64,000 nt of DNA from Sclerodactyla briareus (lineage: Eukaryota > Echinodermata > Holothuroidea > Dendrochirotida > Sclerodactylidae). This document shows positions 1-64,000 of this stretch, one piece after another (the stretch's first letter is position 1; every line of letters begins with the position of its first letter). The DNA lies in NCBI GenBank assembly GCA_026419785.1, contig JAODTK010004999.1, forward strand, positions 806,001 through 870,000, in the 5' to 3' direction. The translations under genes were made by a program, and so were the position numbers. The notes under the pieces are model-generated. The model did not search any database, was not told the origin of the DNA, and saw nothing but the letters and a program-made list of their open reading frames with translations.

Positions 1-810
1 ACACAATCAGGGCGAGTCATGGTCTAAGGTGGGTATACAATTCTTTACATTGACCACTCCTCGTCCAGGGTCATGATAAGGGAAGGGGGGAGGGGCTATT
101 AGCCCCCTGAAAACAACCCAGGTTCTTGATGTATTGTTAAACAAGTGGGCGATTTGTGGGGGTGGAAATAGCCCCGGGGGACTATTTCATGTTTTGTGGC
201 CCAGACTGACACTGCAGTGTATGTAGTAAGGATGGAGGTAGGTTTATCAGCCTCTGGGGCTGATTTTCTCAATTGAAGCCTGGTCTCCTAGATGCAGGAG
301 CAGAGAAAAGGGATCAGAAGCCCTGGTCCATGCCAGGTTCCACGAAACCAGGGGCTCTGTCTTTTGAAAGAACCCCTTGACTTGATCCCTTATTCGATCC
401 CTGCCCCGGTCACTGCATGAGCTACAGGTATGGACAATTTCAAACAACTGATACATAAGTAGGTCAGCTTTTATCTATTTATCTACATAACAGAGTGAAA
501 TGACACACCATTGAGTCAGCTTTGTCTGACCATTTGCAGAGAGAACACACATGAGATTCGACTCCCTATTTGACAAGGACCCACGTTTGACTCCAAAATG
601 CCCTGGAATGATATTCAGGATGCATCATGCAGGTGAAGCAGCAAGTTTCCAGAGTACAATGGACCCACAAAAAAACTGTGTCATTAAAGCCAGTTCATTA
701 CTGGAAAGACTAGCGCGTCACAAATGGCAGAAGAAAAAAAAATGTTTTGCACTTGGTTTTCTCTTGTTCGCTTAATGCCCACACACAAAAGACACAGCAC
801 ACAACCATAA
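1..810. other. No recognisable gene; GC-rich stem-loop near the start
   Basis: No gene was recognised in this stretch. Positions 92-106 form a short perfect stem-loop (GGGGCT, ATT, AGCCCC). A related AATAGCCCCGG block occurs near 165-180 and resembles the subterminal part of the hAT element ending at 16196, where AAATAGCCCCGG also occurs. This may be a decayed relative of that element, but no matching termini were found here. The open frames on both strands are short and look like nothing familiar. Confidence 0.3.
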
Positions 811-1590
811 GCGAAAGGCTTAGTGATTCCCCCAGGGCCCACACTGGGCCTTGGGTCCCAAATCCCGGGGCAAATTGAAGGTATGGCTATTAGACCATCA
901 TTATGACTGAACATAACAGATGTGCAAAATAATTGTAGGAGACACAAAGATTTTGCCGGTTAATCCACATAATGGGCCATGAGGGCTCAAAATGGGGCCC
1001 TGAGCCCAAAATTCCTGAACAACCCAATGGTCCTCTACCCAAGGACCTTTACATGTAACTTTAAAGAAAATCATTGAAGCTTGTGGAAGGCGATGATTAA
1101 AAGTACCATTGTGTGAAAATCAATAAAATGTGGTGGGCCATCAGGCCCAAGGGGACCCTGGACCAAAAATTACAACCAAAACACCCGAAGCGTACAAGCT
1201 GTTAGACCAGCATGATGAAACGAACATCAGTACTGTGCCCACCAACATTGTGTAGGATAATTTTAAAAATTTACACATGGTGCCTATAATTACCCCTTGA
1301 CATGACCTTGACCTGACCTTCACAAAGTCAAAAGCGCAGGATAAGGATGGGTACTAGGGTGAACTGCTAATTAGAGGAGCTTAAGAAGGGGAGGTGGGAG
1401 CACAGTGAATCTTGACCTTCACAAAGTCAAACATGTCCCATGGATCAATAAACATGTGTGCGGTTGGTCGACATCATCACAGAATGACTGTTTGGGGGCC
1501 CAAAAAAAAATCAATTGTGGACACGCTGGACAGATCGACGGACGATGGGACTATAGCTCAACCAGTGGTTTAGCTGGTTTGAGCTAAAAA
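811..1590 (+). repeat. Dispersed/tandem repeat, family A (TGACCT-containing)
   Basis: Units beginning GGGCC(A/C) followed by G-rich and AAAATT text recur at about 834, 973 and 1135, roughly 140-160 bp apart. The later part (880-1560) has the ordered blocks TTAGACCATCATTATGACTG, GACCTTCACAAAGTCAAACATG, CATGGATC and ACAGAATGACTGTTTGGG. The same ordered blocks occur at 37570-37850, so this is a dispersed family. The left end carries AAAGGCTTAGTGATTCC (814-830), which is also found at the left edge of the repeat block inside the CR1 element at 50149. The function is unknown and it is non-coding. Confidence 0.6.
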
Positions 1591-1612
1591 TTAGGCGGTT
1601 CAAGCCCGCAGG
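1547..1612 (+). repeat. tRNA-like SINE head (possible)
   Basis: TAGCTCAACCAGTGG near 1554 resembles a pol III A box and GGTTCAAGCCC at 1597-1607 is a good B box, at about tRNA spacing. The acceptor stem does not close, so this is not a functional tRNA gene. It is more likely the head of a tRNA-derived SINE or a chance resemblance. No poly(A) or simple-repeat tail was seen downstream. Confidence 0.3.
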
Positions 1613-2984
1613 CAATGCTCAGCCATAACTTTTCTCTTCTGCCTTGACTGTCCGCATGCGAATTTGTTACAGTGCTTTCACACAATGGTATTGCTAATAG
1701 GATGAAGGTATGATATGAGGAGAAGAAATTAGAAAGATCAGTGTGTGCTAAACACACTCAACCCACAACCACATTCCTCTGCCAGGATACCCTCACCCTT
1801 CCCCCTCCCCATTATCCACTTGGAGCTGTAGATATGAATGCTCACTGGGATCTCAGTTGGAAATCAGCTGCTGGCGATCCATACTAAATGCCTCTATACA
1901 GTCTAAAACAATAGGCGCAGGCTGGGGCTCACGACAGCTGGAAAACGTGGCCTAGAATAATAATCCATGTTTGTGGAGAAAAAACAGGAAGCAATTGATC
2001 GAGGGTAACCTTGAAAATCACAAATATTTCCGGCGGCTACAGCTTTATGCTGCCATCACCAAGAATTCATACCAACAGTCCTTCATACCTATCCATTCTT
2101 ATCTTAGCATGGGTATATTAGTGAACTTTCCTTACCAGTGTTGTGCCGATGAACGAGAACAGCATCGCCAGCGGGTGGGTCCAGAAGATTTTCTTTTAAT
2201 AATGTAGTAACTTATTTTGATAGAAGTGATGGTGTAAATGAGTGGCCTAAAGGAGGGAGTGTGTTGGTGTCGGTTTCATTCGGAGGGAAGTAAAATTAAA
2301 GGCCAGCAGGACACAGGACAATATTAGAGGAGGACGGCAACGGCTTGGGAAGAAACGATAACAGTGTAACAACAGCGTGCGCTGCTCACAATACATCTTT
2401 GGGCAAACCAAAATAAAGAATAAGCAGCAATAGTGCTCTCATAAGAGATCCATGCTGAGAAAAAAAAACATATGGAAGCAGCAATAACCTAGGACGAGCC
2501 TGGAAAATGTTTTGACATTGCTATTTACAAATAGAGGATGTGCAATGATGACCTGTGTTTAGAAGAAAGGGAATGATGAGTGACCTATGTTTGGAAGACA
2601 ACACAGCAGGCACTTAGCTACTTACAGGAAAGAAGCAAGTTCCCCACTAGATCTAGTATAGTGAAACAGTGCTCTGGGTGAATGGCATGCTGAGTGTTGT
2701 CACAAAGGCCAACAAAGGGACATACCAACAATCAATATACAGAAATTTATCCTTGAAAATTCATTCGATGAAAAAAAGAACCTGCCAGCAGCAAAAAAGC
2801 CTTATGACACCCCACCCTTCATCCCCACACACACAAATGACTACGACGTTCATGAGGTGCATTGGTGTTTGAACTAGCAATTGTAACTAGAAATGTGCAG
2901 GCAGTGAAGGCAGGTAAACTGCTGACTGGTAAAACCTCGCAGAAGAAACAGCTTTGTGGACCTCGTTAAGAGGAAGCACATTAA
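1613..2984. other. No recognisable feature
   Basis: This is ordinary A+T-leaning sequence with only short open frames on either strand. Nothing resembles a known domain, RNA or transposon end. Confidence 0.3.
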
Positions 2985-3255
2985 ATTAAGACCATTTGAC
3001 CTCCAGTAACTTTGAAATGCCCTACCGTTGGTCAGATCCAATGTGTCCAATTCCTCAAGGTAATAACGACAAAATTGCATGATGCATGCGAATTTGACCT
3101 CCTGTGACCTTGAAATGGCCTTCATGTTGTTTTTAGGACTAAAACAACAGTCCACATACACCTAGGTTTGTTAGATCAACAAAGTTGGAAACAATTGCTC
3201 CAAAAACACAAATTTGACCTCTGGTGACCTTGAGATCACTGTCATGTTTTGGGAC
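2985..3255 (+). repeat. TGACCT minisatellite, family B, about three units
   Basis: The core TTTGACCTCCTGTGACCTTG is repeated in degenerate form at about 2995, 3090 and 3210, each followed by a CATGTT-type block and a run of intervening sequence. Spacing is about 95-120 bp. Related single units occur at 11390 and 16470, and a related tandem lies at 34670-35048. It is non-coding. Confidence 0.55.
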
Positions 3256-4779
3256 TAAGGTATTGCTCCACTATTTTAATAATTGGTTTCGGGGGGCCAT
3301 TTTGCCCCCTCTGTATACGCCTATGCCTAAGTTAACGGAAACTTGCTCCTTGTTGGCAGCACATCATACAGGCCCATGCCAAAAAATGTGGAGGGGTGGG
3401 TTTTTTCAAAAAATTGTGGACCTTTTCCTAATATGGGCCTTCCCTAATTTCCGTGCCCAATTTGGAGCATGATCGTTTGTCCAATATGTAAAACCAGGAA
3501 ATTGCCGTTCCATTGGAAGCAGAGTTAAACATCAGGTAATATAAAGAAGAATGTTGTGCTGAACTTGATCTGAATTTCTGAAATAAGGTTCAGAATTATC
3601 TTTCATAATATCCTGCTTTTTCTGTATAGGAGCTGAAAAACTAGCCTTTTCGCAATTAGGGGTGGGTCATTTGAATGCTCTGCCACCCCCCCCCCCCCCC
3701 CCCCCCCCGCTTCGGGCCTGCCCTATCCCAATCCCTACCCATCCTTACATCTATATTCACTGTTGCCACATTTGACTTCTTTATTTCTCCTTTGTTGGGA
3801 GGATAATAGTATGTACCTTAATTCAGTTGGTGCCAGCTGAACCAGCGCAACTGGAGTAACGGAAAGGGGGAGGTGGTATAGTGGAATTGGTGTGCCTCTT
3901 TCTGTGTTGCGGGAACTTCTCAGTTGGGCTATAACATCTTCAAACTATTTCTGTTTGCTATTTTTCTAATATTTTTCACAAAACATCATGCAATAGGTCT
4001 TCCTTTCATTTGGCGCCTTTAGATCCTATGGAGGGGGGACGGCCTCACTGACCCCCCCCCCCCCCTCCCCTTGTGTGCCTGCCAGTGAGGATGTATTCGT
4101 GACTAGAAGATCCAATAGTTTTTGTAATAATCATAGTGTATCTCCACTGCAGGGATATAATTTTGCCTTTGTAGCCACCCAGTCGGCCAAGATCACTGTC
4201 GCAGTAGTGCAATATCTTTGGCAACAACGTTGTCTCCAATAAGTTGGAACTTTGCACACATGTTCCCCATGGTGAAATCTTGGATGTGTTCAAAAATAGG
4301 CCTGACTGAGTCCTGCTAATTTCACAAATTTCCTTGATTCCTTTAAGTTTATTATGCTTAATAAAACTTTTGTAGATGTATTATCACTTATCTTTATGAG
4401 TCAGATTTGGTTAATGTAGACTGCATTGGTCATGACAAAAATGTAGATAATCTTTAGGTCAATGGACATTACATTTGTATGATTTACGCAATTTTTCTGT
4501 TTTAATGATCCAAGTTTATTTATATTGATTTTCCTCCAAGCTATAGTTGTTCAGTTTCAGTAATGAAATGCACTTAAAAGTTAGGGTAGGTACCTAATCG
4601 GTCTTATAACACAGGCTCTTGTAAATTCAATACACTCCAACATGAAAATCTTTACTGTGAGATCAACTGACTTTAATGTCACATATAGTGTTTCCAGAGG
4701 ACAATTTCCTCCCTCCATCACCATATAGTCAACATACAACCCATCATGATCACGAAGTCAATCATAATCAGGGACGATG
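3256..4779. other. No gene; long poly(C) tract and simple sequence
   Basis: This stretch contains an uninterrupted C run at 3686-3708 (23 bases) and a second near 4053-4067. A GGGGGGCCATTTTGCCCCC hairpin lies near 3292. No coding region was recognised. The small open frames here overlap the homopolymers and are not convincing. Confidence 0.35.
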
Positions 4780-5090
4780 AATAAAAAAGAAAAGGAGAAA
4801 TATGGCCTTTCAAGACATTTTCCAGCTGAGTGCAGGCACAATTTACGAGACGGCGAGCTAACAGCCCGGCTGTCGAAGCCTCAGGTGTCTCTGCGCTTTG
4901 TAATTGCATTAATATGCTGGAGTGATCGATGGCTTTACCGCCATCCGGTAATGAAGTTCCACCCGGCCACAGAATGTGAGCAGAAAGGAGAACATGCCCC
5001 TAATGCTGCTGCTGCTGCTGCTACGAATGTGGCTTTCTCCCCGGCTAATTTGCTAGGCGAATGAGCTGTATCACCGCCATTAATCAAACC
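4780..5090. promoter_or_regulatory. Possible non-coding regulatory block with a GCT repeat
   Basis: This block is more balanced in composition than its surroundings and contains homeodomain-like cores (TAATTGCATTAATATG near 4901, CCATTAATCAAACC near 5078), a GATCGATGG motif and a (GCT)6 tract near 5005. It does not match any repeat elsewhere in the window. A similar patch with AATTTAATTAATAG and ATGAATATGCATAACTTC lies at 5740-5850. The cis-regulatory role is inferred from motif density only. A conserved exon is less likely because the open frames on the two strands compete. Confidence 0.2.
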
Positions 5091-7324
5091 GACCCTTGAC
5101 AGGTGGTCATCAATTTGGGAGCATATCATGTGAAGCTTGTTACCATTTTGTGCAGCCAAGCTTACTGGATAAGTGCAGTAGCAAGCTGCGTCAATAAAGT
5201 AAGTTTCTCTGAAGACTGTTAAACAATTTTCGCAGAGAATATGAAGGACACAGTACAAGCCTAACATAATTTGGGCCATACCATACAATGGTGCTATTTT
5301 TGTTTCCAATATGTAGATAGACCAGTCTTGCCTGGTTTTCTCCAATGTAAACAATGGAATGAATTCAGCAGCCAACACAAATCTAGTGAAGTTTTTTACT
5401 AGATGCCGGCAGATCTGATGTAATAAATAGCCATTAGACAGCAGGCACAAATTATCATGGGGAATGGGAGGAGGTCAGTTTGGTTACTGAGATCTTTAGA
5501 AGGTAGACCACTGCCACAGCCCCCTCTCCCCCTTTCTCCCAGAGGAAATAATTGCAGCAATATTTAAGCTGAAATTTGTGATAAAATGGCTCCAGTACTG
5601 GTGAAAGGTTCCATAACACATACTTTTCTACAAACCTGAGTGATGGAGAAGGGGTTGAACCCCCACAATCCTCCAATCTCTCTTCACCTATATATAGTCT
5701 TCTTCAAGACGCTCTGATTGCATTCCTGTAACAGCTCTTCAATTTAATTAATAGCTCAATGCTTTCTGTCGCCACTCCTGGAGGGGGGGCGAGGTCATGA
5801 ATATGCATAACTTCATTTCAAATGAGAATGAGCGCCAATCGATGTGCTATAGTATGACTATGTTTAGTGCAATGATCTGACAAATTTAGATGATTAACCG
5901 TGTGGACTGCAAGTGCTGGGTGTTTCACAACACAACATGATTGGCTTTCTTCTGGATCATTCAGATTGAGAATAGCTTTCTGAGAACAGTTCTGCTAAAA
6001 TGTTCACTGATAATACTTTACTGGGTATTGTATAGGATAGTTTGCAGAGCTGCGCGAGGACAAACTGTCTTAAATCCAAGACACTTATGCTACCACTCTG
6101 AAACCAAATCAGAGACCATCACAATGGAGAATTACAAGATCTCATGCCTCCAAGCCTCTGGAGGTTAATGCCTCCCAAGTATGTAGGTCTATGCCCACTT
6201 GCCATACTCCTTACTTCCTCACAATTCTATCATCTCCTCTGATTGATAGTTCTTTTCCTTTAACCTATAGCTTTAATTAGCCCTCAACAGTGTATTCCAG
6301 TGTTAATTATTCTCATTCTACCTGTTTCATCCTTTGTCCCTCATTTTCATGTCTGCGCTAGTGATGACTTACCCCCATTTTCACCTGCATGTCTGTTCTA
6401 ATTATACCCCAAAACCCCCCCCCCCCTCCCTCCCATACTCTCCCCTACTAGTATTAGCAGACAACGACCATATTGGCTTACATACTGCTAAGGTCACCTT
6501 TGGTTGTCAATTACATGTTAGAGGGTCCTAAGATCCGAGCTAGGCCTACACCCCCAGTTGGAATATACAGGCCTACTATCCAATTTTTTACTTACTGTTG
6601 CAAACATAAAATCGAAATAGCAAACACATTTTAGTACCAAATACCTTCATTTGGAATGAGGAAACTTTCTCTACCTATCTCTTCCTTTAATGTTCATTGA
6701 TGTATTGGGTCTCCTTTGTCAAGTTGTGTGTCAAAACAAGCCTTGAATTGTTGTACACATTTGTAAAGCGTAAAGCCTAACACAGGTTGTGAAGGAAATT
6801 CAGATTTCATTCATCAGAGCCTTCCATATACCACAAAAATTTGCTGATTTTTCAGTTTACTGCATAACTTTTTTTGGATCATTATAATTTTTAACTGTTC
6901 CCATGACTGATTGGCATTGTAACACACTTAGACAGGGTTAGTGAGCTTTAGGATCCTTTAAAAGTGTATGCAACTATCAGCAAAGCCTTTCAAGTGCTTT
7001 GTTCAACATGCATCACAAATTTTGTGATGCGATACGGTTAATTGGAACGACAGTGCATTGAAACCTGTCTGATTTTATGTATAGTGCATGGTTACAATCA
7101 TCAGACTGGAAACAGCATTGCATGCTCACAAAACACTGACCTATCTATATCAGAGCAATACTTGAATGATAGGATTGCAGCCTGTGATGGACGCAGGTGG
7201 ATACAGTAATGGTCAGTTAGCCCTGTTTGGCCCTGTTCTCTATACCGAATTGGAGAAGAGCAATGTATGGTGTATTCTTTTTTCCATACGAATGATCGCT
7301 CACGCGATCAATTTTTGAGGAGCG
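5091..7324. other. No recognisable gene; pyrimidine-rich stretches
   Basis: The region is mostly A+T-rich and single-copy in appearance. Pyrimidine-rich text runs from about 6180 to 6450 with a C run near 6414-6425. No transposon end, RNA gene or protein domain was identified. The 171-residue minus-strand frame at 4935-5450 has no family resemblance. Confidence 0.3.
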
Positions 7325-7375
7325 CAGGGGCGGCGATTGAATTGGCGTTCCTTATAAATTGGGGTGGGGCCTGCT
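7325..7375 (+). mobile_element. Solo hAT-type terminus (CAGGGGCGGCGATT)
   Basis: CAGGGGCGGCGAT here is identical over 13 bases to the left end of the hAT element at 17259, and a similar AAATTGGGGTGGGG block follows. No matching right end or repeat of the preceding 8 bp (GAGGAGCG) was found downstream. It is therefore probably a truncated member of the same family. Confidence 0.4.
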
Positions 7376-8736
7376 TCACGAGAAAGCTACACAATAATTT
7401 TTCACTCTGATCACTCTGATCTCTTTACTTGATATCTGAAGTATTGTAATAATGATATTTCTGGATGAATGGCATTTATAGGCAACTAGTGGTGCGAAAC
7501 ACAGCACACTACCACACCTCCAGACACACAAAGAAGCTTACTCCATGTTTAGTGTACAGGTAAGTTTTTTAGGAACTTTGAAGACATTGCTATTCGTTAG
7601 CCTCCCTTATATGTATAGGAAACAAGTTCGACTCACATGGAGCCCATACTGACCTTTGATCAAAACGACGCCATAGTTACCCCTAAGACCCCTAGCTGCT
7701 TGTTTACTGTTTAAGATATGAAAGGGTATATAACTTAGAGATATATAATCCTAACATTTGGTTAATTCTTGATATGCGGGTTTCAGATAGGCCTAAGCTA
7801 ACGGCAGATCTACTTTTCTGTTCATAACCATTCTCGACTCTGAATTTTGCTTTCGTCCTTATTTACCTGAATATCTGTCTCGACTGTTTATTCGGCCAAC
7901 AAAAGTCTCCCATTGCAGTTTATTCCTTTGTCAAATAATGGAACCAAAAAATTTACTCAACCACAGTTCCGCAACAACAAACCAATCAACGAACCTATTT
8001 TTTATTAATATTTTGGTTTGTTTTGTTTTGCCCTAGCACTGCATTGACATACAGGACAGATATGCTAGTACCTTGTGTTGAAATGGCACATACTCAAGCT
8101 TGATAACTATGTCCCCCATTAGGGTTGAATGCCAGGAGCCTGCCCAGGAGAGGCTAACTTCTTTTCTACTCAGGCCCCCAGCTGCCGAAAGGTCAGTTCA
8201 CCCCTAAGGGAATTGTGTGTGGGCCTGAATGCATGCACATTATTGAGACTGGCTGGCTGGGGAAACCTTGGCCTATCTGGCCTACATTAACAGATCCATT
8301 GGATGGGAAGCTATCTGGACTTTGGGGAAGGACATCTCTATTCTTCTAGGTAGTGTTCACTTGGTGCGCTGATGACAGCAGATCCTGAGAAGTGGAACAG
8401 GGAACATGGACAGCATCTGTGTGCCCAAGAAACACCCTGGGTTAAGACTGTTCTGCATTCTGTTCAAGTATAATACAATGTAGTATAGGTTGGCCTATGC
8501 CCCCCCAAAACCCCCTCTATCCTGTTACCTCCCCTCCCATCCCACTACATCCCATTCTGAACTCTCCCAACCACCTTCCAGTCCTCTCAGCAACCTCCCA
8601 GCCTCCGCTTTCTTCTGCCTCAGTGTCCTCGGTTGGTTTAGTTAATGGAATAATGATCTGCATAAATGTTGGTTATTAACCCAACTAATTCACCAGTGGT
8701 AAGATGGTTTAATTATGAATTATGATTTGCTATGCT
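7376..8736. other. No recognisable gene
   Basis: Nothing recognisable was found. A C-rich pyrimidine tract covers about 8500-8620 and gives a spurious proline/serine-rich open frame of 60 residues. Confidence 0.3.
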
Positions 8737-9125
8737 TTTCATCCATAGCATAACCACTCGGATCCTGACATACCTTTTCAAGTGCGTGCATGACTGGCTC
8801 CAGGATTTTATTGATATATTGGTCCTCCGCCGTGCACTCGGGCCTTCTTCCTCCAAGTCCATCCTTGTGAATCGACCATCAGAGAAGGTTGGGTGGAGAG
8901 ATAGGGCTTTCAGCTACCTTGCCCCACAGCTCTGGAATGATCTTCCTTTGCAGGTGTGTGATATTCCCTCCATTGATGGATTTTCAAGTCAGCATGAAGA
9001 CCCTCTTCTACAGACACGCCTATTGTGTAATTTATTTTGTGGTTTGTAAAGCAGCATTGAACTTTTGTGGATTCGACGCTATATAATATAATAATAATAA
9101 TAATGATTAATAATAATAATAATAG
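8737..9125 (+). mobile_element. LINE 3' end (CR1/L2-like) with ATA tail
   Basis: The translated sequence holds the typical C-terminal tail of a non-LTR reverse transcriptase ORF. RAFSYLAPQLWNDLP sits at about 8905-8950, followed by a degenerate form of the SxxxFKxxLKTxLF motif (DIPSIDGF). The reading shifts frame around 8980. Downstream are TTGAACTTTTGTGGATTCG and an (ATA)n-rich tract at about 9078-9124, the simple-repeat 3' terminus expected of CR1/L2-type LINEs. The 5' part is missing, as in ordinary 5'-truncated copies. The clade is not certain from so short a piece. Confidence 0.75.
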
Positions 9126-11374
9126 CATTCCTAAACTAAGTATTCTTAGAAAATGTACATCAATTTCGTGGCAGAATATGGATTTGTCTCTACCAGGGCT
9201 AGTCTATCGGTTAAGATGTTAATGCCCCGCCACAGCCACATCCTCATGCACAAAATCTGACAGTGGACCCAGTGGTAATCCCCCTCAGTGGTTTTCATGT
9301 GGTAAATTGCTTAGCAATGTCTTCCATACTGTTTCAACTCACCAGAAATCTTCACATATGACGGTGGTCTTGGCCAACATTGTCATGTTTAGAAGCTTCT
9401 ATGAATATTCACCAATGTAGACTGACAAATATTAGCAAGGGTGTAGTCAAGGCCGAGGCTTCCCATTTCTTGAGTTTGTCCATCGCATTTATGTACGTAT
9501 GGCAGCCTCAAGGCCAAACGAAAACTAGGCCAGAGAAATTTGAGGCCAAGGCCAGAGAAATTTGATGGCTGATGACAGCCTGAATACAAGGACTGTTAGA
9601 AAATCCTAGGATCCAGATTCAACATTGTCCCGTAATCACTGTGTAAGTTGCATGATCGCACTCTCACTGGCGCCAGCATGTAACTGCCACAGCCCAATTC
9701 AACTCACGCATAGGCCTTAGCTTGCCATACGGTCTAGTTTTATTACGCACACTCATTACCTGGCGATCATAGAAGAGTTCAAACAAGACTTCGGAGAGAG
9801 TGACAAGATCAAGGGATGTTTATAACTATAGGTGTAGCCTAGTGGAAAAGTGAGCCATTGGCAAAATTAACAGGCATTGAGAAACCACAATCAAGAATCT
9901 TGGAACAAGGCAACAAGGGCCACCTTTGTACCAGCCTTTTCGTTTCAGACTGCTTGAACCTCACCTCCGTTCCCTCAATTTTATACATCCCTTGCGACTG
10001 CACAATGGTGTTGAAGACCGTACATCTCCGTTTGTTGGCCTATGAGCCTGGTATTACCATGAATAAACTGGCCAAACCCTGCAGATACCTGACCTAGCCA
10101 GCCTTACGACTCGTCAGCAACAACGGAGCAGCTTTTAAGTAAGGTTAACTTGAAGAGGACCGTGAAAGGTCCTCTTTATCAGGGCCAATTTTGTACCAGA
10201 CTTATCCTTGGTGGAACTGGTACAGACAGGAACACCCCCTGGGCAGATGTTACCTTAGCATGGGTCCCATCTAGTTACGTACTTAATAGGCATATTTGGG
10301 CGACTTGATCAAGTACAATGGCATGAATTGAAGATTTGCCATTTATTTTGATGATGCCTTTACTTGGGTAGTCTGATCCTTCACCTCTGGTGCCCAGCGC
10401 AGTTTGTGAGTTGACCTATTGCAAGACTGATATTTTGGGACCTGGGCTCATTTAATGAAAGTTAGGAATTTCTACCTGGCTAACGTAGGAACTCTTTGCT
10501 CGACTAGTCAGAATTGTTCCCAACCTTTAGGAACATTCCTAAGTAATCTGTATGGAATAGGACCCTTTGTTTCTTGAAAACCAGACTTAGTAAGTTTGCA
10601 TTGCCCAGTGGAATTGTCTTTTCTTGGAGCACAGCAGACCCTTAGGCCAACCTAAGAATTTGGGCCAACTTGACTAAGTCCACTCCTGTGCTTATACTGT
10701 CTGCTTCAAGTTTCCCTGCTTGGCTCTGTGTTACTGCAGTTTCACATAGCAAACACGGAGTCATGAATGTACTTACCCAGTCTCCCCCCACCGCAAGTCT
10801 ACCTATCAGCATGCTTCATCTTAATCACTGACTGAGCTTGTACTAACATCATTATTTTTAAATAGCACCCATCAATGCCAGTAATCCCCTCCCCCCCCCA
10901 AAAAAAGATAATAATAAATAAATACATAAAGGTTTTAGCTTTATACTAATGGTGTTACGGTGTCTTCGTTTGTCAACATTTCAACTGAACAATTGGAAAC
11001 CCTTCTTTAACGAAACTGGCTTTGTCATGTCATGAGTGACAAGGAAACATGTAGGAGACACTCATCAGTAGAACTGATGAATGTTGGTCCTAGTGCTCCT
11101 GCTTATTTAGAAGTCTTGGTCCTGGAGTTTTTGAGATAAGGCATGCTCAATCATGTGTGTATATGTATGTGGATCCACAGGTGTCAGGTGACGCTATGCT
11201 CCCAAGATCCTTCCCGTCATAATTACCAATTTGGGTGGTAACTCTCACACTAATCATCCGTTAATCAACCACCATTCATGATTTACCAGTAATTCGGAAC
11301 ACTGCTCCTGCCCTCACAGGGCAATTGCACCCTTTGATCAAAATCTCCCAACGATTAAATATATTAGCAAAACA
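9126..11374. other. No recognisable gene
   Basis: No domain, RNA or transposon end was recognised. A C run with an A-rich flank is near 10890-10907. The open frames are short and unremarkable. Confidence 0.3.
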
Positions 11375-11540
11375 ATATATCTGCAAGCGAGGACCTCTTG
11401 TGACCTTAAAATGCCTCAACTCTTGTCAGGAACAAAATGATATATTCAATATGCAAGTTTTCATGGATCAAACAACTTTGAAAATCACAGATGCCAATTT
11501 GACCCACGATGAATTTCAGAACGCCAGGGCCTCCTCTTTG
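11375..11540 (+). repeat. Single diverged unit of the TGACCT family B
   Basis: GGACCTCTTGTGACCTTAAAATG and, later, TTTGACCCACGATGAATTTC match the order of blocks in the arrays at 2985-3255 and 34670-35048, with intervening CATGGATCAAACAACTTTG-type text. This looks like an old dispersed copy. The 89-residue frame across it is not thought to be coding. Confidence 0.4.
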
Positions 11541-14149
11541 CTAGAACCAATAGTCTACACTCCTACATACAGCCACAAATTTCCAAGTCAATGAACAATT
11601 TATTTATCCTGACCTCTGCTGCCTCAATGAAGTTCCAATGTCCATGTGAAGATTATGATGTCACAGAGAGAGCAATGTAAAAGCCCCCTGGGGATCTACA
11701 CAAAATGCAGCCAAACCACCCTTAATAAGCACTTTTATACTCGATGCACTTACTTCTTAATACCACTAACCTGTGCAATATGCCACCTACCAGCTAGCTT
11801 GTTCTGGCAGAATTGTCTGGGCTAAGGTGGCACCTCCGCCATTCCAATTCTGGGGGACGAACGGAGCTCATAGATGATAAGCGGAGAAGCTACCTGGTAG
11901 GTTGCATACTGCACTGTTAGTGGTGAAAAGTACGTACATCCAGCGCATGAAATTTACTTCTTTTTTTGCACTTTGAAAAGAATAAGGCAAAAGTGGTATT
12001 CAAATAGAATTTTCATCATTGTATGATTCATTTGTGAGTTTTTATTTGAATCCCGTCTATTGTTCATTTCCCGAGTAAGATCAGAAGCAGTTCTCCAACT
12101 TTTTCCAAGCACTCCTTATGCTTGAGAATATGATTATTATTGTCTGCAATAATGAACCACTGGAGCATCAAGTGTTGCCTGTTAACAGTCTCGCTTTAAG
12201 CATCGTATAGCCTTTACAAAGTAGCCCTTTCCCCTTCTCAGGCCTTTGAGAAGCGTGCACTCGAGCATTCTGTCTGAGGACGGTGGCATAGGCAGATATG
12301 AAGACGGACGGCGTCAGTGGGGTGCATCTGAACGTGACACATTTACCCCTGATCCTAACATGCCATGTTCTCATCGGGTCTATGTCATCGCCGGGCCGAT
12401 GGCATCCGACTAATACAACAAGAATGGAATGAGAGATTAGATGATGAGCGCCACATCAGCGTACAATGACTGCGGACAGGGTAAAAAAGAGATGATCTAG
12501 GGTATAGTTATTACAGAGAACTAGAGGGTTAGTAGTACCATCTCAAATTATTAATTTGTAACATTCTGGTTCAACTAGTGGTGGACAACTGGCAGATTGA
12601 ATTATCGGAGTCCTATCTAATAGTTTAGCAAGTAGAAACTAATTGAGCATTCCTTATCAAACATGCATTTCCAAACATTTCCCATCTTTTTTGGTTCTAT
12701 CATTATTTGGTTCATCATTATTATTACACAAGCAGGAGTCCTAATACAATGTGTGCCGTTGACTGCTGGCAATAAAATTAGAACCTAAGTCGAGCTATTC
12801 TAGACAAAATTTAGCAAAACGTCACTGTTGTCCTGTTTTCTGCCTGATTCTGTCTGGGCCGTTCCCCAACCTCAAGCGATTCTCAGCCAAAATGTTTGAC
12901 TATTAGACTCTGACTGACTGCGCCATGCACCCCCCCCCCCCCCCTTTCCTACACCCTCTCTCTCTACTGAACACAAGCCACAATCCCTGACCTAACAGAC
13001 TGCACTTATTATTTGGCAACCACAGTTAATTGTTTATGCCCAACGATGCCGTTAATCGCGTAGGAAGAGCCCTCTAGAACAGAACCCCAGCCATTTAACC
13101 AGATCATGCTCTGCTTGTTAACTGGGTCATGTTCACAGGGAAGTTATCCTGTGCCAAACAACATTCGCAGGCATCAAAAACAATGCCCTTAAAAAACCAA
13201 ACAAGTGGAGTAGTTGTTCCAGCCGACAGCCAATGCAGCAAACTCTCCAGGGTCCTCACTATACTCGCAAATTTTAAAACAAATCCTTTTTCTCATGTCT
13301 TCCAATTTCTTGACAATCAAATTTCATTCGTGATCAGGTTGAATATCGGAGGGTCTGAGGATGCCCACTTTGTCATTCAAAATTCACAGGGAATCTTTTT
13401 GGACTGTGATGCATTCCAACAAAATATTCACCAAAAGAATGTAAATTTCGCCTATTTCCTGGCTGCAAGTGGTGACATATATAGAAGATTTTGGTTATCA
13501 CAGAGGACAGGACCAGTGCTGATTTTTACTCCTGCAATCCGTCACATGCAGTTCAAGGGACTATAAGTTGGTTGAGGCACCCTGCTTTTTCAGCTTGATG
13601 CAAAATGTTTCAACTGGTTTTCAGAAACTTCCCCTTTTTTTCTCCCAATTTGATAACCCAATGGGCTGACCACCAACACCTTTCATATTACTCCCCATAC
13701 TACTTTACTGCTTGTCCTGAGAACGATGAAATTAGAATTTGATAAAACAAAAACCCATCATCAAAAAAGATAATCCTGACTCGCCTAAGTAAACATTTCA
13801 CAGTTCAGGGAAGTAATTACCTCACAACAGTCTCTCTTGACTGGCACTGGCAAAACCTAACAACCAAAATTTGGATGCATCAAGCATGTGCTGCCATTTA
13901 ACACTATAATGATAGCAAGAACACGCTAGGTAGTTTACAAAGAGAAAGAAAAAAAGAAATCTTGTTTGACCTTTTTTTTCATTCCTTGCCAAAGGCAAAA
14001 GCGATCTATGCGGTCATGCGTTGTAAGTGTGTGTGTGTGTGTGGTGTGGCTGGACCTCTGGTGGTAGTACACGAAAAGTGGAAGGCGCAAAGTCAGATGT
14101 ACTATGTCGAATCGAATCTTCCAGCTGAAAAAGTCGGTCTGCGATTTTG
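11541..14149. other. No recognisable gene; C run and GT microsatellite
   Basis: A C run lies at 12930-12944 and a (GT)8 tract at 14027-14042. A 145-residue plus frame at 13129-13566 is the longest in this part, but it matches no family known to me and has no supporting features. No splice-site, promoter or repeat evidence could be attached to it. Confidence 0.3.
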
Positions 14150-14157
14150 ACTTTATC

Positions 14158-16196
14158 CAGGGTTCGAAATAAGCGGGCGCCCAGGCGCTATTCGCGCCAG
14201 TAAGTGATAAAATTACGCACCGCTGGTGTACTTTTTTGAGCAGGCACCGGGCGCTGCTCTTTTTAGCAGACTAGCGCCCGTGGCGATCATCTAGTAAGTA
14301 CTGTTCATGTATAAAGAGTAGATACTGAAATGGGTGGCCGAAAAATTGATAAGAAAATTATTGAAATTTGTGCATGTCAGCGTTGTCAGGAGATCCAACA
14401 AACACCCATTGTTGGAATAACGAACGATCGATCAAACCTCAGGCTCAGAATCACAGCTAGACTTGATTGTGCTAGGCAATTAGCATGGCACTGCACAGTT
14501 CCTTCGGAGGATTTGGTGCATGTACGTATAGGTGTTTCCCAGCATATGTAAGACATTGCACAACTAGTGAGCTGCCGTTTCGGCCACCCGCATTGACTTT
14601 GTACACAGCTCGCGACAGCACGATCATGATCCACACACACTTAATTTCAGTGGGGTTTTTGCACTAACGCTGTGATTAACGCTGAATCGTTCGAGCGATC
14701 GTCGATTCACCGAATTTCTTGATAAAAAGATGCTGGGATTTGCGTGGATCTACGTTTAATAGGCCTATGTACGTGAAGATATTACTGACTAGTGGTATCC
14801 AAGATAGTGGAGACAGTGTTCGCGCTAAGGCGCGGGATTGCGGGATTCCCGCATACGCAGCCAGAATCCCGCAGCGAAATAAATTGTGTGCGGAAAATTC
14901 CCGCACAGATTTCTCAACCAGGGATTGCAAAAATAGTGTGTATAATAGGGTTGCGCGGTTCCTATATCGATCGATAGCTGAAACGAATTCATGACAACGT
15001 ACGGATGGCGAACAGCACATGCTCGTGACCACTGTCGTGCTGGTAGTACCGTAGTACTAGTACCCAGGCAGAAATACATGTACTACTACATTCTTCCATA
15101 CCTGTACGTACGTACGTATATATGTAACAAGCCAGCCCCCACGAACAGGTCGCTAGTGCAATTCCAGCCTACATACTGTGATTATTTTAGCAAGGAAACC
15201 GAAGCAAGGCACGATCTAAAACTAGTCGTAAAAACGACCAAATCATGCTAAATCCTTCATGTATGATTGTTTCATCAACCAACTGTCTAATTAATCACGT
15301 TCGTTCATTCAAAGAATTGTAGGCTGACGCAAATTATATTGCAGTATCGCTGATCGACGATCGTAAATAAATCCACTCCTTAATCATAGAGTCTATGGGA
15401 AAATGCTACAGAAGTTAAGTGTGTGCGAGAGGTTCGCTGCCGTCGGTCCGTAGACTTGGTATCGTTGTGTTGTAGCATGCAGTGGGAATTGGGAGCACAT
15501 TGAATGCTCGTGAACAGCATAGGTGATGACCACGTGTTTCCAAGCAGGGCTATGTTTAAAAGTAGTGCACAGCATCGGGCAATTTGAGCTAGCAACCTGC
15601 AACATACAGCTTTGCATGTTACGTAAGGTTGAAGCTGCGATGTCCGCATCGGCTGGGATAATCGGCAAAATATGCAAATACACAGTTCGCAAAACACTTG
15701 GGGCAGTTTTAATCAATTTTAACAGATTGCAGATGAAGTTGCGATGTACGCGGCGTGCAGCTGGGATCGGCAAAATACAAGTATGACAAGCACTGGAGTT
15801 TGGTAATTTCAATTGTATAGTACTGGGATTTTGGTAGCCAATAACGGTAATTTCCGCCAGTACCGATAATAGTAATTGTGCAATCCAACAACCTCTGACA
15901 CCCCCCCCCCCCAAAAAAAGCCAAAGTTGTCAATGTCGACAGTGTAACCTTGGAAAAAAATAGGTAAGACGATACCAAAAGCATCCAGAGGTCTGACAGG
16001 CGGAAATACGTCGAAACATTCGATGCAAGTGATTTGACTAAAATATGGTGCCGAACCTGCCGCTGGATGCAAAATTGGTAGATGGAGAATAACTCCTGGG
16101 GTAAGCAAAATAGCCCTGTCCCCGGCAAAATTATGTATACCAGGGGCTACTTTTTGGTAAAATAGCCCCGGATTGACTGCTTATTTGGAAACCCTG
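14158..16196. mobile_element. Non-autonomous hAT-type DNA transposon (~2.04 kb) with 8-bp TSD
   Basis: The left end CAGGGTTCGAAATAAGC (14158-14174) is matched by the right end, which reads CAGGGTTTCCAAATAAGC on the minus strand (16179-16196). The pair differs by one substitution and one extra base. The element is flanked by a perfect 8-bp direct repeat, ACTTTATC, at 14150-14157 and 16197-16204. CAGGG-type ends with an 8-bp target duplication are the hallmark of the hAT superfamily. Inside, no frame longer than about 170 codons exists and none looks like a hAT transposase (no BED finger or dimerisation region), so it would depend on a transposase from elsewhere. The subterminal region is rich in GGCGCC/GCGCC motifs on the left and GGGGCTATTTT motifs on the right. 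A cluster of GC hairpins sits at 14828-14912. Confidence 0.85.
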
Positions 16197-16464
16197 ACTT
16201 TATCGATGTGATAAATTGGAAGTATGAACAGTGAAGTCATGTTTTCCTCCTAACTAACACCCAGTTGGTCAAGGGCACACAATAACAGAAGCAAAGGATC
16301 ATACTCGTGATAAAATGATGGGCATGGATAGGTGCTTCTTTTTCATGTAGATTTTTTTTTGAGGGAGTAACCTGAGTTAATTATATTCCCCAGCCTTGGG
16401 TGGGTCATGATACCCTGTCCATATCAATGAGATTGACAGTCCTGTTCCCCGCATTTGAAAAATC
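16197..16464. other. hAT target duplication, then no recognisable feature
   Basis: The first eight bases, ACTTTATC, are the right-hand target duplication of the transposon ending at 16196. The rest shows no recognisable feature apart from a T run near 16353-16360. Confidence 0.4.
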
Positions 16465-16790
16465 AAAAAACAAGTTTGGCCTCTGATGACCTTAAAATGA
16501 CCTCCACTTTGATCAGGAACAAATGTAGTTTACATCCACCAAGTTTCGTTCAAGGCGGCCATTTTGAAAATTCAAAATGGCCGCCATCCTTCAGAAGGAA
16601 AATAATAATAGCTCCCTCGTTATCGCACCTACAGACTGATATTAGTGACTAACATAATTTGTTGGTATTGTGAGACTTAATGGTAATATCACCAACACTC
16701 AGACTAAATGGCGGCCGTCATGAATTTAAAAATGGCCGCCGTTTTCGTCGAAAATCAGCGAAACATCCTGATCTCACAAGCTGTGGGGAC
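16465..16790. repeat. AAAATGGCCGCC palindrome repeat, copy 1
   Basis: A TGACCT-type unit (GGCCTCTGATGACCTTAAAATG) leads into a 32-bp near-perfect palindrome at 16554-16585 whose arms read GGCGGCCATTTTGAA and its complement, with one mismatch at the centre. A second inverted pair, ATGGCGGCCG and AATGGCCGCCG, lies at 16710-16742. The same arrangement of two AATGGC(G/C)GCC blocks with CTAACATAATTTG-like text between them recurs in opposite orientation at 23600-23830. The AAAATGGC core resembles a YY1-type site, but that is only a motif resemblance. It is non-coding. Confidence 0.6.
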
Positions 16791-16925
16791 AGTTCTTTAG
16801 TTAATGCTTACCTTGGACAGAGGTGTTCAATTCTTAACAGTTTATAGAACTAATCAGGCTTTCTCTCGGACCAGGGATCAGTTCGGGGATTAGATTAAGT
16901 GTTAGTGATTACGCAAAAAACTATA

Positions 16926-16960
16926 CAGGGGCGGCGGCTTCAGCAGCTCGCCGCGTATCG
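16926..16960 (+). mobile_element. Possible solo hAT terminus (CAGGGGCGGCGG)
   Basis: CAGGGGCGGCGG is close to the left terminus of the hAT element at 17259, only 330 bp away. The 8 bp before it (AAACTATA) are not repeated downstream and no partner end was found. It may be a remnant or chance similarity. It lies between two complete hAT insertions. Confidence 0.25.
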
Positions 16961-17258
16961 TACATATTATTATTAGCCTACAAAGTGAACCGTCAAGGGT
17001 GTCAGTTGCTTCTGAGCAAAATCGCGGTCAGTTGAATCCCATAATTGTTTTCCCAGATTGCATAACAGAAACATGCCTGATTTTCATCAGGGGAGGGGGG
17101 GGGGAGACATGTGTTTTTAACTGCCCAGTCGGTTGCCAAATATTTTATGGTCATGCAACTGGATAGCGGTCCTTACCAGTTGGAGGGGAAATGGTCGTCA
17201 TTGGCAAGGGAGAATAATCACAACCTCCTGTTGTAACCCCAGTTCATTATGTTATTAG

Positions 17259-18907
17259 CAGGGGCGGCGATCTGTGTCAAATTTGGGGGGGACATATGAG
17301 GCTGCACCATCTAAACGGAGCGCCACCATTGGTTGCGCGGATTTGTATAAGCGAATTTTTCCCTTCTCCAATCCCCCTATTGCAGGAAACGGCACTTCTG
17401 GGCATATGGCCATTAGTTAACATCCTAAAACGGCAATGATCCTCGATTTTTTTTTTTTTCCAAGGAACATTTTCGAAGATGCTGATCGATGTTCACAAAT
17501 TTCGCGTACAATTCGGGCCAGGCACTATCGTTTGACGCGTAGTGTACAAGGAAAATTTTCGTTTTCCAGACTCGCCAGATTGCAGAAAACGTACTTTTTC
17601 TTTTTTCCCCCGAATTTCGTATGGAAGTAAGCAACGTCCCTAGAACTGGCAATAATTTTCAGGAATTTATATATCAGAAGCCTTCTTGAAGGACCTGTCT
17701 GATGTTTTTTCCTTATACAGTTCGGGCCACCATCAGCGGACGCGTAGAGTACAAGGAAAATTCTCGTTTTAATACCCCCCAGATTGCAGGAAATGGCACT
17801 TCCTGGGCCGTATGGCAATTAGCAATGTCCCCAAATTGGCAATGAATTTCAAAGAATTATATCTCAAGAAACGCTCTTGAAGGAACTGATCTATGTTCAT
17901 TCATTACAATTCGCGCCTCCATCAGCGGACGCGTAGAGTACAAGAAAGTTTTGAGCCTTACGAACCCCCAGATTGCCGGAAAAGGGACTTCTCCCGGGTC
18001 TTATGACAGTAGCAACATCCATGAAATGACAATAAATATCCAGACTTTATATCTCAAGAAACGCTCTTGAAGGAACTGATCTATGTTCATTCATTACAAT
18101 TCGCGTCACCATCAGCGGACGCGTAGAGTACAAGAAAGTTTTGAGCCTTACGAACCCCCAGATTGCCGGAAATGGGACTTCCCGGGTCTTATGACAGTAG
18201 CAACATCCATGAAATGACAATAAATTCCCGAAATTTATATCTCAAGAAACGCTCTTGAAGGAACTGATCTATGTTCATTCATTACAATTCGCGTCACCAT
18301 CAGCGGACGCGTAGCGTACAAGGAAAATTCTGAGCCTTACGAACCCCCAGATTGCCGGAAAAGGACTTTCCCGGGTCTTAGACAGTAGCAAATGCCAGCA
18401 AAAGCCATGAATGCAGTCTGAACAAAAAGGATCAGAAGTAGACTAACTCTAGCTATTGGTTGTGTGCAGTGTTAAGAAAATGGCAGTTATTCCCAGCATT
18501 GTTGTAGTGGGGAGGGGGTGCACCATGAACCACGTCCCAAGCAAATTCTCCTTGTGGCCTACCCATATGTTCACCCTACTTGAAGAAGGCACGTATGGAG
18601 AATAGTCATATTGAATTAGAATCTGACAACGTTATTGTACTACTGTATCATACATTAACGGAAAGATAGATTACAGCGCGCGCAGCGCTAATTTTTCTGC
18701 ATTTCTGCCTTCTCAAACATGAAATTTAAGCAATCTGATAATAAATATGAGTTAGACGCCTTGTGTTATGGCAGTATGTACATATATTATATGATTTTTA
18801 CACCAGTCCGAAAAATATTGCGGGGAGTTTTTGATATTATGTCCCCCCCACCAAAAATATTGGGGGGACCTGTCCCCCCCCGTCCCCCCCGTTATCGCCG
18901 TCCCATG
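17259..18907. mobile_element. Non-autonomous hAT-type transposon (~1.65 kb) carrying an internal satellite
   Basis: The left end is CAGGGGCGGCGAT (17259-17271); the right end reads CATGGGACGGCGAT on the minus strand (18894-18907). The two differ by one substitution and one inserted base. A perfect 8-bp direct repeat, GTTATTAG, flanks it at 17251-17258 and 18908-18915, as expected for hAT insertion. The subterminal regions share runs of GGGGGGGAC. No transposase-like frame exists. The middle is occupied by about six tandem copies of a ~190-bp unit, annotated separately. The preserved target duplication indicates a comparatively recent insertion or good luck in decay. Confidence 0.85.
17345..18395 (+). 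repeat. ~190-bp tandem satellite inside the hAT element, about six copies
   Basis: The block CAGATTGC(A/C)GGAAA recurs at about 17381, 17577, 17780, 17971, 18160 and 18350, i.e. every ~189-203 bp. The block GACGCGTAG recurs at 17533, 17741, 17930, 18120 and 18309. The last three units are nearly identical and the first two are clearly diverged, which fits growth from one side. Each later unit contains CAAGAAACGCTCTTG, a short hairpin. It is non-coding, and the period is close to a nucleosome repeat. Confidence 0.85.
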
Positions 18908-18915
18908 GTTATTAG

Positions 18916-19299
18916 TGCAATATTGACAGCCGCATTTAATAACAACCGTCATTGGCTACCTACTTACATGATGTACCCCGTATTAAGAATGAGTATAGGC
19001 CGAGATGTGTACGTATTTTACGTACATGATTATGAAGTCCACTGGCATAACACTTTGCTGTAACTGAACGACGCACATTGATTTCAGAGTGACTCGTGCT
19101 AAGAAACCATGATCCGGTACTAGCTCAACCAATGAGTCAGAACTCCGCATTTGGGGTTAATTCATAGATAACAATGCTCTCCCAGGTTACAACACCTCCA
19201 TCACCAGTTAAACGGTAATGCAGATTGATTGGTTGATATTGAACCAGCCTCACTACATTTTCCCCCCATACGCTCATTTACCTCACGTGTGCCAGGTCT
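18916..19299. other. No recognisable feature
   Basis: This is ordinary sequence between the hAT element and the decayed gene copy downstream. A short C run lies at 19261-19267. Nothing else was recognised. Confidence 0.3.
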
Positions 19300-22200
19300 C
19301 AGCCATATCTTCCCTCCCTCATCTTGGTCACCAGCTTCATCCTGCATTCTGTAATCAAACAGTTCTCACAATCGATGCATTTGCATAGAGGCGTGCACAC
19401 CAGATCGTTTTTCTTGCAGGAGCATCTGTTTGGTTGTGATTTCTGCTATAGGGGGTTCAGGCAACCTACCGGTTTGATATTTTCCATCTATTGTTACCTC
19501 TTGACTCGAGGTCCGGCTCGCTGATGTGTACGATTGTCACGAGCACATAAAACGTAGTTACTCATAAGGATTTAGGCAGCATGCGGGCTCTTGTCTGTGG
19601 TAGTTGTTCTCCCTCTTTTGGGGGCTTCGACCCGAAGAGCTCCCATCTAGCATTAAATATGGTCACATCTCTCACATATAGAGACATAGAAACCTCTCAA
19701 CTGATTCCAGGTCTCCGGTAACCTGCTCCACGAGTTCCGTTTGCACGTAGTGCTGTTCCAAGGCTGTGTAGAATTCCATATCTGGGTCGTTGTCTTGTAA
19801 ATCAGGTATTTCTTGTATCCACCTTTTCCTACTCTGCATTTCGTTTTGCCAATGGCTGTTACGATGTCTCTGACATTGAGGTTGGTTGTGTGGTTGACAA
19901 ACTTCTCTACTGTAAACTTCCTATCTTCGCAACTAAATCTATCAACATGATGAGCACATCTGTGTCGGGCGAGTAGACCGCGATTTTTTCAATTTCGTCA
20001 GCAGGCAATCCAAAAGATGGAGTGGCATAAGGGTGTCCGCCTCTTCGTGGCATGCGCGATGATTCGTCGATAGCTGGAGCTGCTGGGTGACCATACTTCG
20101 GTCCCTGACCACCACCTTCTTCTAAGACCCCTGTACTTTACTAACTAATGCTTCTCCGATGCATGTGTCAGAGATAACTTATTTTTGCTTGAACACATAT
20201 GTCTTTCATAGAGAATTGGTTCACCGCCATGTATTTGTGTATGTCATGTTCGACTGGCATTCTCGTGTCCGTCTTCCGTCTGTCTTGCAACTGTTGGGTA
20301 TCCGACTTCGTACCTATCAAACACTTACTCCTCCCGTTCTGTAAGGGTTCGATCCTTTTTCTCAATCCTGGAAGAGAACGCCTCCTTCAAGTCAGCGGAA
20401 CACCTTCATTCCTGGTGTCAATTTTGAGCGCTTGCCTTCCGCCATTGCGTCAATGATGGCTACCTTTCCCAGTGGTGGGCTGGAGCATTTCCCTCTGGTT
20501 TGTACTCTTTCATTCGGATTTTTCAAGCTTTGTCATTATTTCAGACTTGTTTCTTAGTAACAGTAGGAGTGTGATCAGTAGCAATCAGAGAGCGTGGGAT
20601 GACAGACAGCTCGTAGTTTCCAACGTTTTGTCTTAGGCTTATGTTCTGGTCTGCTGTTCTGTATGATGGGAGATCTGACAGCAATCTCTCTTCCCGTAAC
20701 TTTATAACTTGGCCGGATATCTCTAGCGGTGTTTTGTTGGCATCTGTGCTGAATGTTTTCAGTTCGGAGTTTTGTCATTTTATCCCATACTCTTCCTGTC
20801 CATCTTGGAGAGGCGGTTCCATCTTGAAGCGCTCGTACAAGTCATTACCCTCTGACTCGCAGTGAGTTAATCAGTCTTCGTGGTTCCGGGATCAATACCG
20901 AAGACAGCTGTTTCTGAGCCTGTTTATCAGAAATGGATTTCCTACAATGTTTTGGATGATGTCCTGTTCTCCAGCTTGTTGGCATGCATAATTGGTGTAA
21001 TTCAGCCGGGTATACTTATACAGGTCGAACTGGAATAAATACTTCACTTGATCAGCAAGTGCCACGAGATATTCCTCGTGGTTGCCTTCACAGCATCCCT
21101 TAATGATGCGTCGAAGCACCATCGCCTGTTGCATGTAAGTGTCAATCCCCTTCCCAACTCCCCGTTGGTTCCTTTTCCAGTTCTTCTCTCACGTAGTCAG
21201 TATATGCACCAAGCCGCGACATCGGCATATGCAGCACACATGTCCTGTACTTCTATGTGGGAGACTCCCTTAGTTTACCACACCTTCTCGCACGTCGGGA
21301 TCCATCTGTCCCAACTAGAGCGTCGAAGTCGCAGCATCGTACACGGCCAAATAGTTGACTGTGTGGTAGTCGACACCCACGCTTGAACGCTTCTCCTGAG
21401 TAGATACCCCTTAGCGCTGCAGCGCGAATATAAATACCTGTTCTCTATTGCGAGTGTATCGAAACAACTTCCTTCATGTTTTTTGGCCGACGCATGCAGT
21501 GCTGCCATGCACACATGAGCTCTCCTGGCCTCGAATCCATAACTGAGTGGTCTTAGGTGCGGGTTGGTGCTGTTTGTACTTTGATCTCTCATCTTAGCTG
21601 GGTCATTCCGCAGCGTATCCGCATCCGCACATGATTGATCGTATTCCCTGCGTTTTCAGTGCGGCTGGTATCTTTCCGGTACATGACAATAACAGTTCCG
21701 TGAAAAGTATCTTCGCCCATGGTGTTTCTCTAATAAGGCGATGTTCTCCACTGCAAAAATACAGGGTAATCTCTCTTCCCAAATCTGTCAAGCATACGCC
21801 GATCCTGTCTCTTCCATCGTGACATGATGGCTCATAACAACTTTTCGCCAGCGCATAGTGGAGGCATATGCATTAGCCACATACGCAGATAATAACTTGT
21901 CATTCCTTGCTTCTGGTTTTCTGGGTGCGGTAGAGTAGTAGGCCAAAGGATACGCGTTTCTGTGACACGTTTCAAGCTGTTGTCCTGCATTTTGTAAGTT
22001 CGTCTGTCCAGGTGTCAATGTGTTTGTAGCAGTAGCTGACAACCGTATCAACCGTTGACTGTGTGTCGTATTTCCTATGCTCCCCCACTTGGAAGCATTG
22101 TAACCGTACAAGGGTCTCCAGAACTCTGAGTTGAGGAGAGTTTTTGATATTCATCCAATGATTCACTGCTACTGATTTCCAACTCAGACTAGCATAATCT

Positions 22201-22620
22201 CTTTCATTGTATCGTAACCCGTTGATGCAGATCAGAGTACAATCCGAGAGCTGCCCCCAAAGCAACCCTCACGTAGCATCGTGCGATGCAATTATCGTCT
22301 CGCTCCCTCTTAGATGTTGGCCTAACAAATTTCACTCCATGGATTTGATGACTCATGAAATCCTTAAATGCTTTTTTGTGATGCCACTCGTTTCATGCCA
22401 TGTTGTCCTTAAAATGGCCTCAGATTTTGTCGTTGGCATCATTCAAAGCAAGGATTGCCCTGATCCTAGTTCATTCCTTCCATAACTACATATCTGAGCC
22501 TCTGCAATTGACCTTATCAGGTGTCGCTCTGATCATTATCGCCATCCGCTGTTCGGCCGGGTCTCTCTGGAATGACAAAATATTGTTTTGCCCTCACCAG
22601 TCAATTGTCTGTTTTTGACC
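19300..22620 (-). pseudogene. Decayed copy of a large SPDTDV/Cys-rich protein family
   Basis: Read on the minus strand, several fragments in different frames line up in the order of one large protein. Near 21134-20892 lies EEYLVALADQVKYLFQFD followed by YKYTRLNY, like the FFAxDxxNYARxxPVY segment of the family. Near 20870-20560 lie ELKTFS and GNYELSVIPRSLIATDHT. Near 20005-19935 lies ADEIEKIAVYSPDTDV followed by a hydrophobic strand. Near 19430-19360 is the Cys-rich tail CSCKKNDLVCTPLCKC. From memory, this order matches uncharacterised multi-copy proteins annotated in cnidarian, echinoderm and fish genomes. The SPDTDV block resembles the acidic core of PIN/XPG-like nucleases and the tail resembles a CXC zinc-binding motif; both readings are inference. 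No single frame exceeds about 110 residues. It is therefore a pseudogene, a transposon-borne relic, or a live gene obscured by consensus indels. Composition is more even than in the flanks, as expected of former coding DNA. Confidence 0.55.
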
Positions 22621-23589
22621 AAATAGTTTAGCTCATAAACAAGTCAAATCACCACTTCGTCGAACTCTCTCGAATGTTATTAGGTGTCTGCACTGAATAA
22701 TCAATTCAACATCTAGTTATAATACGGTTTGAGTGAACATTAGTTGTTATCAGGCATCCACGGTACACATTGTTCTGGTTTGCAGTTCACAACTTTTTAT
22801 TATGATAGTACCCACGTGTAACGCCCGGTAATTACTGTGGCCTACACTGCACTTACACCTAGGTGGCTTTTCCTTGCACCCGAATATCTCATGATGTATA
22901 GACTTAAGCTCCCCCCCCCCCCTTCCCCGTGAATGTGTTGAGCAAAATTTACGTGGTTATTGGCACTCGCTACACTGCATAGATAAGATTGGACAAATCT
23001 CATCAAGTTATGTTCTACAGGTAGGTCTGCATTCAAGCAGTATTGGTGTGATACGTTTGCTCATCGACGCTCATGACTCGTCTCCATGCTGGTGCATGTT
23101 GGGGTCCAGATGCTTTTCCTTAGAATTTGGAAACCAAGAAGTTTGAACCAGAAATGGATCATCGCACGAAAGCCATGAATTAGCCGAATGTGAGTCTCAA
23201 ATCCAATATATGTCCCACTGTGCACTCCTTGAGGGTTACGTCCCCTTGCAAAAGGGGAGGTAAAAGAGGACTCCTGCGGGCGGGGTACGGGGAGTGCCAG
23301 ATCCTCTTAACTCCTCTCCGACTCCAGATTCGTTTAGAGTTAATTTTCTATGGAACTACTACCATTGGTTGGAATAAGAGCTGCAGTGATGGGTTTGTTG
23401 GGGAAATTAGAACGATAGGTGGCCGGAATGGCCCAATTGTGACACAAGTTTGGGACCCCACTATATGGCGTCTTGCCTGATCTAATCCCTACCGTGATCC
23501 CCCATTCCTACAGGAACACAACTGATTGTTCACAATACAAAACCGCAAGCTAGGTCCAATGTTGCAATAACTGCTCAAGTGTGGTCTTA
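22621..23589. other. No recognisable gene
   Basis: A C run lies at 22911-22922. A 96-residue frame at 23190-23480 and GC-richer text at 23240-23330 were inspected and match nothing I know. Confidence 0.3.
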
Positions 23590-23830
23590 GGGGGCTTGTG
23601 GATCCGTGTTTCGCTATGTTCCGACTAAAAAACGGGCCATTTTTTGAAAACCAAAGATGGCCGCCTTGGAGTTTCCGTGATGTTATCGTTACCATTGGAT
23701 CGGTTGGTGCTAATAACATAATTTGGCTACTAACATCAATTTCTCCGGGTGATATACTGAGAAGGTTATGATTATTTTCCCGGGAAATGGCGGGCATTTT
23801 GAAATTCCAAAATGCCGCCATAACCATCTC
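23590..23830. repeat. AAAATGGCCGCC palindrome repeat, copy 2 (inverted relative to 16465-16790)
   Basis: AAAGATGGCCGCC (about 23646) and the inverted pair ATGGCGGGCATTTTGAA / CAAAATGCCGCCAT (about 23787-23821) bracket a segment containing GTTGGTGCTAATAACATAATTTGG. Reverse-complemented, that segment resembles GATATTAGTGACTAACATAA in copy 1. This is a dispersed repeat in the opposite orientation, with weaker palindromes than copy 1. Confidence 0.5.
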
Positions 23831-24077
23831 GAAAAAAATTGGAACCCTCCATTTTTGCTTCAGCGTTGTCCGAATAATTATACAATGCCCAAAAAATCAA
23901 TTTAGCAAGGCATCTCAGATCCGCCCCTTTTTTCGACACAAGACCCCCACTACAAATTGAAAACTGGGTAAAATTAATTTTCAATTTGTATAACTGGGTA
24001 AAATGAAGTTCAGAACACGTAAAATAACACAAACCACATTCACTTGCTGCCCTCAAAACGGAAAAACGGAAACTGCG

Positions 24078-24140
24078 TACACACAGAATCGCACCAGGGC
24101 CGCGAGATTCCGAACGTTAGCCGTTAACCACCACAGCACC
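24078..24140 (-). repeat. tRNA-like SINE head (possible), minus strand
   Basis: On the minus strand TGGTGGTTAACGG (24133-24121) resembles an A box and GGTGCGATTC (24095-24086) a B box with one mismatch to GGTTCGATTC. The spacing is a little shorter than in a tRNA. The acceptor stem does not pair. It is probably a degenerate tRNA-derived SINE, though chance is possible. Confidence 0.3.
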
Positions 24141-24159
24141 AGCATGCGGTCCCACGTGA

Positions 24160-25194
24160 TGTACTGAAATTGTGAATATATGTAATGTATCGAACATCTC
24201 GTCGAATGTATCGAAATGTATAGATGTGCGAAGGATGTGATTTTGTTCTCCTAAAAGCTGTGAGTGTAATTATTTTCGGAGAAAATGTTGAAAAGTGGGA
24301 TTGTAGCATTCTCAGGACCTTGGCATTTCACGGACATCAGTGAAAAGAATTAATGCGAATCCCGTTCGGGATGGCTGTTCGTGTTTGTTTACCCTAGGCT
24401 TTTAAATTGCCGTGAGACTGCAGGCAAAGGCACGTAAAATTCTATATTTTATAAAAGAATAGCCTATTTGAACACAGTTCATTAAACTGAAATTGAGCAG
24501 AATATCATGATTACGTCCCTGTATCGATTCTTACACAGTCAAAAACTTAGCTAACACCATTCTTATGAAAGCACTGTTCGCACCTGGCCCTGGGCAATGG
24601 CTATGGATGGTGTGGAAGCGAGCTCCTCTCTGCAATGTGCTCCTCATTGCCTCTAAGTCGCATCAGCTCTCCTCGTATTTTCTGACTGATACCGCTATTG
24701 GGGGGTGATTTTATGGGACCACCTCGAATTTTAATTGCGCGAAACATCATAAATGATCAAGTCATTTCGATTCGTTGCAAATGGAACTGCTCATCCTAAA
24801 ATAAAGTACATTTTATCAGTGCGTACTTCGTAAGAAGCAACAGACGACAAAACTGTTGAAGCGAGTTGTTCTATTCAAAGTCTTTCCTCTCCGACAGGAC
24901 AATGTCAAATCTCGATGAAGCTGTTCGGAGCGGTCCGTCACTCCAATTCGACGGAACCTGATCAGAATTAAAAAATTACCAAACGACAAGGAGCATGTGT
25001 GTCATCGATGGCTATATGACTTTGTGCACACGTCACCAGAGAACGTTCATATTATAACATCACATTCCATTGACTAATTTTTTGTAGCGACTGTGTCAAG
25101 ACCACAGAAATGTAACCATCGCACCAAAATGACTACAAATAAAGCGATTGCATCGATCGTAAAAACCTCTTCAACTTAAGGCAAAGGATGAGGA
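24160..25194. other. No recognisable gene
   Basis: A+T-rich text with frequent stops in all frames. No repeat shared with the rest of the window and no RNA or transposon end was recognised. Confidence 0.3.
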
Positions 25195-25435
25195 GTCATC
25201 CCAACGGCAGAACTTGGAGCAGATGCTGACAATCTTGGTGGTGGAAATATAAAAATGAAGGCTGGTCAAGTGGGGTTGCCAGTGGCCATCTTTTGTTTTC
25301 TGCCAGATTAAGGAGCTAGGAAATCTGACCTAGGATATGGTGTACAGGGATGACTACTGCAGTGAATACAAACTGTGTATGAGTTGGCATTGACAGCAAT
25401 ACTAACAATTATTGAAATTATGAAAAATAGATGGT
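25195..25435 (+). repeat. Direct repeat pair, copy 1
   Basis: This region and 27088-27312 share long ordered blocks: AGAACTTGGA(G/A)CAGATGCT, GTCAAGTGGGG, GCCAGATTA, TGGTGTACAGG, CAGTGAATACA and AACTGTGTATGAGTTGGC. They are about 1.9 kb apart in the same orientation. Each contains an imperfect foldback with TGGYGGAAAT on the left and TTTTCYGCCAG on the right. It may be a local duplication or two copies of a short mobile foldback. No target duplication was recognised. Confidence 0.6.
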
Positions 25436-27087
25436 GTACACGTATAGGCAATTGCCAGGATAAATTGCATGACTAATTGTGCTTTAAAGCATTTCAAAAT
25501 ATCGGATGTGAAGCTACGAAGCAAGGATCAACGCTTTACCTATTTTTTTTCCTTTATAACAAGGCCTATATGGTAATTCAACTTCTATGTGGCAGGGGTG
25601 TAGCTATAGGGGAGACCTCCCCACTTTAAAATGGTGAAAGTCGAAAGGTTGTTTTCAGCGGTTAATGGTGTCCCAGTCAGCTGCGAAAAGTGGTCTTGAG
25701 ACTCGAAGAGTCCACATCCCATGAAATGTCCTGCATATGCCCCTAATAGCAAAGGGCGATGATACTAAGCAGCGATAGTCGATCTCTGTATAAATAACTC
25801 AGCCAGGATAGGAATGATCATACGAGTAATACATTACAGTTAAACCAGTTCAAGCACGCATGGAATTATTAGAGGGGGCTATGTAACAATAAAACCCATG
25901 ACAGCTGGCTGTGGAAGGTTGTTGACATTCAGGGAGTTCACTTAGTTTACTGATCGGAGAACATTCACGCCGCTGTCCTGCTGAGGAGCTGACGAGTTTC
26001 TCGTATGAGTGATATCCAAGTGCGTTAACGACTCGCCAGACTTTGGACCATGCAAACATTGGGAAAACTAGTGTAAGGTGTCAGAGAGGCAGGCCTACAC
26101 AAGGTGAGAAAAATTGAGCAACTAATGCTCTCTGAAACTCACTTAAGAGTGTTACTGTAGAATTCCTTGGTGCCTCCAAACGGAATAAAATCAACCTAAC
26201 CACATAAAAAAGTGCTGTTTTAATTTTCATCTTGACTCTAATCAAAAAATAATCCTGCGTTCACGAGGGATGGCACCTAGCCCGGTTGTAAATTGCCCTC
26301 TCTCCAGTTAATATCCTCCATGGATGGCACAAGGTCATCAGAATCAGACCAATATGCAACGCAATTAAACTCAATTTCCCCCATGTCACTGGAGGTGCAC
26401 CTGGTTGTGGGATCATGGTCAATAATGCTTTTTAGCTCATCAATCTTTATATCCAAATTATTTAAACCTACACGTAATCTGATGACATTGATCCTATGAT
26501 GACATTATACGGGACAACCCATATGTGACTCATATAGTGACAAGCACAGTACCAAGTGCAGATCATGCAAATGCAGTCATTTGGCTTTCAATGTATACGC
26601 TTCAGAAGTGAAATAAAATTCTATGTTTGCTGAGCCTCGGTTATTTATACACAGTATAGAACATATTTTTTTTGCGTTGTCGCGCGGTTTAGCGTCACGC
26701 CGAGGAAGAGGGGGGGGACTAACCCGAACTGTAACGGAGGCCCCTCCAAACTAACCGCTAGGGGAAAACGACCCGTCGGGAGGGGATAACATCGCCGAGG
26801 GGCGGACACTAAACCCAAGTGCAAGAGGAAACGAGACCTAGTAGAGGCCCCAGCAACCACAAGTGTAAAGGCAAAGGGCTAGCCCTATACGCACAAAATC
26901 AACAAAGGCTAAGCTCCTAGCCCATGAAAACAACCAAACACGGCCACGGGGCCTTTCTGAGAATAAACTTTACGCAATTACTTCTTTCTTTGAGGGAAAG
27001 AAACCATCATAGGTCGACCTACAAAGCACTCCCTCTTCTTCTCTCAACTGTCAGGGGAAAAGGATGGGAAGGAGGGATTCTAAAGGC
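25436..27087. other. No gene; hAT-like CAGGGGTGTAGC end and a GC-richer patch
   Basis: CAGGGGTGTAGCTATAGGGG at 25593 looks like a hAT terminus and is followed by a GGGGAGACCTCCCC hairpin, but no partner end or target duplication was found. Sequence at about 26680-26900 is locally GC-rich with a G run near 26710. No coding region was recognised. Confidence 0.3.
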
Positions 27088-27312
27088 GAATCCCGATGCC
27101 AGAACTTGGAACAGATGCTTTCATCTTGTTGGCGGAAATCTCACGAAGGGTAGGTCAAGTGGGGGTGCCATTGGCATCTTCGTTTTTCCGCCAGATTAGG
27201 ACTAGGAAATATGACTTATGCATTTGGTGTACAGGTAATGACGATGCAGTGAATACATCTAACTGTGTATGAGTTGGCTTTGACAGCAATACTAACAAGT
27301 ATTAAAGCAAGT
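27088..27312 (+). repeat. Direct repeat pair, copy 2
   Basis: This is the second copy of the repeat at 25195-25435. Its foldback arms are better preserved here: TGGCGGAAA at about 27131 pairs with TTTTCCGCCA at about 27184. A near-palindromic TGCCATTGGCA lies between the arms. The copies differ by scattered substitutions and small indels. It is non-coding. Confidence 0.6.
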
Positions 27313-28222
27313 AAAAACCATTCTGGTTTGATAGACAGAAGACTCAAATTCTCACAGAGAAAACCCCTGTGGACCTTTACCCAGCATGCCGTGTGTTGTT
27401 ACCCTGCTTCAATAGACCTTGTGAGAGAGCACATGGAGACAAGAGCAGATCTCTTATGATAAGGATAGCTTCCAGAACTCACTTTCACTGGAAAACCTGA
27501 AGGATCCCTGTGATATTCGGATCTACCACCCCATTCAGCAGCCAACCCCTCAGCATAACATGAAGGGACGATATGTGACCTGGGAGAACACATTTCTGAT
27601 ACGGGCCTGGCCGGCCTCCTTTTTGTTCCCTGCTCCAATCTCTATGCAAATTAAGTAAAGGGCCAAGTGCCTACATGTAGCAAGGAAGCAACAGGTACAA
27701 TTTTTCGAGGCCTTCGGTATTACGCGAGCAGGATTGTTTCTTAGCCATGCCACTCAGTGAGAGGCCCCTAACAAGCTAAAAACACTTGGTAGAAAAAGTA
27801 TTAGCCCAATAGAGACACATATTGCAAATCACTTGGCTGTCAATCAAGTGGACATTACTGATGAATTGGATCCTACAAGTGGGTTCAATGCACTACTAGT
27901 CTTTGCCTTCATTTTATTTTATGATCAGTGATTGTTTTGTCTTGCATTAATGCCTTCAGTATGTTTTCAACCAACCTGATCATCGAGGTCCAAAGGAGAG
28001 CAAATTGCACAGTTAGCAAGATATTAAAACAAATCTAAAAGCAGAGGTATATAGATTTTAGTTTGCCAGCCCTTTTATTAAAGTGAGCCGCCTATAAATG
28101 GCACTAGTCAGTGTACGAATTTCAAATTCATTGTAAGGACTGATTGTTGACTAGCTGCGTTAGTTGCAAACCGAGTTGCTCAAGTTGCTGATGTGCACCG
28201 GTGTGCACCGCGAGACATGGAG
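27313..28222. other. No recognisable gene
   Basis: No domain, RNA or repeat shared with other parts of the window was recognised. The open frames are short. Confidence 0.3.
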
Positions 28223-28425
28223 CAGGGATGTGCCCAGAAATTGAAGTACCGGGTGGTGGAACCACCTGCGTCACAAACAGCAGGTGGGGAACTCAATGTA
28301 CGACAGCCATTGTATGTAATTTAATAAGAAAAAAGGAGAAGTGCGGGTTAAATTTGGCTAATTGTCATGAGTGCGGGTAAAATGCCCGGTGCCGGGCGTC
28401 GTACCACCGGGTGGGCACATCCCTG
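28223..28425. mobile_element. 203-bp MITE with CAGGGATGTGCCCA inverted termini
   Basis: CAGGGATGTGCCCA at 28223-28236 is perfectly mirrored by TGGGCACATCCCTG at 28412-28425. Inside are further inverted segments (GGTGGTGGAACCACC near 28252, and GCCCGGTGCCGGGC near the right end). The length, the CAGGG end and the absence of coding potential fit a small hAT-derived MITE. The flanks ACATGGAG and ATGAAGCA do not form a perfect 8-bp duplication, so an older insertion is likely. Confidence 0.7.
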
Positions 28426-29285
28426 ATGAAGCAACTGCTTGCACCTGAAAATGTCTCGCAAATAGACGCAGTCAGTTCGCCGATGTAATGCCAAACAATG
28501 CTGCTATTTACTGCACTAATCGCTGAACGTGCTTCAGACGTTCTGCAAAACAACTAGCAAACTATACAGCAGGATAGCACAGACCCATACCGGACGGCGC
28601 CGTGGGGTGTCATTCTGCTCTGTTCTTTCTCCATGATCGCAGGGCACACATGCGAATACTGCAACCCATTGAATAACAACGCAGCAGCTTGCACCAAATG
28701 AGTCTGTTGCTACAGGTTGTCGTCGACACCAGTCAGCAGTGTCTGATTACAATTAGTGCAAACAATTAGTCTCAACATGTTACAGCAAACTAGTAGCCGG
28801 GGGTGGCAGATCATCCGGGTCACGCTCGTGCTGTCCCTCCATTTAATACTAGACGCAGAAAGTTGCATAGTATATTTGCAATTTATGAGTTGCGTCCAGT
28901 TGCGAACACAGTTTTTGTAGTGTTGTAACCGAGGAATTAATCAGTGATTTCCATGCCTAAAATCTAATCAGATCTGTATTCACCTAACCCGATACTACAA
29001 GTAATCAGAATCCAGTCCTACCATTTCGGTGATCGATACATACACACAACAACACACAAACAAAGTAACCCCAAGTCTCTGTCCACCTTTTTTCAGGAGA
29101 AAAGGGAAAACTGTTAACCTAAATTTTACTGCCGCCAGTAAAAATTGTATCCTTACATCACAATATTTATTGATATTTGCAATGAATATTGACAACTTTG
29201 CGCAATTGAACAAAGCTAAATCTAGCACTAAAAATGTACACTGTAATAGTATTTTCTACCCAAAACTGAAAGGGTGTATGAATCT
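28426..29285. other. No recognisable gene
   Basis: Nothing was recognised except a CTAATCAG block near 28968 that recurs at 34983, 35590 and 35760. That suggests small pieces of the 34.7-35.9 kb repeat family. Confidence 0.3.
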
Positions 29286-29480
29286 GTGGATTGGGTGGCC
29301 AATCCAGACTTGTGAAAAAGAACATAATATTGGGGATGGTGCAGGGTTGCCAATTAGGCTAAGTATGAGCTTGTGAAGTAGATTAGGGATACTTACCTTA
29401 TAGACCATGCCACAACCCCAAAATGCTACCGGGTGTCTGGCATTTTCACATAGAACCAGCACGGCAACCCCATTGCCCAT
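29286..29480. repeat. Inverted pair related to the end of the GC-rich element
   Basis: GGGTGGCCAATCCAGACTTG at 29294 and the stretch to about 29385 (GGTGCAGGGTTGCCAATTAGG) resemble the terminal ~100 bp of the elements at 35050-35528 and 56035-61062. On the opposite strand, 29480-29400 begins GGGGTTGCCGTGCTGG and continues TGTGAAAATGCCAGA, a version of the same block, so the two arms form an imperfect inverted repeat. CAGGGTTGCCA is also a common hAT-type terminus, which leaves two readings open. Confidence 0.4.
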
Positions 29481-30064
29481 TTTATTCTGCAAGACTATTG
29501 TCTGTTAATCGAGTGTTCGGGTAGTAGGGTATTGTGAAAAGAGATTCTCTTCTACCAAAGTGATGTTGCAAAACCTTTTTTCACGTTCATACTACACCAC
29601 AGCACACATACCATGGGAAACCCACCGGCCTTCACATAGCAGCAGCACTGATTCAGTTATTTCACACAATGCACATTTATACAACCAGCATTTTTTAGAG
29701 TAAAGGATGTCACCAACAGATTTTACTATCACTCGTCCTATGCCAGTAGTAATCAGTACAACCAGGGTATCTGACCTATGCTTCACAAGGAAACAGTCGC
29801 ATCACCCGTCATCAGTTGAAGTTCCATTCAGCCTTCATTGCTTGTCCTCCCAGCCATGGAAGCTACTCAAACTGTAGTATAATATCGTATTGACTGATAT
29901 GAAAACTACGTTGCGCAGTTGGAAACCAATAGTTATTAGGTCAAAATTTTGTAATTTTTTGAAAACAATTTCGTGGAACACTAGAGTAGGTCAAAATTTG
30001 TATTTGTTGTGGACAATTGTATCAGGTCAAAACCAAAATTTTGGAATTTCGTAGAGAAGTCCCT
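29481..30064. other. No recognisable gene
   Basis: Contains three loosely spaced AGGTCAAAATTTT-like blocks at about 29938-30035. No gene was recognised. Confidence 0.3.
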
Positions 30065-30300
30065 GTGGCGGAAACAAACATTTGTTACCAGCCGAATGCT
30101 TTCTTAAATTTTATAACTTACGACTTTATCTTTCAATAAGAGATCATGTGGGTGCTGTGATTTTGACTGATTTTGAAGTTCGTTTGAGATGAGGTATTGA
30201 ACGTTGGCATACATTTTCAATATCATTGATGGCTTATTTCCTTGAATAATCCAAGCTGAAAGGAACTTTAATATTGGATTACAGGTATGATTCTGAGACA
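30065..30300 (+). repeat. Dispersed repeat, copy 1 (pair with 45670-45935)
   Basis: Shared ordered blocks with 45670-45935 are CCTGTGGCG, GAG(G)TATTGAACG(T/C)TGG, CATTTTCAATATC and AAGCTGAAAGGAACTT. The copies are about 15.6 kb apart in the same orientation and diverged. The origin is unknown and no coding potential was seen. Confidence 0.4.
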
Positions 30301-31299
30301 TGGTGTTAACATGGGATGGGTAATTACATATAGATCACAATCAACAATTTGAGGTCACTGGTGAATCAGCACGTGAGATGAGGTGGGTGAATGATCTCAT
30401 AGAAAAGGCATGGAAAACTGCCCCTTCCCTCTGTTCAGGTGTGATTACGAGTGCGTGGTTACAATGAAGCAGTTGCGAGCAGAAAGCCGAAGGACCGAGG
30501 GGTATGCTTGTATTCCATTGAATCCCCACAAATGTCAATGAAATCCAAGTTCTGTTTCAGTCCATAACTGCCCTTCAGCTTAGTAAGCCAGGGATTCTGG
30601 CTGAAGTTGTGCCTTGTACAGGAGAAGGATTCACTATGTGGTCAGAAATCCACTGTACTGTATTGTAAGTTCAGGCGTGACAGTTCAGGCTAGGCCCAAT
30701 AGTGAGGCAACCTGAGTATGCGGTGTCACGGTTACCTCGTTAGGACTTTGGGACCGCTTTTCTTCCTCTGTTATATTCTCTGCCTTTGTTATTCTTGAAG
30801 CGCTTAGGAAAGTTCCGCTAATGAACGCACTAATAATCTATTTTTTTTTTTTTTCATAGTACTAATGAATATTCTTGTTACAAAATGTCATGTTCTCACT
30901 GTCATACTTAAAACAAAACCCTATGAATTCTATTATAATCTCTCAAGCCATCCACGTGCCGTTCATGTCTCACCCCTATCTTAGAGTCATTCTGGATTCC
31001 AAGTTGGCTTGAACCCCCCCTCCCCTCCTCCACATAAACTCGATAGTTGCAAACCACAAAGTCATTCAACTTCCTTTGTAGGAATTTTTACCATTGCCAT
31101 TCACCCCCACCCCACATGGGCCTATAGCATTTATGTTTGTCCCCACCTTGAATAAGCATCCTTACATCATACAAACAGGAACTTGAAATAGTCCAAAGAA
31201 GAGTTGGTAGATTCTTCATATTATATAGAGAAGATGAAGGTTATTTTATTGGTGTGGTAAACAAACATCATACAACGCCACGATAGCCTCGTAAACAGT
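30301..31299. other. No recognisable gene
   Basis: A T run lies near 30841-30855. No domain, RNA or transposon end was recognised. Confidence 0.3.
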
Positions 31300-31520
31300 A
31301 TCTTGGATCACACCGCTTCACATGGCTTTTGATGACGGGCTGATGACGCGAGATGGATCTTGATCATGGAAGCGCATCTTGATGACGCCCCTGTTCACAT
31401 GCACTTTTTGATGATGGGTAGATCCACCTTGCGTAAACTGATGACGCGTGCGTTATCACATGTAAACAGAGGATCATGTGCATGACCTTGATGATGTGAT
31501 CATCGACACGGGGATATGTA
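31300..31520. repeat. Cluster of TGATGACG motifs
   Basis: TGATGACG occurs near 31329, 31341, 31379 and 31438, with related TTGATGATG copies near 31408 and 31489. A perfect GATGAT-GTG-ATCATC palindrome lies near 31490. The core TGACGC resembles a CREB/ATF half-site. The segment around 31370-31410 is loosely repeated at 31697-31735 (CTGTTCACATG(C/G)AC followed by a T-rich stretch). It could be a decayed minisatellite or a regulatory cluster; the sequence alone cannot decide. Confidence 0.35.
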
Positions 31521-34414
31521 GGACGGAACATGGTCAACTTCAACTGCGACACTCACGAATCTGTCTACACTGACTACAGGTACCTAAACGCACTGATCGC
31601 GATAACCAATATTACATGTACTGTGAAGCAGGTTTTCAGACCATGCCATACATTCACAAGCAGTCCTGATATTGAGTTCATAATGCAGTTATTGATTCGC
31701 ACATCTTGGGGATGTGTCTGTTCACATGGACATTTTGAAGAAGAGTTGGTCATCTGATAGATTTCATGGTGCATGGGTTATTCCGTGTAGACAGAGACTT
31801 TGTCAAAGAGGACAGAGTCGTCTTGGGACAGGGGATCTCAATAACAAGTGGGAGAAGTGGGGGTTTCTGCTCCCCACTGGCAGAAAATGAAATTCAGCAG
31901 TAAATGGGGATCTTTTCATATGGGTACCAGTGGTGAATTCAACACATTCTTCCCATTGAAGAGGCACTGTCCTATATAGTAACTAATTGTTCAATTTTCA
32001 ATATGTCATGTGTCGCATACTTCCAAATACCAACCCAGCCATAAAGAATTTGAATCTATTTGCCAATATTGCTATTTTTTCAGAGTTGGTATTAGCATTT
32101 ATTTTAATTGAAACAGCTTACTATCAGTGAACACGTTGAACCTGCCATAGGGAACTGATTATTGGACCATCGTCTACCAAAGGAGTGAAAGTTGCAAACC
32201 ATTGATTGAAAGAGTAAGTGTCCTATTGCAAAATGCTTGTTGAATGAGCAGGAATGCTTTTAGAGATGCAATAGCAATCTTTATATCATACTGGTACTCT
32301 TCAGTAATGTAAGAAATTGGGTGAACAAGTGTTTGGACTTGAAAGTTGGAGGCACCGATGACATGAGGCAGAACTCCAGGGGCATTATTCATGGGATACT
32401 AATTACCATATGAACAACTAAATCTAAATAGACAGTGCCACTTGTGCAAAGCAAGACAAGCAAATTTGGATCCTGAAATTGGACCAGAGGACCTTTGCAA
32501 GCTGCGGAAACAATGGTCTAATTTCGAAAAAAAATTATCAAATCCATATTTGCTTCAAATATATCAAGGTACCAGCCACCAGTGATGTATACGATAATTT
32601 CCGTAAAGATACCACAACAGGCATCAGAAAATGCTACAGTAATCAGAACAAGGACGCAGGTAAGTCCCTACAAGGAGGGTTCTAGAGGTGACAGACACCT
32701 TTCGGGGAAAGTGCCATCGCAATTGTAATTGCAACAGTTTAAGGACAACTGCAGGCTTGGATACAACAGAGGTCATAATGTGGAGAATGTAAACTGTATT
32801 TCTAGATCCATGCCCCATTTCAATACGATGTTTTTACGTGGAGTTTGGTCGATTATGCAGAGAAATTGGGAAGAATCTCAATCGCGCAATAATGCATGTC
32901 GTCACACTTGGACAACCCGGGAAATTAGGTTATGTATTTCATTGTTTCATTTTGTTGAATAAGTCAACATTTAGCAGAAGTCCTGTTGTCTTTTTCATAC
33001 CAAAGTAACCATCAACATCAACTACCAACCCACTACATCAATTCTCTCCCATAGACTAAATGCTTTTGATGCTTTGAAAATAATGTGTGAATTTCAATAG
33101 AAAACAAAGAATGTTTGCAGGGTTGTGCAATTTTGCCATCATTTATTTTGCATCATTTTGAATTGCATGATGGGATGCTTCCGATCTTGCACAATACACA
33201 TGCACAAACTTCAAAGGAATGTAACTCCAAAAAACGGGATTCGTAATGAACTTCGGGTTTGGACTGACAGATTCAGTTTTCGAACTAATATATTAGCCTC
33301 TTCATTATTCACCTACAGTTGTCCTTTAACTGTGGGCAGGCATATAATACCATTTGATAGTATGGAACAGCTTTCATCACATCTTGAATCATGCGAGTGG
33401 GACCTGAGCTTTATGCCGTCTTTCCATGATCTTAGACCAGTGGAAAACCAGACTTGTCAGTGATTGGAAATCATACCTGAACTCGTTGAATCAACATCAA
33501 TATTCTCTGGTGATGCCATATCAGGGCCAAACTGAGGTTGAAGCCCAAAAAATTCGCTTCTGCATCAGCCTTAGGTTCTGTGCCTGGGTTGCCTGAGATA
33601 GAGGGAAAATAGAGAAATTACACATCCAGTCATGCAGAATCTGGTCAGAGATACCACCATTAGGGCTGAGTAAGGTGGAATAATTAACAGCATTTTCTGG
33701 GCTAATAATTGGGCTATGGCTTCCTATTAAGGTCAACAAGTGTACCTGCTCGTGTAACGGCTCGATTTCCTACGCAATTGACCCTAATGGATATCGTTAG
33801 GCTGAAGCAGAGTCTCTCGAAATTCTATCAGGGTTAGCAAAAAATCTGGGGAATGCAGAAACTGTGAAGAACTGGCATGAGACAAATATGCAATGTCGGC
33901 CTTGAAACGGCAGGGGGTACACTTTGGGTGGCGAGATTGAAACCATGAATGGTTTCAGAGTGGAGTAGATGGCTGCTTATTACCACCCCTTCACACTCCG
34001 CAGTCAATCTAATACCCTAATTAGTAGCAAATATTTACACGATAGTACACAATAGTGGACAGAGTTAATACCTGCAGGACAATCTGTTACGGAGTGGTCA
34101 TTTGGAACCTGAGTGCTCATTGAGTGAAATAATCCAATTGGGCATGATAGCGCTAATAGGGCGATAATACAGCGATATTGCAGGTTAACACGGTATTATG
34201 GCAGGAACTGACTGAACAGTTTCTTCTGGAATGATCAACCGTATAACATTTAGCATAAAACCAACAAATGTGCTTACAGCATAAATTCTAGTGAAAGCAC
34301 ACACAAAATGCAAACAGAAGCACATGGTTAGTGAGAACTTGATTCACAGAACTAGCGCTTGTATAGAATGATACATATGTGTTCAACACACAGGGAGTAC
34401 TAACACAAGGGGAT
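31521..34414. other. No recognisable gene
   Basis: The region was read in six frames without finding a recognised domain. A 112-residue plus frame at 33125-33463 has no family resemblance. GCAATTGTAATTGC near 32715 is a small inverted repeat. Confidence 0.3.
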
Positions 34415-34496
34415 TGCCCCCAGTGTCTCGCCTGATTGCGCGATCAGTGTTTACTTTTATTAGTCACCATGCAAAAAAAAAAAAAAAAAAAAAAAA
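34415..34496 (+). mobile_element. LINE reverse-transcriptase fragment followed by poly(A)
   Basis: The text GATTGCCCCCAGTGTCTCGCC followed by GCGATCAGTG and TTTTATTAGTCACCATGC parallels 55215-55275, where it translates as MPQGSRLGARSVILLLV, the PQGxxLGPxxF block of a non-LTR reverse transcriptase. Here it runs straight into a 24-A run at 34473-34496. It is a very small relic. The poly(A) may be an unrelated insertion point or a retroposition tail. Confidence 0.4.
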
Positions 34497-34669
34497 TACA
34501 AGGTCGCTTTAAGATTTCGGTATTAGCATTTAACAGAACAGCCTACTAATCAGTGACCAATTTCAAATTCCAAAGGACTGATTAGTGACAATGTCTACTA
34601 TAGGAGTAAAAGTTTTGTGGAAATGTGACTGAAATTGCCTAAAGTATGCCAATTTAGGCAATTTACTAA
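34497..34669. other. No recognisable feature
   Basis: This is A+T-rich sequence leading into the tandem repeat. Nothing was recognised. Confidence 0.3.
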
Positions 34670-35048
34670 GTTTCATGAAAATCCAGCAAACTTAAAATTA
34701 CGCACAAATTGTAAAATTAGAACTGTGATGAACCTCCAGTGACCCTGAATCCATTAAACCATACCCACCAGGTTTCATGAAAATCAGCAACTTGAAGATT
34801 TTGCAATACATTATTGCAAATTAGGTCACAATGATGACCTCCATTGACCCAGAATCTTTGTTAAAGAGTTTGGGGACTGAAGGTGGACCATATTCACCAA
34901 GTTTTGTGAAAATCCGACAAACTTTGAATTTGCATAAATTATGCAAATTAGATTACCTAATTACCATATTTTACTCTGAAAATCTAATCAGTTCATCAGT
35001 TCATCTAACTTATATCTCACATCTAATTGCCAAACCAAGTCACCATAG
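34670..35048 (+). repeat. TGACCT-type tandem repeat, ~100-130-bp units
   Basis: Three units start with TTTCATGAAAATC or TTTTGTGAAAATC at about 34671, 34771 and 34899. The first two contain CCTCCA(G/T)TGACCC. The third contains the palindrome TTTGCATAAATTATGCAAA (34929-34947) and an ATGCAAAT octamer. The end of the array, from about 34923 to 35048, recurs at 35527-35650 on the far side of the inserted element. Confidence 0.6.
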
Positions 35049-35049
35049 C

Positions 35050-35528
35050 ACCCAGCAGAGGCAGAGGAGCACCTGGACAACAAGTCCCAGCCTGGCTGAA
35101 CGTAACACAATACGTGGCGAAGCACACGCACGTGGAGTTAGGCAGTAGGGAACGTGTACACGAATACTGTGTTAGGTGCAGCTTAGGCTAAACAAAAGGA
35201 CTTACGCAAATCGGATCGGGAGAGAGAATAAGTTCCTTCAGAAACGGCCATAATCGCAAGAAAAATATTTGGAATAGGTGAAAATCAAACTTGTTAGACA
35301 GGTTGATAAAATGAGAAAACGTAATTGGAGTCGTCAGGACTAAATCTGAAGGGTGGAAATTCTTGACGAATTTCTAAGCCAAGATGCACTCAATTGTAGA
35401 GGAAACGTCTGACAAAAAGAGAAGGGCGATGGGGTGGCCAACCTGGACTTTTGTGTTATTGCCAGATGTTCAATGGCGCGGGGTGGGGTGCAGGGTCCAA
35501 TTGGGGTAAGTGAATATCTGAAATAGAT
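35050..35528 (+). mobile_element. Short copy of the GC-rich unknown element (terminal ~480 bp)
   Basis: The ordered blocks ACACGCACGTGGAGTTAGGCAG, GTTAGGTGCAGCTTAGGCTAAAC, GGAATAGGTGAAAATC, GAAATTCTTGACGAATT, CTAAGCCAAGATGC, GTGTTATTGCCAGATGTTCAATGGCGCGG and CTGAAATAGATT all occur in the same order at 60565-61060, the right end of the large element. Homology begins at about 35055 and stops at 35528. The copy sits between ~120-bp direct repeats. Retention of only this end looks like 5' truncation, suggesting a retroposon with its 3' end on the right. No poly(A) is present. Confidence 0.65.
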
Positions 35529-35650
35529 TTTTGAATTTGCATAAATTATGCAAATTAGATTACTATTGACCATATTTTACTCTGAAAATCTAATCAGTTC
35601 ATCTACTTATATCCTGTACCTATATATCAAACCACATCATCATAGCCACC
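35529..35650 (+). repeat. Right-hand direct repeat flanking the short element copy
   Basis: TTGAATTTGCATAAATTATG, TTAGATTAC, CCATATTTTACTCTGAAAATC and TAATCAGTTCATC repeat 34923-35048 nearly exactly. It is either an unusually long target-site duplication or the next unit of the tandem array into which the element inserted. Confidence 0.6.
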
Positions 35651-35930
35651 GACGTTCCTCCAAATCTGGCTAACGAGCCTAAACAAACATATACACAACC
35701 CATTTGTTTTTTAAAATAGGCTAATTCCCTTACTTCATTAGTGACTTGCGTCCCCAAAATCTAATCAGTTGTGTTCACCTAACCCCAAGGCTACCCTGAA
35801 AATTTTGTCGCAATTGCATTATCCGTTCGGAAGATATCCTGCTAACGAGGAAGTGTGACACACAACAGGCACACAAACACACACACACACAAACGCATGA
35901 CACACATACACTACACACACGCATAGTGGA
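35651..35930. repeat. TGACCT-family tail with CA microsatellite
   Basis: ATCCGTTCGGAAGATATCCTGC followed by a CA-rich tract at about 35866-35922 resembles the simple-sequence tail of dispersed invertebrate repeats. CTAATCAG, shared with the neighbouring array, lies near 35760. It is non-coding. Confidence 0.4.
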
Positions 35931-37559
35931 CCACTAAGTCTCCTCTGAATTTCATTCTGGCGAGACAAAAATGAATCAAAGAGCAGAAAGCACTACCAAA
36001 GCATTATTAAAGTAAACCATTCAATGAAATCAGGATGCCAATGTTTTTCATTATAAAATTTCGAAAAATTTTGTTTTTTACTTTTAGTCTGATGTTCACT
36101 GTGCTTCTATTTCACGGAAGGACCACTGTATTAGATGGGGTTCTATTGGAATTAATATCGAAAGTACATTGTGTGTCATCCAGCTGCTGTGAGGTAACTC
36201 CAATACTACATTAGGCTTCAATCTTCATCTTTCAGGAATTATTCTGAATATAGTTCATGAGGCTGCTATGTTGTCTTTTACTGTCGTCGTGCTCCGATAC
36301 AGTGCAGCAAAAAACTGCAAAAACTGAGTCTCCCTCCTGTGTGATATATGCCGGTTGCACTCATGTACCAGTGCCACTTCATCACAACGCTCGGGCATTG
36401 TCCTTTTCCACCTTTTTAACAATCTGTCTGCCATTCTGCCCCGCAAGATATATATTTCCAAAAAAAAGTTGGGTAGTTTTGGACTTTCCTCCCCAAACCT
36501 GTCCCCCTTCTGCTCCCCATTATAATAATATATGTAAACCTTATAAAGCGCCGGTCTCGGTCCGAACGACGCTCATGGCACTGTTGAAAACGGACCGAAC
36601 AAAACAAAACAATAGAAATACAAAGTGACAGTGAATGATTGCTTGCCATTGAGCCCGCTTGAGTAGTTTGCACTTACATATAAGACAATGTCCACAAAGA
36701 TGTCACATATTGGTGTAAGCCTTTCTATGCAGTCTGTAAAAGTAGAAGTAGCTTTAAAAAATCTATATGCAGATATCGATAGATCTAAATATATTCAACA
36801 CATTTTCACAAACTGATGCATGCTGATGAAAGGGTGTGAAAAATCCAAAATGGCCAACATAAAAATCATGAATGATTGCAGCACAACAAACTATATCAGC
36901 ATAACTGATGGAGTAGGCCTTCATTGCCATGCAAGGAACTTTTGTTAAACTTTCAATCACTCTCGTCCCCCGACCAGCAATCTGCATTAAACCCCGTGAT
37001 TATAGATAGTAATTACCCTTGATCTGCCTATAAGATAGTTCAACAGATTGGTCCAAACCATGCCCATGAGGCCAACAAACTTTTAGCCACCTTTGTGCCG
37101 GTGAGGAATCTAATCAACGACATGCAGCCGCCCTCAAATGCTAACAAAGATAACACATTAAAAGGCTCCTATTATAAAAGGAATGCATACACACATTTGA
37201 CCGCTAGGTTCTGGTTATCACCCCTGTGACAAGTTCAGAGGATTTGGTAAGTCGACCTTGATACAGTAGATCAGGCACGAGCAGCCTGCGACATGCAGGT
37301 CATATATGGCCAATACCCTTGGCAAGCAGATTGCCCGATAAGCTCCAGGCCAACTGTTTTAAGAACTAGCATTTTCTCTTCGCTCATAACTAAGATGGAA
37401 GTAATGGGTGCATCAGCCCAGCCTTCCTGTGATTTTCTGGGCAACAATTTCCAGACTTTTCCCCTTAAAACCACAAACTCTTTCCTGAATTCAAACCTAT
37501 TTAGGCCTGGATTTTTATTGATGAAATTCCATCACTTCTTCCAGGTTTCATGACACGTA
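35931..37559. other. No recognisable gene
   Basis: TTATAAAGCGCCGGTCTCGG near 36541, after ATAATAATATATG, resembles the 3' end of some LINE families, but no reverse-transcriptase text accompanies it. A 123-residue plus frame at 36257-36628 matches nothing known. Confidence 0.3.
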
Positions 37560-37860
37560 ACACCACGAGGTACTGCGGTTAGACCATCATTATGACTGAA
37601 CATCCGCCCTGTGCACCAAAATTTGTAGAGGAGATACATGTGGTAATTTACAAACATAATGCCTATATTGTACTTTTTTTAATAAATGACCTTTGACCTT
37701 GACCTTCACAAGTCCAAACATGCACCATGGGTCCAATGACCATTGTGTCCAAGTTTTGGTTGCATCCCTCACAGAATGACTGTTTGGGTGCCTAAAGGCA
37801 ATTGTTGACACACTATACAGACAGACAGCCAGCATTTCTTGCTGAGATGGTTATGTGACC
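37560..37860 (+). repeat. Dispersed repeat, family A, second copy
   Basis: The blocks TTAGACCATCATTATGACTG, GACCTTGACCTTCACAAGTC, CATGGGTCCAATGACC, ACAGAATGACTGTTTGGG and ACAGACAGACAG appear in the same order as at 880-1580. TGACCTTTGACCT at about 37687 is a DR1-type pair of TGACCT half-sites. It is non-coding. Confidence 0.6.
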
Positions 37861-39119
37861 TGAAATCAGAGGACAAAATCGGGCTTGACAGTATTCATGA
37901 AGAATTGAAACTCCTCAGTCCTGGTGTCTAGTGTAGTGAGAGCTGGATCAGGTGGTCTACTGACATGGAGATCGCTGGAACAGTGTGAGGCTTGGTCTAG
38001 TACACTTCAACAAGACCTCCCTCCGAGGACTGCTACCAGGAACCATACCAAGTAGAAGAGTTCTGGGAGAGCTGCTCCAGAAGGTCTTACCGACTGATGT
38101 GAAATAATTCAGATGTTAACAGGGTGACGATGATGATGATGATGATGATATGGCATTACACTCTCATTGACGCAGCCCTTACTGTAAATGCCCACATCCG
38201 TGAAACTCACACTAGTAACTCCAACGTGGTCAAGGTTTATTGTCAAAATCTGTCCATGCATTGACCCTGCTATAGTGCATTTAATTAGCCCTCATGCTTT
38301 ATAAACGTTTGGCGGTTTGTGTCTAATCTGACTTGACCATCTGGGGAGTTCAAAAAGATGTTTTGATTGATACAGATCAAGTTATGTCAATATAACCTTA
38401 TGGGTTTAGGGCAGAGAAGTGAGCCATGAGTTACATAATGGTGTGTGGAGTAACAAAGACAAGTGGTCTGGACATGACTTGGCCCGGACTGCATAACCCA
38501 ACTACCCCATTCACGTTGCCCTGCAACTATCTGCATCTATGCTGAATGGGATAGGAAGCAGGATAGGCCTGATGTTAGGTGCCTGTCTATATTTATAGCA
38601 AGACTTGCAAAGCTACTTTTTAAAAGGCATTTTGTGACATGCTATGCAGGGAGTTATTTGATACCTTCGACCGATTTCCGAGCAGCTCAGCAATGCAGTG
38701 TCGAGGGTCTAGTACACCTAATTATAATTGATTTATACTCATTCCAGAGCAAAGACTTGGACGCTTCCTATGACCTTGTTCCTTCCTTGTTCTGTGTACC
38801 TGGTGGGGGATTCACAGCTGACAATGAGGTGAGGTATCCTGGTTTGCACCATTGCTTGGCCTTGATGCTCGAATCCTCTGTAGACTCAGGGGCAGGGTTA
38901 GTATACCATAAAAAAAAATCTATTATCAAGCAAATCAAGAACACAGAAAGCCCTGTTGGATGACAGCATTGGGCCATTGTTGAATCCCAAGTTGACAGGG
39001 TATCTGAGCAGTCAGTCTAGGGGTCTTAAACATTATTTTTTTCTTTGATGTTCACTCAAAAAACTCAGTAAAGTAACAGTGATGTAGTTTGTACGCCAGA
39101 TTTGGTTAAGGAGAAACAG
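37861..39119. other. No gene; GAT microsatellite
   Basis: A (GAT)7 tract lies at 38129-38149. A 109-residue plus frame at 38634-38963 has no recognisable domain. Nothing else was seen. Confidence 0.3.
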
Positions 39120-39790
39120 CAACTTAAGCACGGTAAAGCTCCTAGTTGGGACAGACTTTACCGGTTTTACCTTGAAACCTCCCAAGCAGTGTGCGGAAGC
39201 TACTAGGAAAGTTTCCTTGACATTGTTGTTCGGCTGCTTAGGCAGTTGGTAAGACCTCTCACCTGTAGTACTCCTGCGTGTGAAATCCTCATTCTGCAAA
39301 AGATAAGCTGCTAATTAATTGATAAAGATCAAAAGCATCTATGAGATTAATTCACTGTCTGCAAGATTAAAGTGCCTTGGTCTGATTTCAATGGAGCTAA
39401 GGCAAATTTGTGGTGATTTGAGTTGAGTTTCCCAAACTGTCCATGACTTGATGACCTTTCTTTGGACTAATTCTTCAAATTTCTGATGTTACTACTAGGG
39501 GCCACTGTTTCAAGCTTTGTTGTAAACATTACAGAATCAGACGTTCGGAAATATTCTTTTCGCAAAGATTGTTCGTATCATGAGTGGAATAGCCCCCAGC
39601 GATGTTTGGTCTGAGAGAATTAATGCCTTCAAGAGCAGTTTTGACTTGTTTTTTCAGGAATTGGGGGGGGGGGGAATTCTAAGTTCTGTTGTTGTTATTT
39701 CTGGGTTGTTGTGGTTTCAGAGTTGTTCATGAGGACTCTGACTCTTTCCTATTAACTAAACTGACCAAAACAACTATGAGCTCCAAACTA
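39120..39790 (+). mobile_element. Internally deleted CR1 LINE copy
   Basis: GGTAAAGCTCCTAGTTGGGA at about 39135 corresponds to the KAPGRDG block of the reverse transcriptase at 49265. It is followed almost at once by the C-terminal region (CTTGAAACCTCCCAAGCAGTG at about 39172, matching 51688), so the middle of the RT is missing. The 3' part, with TTCAAGAGCAGTTTTGACTTG, a 12-G run (39663-39674) and ATTAACTAAACTGACC, parallels 52190-52340. It is non-functional and belongs to the same family as the large copy at 47-52 kb. Confidence 0.75.
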
Positions 39791-42060
39791 TCAACTGATG
39801 CACCTAGCCAAGAACCCTAAAACAAGATGCAGCCTGAAACTTGTTTTAAAATGGGATAGAGTCCATGCTCAATGTCACTTATAATAGTTCTATGTGGCTT
39901 TCATTGAACTCAAGTCCATTATTCATGAATTATATTAGGAGGCCTACTCCAAGTCTACGCGTATTGCAGCGTCATTTTATATTTCGAAGATCGCTCAAAC
40001 AATTCAGTGTTAATCACAGTGTCAATGCAAGAACCCCAATGAAAGTAGGTGTGTGTGGAGATGATCAGCTGTGCACAAATTCAATAGGAGTGGCCCACAG
40101 TGCAATGTACACATCCATGGCAAACAACTGCATAGACACTAGCAATGCTGCAGCATATGTGTGTTGTAGACCGTGAGTGGACCGATCATGCATCTCTGCA
40201 ATCCCTGCAGAATACGCAGAAATCACATGCTGAACCTCCACGTGAAATGAGCCTCCCCAGCAGCCTGAGACAGAGCATGTTCCCCTATCAATATGTCTTG
40301 CGGTCGCGACAAATATGGGTTGTCAGGGCTAACTGCGTAAATGTGCTGTGTCCACCCAATAGTGCCCCCTCTAGACAGAATTTGAAGCTTCCTGGCAGGA
40401 TCTAGAAGGAATATTTCGTGTGTAGATAGTAGAACAAATTTCTACAATTTGCACTATATTATGGTTAGAACATACAAAACATGTAAATGGGGCTGAACAG
40501 GCCAAGTGAAAATTTTGATGATAATTAGGGTATGTAATCAGCAAGTAGAACATGTGATACCACACTGTACTTTTATTCTTGTGCGTTACAAATTACCACT
40601 CTTCACTTATTTTGCGGGTACATTATACAGTACAGTATGAACCCTGTCAAGAAGTGCATAACCTTTCAATTCTCAGTAAGGAAGTCAAGCGAGTGAAGCT
40701 TATTCATTCAGCATAAGCAGGGCAGCTTGCAAGTCTGACACAATATAACATCAATTGTAATCTAAAAGCACAATACCACTGATGCCGAAGCTGCCCCCCC
40801 CCCTCCTCCCACTGCCTCTTCTCTGTGAATAGAAATTGATAACCCTCCCTATCTAGCAGTGTTTCAGCCATCTTTGTTTCCAATTTAGACTGCCATAATT
40901 TGCCAGCCTCCTCAATATTTTTTTTGCTTGAAGTGAGATGTATAGGCTATGTTCTACCCTGATGGTGTTAAACAATTGAGGCAACAATGGCACTGAAAAG
41001 AAGCAACCTCAAATCTAAAATAAAGAAGTCCAGAGCTGGTCTGATGAACTAAATGTGGGTCCTCAATGTACCCATTACTCATATAGCCTGCAAACATTTA
41101 GCTCGGATCAGGCCCAAATATCCATACCAGATACAGCTATGTTTATCCCGTCCCACAGGCAACGACGTACCTGGCCCTTGAAACACCATAGATGTACTGC
41201 AGTACACGCAGGTGTTGTGACCAAATCGTCGCCACTCACCATAACGACAGTATAAAGTGCATTTGTTCCGCGTTGAAGCTAATTCACAGAGACGTTACTG
41301 TGCTACATAACTGTGATGAACATTTAGTCCAGCTCCCGGATGGGGATTATCATTAAGAGGTCGCCCTGGTGGATGTGAGGAAATGGTCATTAGGGGGTAG
41401 ATTACGGCTGAGGGTATAACAAACGTATGGTCACAGTAAGCCGACACCTGATGTGCATGACATACACAATGCTCCATGCTACCAGGAAAAACTCCTGGGT
41501 TCATGTCCTGAGATTGTCATACAAAGGAGGTACTCGCTCATGAGATAAGAGAAACGACCATCTGGCCATGGTAAGGGACTGGCAAAAGTGCATTCATATC
41601 GGGGTGGCATGGCAGTTATGGCGGCATGGCAGTTATGCTAGCTACACTGAGAACCCTACATGGAAAAAAGGCTTGTATGTCCCTATCATTCCAAGAGCAA
41701 GCAGGCATGGAGGCAAACATGGGTGCAAATCTCTGAGGGGAGGAGGGAGGGTGGGAAAGGGGACACCTTAAGCCCACTATCTCAAACAAATGATAGGGGG
41801 ATGCAATTTCTACCACAACTGTAACCTCCCCAGATGAAACAAAATATATATACATTTTTGTAACAAACTGTGGTGTCGGCGGTTTTAAACAATTCCTTTA
41901 TAAACAAATAAATACATGACAGTCCCGAATCAGTCATGGCTTTAATGCAAAAGTATGAAACAACATGGATGGGAGTGCTATTTTCGATGAACTGAACACC
42001 TTGAGAGGTCATCTCCGTTACTGCTCTGTATTGGCGGTCCTCCCCCTCACCTAACCCCTA
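39791..42060. other. No recognisable gene
   Basis: A C run occurs near 40794-40803. The 103-residue frame at 39865-40176 and others were inspected and matched nothing. No transposon ends were recognised. Confidence 0.3.
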
Positions 42061-42100
42061 CCTCACCTGACCTCTCCTCCCCTCACCTGACCTCTCCTCC
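42061..42100 (+). repeat. Exact 20-bp tandem duplication
   Basis: CCTCACCTGACCTCTCCTCC occurs twice head to tail, preceded by the degenerate CCTCACCTAACCCC. It is a small pyrimidine-rich minisatellite. Confidence 0.8.
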
Positions 42101-42814
42101 CCCATCTAAACTGGGATTTGTGCCCCTGACAGCAAGGTCAAGGCCCAGTTGAAGAAAGGTCTAACTTTCAAGACCATGGTGATGGAACTGGTAGATGAAT
42201 GCTGCAGGCAGAGCCTCAGTTCAATCAAATTGGATCCCTTGCCATTTCAGAAGAGATCACTACAAAGAACATTGACTTTTTGTATTCAAAGAGATCCTCC
42301 CTGCACTCCCTCTTCACCTTTTTTATGGGAATTGATAGAAAGCCTAGTCAGTGGAGATAATGAAAGGGCCAAAAACAATAGAGTAGTATAAGGACGCACG
42401 GCGGTTGCATACCACCGTGACAATCAAATGGCCGCTATCACTCGGTAGAATAGTGCATTAACCACAATAGATAGTATCAGTGAATCCCTGTAAAAACATC
42501 CAACAGTAATGTGTAGTCTGGTTGCAACCACTGAAACACATACAGACAAGAGCTGAAAATGGGGTCAACCCACTATTAACTGCTCATAAGGCAAAAGAAC
42601 TTTACCAATTGTTGTAGGACGTGCATGCCCCCAAAGGTGGCACAAGATTTTATTATGGCGCGATATGGGTCATTCTACAATTCAATGACTTGGATGTGTT
42701 CGAGTAACCTACATTTATTGGAAATTGAAAAAACATGGATCTCTGTCAGTAGAGCACCAATAAAAGTGGTTTAGAGGACCATTGCCAACAGGTGCTAATT
42801 GTGGACCTGTCAGT
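42101..42814. other. No recognisable gene
   Basis: A short plus frame (80 residues at 42149-42391) matches nothing known. No repeat or RNA was seen. Confidence 0.3.
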
Positions 42815-43100
42815 AATGGTATGGCTGAGTGGCATGACTCAGTTGTTGGAGGTGTCAGGCGTCAGCATGGTGGTTTGAATCCTGGGGGTCAACAAAAAGG
42901 ACTCTTGAAAATGGTCCTGTTGCCTTAACGCTTGGACCTCAGTACGGGGATTGGGCAGGGATCATGGGGGTAGGCAATTGCAAGTATGTGTGTAAAGTCT
43001 GGCTTGTGACTCACACCTTCCCCATTTCGAGGTACTACTAAGAGCATTGCCTTCTGTGTGTATACTTGTAATTGTATGGGTAGTGTATTTTTTTAGTAGT
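42815..43100 (+). repeat. tRNA-derived SINE (probable)
   Basis: ATGGCTGAGTGGC at about 42831 is a good pol III A box and GGTTTGAATCCTGG at 42872 a good B box, about 41 bp apart. The text is reminiscent of a Leu/Ser-type tRNA. A tRNA-unrelated body follows (CTTGGACCTCAGTACGGGG, then TCACACCTTCCCCATTTCG) to a T-rich end near 43095. The acceptor arms do not pair, so it is not a tRNA gene. It lies just downstream of the 3' end of the minus-strand LINE. Confidence 0.45.
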
Positions 43101-43339
43101 ATTTTATAATCTCAACTCGTGGCCCAGGGGCCAATCCAAGAGACTTAAAAGCAATAGGGAACGATCAAACTACAAGGTAAGGCAAATAATAATTAGTTGT
43201 CTGGAGCAAATTCTAATAATGTCTAGGCCAAAAAGTGTGAATGTCGGCTATGTTATTAAAATTGGTTGAGGAAGTTAGCACATGTATGGCACAGCACTAT
43301 TGCATACCTGTCGGCTGAATCTAACATCCTGGTATGGTT

Positions 43340-44890
43340 AGGATTCTAAGAGACATACCATGGAGGCGATTATGGTCGGAACAGATGGGCATAATATGTT
43401 GGTTTTTGTGCAACCAAGAGCAAAAATTCCTGCAAAGTTCGGTTGCGTCTGCATGCCAAAGATGGAAGGCCAAGATTTCTAGAGCTCAGCATATGAGATA
43501 TAGCCACTACCTAAAAATAATCGACAAGCTCGTTTCGGATTACTTTCCAAACGAGTGGACTGAGAGTATAATTGCCGCCATGCCCATACAGGGGTTGGGA
43601 CTCCCCACAGGCGAATGTAAGCCTTAAACAGGAACCAAATTCCCCAATGGAACCCCAAACCTTTTCAGTCTGTTTAGCATATAGAGTCTACGGATGCCTT
43701 TAGTGACCATATGTTGATCTGTGCATCCCAGACAGATCTGATTGAATAATAACCCCAGAAGTGTGGTTTCGGCAACAACATCTAACGCTTACCTCCAATT
43801 GTTAGACCTGCGGAGTTGGAGGCGATCTTTTAAAGCATATTTCCCTAAGTGTGCATTGATGGGATTAGTTGCAGGTGATTGTTGCCGGCCCAGTCCTATG
43901 ACTTTGTAATCCTGTCCCATCGGCTTGGTGAGTTGACCTGTCGTACTCGAACAATACTCATGTCATCAAACATATTTGAAACAAGAGTGTTTACATGTGC
44001 TAAGGCGTAGTTATAATAGCAATGATATCAACGGTCCTAGTTTGTTCCTTGTGGTACACCACAAAAGTGTTTCCCATTTGAAATAGCAGAGTGCTATTTC
44101 ACTCTTTGTAGGCGAGAGGTGAGGAAATCGGACATCCCAGGATGACCTCTCCATCCCCAAGTAGCACACCCCTTGATGGCTAAGGTTTGGTAAACACAAT
44201 CGAATGCCTTAGTGAAATCAGTGACCACCAGCGACCCACCGGTTACCAACATCTGTTCCTTTATGTGGAATTTTCCCCCCAAGTGAGAGATGCGGTTTGA
44301 AATATCATCGTAACCGGAATACTGGAGTCCAAGCAAACTCTTGATGGCTTACTTGGGACAGGTCATCTGGCCCCTCTGCTTGTTGACCTTCAATTTACTT
44401 AGCTCACGATACATTTCCCAGACATGGATTGGGAGGAGGTCGGTGGGGTCGTAGGGGGATCTTCAATTACACTAAGAGGCGTCTGCCCATGCAAGAAGAA
44501 GCAAACAGCTGTGTTGATGGACTCAGCTACTACACCCTCGTCCTTCGCATGGGACCCCAGGAACCGTGATGATGGGAGATTGTGGTTTTGTTAGTTAATC
44601 ATAATTATACCTCTGTGCCATCCAAACTGGCATCAATTGATTGAGGTCTGAATGGTTGGTATGTACGTCTTTTTTGATGGTCAATGCTCGTGCTACTTTA
44701 TGGTAAAAAGCGCCAAAGATAAGTTTTCACCCTCAGCAAATGTCGTTTTGGAAGTTTTATTATTAGGCTCTTAATTTCAGTGTAATCCATGGTTTGTTCA
44801 GTAGATGAACTTGTATTTGCTGGGAAAGTAAAGCGAGATAGCTCGATCAGATTGGCATAGAACGCATCAGCTTTAGCTGCGTCCAACGAT
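43340..44890 (-). mobile_element. CR1/jockey-like LINE remnant, minus strand
   Basis: Read from 44890 downward, fragments in several frames follow the order of a non-LTR reverse transcriptase. A P..VWEMYRELSKLKVNKQRG segment near 44430-44370 matches the KAxGPD block. LVVTDFTKAFDCV at about 44230-44190 is the DxxKAFDxV block. RNKLGPLISLLL at about 44060-44015 is the PQGTKLGP block. Near the C-terminus, LESNPKRACRLFLGSGYISY at about 43545-43490 matches the LExxQKRACRxILG signature of CR1/jockey-type elements. The 5' endonuclease and ORF1 are absent and there are several frame shifts. It is a 5'-truncated, inactive copy of a different family from the plus-strand CR1 at 47-52 kb. Confidence 0.75.
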
Positions 44891-45669
44891 TCAGAACCTC
44901 ATCCATGGGGACTGGTTGATCCACCACCCAAAAATCGTGCATTCTAGGGGCCACATAAGGGTATCACTGTCTTTTTCTGTATATTACGGAGGATTTACAG
45001 CTGAAAAAAAGTGTGGTTACAAGTCTTCCCTTGCTTAGCCTCAAAATAAGGAGGGTACTCGTACGACCCTCTGTTCGAATATATATGTATTGGAATGGGA
45101 CAGATAAGATATTTCAAACTGCTGCCGTAGTTTACCACCATTATTTTGGGTAATTGCCAGTAGTGCGACAAGGGTATCAGTTCACTTTGTCGTACCGTTG
45201 TGAGTTGACTTCAGACGTTGGCGCCACAATGTCTACTTTTCCATTTGGACGCAAAGCTGAACTGGTAAAACTTGGACTTGTAGAAACAGGTCAGTTCAAG
45301 CCATATAGGGTTTAGGTAGATTAATATTTAAAATTTTAACAAATAATATGGCAAAGTAAATTATCCAAAGTTTGAATTATTTAAAGTCCATCACTTTCAT
45401 TGCATGTCGTCCGGTCCAGCATATTACTAATCACCACGAGCAGTATGAACCATAAAACCTGCACTTGGAAAAAATAGTCTGTGTAAATGTAGTAGTAGGT
45501 CAAAACTGTTCCAGAACCCTGTTATGGCAAATTATAGCAATGTACTTGCCTGTAACCCACTTCGTTGGCAGTTAACCCACCTTACTAGCGCGGGATCTGG
45601 CATTCTTTCAGCTATTAGCTGGCCACTATGTAATCCGCTCATCAATAAAAATTTGGTGATTCGTGGAAT
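44891..45669. other. No certain gene; weak first-exon candidate
   Basis: ATG at 45229 (context GCCACAATGT) opens MSTFPFGRKAELVKLGLVET and is followed by ACAG/GTCAGT at 45289-45290, a plausible splice donor. The frame ends at 45315 without splicing. No other exon was recognised. The rest of the stretch shows nothing. Confidence 0.2.
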
Positions 45670-45935
45670 ACGGTTCCTGTGGCGAAGATAAAATTGTGGG
45701 GCCTGGCCGGCTTCTTCGAAAAATTGTGGAACTGATAACCATTTTCTCCAAGAATTAGAATGATTTGAGTGCGGAAATTTTGAATGAAGTTATCCTGTAG
45801 CTGAGTATTGAACGCTGGAAAGTCATTCTCAAGATCTTAATTCTCTTTTTCCCACATTTGAAAGGCTGAATTGGAACTTAAACGTACATGTTTTGTATGC
45901 AAAGTCAAGGGTACAAGCTTGTTGTAATTTGTTGA
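45670..45935 (+). repeat. Dispersed repeat, copy 2 (pair with 30065-30300)
   Basis: This is the diverged partner of the copy at 30065-30300. TTCCTGTGGCG, GAGTATTGAACGCTGG and AGTCATTCTCAAGATC are in the same order and spacing. The family is unknown. Confidence 0.4.
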
Positions 45936-46989
45936 ACATGATTCTTATACTGCCTACAGTAACAAGGGGAAACAGTGATTGACTAAATTTCAAGCAACCG
46001 GTCATAGAAGGCATTGTCTGTATATCAGTAGATAAGTAGCAGTTGAAATAGGCGTATTTGCAAGATGACATAAAAAACAATAGGTGGTTCCGAAACATTA
46101 CTCTGCAACTGCCGGACTAATGGCATTGACAGTCAATACCATGCCCAGGCATGAAGTCAAATGCTGTCATTGATATGAACTTCTCTATTAGTCAATGATC
46201 CAGCAAATGCAACCCTCTATTAATTACCTTTTGCAGTGCATCGCCTCTAACTGTTAACGATGTAGCTATGATCCCGAACACCGGGACCTGACCACAGGGT
46301 TGAAAAGTCAGTGATGAGCCCGTCACCACCAACATCACCTGAGGCCTGCAACATCTCTGCCACTACACCAGAAGGACCAGAAACCTTACCACATTTCATG
46401 CAAGGAAAAGCTGTTTAACCATACCTTTATTAAATCTCAAAACTAGCTGGGCCCCGTATCAACAGTGGGCAACACCACCCGACAAGTTCACATTAGTATC
46501 GCTCTGTTTCTTACTGATTTTTCTGCAGTTTTGTGATTCATTCGTATATTATCTTGTGGATCGTGTTTTGCATTTTCTGTTCCGTTGAGATTTGAATAAA
46601 GCGCTAGAATTTCCTACGGATCTCTTTATGGGCGTGTTGTTGATCCTATTTGTAAGCGTGTGGAAAGTTGCAGACTATCGTTCTCTTCTACGAGTAGCAT
46701 CCTGCCCTAAGCCTATTCCGTTTGGTGTTGAGTTACCCCTTCATAGGGAACATTGTGACTGTATGAGGTTCAGGCATTTGTGTCTTTTGTTTGTGTGGGA
46801 TATGTTAATCTGTTTTGTTCGTCAGCGGGGGCTGCGTTTAACTCGGTAAGCCTTCTTTTGTATTCCGCCAGCCGGATTGTGTTTGTGATTGGAGTGTTTG
46901 TGAGTGCTGTTACCTTTACTCTTTTTATTTTTACTGTAGGCCCGCTACTTATTTTCATTTTCGGTACTTTTTGTCTTCTAGTTATTTGT
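45936..46989. other. No certain feature; possible 5' region of the CR1 element
   Basis: Sequence from about 46560 changes character (T/G-rich plus strand) and may be the CR1 5' UTR or the start of ORF1. The hydrophobic 77-residue frame at 46780-47013 is probably a by-product of T-richness. No internal promoter was identified. Confidence 0.3.
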
Positions 46990-47419
46990 GATATGGGAGG
47001 GCGGATAGGCTGAGAGCCTGTCAGGGTTGCGAAATGTGGATTGAGTTTTTGAAGTCGGGTCTGAGTTTAAGGGGGTGAGCTTTGAGGACACAAGGCGGAT
47101 GGGTATATTTATAGATGTAAGAGTGTCATGGATAGCTGAGCTTGGGAAGCCGACGGCTTGGGGACACGTGGGGAGTCAGGGAAAGAGCTTAGGAAGGGGA
47201 GCTAGCTTTGCCGATACAAGGGAAGTATAGTGGTGGTCCTGGCCTTGACACTAGGAATAGTTAGTGTGCTGGCAGTTGAGGGAGGGCAGTCAGGGGGGTC
47301 AGTTGGATGGTCGTGGGGGCGGGTGTTGGTACAGAGGAGGGGCGCAGTCAGAGCGGATGTGTTAGGGCGAGGTGGAGGGAATGAAGGTGGAATTGTGGGG
47401 AGGGATAGGTAATAGGGAA

Positions 47420-47870
47420 GGTTTGTGGGTGGGGGATTCGATTGTTGGTATGTTGACAGGAATTTCGTCGCATAGATAAGCTGAGGCGTACGCGCTTTTT
47501 GGGCTGCCGGGAGCAAGGGTGGAGGATATAGTGAGAGGGTAATAGGATCGGGGAGAGGAGGTGGTGGTGGCGAGATAGGCACTAAAATCTACGGGGGGGT
47601 TGGACAGGTCAGGAAGTTCTAAGATCACGATTACGTGAAATGCTGGGCAGGCTGAAGTACACTAGGTTGAAAGTCGCGAATTTGCGGGCATTCTGACTAG
47701 GTTTGTCGGTCGTGTCTGTTGCAGGTTAGGACGGTACGGGTCTCAACAGTGGTAGAATTAGAGTGCGCTGCGCAGGGCCGTTCAGTTTGGGTGTTTCATG
47801 TTTCTGGGGAAGGAGGATCTTTTCGCTAGGATGGTCTTCACCTTAATGGGGCAGGGGCTTCAGTGTGCAG
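47420..47870 (+). pseudogene. CR1 ORF1 remnant with esterase-like domain
   Basis: WVGDSIVGMLTGISSHR at 47423 carries the GDS nucleophile block of SGNH/GDSL hydrolases. After a stop comes ALFGLPGARVEDIVRG, the LPGARVxDI block typical of CR1-family ORF1. Near 47795-47850 lie WVFHVSGEG and DGLHLNGAG, the DGxHLN block holding the catalytic Asp and His. Frames shift between the blocks. In CR1 elements this domain is thought to act with the RNP or membranes; the exact role is not settled. The proline-rich minus frame over the same DNA is an artefact of the G-rich strand. Confidence 0.7.
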
Positions 47871-48009
47871 GCAAGTGGGTAAATGTTGCGTGGAAGGAGT
47901 GTAACTAAATTGGGGGCGAGGGTCTATGGTGTCGCTAGTAGGCTTACTGGCAGGTTGTTAATAGTAAGCATCGCAGTGGGAGGTCGGGCGAGGTCAACAA
48001 TGGCGAGAG

Positions 48010-48540
48010 ATATGTTAGCCAGCTGACTTTTTCCTGTGCTAATGTTCAAAGTATCAGGAACAAGTTGATGAGTGCAGATTTAGTCAGGAATGCACGCGAA
48101 CGTCAGTGTTTAAAACAAAGGAAAGGGGGGTTTCCCGGTTTTTTGGGGTTGAACAGTGATATTTCCAAGCCGAAGTTAACCTTCCTGGTTATGTTGTTAT
48201 AGGCAAGAAGATAGGACCGATACTTCCGTGCATTGGTGTGTGAGTTTTGTGTATGTGAGGTCTGACATTGAATAGTTTTGAGAAGGCCAGAATTCGGGTA
48301 TTCCCAGTTCTTATTAGTTGGCTTTGTGTACGTTCTCCAAATGCTGAACAAAAAACTCTTTTTTCCGACATGCTTTCGAAGTTATAGGAAGAGTACACTC
48401 ATTATGGGTGATTTCAATTCTCCAGATATTTCTTGGTCTGATGGGACTAGTGGCAGTCATGGATCTGGCCTTTTCAATGTCAGCCAGGATTGTTTCCTTT
48501 TCAGCATGTCCATTTCCTACCAGAAAGCATAATATTTTGG
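48010..48540 (+). pseudogene. CR1 ORF2 endonuclease domain remnant
   Basis: LTFSCANVQSIRNKLMSAD near 48025-48080 is the N-terminal xNxxSLRNK block of APE-type LINE endonucleases. LIMGDFNSPDISWSDGT at 48395-48450 is the GDFNxPxIxW block, containing the conserved Asp and Asn. The middle, with the catalytic Glu block, could not be followed in frame. The endonuclease nicks target DNA to prime reverse transcription. Confidence 0.7.
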
Positions 48541-48779
48541 ATTAGTTTTGAGAAGTGATCAGATTCTGTAGATATGCAGAGGGAGCTTGGTAAGCCGGTG
48601 CAAGTGATCACATATTTTGCTTTAAATGTGGATCTTCCGTCAATATCCCACAGAGTGTAGAGCTTGTTGCCTTGGTTTCGCGGAAGGCCAATGTCGCTGG
48701 CATTTCTAGGTTTTTAGCGAAATAGATGGGCGTAAATTGTTAGAACTACGAATGCGGTTGACTCTGGAATGTTTCATGA

Positions 48780-50135
48780 AAAGGTTAACGAGGTTAGAAA
48801 AGTTTACGTTCCTTGGAGGAAATGTTGCAGTAAGAACAAGCTTATTGGATGAATAGGGAAGTTTTCATGGCCATCAAACGTAAGCAACATTTAAGGCGAC
48901 TTCATCGTTCTTCTGGGTCAGTGTCTGATCTAGCGCATTGCAAAGTTCAGCAAAAGCTGGTCAAACGTTTTTAGTTTCTGGTGCTAAACTTAATTTTGAG
49001 AGGCAGATTGCCTCTAGTATCAAAGAGAATCCTCGTGCATTCTTCTCTTATGTGAGGATTCCGACTCGGGTAGTACAATTAGCGATAGCCAGGAGATGGC
49101 TAAGGGTTCTCATAATTATTTCTCGTCTGTTTTTACTTATGAACTTGGCTAATTTTGGTGACCTAGTTGTCGGGTTCTCTTCTTCTGCGCATAGTATTGG
49201 TAATATGGTGTGGCCTCGCCTCTGGTTTAGTAAAGGAGTAAACTGCAGAAGCGACAAAAGTGATAAAGCTCCTGGTCGTGACGGAGTTTATCCTTCTTAC
49301 TAACCCTTTGCCGACGAGTTGTCTGTTCCATTAGCTCTTTATTTCAATAAGACTCTGCAAGGTATTGTCCGGATGATTGGAGGAGCGGAAATGTTTCTCC
49401 TAGTTCTCAAGAAAGGTAAACTGTCTCTTTTCCTTCCTTGTAAATTAAAGTGCAGTCCATCTTCTAGTGTTGTCCTGCCAGGTATGGAATCAAATCATCG
49501 GGTTCATATTGTTGATTATTTCAATGAGCATAGTACCTGATTCAGGGACTTCTCAGCATAGTTTTAGGAAAAATTGTCGTGGTTTGACTAATCTCTTGGA
49601 ATTTTATGGAAGATGTTACAAGTACTGTTGACAACGGCAATGCTATTGATATAATTTTTCCTGGACTTCAGAAATCTTTTGACAAGTTCCTCCTGAGGCG
49701 TCTCTTGCCTCAAGTTGGGGAGAGCTTTGGCATTGAGGGAAATGTCCCCTAGTGATTCGTGATTGGCTTTCATAATAGGTGAACACGTAGTGGTCATAAT
49801 GGGGCGTTCTTCTGCTTGGCAGAAGGTCACTAGTGACGTTCCCCAGGGATCGGTTTCTTGGACCGTTACCTTCTTTCTGGTGTATATTGCAACCTTGAAG
49901 GTTTCTGTTCATTCCAGGGTTAAGAAGTTCGCGACGATACCAGTTGTATCGGGAGGTCGTTCGAATGATGATGCTGAAATTGTGTTCAAGAAGGGATCTG
50001 ATATAATTTCCAAATGGTCTTCCGACTGGCAAATGTTTTTCAATGTCCCGACAAGTGCAAAGTTATGCATGTTGGTTTTCACAATCCCAACGCTTCCTTC
50101 AATTAAATGGCCAAAATATGCAGAGGTGATTTCAG
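48780..50135 (+). pseudogene. CR1 ORF2 reverse transcriptase remnant
   Basis: Recognisable blocks are YVPWR and MNREVFMAIKRKQHLRRLHR (48810-48905, linker), DKAPGRDGVYP (49262-49294), ALYFNKTLQGI (49335-49367), QHSFRKNCRGLTNLLEF (49552-49602), a DFQKSFDKVP-like block (about 49665-49695), VTSDVPQGS (49825-49851) and ISKWSSDWQMFFNV (50003-50044). The catalytic FADD box at 49928 lacks one base. The order is complete for a CR1-type RT, but the reading frame changes repeatedly. It belongs with the C-terminal part resuming at about 51645. Confidence 0.8.
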
Positions 50136-50141
50136 AACCAG

Positions 50142-51645
50142 AAAGCCAAAAGGCTTAGTGATTCCTTGACACTGGGATAAATGGGACATTGTGCAAGCTC
50201 TTCTATGCAGGACATGACATTTCTCACAGATTTTCCATTTTTCCACCAACAACAATTGACACCATTTCGACAAAACATAGGGTTCCTGATCTCTCTTGTG
50301 AGAAGACTAACACACTAAATTTCAACTTGATCAGATCCAAGTCATGCTCGACTTATCCTGTTTGCCTCTGACCTGACCCCAAACCAACATAGGGGGTTCC
50401 TGTACTCCCCATAAAGAAAACTACACACCAAACTACAGCTTCATCACAGCGGACTGCTGTTCTGAACTTATCGTGTTTACAAGGATCCCACCCTTTTGAC
50501 CTCTGGTGACGCTCAAACAATAGGGATCATGTCTAAATATGGGAACCACCATACCAATTATGAGCTTCACCAATCAGTTGGGGTCGAGTTTAGGTTGTTT
50601 TACAAGCCAGAATTGGACAAAACATCAAGTTTTGACAATTTCCTAATTCTCTCAAAAAGGTCCCCAAACAACACCAAAAGTAATAGGGTTTCTTTGTACT
50701 CTCCATTATAAAGCTACACACCAAAATACAGCTTGATCGGGCCAACTGTTTTTGAACTTATCATGTTTACATGATTTCAGACTTTGAACGTCTGGTGACC
50801 CTCCATACATTTGACCTGACCCCAAAACAATAGGGATCATGGTACTAAAATATTGGGAACACCATACCAAGTATGAGCTTCATATCCATGCAGGTGGTGT
50901 CGAGGTTAAGGTTGTTTACAAGCCAAAATGGACAAATATCAATTTTTTCTATTTCTAAATTTTCTTTTGTTTTTCTCGTCCAAAAAAATGACCCCAATCA
51001 AACCAAAACAGAATGTTTCCTGTACTCCCCTTAAAGAAGCTACACACCAATTTCAGCTTGCTCGGACCAACGTGACTGTGTTGACTATCGTGTTTTACAA
51101 GGATTTCAGACTTTGACCTCGGTGACCTCAGATGACCTTTGACCTGACCCACAACAATGGGATCATGTACTCATCATGAGGACAACAACCAATAATAAAC
51201 TCACAAATCATCCAGGTGGGGTAGTGTTATTGTGTTTACAAGCCAATTGGCCAAAATATCAATTTTCGACTATTCCCCCTATGTCTCCCAAAATGACCCT
51301 CATCACAACACCCAAAAAATAGGGTTCTTGTTACTCCCCATAAGAAGCTACACACTAAATTCAGTTTGATATCGGACCAACGGTTTTGGACTTATCGTGT
51401 TTACAAGAATTTCAGACTTTGACCTCTGGTGACCTCAGATGACCTTTGACCTGACCCCAAAACATAGGGAATCATGTACTCATCATGGGGAACACACTAC
51501 CAATATGAGCTCATCCATCCGGTGGGGTTCGAGTTAAGGTTCACAACAAAGCGTCACACACCTACACACACACACACATACACACACACACACACACTTA
51601 CAACACATAACGACATGACCTCATAGATTCCTCGACTTTTGTTCA
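50142..51645. repeat. ~300-bp TGACCT tandem block inserted in the CR1 ORF2
   Basis: About four units repeat the order TAGGGTTCCTGTACTCCCC, AAGAAGCTACACACCAAATT, TTATCGTGTTTACAAGGATT, TGACCTCTGGTGACC, GGGATCATGTACTCATCATG and TGAGCTTCA. Anchors lie at about 50383, 50676, 51008 and 51315, i.e. every ~290-330 bp, with a diverged unit before. The block starts with AAAGGCTTAGTGATTCC, which also heads family A at 814, and ends in a CA microsatellite (51554-51598). GATTCCTTGAC at 50160 and GTTCAAGGAATC at 51641 are inverted copies of each other. CR1 text is continuous across it (about 50135 to 51645), so it arrived after the LINE. Confidence 0.75.
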
Positions 51646-52250
51646 AGGAATCAAAAAAGACCTTGGGGTTTGTTTTGATTCTTCTTTGAAACCTTCCCAA
51701 GCAGTGTGCCGAACTGCTAGAAGAGGTAATTGGATTCTTGGCTTGATTAGACTCACTTCAGTTTCCTGATAATGATATTGTTGTCAGGCTGTTTGAGAAC
51801 TGGTGAGACCGCACCTGGAATATTCTGTACAAGTGTGGAATCCCAACTTTGCAAAAGACAAGACGGTTATTGAAACGTCCAGCGTAGGGCAACTAGAATG
51901 ATTGAATGTCTGAAAAATTTATACGAGGAAAGATTAAGGCGTCCGTCTAACTACCATGAGCGAGGCGAATTCGGGTGAACTTGATCCACGGTTTTCAAAA
52001 TTGTCAATGGCCTCGATGGCCGTCCTTCCAATACCTCTTTGAATTTTCCAATGTTACTGAAATAGAGGCCACTGTCTCAAGCTTCGTGGCAAGCGATGAA
52101 TTGGACCATCGTAAATATTCTTCTCGCAGGAGTGAGCAATGAGTGGAATTGATCTTCCTGAAAATGTGGTTCTATTAAGAGTGGTTGAATGCGTTCAAGA
52201 ACAGTCTTGATTTATTTTTCAGGTATCACGGGGGGGGGAGAATTATTTAG
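51645..52250 (+). pseudogene. CR1 ORF2 C-terminal remnant (resumes after the repeat insert)
   Basis: KKDLGVCFDSSLKPS at about 51650-51695 is the EKDLGV block normally following the KCKVMHVG block. Further on are RRATRMIECLKNL near 51890-51920 and YEERLRRPS-like text, then a VNAFKNSLDLFF-like block near 52185-52225. Both the order and the 3' trailer match the 39.1-39.8 kb copy. Confidence 0.75.
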
Positions 52251-52345
52251 TGTTTGGTCATTTTCTTTCCTGGGATGTTGTGGCTCCGGGGTCGTTTAGA
52301 GGATTTTGTTCTTCCTGACCCTTATCCCTAACAAACTAAACTAAA

Positions 52346-55199
52346 ACTAAACGGAGTTCAAAGGACAAAAGCTATCTGGATCCCAATCAATTCTCTCATT
52401 GAGGAGTGGCTGGTTAATAACTACTCCAAGCCTTTGCTGTATCATCTAGTGCCAGAGCACATTATTTCTCTAAACACCTTCCTCCCAACAACATCCTGAT
52501 TCTTCTAAATAATTTGCTTGCGATCTCTTTGCACCAACACGGGTCAGAATATTTGAAAATAACTGACTTCAGCTACTTTTCATGTAGCATAAATCTTAGA
52601 CTTGCAACTCACTGGCCCGCCAGGTAATGCTCTTTATTGCCACCTGCCTTCCACAGCCTTTTCTTTCCGTTTCTCCTTAATTGCTACATCTACTTCAGAA
52701 TTTCACCACCAGGTGGACAAAACACTTGTTGAAGTTCTCAGTATTTTGCGAAACAGCTGTGCATGAATTCATATATAAGTCATTTGCTATTTACAAGTCT
52801 TGAGCCTAGCTGCATAAAGTCAACATTGACTACAGTATCCAACTTTTCTCTTTCCAATTTTCGAAAATTTGATTTACTGACTGACCATACAACTGTTTTG
52901 ATTTACCTTTGAACCTACCGTTTCCAAAATTGAGGCAATCTTTATTTAATATGTACATTACCAAACACACTGCAATATGCATGACTCAAAGCTACGGCTC
53001 TGAATCTCAAAATTCATAGAATTAAACCGATCAATATATCCAGAAGTTTGGTGCAAACCCCGAAATGAGTAGTAACACAAAGAATCCCAATTTTGGGGGG
53101 ATGGGATTGTAAGTGACGTCCTGCAGAATTATAACAGATCCGAGAAAGAATGCTAAAATTGGCCATCTCATATCGATGGGTTCAGCAGGCAATAGAGTTA
53201 CAAAGGCCACGTGTTTATAGGTAATGATGGGTCTTCAGGTTGACAGAAAAGGTGCTCTTTCAATCACCTCTGTTTCAGCAAAGGGCAATAAATCGTATGA
53301 GGCCTTCTACAGTCATGACCAGGGGGGTTAGCCACTCGGAGTGGTGAGGTGTTCAGCGAGTCATGAGCTAAACTTCAGCCCCCATACATTACATATTTTT
53401 CGAACACACTAAGTTGCACATGACTGATTAGGACCCCCTCAAATATCTTCTGGACTCCATCCCCATCTCTCCAACACGTGGCCTGCACCCATCTTATTGC
53501 ACCATAGAAATTCATGGGATTGGGGAATGGTACGTACACGGTCGTGAAATTGTACGTTAGAAAGAGTGACAGGAAAACTGATGACAGCCAAGGTGGCCAG
53601 CCCACTTTTTTGCCAAAGAGTTTGCAAAATGGCAATAAATGCCATTCATCAATAAATCATTGTTGGAAACCAACCCAAATTCATGCTGGCAACACTTCCA
53701 CATAATGACAATATTTCTATCCATAGGTCAACCCACTTTTTGAGGAAGGATAGTTAGGGACGGAGGGTATGGAGGGTGGTCGCTCAGGTGTAACAACCAC
53801 GTTGGGTCCACTGGTGGCGTAAAAGACCACCCGATTAGCCCCTTGGAAACTGGGGAGAAAAAAATCCACCAAGCATGCAGGGAGGTTATGAAAGTGATGG
53901 GTTGATGCAAGATGAACAAAAAGGAATACAGGAACCTGTGATACGCCATCCGGGGGAAATGAAATGATGACCACGGTCAGAAGTACAAAAGGGAGAACAG
54001 GATTAGGAGGTGGAGTGGTGTGTATGGTTTTCTGGAGTTACACAAGCTGGATTGTCTCATGTTGCCAAATAACTAGACAAGCTTGCTCCATGTATTCAGC
54101 AATGGAAAGATAACTTGGCCCTTCCTTGTTCCGGTGTATGGAGCACACGCAATGTGGACAACTATATCCACCTACAGGTAACCTTGCAAATATTCCATTT
54201 TCTGCGGAGAGTTCAGAGAACCTTGTTAGAGGGACATCAAGATAAAATTGTAGATTTGTTTTGTTTGCTTTTTCGGTACGGTGGAGACGAGGTTGTGTGG
54301 GGTTGTAGATGCAGCGTGTAGCCGGCGATGGATGGGAGGGAAAACTAAGAGATCTTCTCTCATTCATTTGACTGAGCCAGTTCATACACTAAATTGTGGA
54401 CACCATACAAAACACCTCCGTAACACCTACATGGCAGTGAGGGCTATCCACCGAAGATTGGAACACATTACAAAAAAAGGAAGAGGTAAGGAACACTCGT
54501 ATTGGAATGGGGATGAGTAGAGGAAAGTTAGAGAAAACCTGAGGACAGTAAAAGACATGCCAGCATCTCTAAAGGAGAATGGAGGAACCAAATTTTCTGG
54601 GAGGGTTGGTATGGAAAATGATGAAAGTATGAGGAGTATTTGGTTGGTACATCCATGTATCCACAGAAGGAGAAAAAAAAAGTGCAAATAAAGAAGGTTT
54701 GAGGACTCTAACGAAAACCCACTTAGATCTAGAAAAATATTACTGCCGTGTGGCGGACTTAGGTGGGTCAGGATGTGTCTCTATTCTCAAGGACTTGAAT
54801 CAAAAGTTCAATGGACTCAGCTCAGACTCGGACCATAATGGATCCTTCAAAATAGAGGGCTTCACCCTCACCTCATGGGAATTTTATAATGGCAGGTGCA
54901 AGTTATTATTTTTTCTTAAGATGTGTACTTAACCACATTAGGTATGTATGATTAAATTAGTTCTAGAACTCATGTACAATTTTTTTGTTTTTTGTGGTCC
55001 CCCCCAACCCAAATAAATAATAGGAGGCCTATATTCCAACTGGTATATCAAAGGATACTCAGTCACAAAAAAGTTTTAATAAGTGGAACAAACGGGGCGC
55101 AGGCGGGAGAATTCAAAGGTGTTTTCTCTGGTCCAAAAAAAATTTGGAGATGGGAATGATGGAAAATATGAAGGGGGTTGGTACGGGAAAAAAGCTTAC
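52346..55199. other. No recognisable gene
   Basis: The open frames on both strands (up to 115 residues, at 54038-54385 minus) match no family I know. No transposon end or repeat shared with the rest of the window was found. Confidence 0.3.
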
Positions 55200-55290
55200 A
55201 GGAAAAAAAAGGCGATGCCCCAGGGTTCTCGCCTTGGTGCGCGATCAGTGATTCTTCTTTTAGTCACAATGCCAAACAAGTACAGGACAT
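55200..55290 (+). mobile_element. LINE reverse-transcriptase fragment
   Basis: The frame reads MPQGSRLGARSVILLLVTMP, closely resembling the GVPQGxxLGPxxFLLxVND block of CR1-type reverse transcriptases. The same DNA block recurs at 34415-34472, and a protein-level relative is the minus-strand LINE at 44060. Flanking sequence carries no further RT text, so only a small relic remains. Confidence 0.45.
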
Positions 55291-55966
55291 TCCATTGTTG
55301 CTTTTTAATAACCCAATACCTCTTAAATATTTTAACCATTCACTGCCTCATTGACTAAACCCCTTGATCCTACTACTGTACCTCCCTTAAAAACCAAATA
55401 CGTTGCCTGGAGTTCATAGTCCCTTCAGGATTATTGTATTGTCCAAACAATGTCTTTAAAATGGACCCTAAATCTTAATAAAGTTTATGTCCTATATACA
55501 TCAAAGAGTCTGCCCTTTACACATTCTACGTAATTCCATCAACTCCCTCGGGAGGTCACACCCCAACCCCTCTCACATCCCCCTTCTAGAGTTGGAATAT
55601 GCAATTCAATAGGCTTCCCTGGCCCAGAGGCATGAAGGCACTTACGGCTGAAAGATCTTGGACTAATATTAAGTGATACAAGGGAAGTTTACCCCCTTCT
55701 CCCCCCATCGCACACACCAGAGCTACTGCAGTGACACCTGACACCATGATTTGCTTGATAGGTTGCTGGGAGAAGTAACCAAATGACAGGAGGGTTTTTA
55801 CACTTATAGGCAGTGTAGGGGGCCAGAAGAGGTTATGACAAGGTGATGGAAACATCGAGGGGTTAAACAAGCAGGGTTTTGACAAGGATGAAATCTCTGT
55901 GTTCACAGATGGGGGAAGACTATAGGTGAATGGGAATTAACATGCGGAGGGGTTTTGTTGAAATGA
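55291..55966. other. No recognisable gene
   Basis: Nothing recognisable. The minus frame of 106 residues at 55586-55906 has no known relative. Confidence 0.3.
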
Positions 55967-56034
55967 GTAAAACATTTTGTATTGGATAGCCATGCTATAA
56001 TGAGTGATTTCGCATTCATGCTGGTCAATCGGCT
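55967..56034 (+). repeat. Left direct repeat flanking the GC-rich element
   Basis: GTAAAACATTTTGTATTG, TAGCCATGCTATAAT, GAGTG and CATTCATGCTGGT recur at 61063-61122 at about 80% identity, with small indels. It is not found elsewhere in the window. It could be a very long target duplication or a pre-existing local repeat. Confidence 0.6.
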
Positions 56035-59000
56035 CGGGAGGAAAAAGAAGAGCGTTCGGAGGGAGCCGTTAGGAGGGTCCGGAAAAAAAGAGTTTAGCCC
56101 ACGGGATCCGGGAGGCAGGGGGGGGGGGGGGTGGTGGGGGGGAGAGCCGGACTTCCCGCGGCTCGTGGAGCCTCGGAGAGCGATAAGGAGGTCCGGTGAG
56201 AAGAAGAGTCGGGCCACAGCCCCGGAGAGAAGCCGGAAAACGAACCCATCGAGGGAAGAGAAGAATAGGGAGGGAGGAAGAAGAGCCCCCGGCCAAGGTT
56301 CTGAGAGTAGGGATACCGCTCTCGGCTCGGTGAGACGAGTTTCCAGGAGGGGCAGGAAAGAGGCTTGGAGCAGCCGATCTTGCCTCGCAGAGCGCGCCAA
56401 CGAGTCGGCCCGCAGGCTTGGAGAGCCGGGAGGCCGATCCATGACTCAGGTGGGAGCCGTAGAGTGTAGTTTATGTAGGGGCCGAAAAGTCGGTCCATGG
56501 CTGTGGATGGCCTGGGCAGCCGACCCCACAGCTCAGCGGAAGACGAGGTTGGTCGGCGGCATGGAGAGCGGCGCGGCTCTGGTGACTGAAGACGGTTTCT
56601 GGCCAAATCTGGATGGGGGAGGCCGAACCCATGGTTCGGAAGGGCTGGGGGAAAACGGTTCACGGATCCGGAGAGGCCGATCTCCGACTTCTGGAGAGCC
56701 GGGCCTTCGGGCTCTAGGGCCCTAGTGAGGGCCAGCAGGGCAAGGTGGGAGCCCAAACGGCCAGGGGGGGGGGCCTGGGCACGGACAATCGGGTCGTGGG
56801 CACGGCTTGGGAGGCCACACGGTGGCTCCGGTTTGTCCGAGGTACTGAGCAAGGTTGGGGGTTCGGGCGAGGCGTGTCGCCGGTACGGGGCTGGTGGAGA
56901 GGAGGCTCTTCGCCACTTGGGCTGTGGTGGAGACCGGTCAGTGTCGGGAAAGCGCGTTCGGGCGTAGGACTAGTGTTAGAGTGACTTCTTCTCGTTGCGT
57001 CAGTCATCCGCCACTGAGCCTGTCGATGGACTGTCGTTTTGCCCCGTGAGTCCGGCGCAGAAGCTCCCAGGCGATCCGCTGGTCGTCGATTTGTAGAAAG
57101 AAGTTCGGAGGGCCCGCGGGCATAGTCAACTGGAAAACCTGTCCCCTGAGGCGGAAGCCAGGACGAAGCTCCTGCGTCTTGAGGAAGTAGGCGTTCTTCA
57201 GACGACGTAGTTTAGGCCTGGCCCTAAGCCACAGGGTGACCATTCTGCAGACTTCGGTTTAGGAATTGGGGGGGGGGGGGGGGGGGGGAACCAACCTTGT
57301 TGAGGGGCGAAAGTTGCGTCGGGCGTCATACGATGCTTCCATGAGCCTCTTCAGTCAAGTCGGTGGTATTCGCAAGAGATAGCAGATATCTCCGCTGGAC
57401 GGAGTCGGGTTACGGGAGTCTCCTTGAGGGAGTTGTAACCTGGCGGAGCCGCCGCTTCCAACCCCGAACCCCAAAAATCTGGGGGCGAGCGTCGGATGCC
57501 TTCCTAACTTTAAGGGCCGAGCAGGGGGGGGGGGGCCTGCTCAAGCGGCTCCTGAAAACCGATAATCCGCCGGATGGCGGGTACGCTCCCCCTAGGGAGT
57601 GTTTCTCCATAACGAACGTCTCACGGGGGGGCCTACCGGACGCGGAAGAAACGATAGAAGAAGAACCTGGACGGGCAACGGCCCTGCTGGGGGGGCCCAC
57701 CATCTGATCTCCCTGGAGAAAAGGCTGAAAGAAGGTGAGAGTTGCTCCAAGGGAGTGCGCCATGCTGGCTCTGTTATGGGAAAAGCTCCTGAAGTTTCAC
57801 ACCGATTTCCAGTAATTAAGCTTCCCCATGTGAAGGTGACTTTGGACGGGCCTGCGATCCCAAACAGCGTCGGGTTGCTGAAAATCGAAGGGTCCTGCAG
57901 CCTAGAGCAGGGTTCCCCCGCCGTGGGCGCCCGTTGACGGCATGGAGGGTCGGGGTCCACCGCGTTCGGGGGAGGCCTCTGGGGTGTAACGGCATCCGCA
58001 CCGGAAAAAATCCGGTTCGTTCGGCTCCCTCCGCGCTGAGAGTGGCCTCCGGTATCGGACGGGGAGGAGATACGGCACCAAAAAGCGCCGGAACGGGCCC
58101 GATCGGGCACCCTCCGCGCCGGGGAGAGGGCCTCCGGCCCGGACGGAGTGCCACGGCACCCGCGCCGGGCCGGCTGAATCGGCGGCCGGCTATTGGTCCG
58201 TATCCAGCAGCTTCGACTTTTTCCCGGCGGGAGACGAATCGGCTATCCAAGCTGTTTAGACGAGGGGAGGATCTACGGACGACGACGGACCTTCTGGCCT
58301 TGCGTCTTACGTGGTTTGCCCCGGTGCGGGGACCTGCGGCCTCCTGCGCATTGTTCGAGGGACGTGCGGTCCGAGGGAGGATGAAGCAGAGGGAGAAAAG
58401 AAAAGGTCTTTTACCACCGGTGTTTGGAGGGAAATTCTAGGTCTTGGGCCGCTTCTTTCCCAAATCGCTAGGCCGACGTGAGAAGAGGCTGCGCGATCCC
58501 GGACGGGACCTTTTGTGATACCTGCGGGGGGTTCCCGTGGTTGTGCAGCAACCCATGGGACCGTGGCTGCCCCGGCCGGCAATTTGGGTATGAACGCCCC
58601 CACCCGCGGGGGCCGGCTGTCGGCCGGTATCCATCGGGGCCAGACCGGGCCGTTCCGGGGCCTGGTCGAGGGGCCGCCGGGCCCGGATGGTGCACGGCAC
58701 CGGCACCGGACATGGAGGGCGGGTTACCGCAGTCCAAAACCGGAAGGCCACCACGGCCGGGACCCGGTTTTGAGTCGGATCCCTCCGCGCCGGGGACGGG
58801 CCCTGGGCCCGTGGCGGGCGGGGTACGCAAAGGTCCAAACCGAAGGGCTCACCCGGCCGGAATCGGTTGGGTCGGCTCCCCTCCGCGCCCGGGAGGGGCC
58901 CCCCGGCCGTTGACGGGCGGGTTTACCGCATGTCCCAACGAGGCTCCCACCACGGGCCGGACTTTCGGCTGGGGTGGCTCCATCCGCGCCGGGGGGGAGG

Positions 59001-61062
59001 GGCCCCCGGCCGTGACGGGCTGGGTGTTTACCGCAGTCCCAACCCGAGGATCACACGGCCCGGACACGGTTGGGGTGGCTCCATCCGCGCGTCGGGAGGT
59101 GCCCAGGGCCCGTGACGGGGCGGGTACCGCAGTCGACGGGATCACCCCGGCCGGCCCGGTTGGTTCGGCTCCCTCCGCGCCGGGAGGGGCCCAGGCCCGT
59201 GACGGGCGGGAACCGCAGTCCAAAACCCGAGGATCACCCGGCGGCCCGGTTGGTCGGCTCCCTCCGGCCGGGGAGGGGCCCCGGCCCGGACGGGGGTGTT
59301 ACGGCCAAACCAGAGCCGGCAAAACCGGCACCGGACAAAGTCGAGTGGGCGAGACAGCCGTACGCCGAAATCGCGGGCTTTTAGGATCACCCGGCCCCAG
59401 TCCTGTCCTAGACCGGGAGATCCAGAGCTCCATGCCGGGGGAAGCCGGCTCCCACGGCGTAAAACACCACCGGCCCCGAGGGGGGCCGAGCCGAAGTCTT
59501 CTTGGTACAAACTTTCTCCTTCTTCCTCCAGGGGTCCCCTTCTGGGACCGAAGACGCTGGACATCCCTCTCTTTGGCGACGATCCCCCTTGCCGGTTTCA
59601 CTTCCGATGGCCGTGATTGTCCGCACCGGGGCCTTACGGGCATCGGCCAACAATGACAGACCCCGTTAACCTTCTCGAGTCTGCCAGCACGGGGACAACT
59701 GATGAGCCTACAAAAGGGCACAATTTTTCTTACCCATGAGAGAAAGGCCGCTTGAGGAAGTCTTCGCCATGAACCCTCGTTCAAGGGACATAAAAAATCA
59801 ATCAAAGGCAAGTGCAACATCGACACAACGGCCGCGCAACAATGTACACGCGTCCTTCTCCAACAGGAGGAGGCGTGAGGAGTCTCTACGTGCATGGAAC
59901 CCCGCTCAGACATAGAGTAAATACATGGTAAGTAAAGTAAGAACATGAGTGACACAGTGAAATATCGGCGTTCAAAAGTGTGAGCATCCCATTACTACAA
60001 TTTAAACTGGGAGAAGAGTGGCAAAGTGGGTAGTATGCATAGTATCATCAACCATTGACGATCGGAGATGGACAATGGGCACATTTCCCTACCTGGGAAG
60101 GGGCCGCTGAGGAGGGGGGTCTCTATGGACCACGAAAACCTCACCCCACGGGCGTACAGCCCATAGTAATTAATATCAACGTGGAAACATGCGTTAACAC
60201 ATTTTTTAAAACATTGCGGAAGTACAGCTCAACCCCGAAGGCAACGAGAACGAGCAGATAATCATGCAAGGAGGAGCCCATCCACGAAACAGTGGGAAAA
60301 TAGGCAGTTTAAAATTACACGTAATAACGGCTCGCACGCAATGGCACGAGCCGACATCATTTGCATGACACCATTAAGAATGACAGGACGAGGAAAACTT
60401 ATCCGCTGTTCCCGTTTCCCCCTCTCTCACTCGATTACGTAACGAGATCCTAGGCGGCTGCGCGTGGGGGGACACCCCAACCCCCGGGGACGGGGAGGGG
60501 AAGGGAAGTGAAGGGTAGAAGGGGAACCCAGGGGGAGGAAGGGGGGGAGAGAAAGAGGGGGGCGGGCAGGCAGGGGAAACAACCGACAACCAAAGTCCAG
60601 CCCGGCTGCACGTAAACAACAATACGGGGCCGAAGTCACACGCACGTGGGAGTTAGGCAGGTAGGGAACCGGTACACGAATTACTGTTGTTAGGTGCGCT
60701 TAGGCTAAACAAAAAGGGACTTACGCAAATCAGAGTCGAGAGAGAGACTACGTCCTTCAAAACGATACTCCGAAAGAAAAACGTTTGGAATAGGTGAAAA
60801 TCATGTGGGCAGGTTGATTCCAAATTATAAACGATTGATTGGAGTGTAGACTAAATTTCTAAAGGGTTGAAATTCTTGACGAATTCTAAGCCAAGATGCT
60901 CAATGTTAGACGAAAAGTTGGCAAAAAAGAGAAAGGGCGGACTGGCGGGTGGGCCAACCCGGAAACCTTTGTGTTATTGCCCAGATGTTCAATGGCGCGG
61001 GGGATGGGGTGCAGGGTTGCAGGTTCCAATATGGGGTTAAGTGAATGATCTGAAAATAGATG
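56035..61062. mobile_element. Large GC-rich element of unknown class (~5 kb)
   Basis: The base composition jumps at about 56035. A sample line at 59161-59220 has 47 G or C in 60, against an A+T-leaning background. Sections are: imperfect repeats of GAG(A)GCCGGGAGGCCGATCC-type text (56035-57250), a G run of about 20 (57268-57288), a more unique part (57300-58500), a ~95-bp GC-rich tandem array (about 58640-59320), a less GC-rich part (59660-60420), a purine-rich tract (60480-60570) and a terminal ~480 bp shared with 35050-35528. Long open frames on both strands arise because stop codons are rare in such DNA. None has a recognised domain. No terminal inverted repeats, long terminal repeats or reverse transcriptase were found. 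Direct repeats of ~60 bp flank it. A retroposon, a rolling-circle-like element or a satellite-derived insertion all remain possible. Confidence 0.5.
58640..59320 (+). repeat. ~95-bp GC-rich tandem array
   Basis: The block ACCGCAGTCCAAAACC recurs, with variants, at about 58727, 58827, 58924, 59028, 59125, 59211 and 59300. The block CTCCCTCCGCGCCGGG recurs in step at about 58784, 58881, 58983, 59082, 59173 and 59265. Two related but offset units lie at about 57990-58170. The period is about 86-104 bp, not a fixed multiple of three, so the translated repeats fall in shifting frames. It is non-coding in my view. Confidence 0.75.
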
Positions 61063-61122
61063 GTAAAAACATTTGTTATGTAGCCATGCTATAATAATAG
61101 TGTTTCAGAACTCATGCTGGTA
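61063..61122 (+). repeat. Right direct repeat flanking the GC-rich element
   Basis: GTAAAAACATTTGTTATG, TAGCCATGCTATAATAAT, AGTG and ACTCATGCTGGT match the left-hand flank at 55967-56034. The element end CTGAAAATAGATG lies immediately before it, corresponding to CTGAAATAGATT at the end of the copy at 35528. Confidence 0.6.
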
Positions 61123-61139
61123 GTAGAGGGCCCAAAAAA

Positions 61140-64000
61140 GACTAAAACCATTCTTAAAGGTTAGCGTACAGTCTCTGGAACTTGTTGCAGTAAATGTTAA
61201 TATTTAACAGTTTGGTCCATAATTGACCTTGACTTGACCCATTTGATGAAACATAAGGTTTTATGAACAAAAGTCCCGAGTCCGATCGAAGAGGGAGTTG
61301 GTCTCCACCAAAATGCACACAAAGGGCTATCAAAACTCTATCCAAAAAACACCAGTTTCTACACATTTATCCAAGATCTCAACTGTTTAGCACCATGACC
61401 ACCCGACAGAGTCAATTGAGGTTTTCAGAGGTCACACAAATGCAGATCAAATAATTTTCACAATGGGCAACCTTCCAGCTTCACAGATATGGAATGTCTC
61501 CGAGTATGGCCAAGAAAGACAACGGGTTGTGCCCCTAGTGACCTCTTGACCATGACCTTTAATTGACCCCATGGCAGTTCTTGGAAAATTGTAACTCTCA
61601 ATGTGTGTGATGACATTCCACTTACTAGGAGTTGCATTTTGCATTCTGATGGAAACATGCACAAGTGACTATGCCAAAAAGTAAGTACTTAAATAGTTTT
61701 TTACCCCTACGTGACTTTGATGACCTTCATGGAATGACGGTTTTTTATAAAATTGTTACTCCTCTATGTGATGCATCCACTGCGTAGAAGAAGAATATTT
61801 GCCCATTCCAATGAACAGCCTAATGTATTGCGACAACGCTATTAAATTAAAACTTTGACCCCTTGTCAACTACCCAAAGTAATGCGGTACGATGCGGAAG
61901 CGGGGAGTGGTTTCTCCATTGAGTAACAAAGGTATATCACATATCCAAAATAATGAGTTTCATTTTTTTTTGCGTAACTCTTAAAAGCACATTTATTCAA
62001 GACTCAACCTACCCACATGAAACCCGACAGAGGTCAAATTGAGCAGAGGTCCCACCACACAGCGGGCAACCCAAGTATTATCACAATGGTGGAACCTTCC
62101 AGCCTTCCAAGCTATCAATTCTCCGATATGGACAGAAAAACAGTTTTGACCACTCTTTAAGTGCCCTGAAACCTTAAGGACATGGCAGTTTTTATGAATT
62201 GAAAAAATTGTTAAACTCTCCATGTGATAAATTGCACAATCATAGGAAGCATTTGGGCCTTCTGATTAAACATGACCCAGTTATTGCCAAAAAATACTCT
62301 AAAAATCAGTTTTTTACCCCTACGTGACCTTTGATGACTTAATGGACATGACGGGGTTTGTTTCATAAAAATTGTACTCTCATGTGATGGAATCCACCCT
62401 AGAAGCAGATGGCATTCCAATGTACATGTCCGATGTTATTGCGGAAAAGGTAGAAAATTGAATTTTGACCCTTTGTAACTACCATAGTAAGTTTCCGATC
62501 GAAGCGGGGGAGTTGGTTCCTCCATTGAAGCACAAACCACGGTCTATTCACATATCCAAAAAATGACCAGTTTTTATTTTTGTCGGCCCGTATACTTCTT
62601 AAATAAGCAATTATGTTTTCAAGACTCAACTTAACCACATGACCACCGACAGAGTCCAAAATTGAGGTCAGGGTCACACCACATGCAGGGTCAACAATTA
62701 GATCACAAATGGGACCTTCCAGCTTCACAGATATTCATTCTCCGATTATAGGCCAGAAACCAGTTTTTTGAACGAAGTGACCTTGAATTGACCTTTAAGG
62801 AAATGGGCCAGTTAGTTTTTATGAAAAATTGTAAAACCTCTTAAGTGATACATCCACTCTAGGAGCATTTTTCATTCTGATTACATGCCCAGTGCTATTG
62901 CAAAAATTACTTAAACCCAAAAAAAAAAAAAAACCTCTAAAATCAGTTTTTTTACCATAACTGATCTTTGATGACCTTTAATTGAACTGACGGTTTTCAT
63001 AAATTGTTTGATCTCAATGTGCGCCTCCACTCATAGAAGCAATTTGCATTCAATGGAACACGCCCCAAATGTTTATTGCGAAAGGAAAGGTATTAAAATG
63101 GAAATTTGACCCCTTGTAACTAACCCAAGTAAGTGTACGATCGAAGCGGGAGTGGGTTTTCTCCATGAAAGACCACACCAAAGGGTATATCAACATATCC
63201 AAAAAAATTGACCAGTTTTATTTTTTGCGCCGGTAACTTCTCTCTTTTCTTTTAAAATAAGCACATTTTTTTCAAGGGATTCAACCTTCAACCCACATGA
63301 CCACCCGATGAGGTCTAATTGAGGTCAGAGGTCACATCTACATGCAGGTCAAACAAATTATATCACAATGGTTGAAAACCTCCCAGCCTTAACAGATATT
63401 CATTCCGATATGGCCAGAGAAAGGGAAAACAGTTTGAACACCCTAAGTGACCTGCCTGGACTTTAATGACATGGCAGGTTTGATGAAATGTAACTCTCCA
63501 TGTGATACATCCACGCCAGGAGCATTTGCCATTATGATTAACATGCCCCGGCTATTGCCAAAAAATACTAAAATCAGGTTGTTTAACCCTACGGGACCTT
63601 TGATGACTTTAAGACATGACGGTTTTCATAAAAAATTTTTACTCTCCATGTAATGCATCCAATCCTAGAAGCAAATTGCATTCCATGAACACGCCAATGT
63701 TATTGCGAAGGAAGGTTATACAAAATTGAAAACTTTGACCCCTTGTAATACCAAGAGGTAAGTGTCTCGATCAAAGCGGGAGTTGGGTTCCTTCCATTGA
63801 AGCACACAAAGGTTCTTATCAACATATCCAAAAAAATGAACAGTTTTTATTTCTTCGCCCTACAACTCTGAAAATAAGCACATTTTCAAGACTCAACCTT
63901 CAACCCCAAGACCACCGACGAGGTCTAATTGAGGTAAGAGGTCAAAAACATGCAGGTAAACAATAGTCACGATTGGGAACCTTCCAGCCTTCACAGAATT
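61140..64000 (+). repeat. ~625-bp tandem array, more than four units, runs off the window
   Basis: The anchor (A)GACTCAAC followed by CCACATGACCACCGAC recurs at about 61376, 61999, 62622, 63282 and 63887, i.e. every ~605-660 bp. Other blocks in step are ACCTTCCAGC(C)TTCACAGATAT, TTGACCTTTAA, CATGTGATACATCCACTCTAG, TTTTTTACCCCTACGTGACC and GATCGAAGCGGGAGTTGG. Each long unit looks like two related halves, since each has two CATGTGAT(A/G)CATCCA and two GCATTTGCATTC-type blocks. Units differ mostly by one-base indels. Nuclear-receptor-like TGACC(T) half-sites recur throughout. It is non-coding and the true length is unknown. Confidence 0.85.

Follow-up and report, generated by a model that had tools for sequence, protein, structure and literature searches.

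A non-coding, probably DIRS1-like element family in Sclerodactyla briareus, with left-truncated copies flanked by long duplications

Two insertions in a 64,000-nucleotide stretch of Sclerodactyla briareus DNA (the window; contig JAODTK010004999.1, positions 806,001 to 870,000) belong to a dispersed family that is very probably a non-coding, non-autonomous DIRS1-like retrotransposon, a complete member of which is about 6.3 kb long. The two copies in the window are most likely a second product of this family, left-truncated, right-anchored, and flanked by duplications of ~63 and ~121-130 bp (Table 1). A gene-less family retaining DIRS ends together with the internal complementary region (ICR), in which the complements of both ends are fused, would offer natural support for the prediction of the DIRS circle model that these sequences are enough for mobilisation in trans. 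A separation of complete copies without long duplications from truncated copies with them would make a poorly known step of DIRS integration testable from genomes.

Table 1. Positions in the window of the two family copies, their duplications and a related empty site
Feature	Position	Strand	Basis or remark
Big copy: family member without the left 1.1-1.7 kb	56026..61059	+	7-copy comparison, genome matches
Right terminal inverted-repeat region of big copy, ending ..CTGAAAATAG	60909..61059	+	60924-61042 match
Tandem repeats of 89-101 bp within big copy	58774..59294	+	Tandem Repeats Finder
Left copy of ~63-bp target-site duplication, big copy	55963..56025	+	Within dispersed repeat Y
Right copy of ~63-bp target-site duplication, big copy	61060..61121	+	
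Short copy: family's right ~480 bp only, right end as in big copy	35055..35529	+	
Left copy of ~121-130 bp duplication, short copy	34923..35052	+	Within dispersed repeat X
Right copy of ~121-130 bp duplication, short copy	35530..35650	+	
Empty paralogue of the site where complete copy L029 is inserted	32743..33228	-	No target duplication

The family in the window and in the genome

The big copy is GC-rich, with a GC fraction of 0.60-0.69 across 56-60 kb and 0.50 at 60-61 kb in 1-kb steps of the window, and outside 56-61 kb the steps range from 0.36 to 0.48 except for 0.53 at 47-48 kb; these values agree with the abrupt change of composition at the element edges reported in a preliminary description of this DNA. 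Its left edge lies at 56023-56034 by comparison with six of seven fuller copies and at 56049 by comparison with the seventh, and its right edge was set by aligning 18 right ends of the family, its terminal letters being ..CTGAAAATAG as against ..CTGAAATAGATT in the family. The short copy, which accounts for the earlier observation that the right 480 bp recurs elsewhere in the window, matches the right end of L043 at 86.5%, and its left edge falls at 35055-35059 in comparisons with eight of nine copies.

Genome searches with the family gave 101-578 first-look candidates per search, of which 40 were scored in each. Of the 13 two-ended copies, 12 measure 5.5-6.6 kb, and the median is 6.26 kb. The structure recurs on many contigs with differing flanks, and the genome matches bear out the expectation that the element is multicopy, that its right end is fixed, and that some copies are truncated and lie in different surroundings. 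An assembly artefact or misjoin might be suspected from the doubtful base quality, the garbling of three H3/H4 loci and a Ti/Tv of 0.73 among the copies, but we regard it as very improbable, since the structure is repeated in different flanks on many contigs and two independent duplications are confirmed by empty sites. Base quality is uneven, and the 10 host ORFs checked in the window (of 51 of at least 110 aa) have no Pfam match that could serve as a control of base accuracy. Neither the family nor the duplication of the big copy was picked up by a gap-free repeat finder, which did list 41 bp of that of the short copy.

Terminal repeats and the fused complement of both ends

Terminal inverted repeats (ITRs) are present in all 13 two-ended copies, with 92-111 matches in 109-142 columns, and in the big copy 60924-61042 is an inverse match to the left ends of fuller copies. 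The left ~320 bp of the fuller copies consists of the reverse complement of the left end fused to that of the right end; the ICR is, in other words, the reverse complement of a right-end/left-end junction. All 15 copies that have a left end carry the half that complements the left tip, scoring 64-90 where shuffled sequences reach at most 27-36. The other half, which complements the right end, is present in all 13 two-ended copies, with scores of 38-71 against 24-36 for the shuffles. The halves join 285-323 bp from the left end, within about 8 bases, and an alignment of 15 copies gives the junction as GTTG-AAT-CTATT, with an exact 3-bp overlap by eye. An extension is present on the ICR-side end of the element. 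Read with the ICR on the 3' side, the element begins with AAT, complementary to the junction ATT, where the usual start is NTT, and it ends with ATT, the middle base differing as it does for several elements in Table 3 of PMC3266345; NTT terminal trinucleotides occur in 23 of the 28 elements of that paper. Taken together, the ICR, the ITRs, the extension and the lack of a long target duplication make the terminal anatomy DIRS1-like. The preliminary description saw no inverted ends and left the class unknown; the former holds for the big copy, which is without its left end, but fuller copies elsewhere have inverted ends together with the fused complement of both ends, a DIRS1-like signature, and the latter no longer stands.

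Inverted ends would also suit a cut-and-paste DNA transposon of non-autonomous type whose terminal inverted repeats are complex. An inverted-repeat insertion nested in the master copy and fixed there would then account for the fused complement, and L007 and L035, which are internally deleted yet keep both ends, fit such an element. We nevertheless think this origin quite unlikely, because nesting does not predict that the reverse complements of left and right should meet within a few bases, and because left truncation with long duplications is not a product of cut-and-paste. Moreover, no constant short target duplication is seen by eye at the complete copies, although noise could mask one of 2-3 bp, and there is none at the empty site of L029. 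Parvovirus-like hairpin ends, suggested by the palindromic left end, were also considered and rejected; no protein was found, and the DIRS layout explains the arms.

On the DIRS1-like reading, we infer that enzymes provided in trans would copy the element RNA, that the ICR would act as template both for the ends that are missing and for closing the circle, and that a tyrosine recombinase would integrate the circular DNA.

Flanking duplications and truncated copies

Flank repeats were judged against mismatched flank pairs, for which the 95% point is 25. For the big copy, 55963-56025 aligns to about 61060-61121 with a score of 59. The top mismatched pair (94, L028/L029) shares a common dispersed repeat, scores of 53 and 50 both involve the left flank of the short copy, inside a dispersed repeat, and the next-highest pair scores 34. 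The duplicated segment of the big copy is single in the empty Y paralogues L049, L050 and L051, as is that of the short copy in the empty X paralogues L034, L039, L044 and L026. These empty sites show that the long flanking repeats, of which the preliminary description noted those of the big copy, are real duplications. The flanking repeat of the big copy does not belong to the ~630-bp tandem array that starts at ~61.3 kb. No long direct repeat adjoins 12 of the 13 two-ended copies; L033, also two-ended, sits in a tandem array and its flank repeat is ambiguous. The empty site of complete copy L029 likewise shows no duplication, very short ones aside. DIRS integration would not be expected to leave long target duplications, and those of the window copies count against the DIRS1-like reading.

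Two flank repeats at other loci were set aside. One, of 36 bp at L007, scores 38 and so exceeds most nulls, but its sequence is purine-rich and the left tip is kept there; the other, a weak one at L041, overlaps, by eye, a piece resembling the left tip. The other truncated copies tested also count against the reading: no long duplication was found at L002 and L042. L032B, L038B and L039B were rejected as truncated insertions, being local tandem duplications: at L038, 4613-6950 appears again at 7525-9901, at L039, 1292-4381 appears again at 6694-9901, each with the first copy kept, and L032 has a tandem repeat within the element.

These three loci suggest a rival route to the truncated copies of the window, namely tandem duplication of the right part of the element with its right flank, followed by precise loss of the first copy. 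It seems unlikely, as the precise loss would be required twice and plain X or Y repeat, with no convincing element remnant, lies upstream of both left repeats. The best remnant candidate, a reversed left tip at the big copy, scores 31.5, above the 95% null (28) but below the shuffle maximum (34), and was rejected.

Somewhat less improbable, though still doubtful, is that LINE- or Penelope-type machinery copied the element RNA in trans and so produced the long duplications. The single right end, the varied left ends and the varied duplication lengths are in keeping with this, as are the many reverse transcriptase (RT) loci of the genome (150 RVT_1 matches scored of 1330 candidates). However, there is no A-rich or simple-repeat tail, both copies end at the DNA terminus, to which the transcript of the DIRS model should not extend, and LINE target duplications are usually shorter than those seen here. 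Compared by eye, the 150 scored RVT_1 matches are all at least 38 kb away from the family copies listed. Left truncation and long duplications would suit the R2-like or Penelope-like element considered in the preliminary description, but an undescribed element of that kind is hardly credible: both ends are fixed and inverted, with an ICR, in 13 copies, complete copies are without long duplications, and no RT of such a clade was found inside the element.

Within the DIRS1-like reading, the window copies most probably arose when cDNA or RNA of the element was joined to a break with a wide stagger, or was primed there. One tentative version is a second DIRS route, in which the ICR serves to complete the 3' end of the cDNA (the window-right terminus), and the cDNA then joins or primes at the target. 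Its products might, equally tentatively, be recognised as copies anchored exactly at the ICR-completed end, truncated opposite and carrying duplications of 60-130 bp, beside complete copies that the recombinase would make in the normal way and that have none.

Coding capacity and comparison with known systems

ORFs of the family are at about chance level with no clear codon phase, Pfam searches of six frames of L043 returned nothing, including RT, and the family yielded no ORF for gag, RT/RNase H, methyltransferase or recombinase. One arginine/serine-rich ORF of 235 aa, above the 95% shuffle point (218) in one of nine blocks, is possibly a coding relic. Since the coding part of DIRS elements is not found, we file the family as non-autonomous DIRS-like, not as DIRS proper. 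The lack of a coding part and the start AAT instead of NTT sit less easily with a DIRS assignment. Two Rfam matches in 34-64 kb are below gathering scores and outside the element, and thus give no sign of an origin from ribosomal RNA.

The genome gave no match to PF05869 and no DIRS protein, so that no autonomous partner is shown. Its one PF00589 match, a recombinase fragment (G000:C1216) that also matches DUF3504, points to Crypton-type tyrosine-recombinase transposons and is not linked to the family; Cryptons are not known to have ITR/ICR anatomy.

A literature search, mostly of open-access journals, met no non-autonomous DIRS family in passages of PMC3266345, PMC5633606, PMC9210276 and PMC8969392. 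Ngaro and other split-direct-repeat retrotransposons with a tyrosine recombinase are likewise without target duplication, but have split direct repeats (PMC9210276, PMC8969392) where this family has inverted ends and an ICR. The closest likeness is with the DIRS1-like elements described in PMC3266345, among them SkoDIRS1 and SkoDIRS2 (6052 and 6283 bp) and AcaDIRS1 and AcaDIRS2 (5222 and 5808 bp). The family shares with them its size class, ITRs, an ICR complementary to both ends with a short junction, an extension on the ICR side, a boundary motif common to ITRs and ICRs, ATT at one end, and complete copies without long target duplication. It differs from them in that none of their ORFs was found, in the AAT at the other end, in a GC-rich interior with tandem repeats, and in its right-anchored truncated copies with long duplications, which lie outside the DIRS model.

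Extent and fixed ends of the family

The GC-rich insertion of about 5 kb reported in the preliminary description is borne out, with a GC content of 0.60–0.69 at 56–60 kb of the window and 0.50 at 60–61 kb, against 0.36–0.48 in the rest, one kilobase at 0.53 excepted (1-kb steps). The direct repeats of about 60 bp said to flank it align with a score of 59, mismatched flank pairs having a 95% point of 25 (the top four at 94, 53, 50 and 34), and its right-hand 480 bp does recur as a separate short copy. We searched the assembly (319 Mb, 3171 contigs) with the right 496 bp (40 matches from the best 40 of 347 first-look candidates), the left 1.5 kb (64 from the best 40 of 101), a complete copy's left end (99 from the best 40 of 578), and the piece at 59.4–60.56 kb (best 40 of 125 candidates scored).

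Comparison of 20 genome stretches with the two window copies reveals multiple insertions with one right end: 16 sampled copies and both window copies stop at ..CTGAAATAGATT or a variant of it. Different flanks were found on the right of the 13 copies with both family ends (two-ended copies), where the top score among 78 pairs is 42. The left end is present in 15 of the 20 stretches, all with the same start point, AATCAACAAAACTTCACTGG or a slight variant of it. Among the other five, the left end is missing from L041 and L042, the stretches L032 and L038 start within the element, and L039 overlaps with L040. Both family ends are fixed. The two-ended copies are 5.5–6.6 kb long (median 6.26 kb, n=13), with the exception of the internally deleted L035 (4.3 kb), and the big window copy starts 1.1–1.7 kb inside the complete form.

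Coding capacity and sequence reliability

No transposon hallmark had been noted in the preliminary description; this stands for reverse transcriptase and transposase, as no Pfam family was found in six frames of the genome stretch L043 at E up to 1, but not for inverted ends, which are present in fuller copies elsewhere in the genome. Using single-block majorities (9 blocks, column support 0.76–0.86), the longest ORF lies above the 95% shuffle point in one block and equals it in one other; two of eight block-majority ORFs searched had matches, both below the cut-off (best E 0.064). Codon-phase substitution rates differ little across 8 blocks, the widest gap being 0.105 versus 0.125 (standard errors 0.006–0.008). 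The best 150 of 1330 genomic RVT_1 candidates were scored, and among the matches listed, compared by eye, ten contigs carry both an RVT_1 match and a family copy, the nearest pair lying about 38 kb apart. A genome search for PF05869 gave no matches and one for PF00589 a single match, L048, a fragment that we take to be Crypton-like. Because none of these searches yielded one, the family is without an autonomous partner found in the genome, although sequence noise may conceal one.

Histones H3 and H4 hardly vary among animals. Of four histone matches, three were examined, and in all three the H3/H4 genes are garbled, being frameshifted or heavily substituted; either the base quality of the assembly is poor in places or these are pseudogenes. 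Family copies depart from the majority by 9–18% substitutions plus indels (Ti/Tv 0.73). Base accuracy is uneven across the assembly; uniform noise is disfavoured because 8 of 14 HSP70 matches are without a stop and open RT frames of more than 300 codons occur.

Insertion sites of complete and truncated copies

The anatomy of the element is established, as is the outcome of insertion for three copies, one complete and two truncated, with edge positions uncertain by a few bases. No long direct repeat abuts the ends in 12 of the 13 two-ended copies, and the remaining one, L033, sits in a tandem array. The copy in L029 sits in a repeat of which the window contains an empty relative, and there the end of the left flank and the restart of the right flank fall within a few bases, without duplication; a second relative, in L028, is consistent with this in its coordinates only.

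Long duplications are proven for two of the seven truncated copies tested, both in the window. The big copy sits in dispersed repeat Y, which has at least 39 other scored matches; the Y copies L049–L051 are continuous and contain the duplicated segment once, the loose alignment overshooting the edge by 20–50 bases. The short copy sits in repeat X, and its segment is single in L034, L039, L044 and L026; its two flanking repeats are 96% alike over 75 bp, the likeness fading with distance (111 matches and 12 mismatches in 145 columns). L002 and L042 show no flanking duplication above nulls. The extra copies L032B, L038B and L039B are ruled out as truncated insertions, being tandem duplications, whether a biological or an assembly effect, and the count of insertions with a long duplication is therefore 2 of 4. 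Since such tandem repeats occur, spanning the element's right part and right flank in L038 and L039 and part of the element in L032, a rival explanation for the window copies stays in play, in which a tandem duplication arose and its first copy was later lost; in another, a LINE would have acted on element RNA to yield the truncated copies.

Features of the window (G000:C2527:806001-870000) and of compared genome stretches
Feature	Location	Strand	Description
Tandem array	window 17630-18391		4 units of ~190 bp
Empty relative of L029 site	window 32743-33228	minus	
Part of repeat X	window 34923-35050		carries palindrome-like TTTGCATAAATTATGCAAA
Short copy	window 35055-35529		right-hand 480 bp of big copy
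G-rich kilobase	window 47001-48000		strongly G-rich, GC 0.53, GC skew 0.51, unlike surroundings
Flanking repeats of big copy	window 55963-56025, 61060-61121		
Tandem array	window 61362-63997		period ~630 bp, units ~70% alike, just right of big copy
L032 tandem duplication	4148-8284 (oriented)		part of element, 93% alike
L038 tandem duplication	4613-9901 (oriented)		right part + right flank, ~80% alike
L039 tandem duplication	1292-9901 (oriented)		right part + right flank, ~80% alike
L045, garbled histone H3/H4	G000:C2876		
L046, garbled histone H3/H4	G000:C1362		
L047, garbled histone H3/H4	G000:C2362		
L048, tyrosine recombinase fragment	G000:C1216:518400-520400	minus	Phage_integrase (PF00589); surroundings match DUF3504

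Terminal anatomy and DIRS1-like elements

A segment about 285–323 bp from the left end, the internal complementary region (ICR), consists of the reverse complement of the left tip and then that of the right end; the former has a match in each of 15 copies (scores 64–90 versus shuffle maxima of 27–36) and the latter in each of 13 (38–71 versus 24–36). The right end is an inverted repeat of the outer left end (92–111 matches in 109–142 columns), and the motif GGTCCAATATGGGGTAAGT, as read in alignments, is at both element ends and in both halves of the internal segment.

In the mechanism that we propose, enzymes would be supplied in trans, the ICR would template the element ends, and a tyrosine recombinase would integrate a circle. 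In truncated copies, given an orientation that places the ICR 3′, the 3′ end of first-strand cDNA would be the window-right terminus, which is the end retained; it may join a staggered break or prime there, which would give copies with a bare right end and without the left end.

DIRS1-like elements, as described in PMC3266345, have inverted terminal repeats (ITRs), two ICRs near the 3′ end that overlap on a 3-bp circular junction, a right extension, and a boundary motif, 10 nt or longer, common to ITRs and ICRs; 23 of 28 have NTT ends, and they insert without target duplication. The same short definition is in PMC8969392. On the window minus strand, which places the ICR at the 3′ side, our family starts with AAT, ends with ATT and has the junction ATT. 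Its start is complementary to the junction, yet is not NTT, while its end differs at the middle base, like some of the table rows in PMC3266345.
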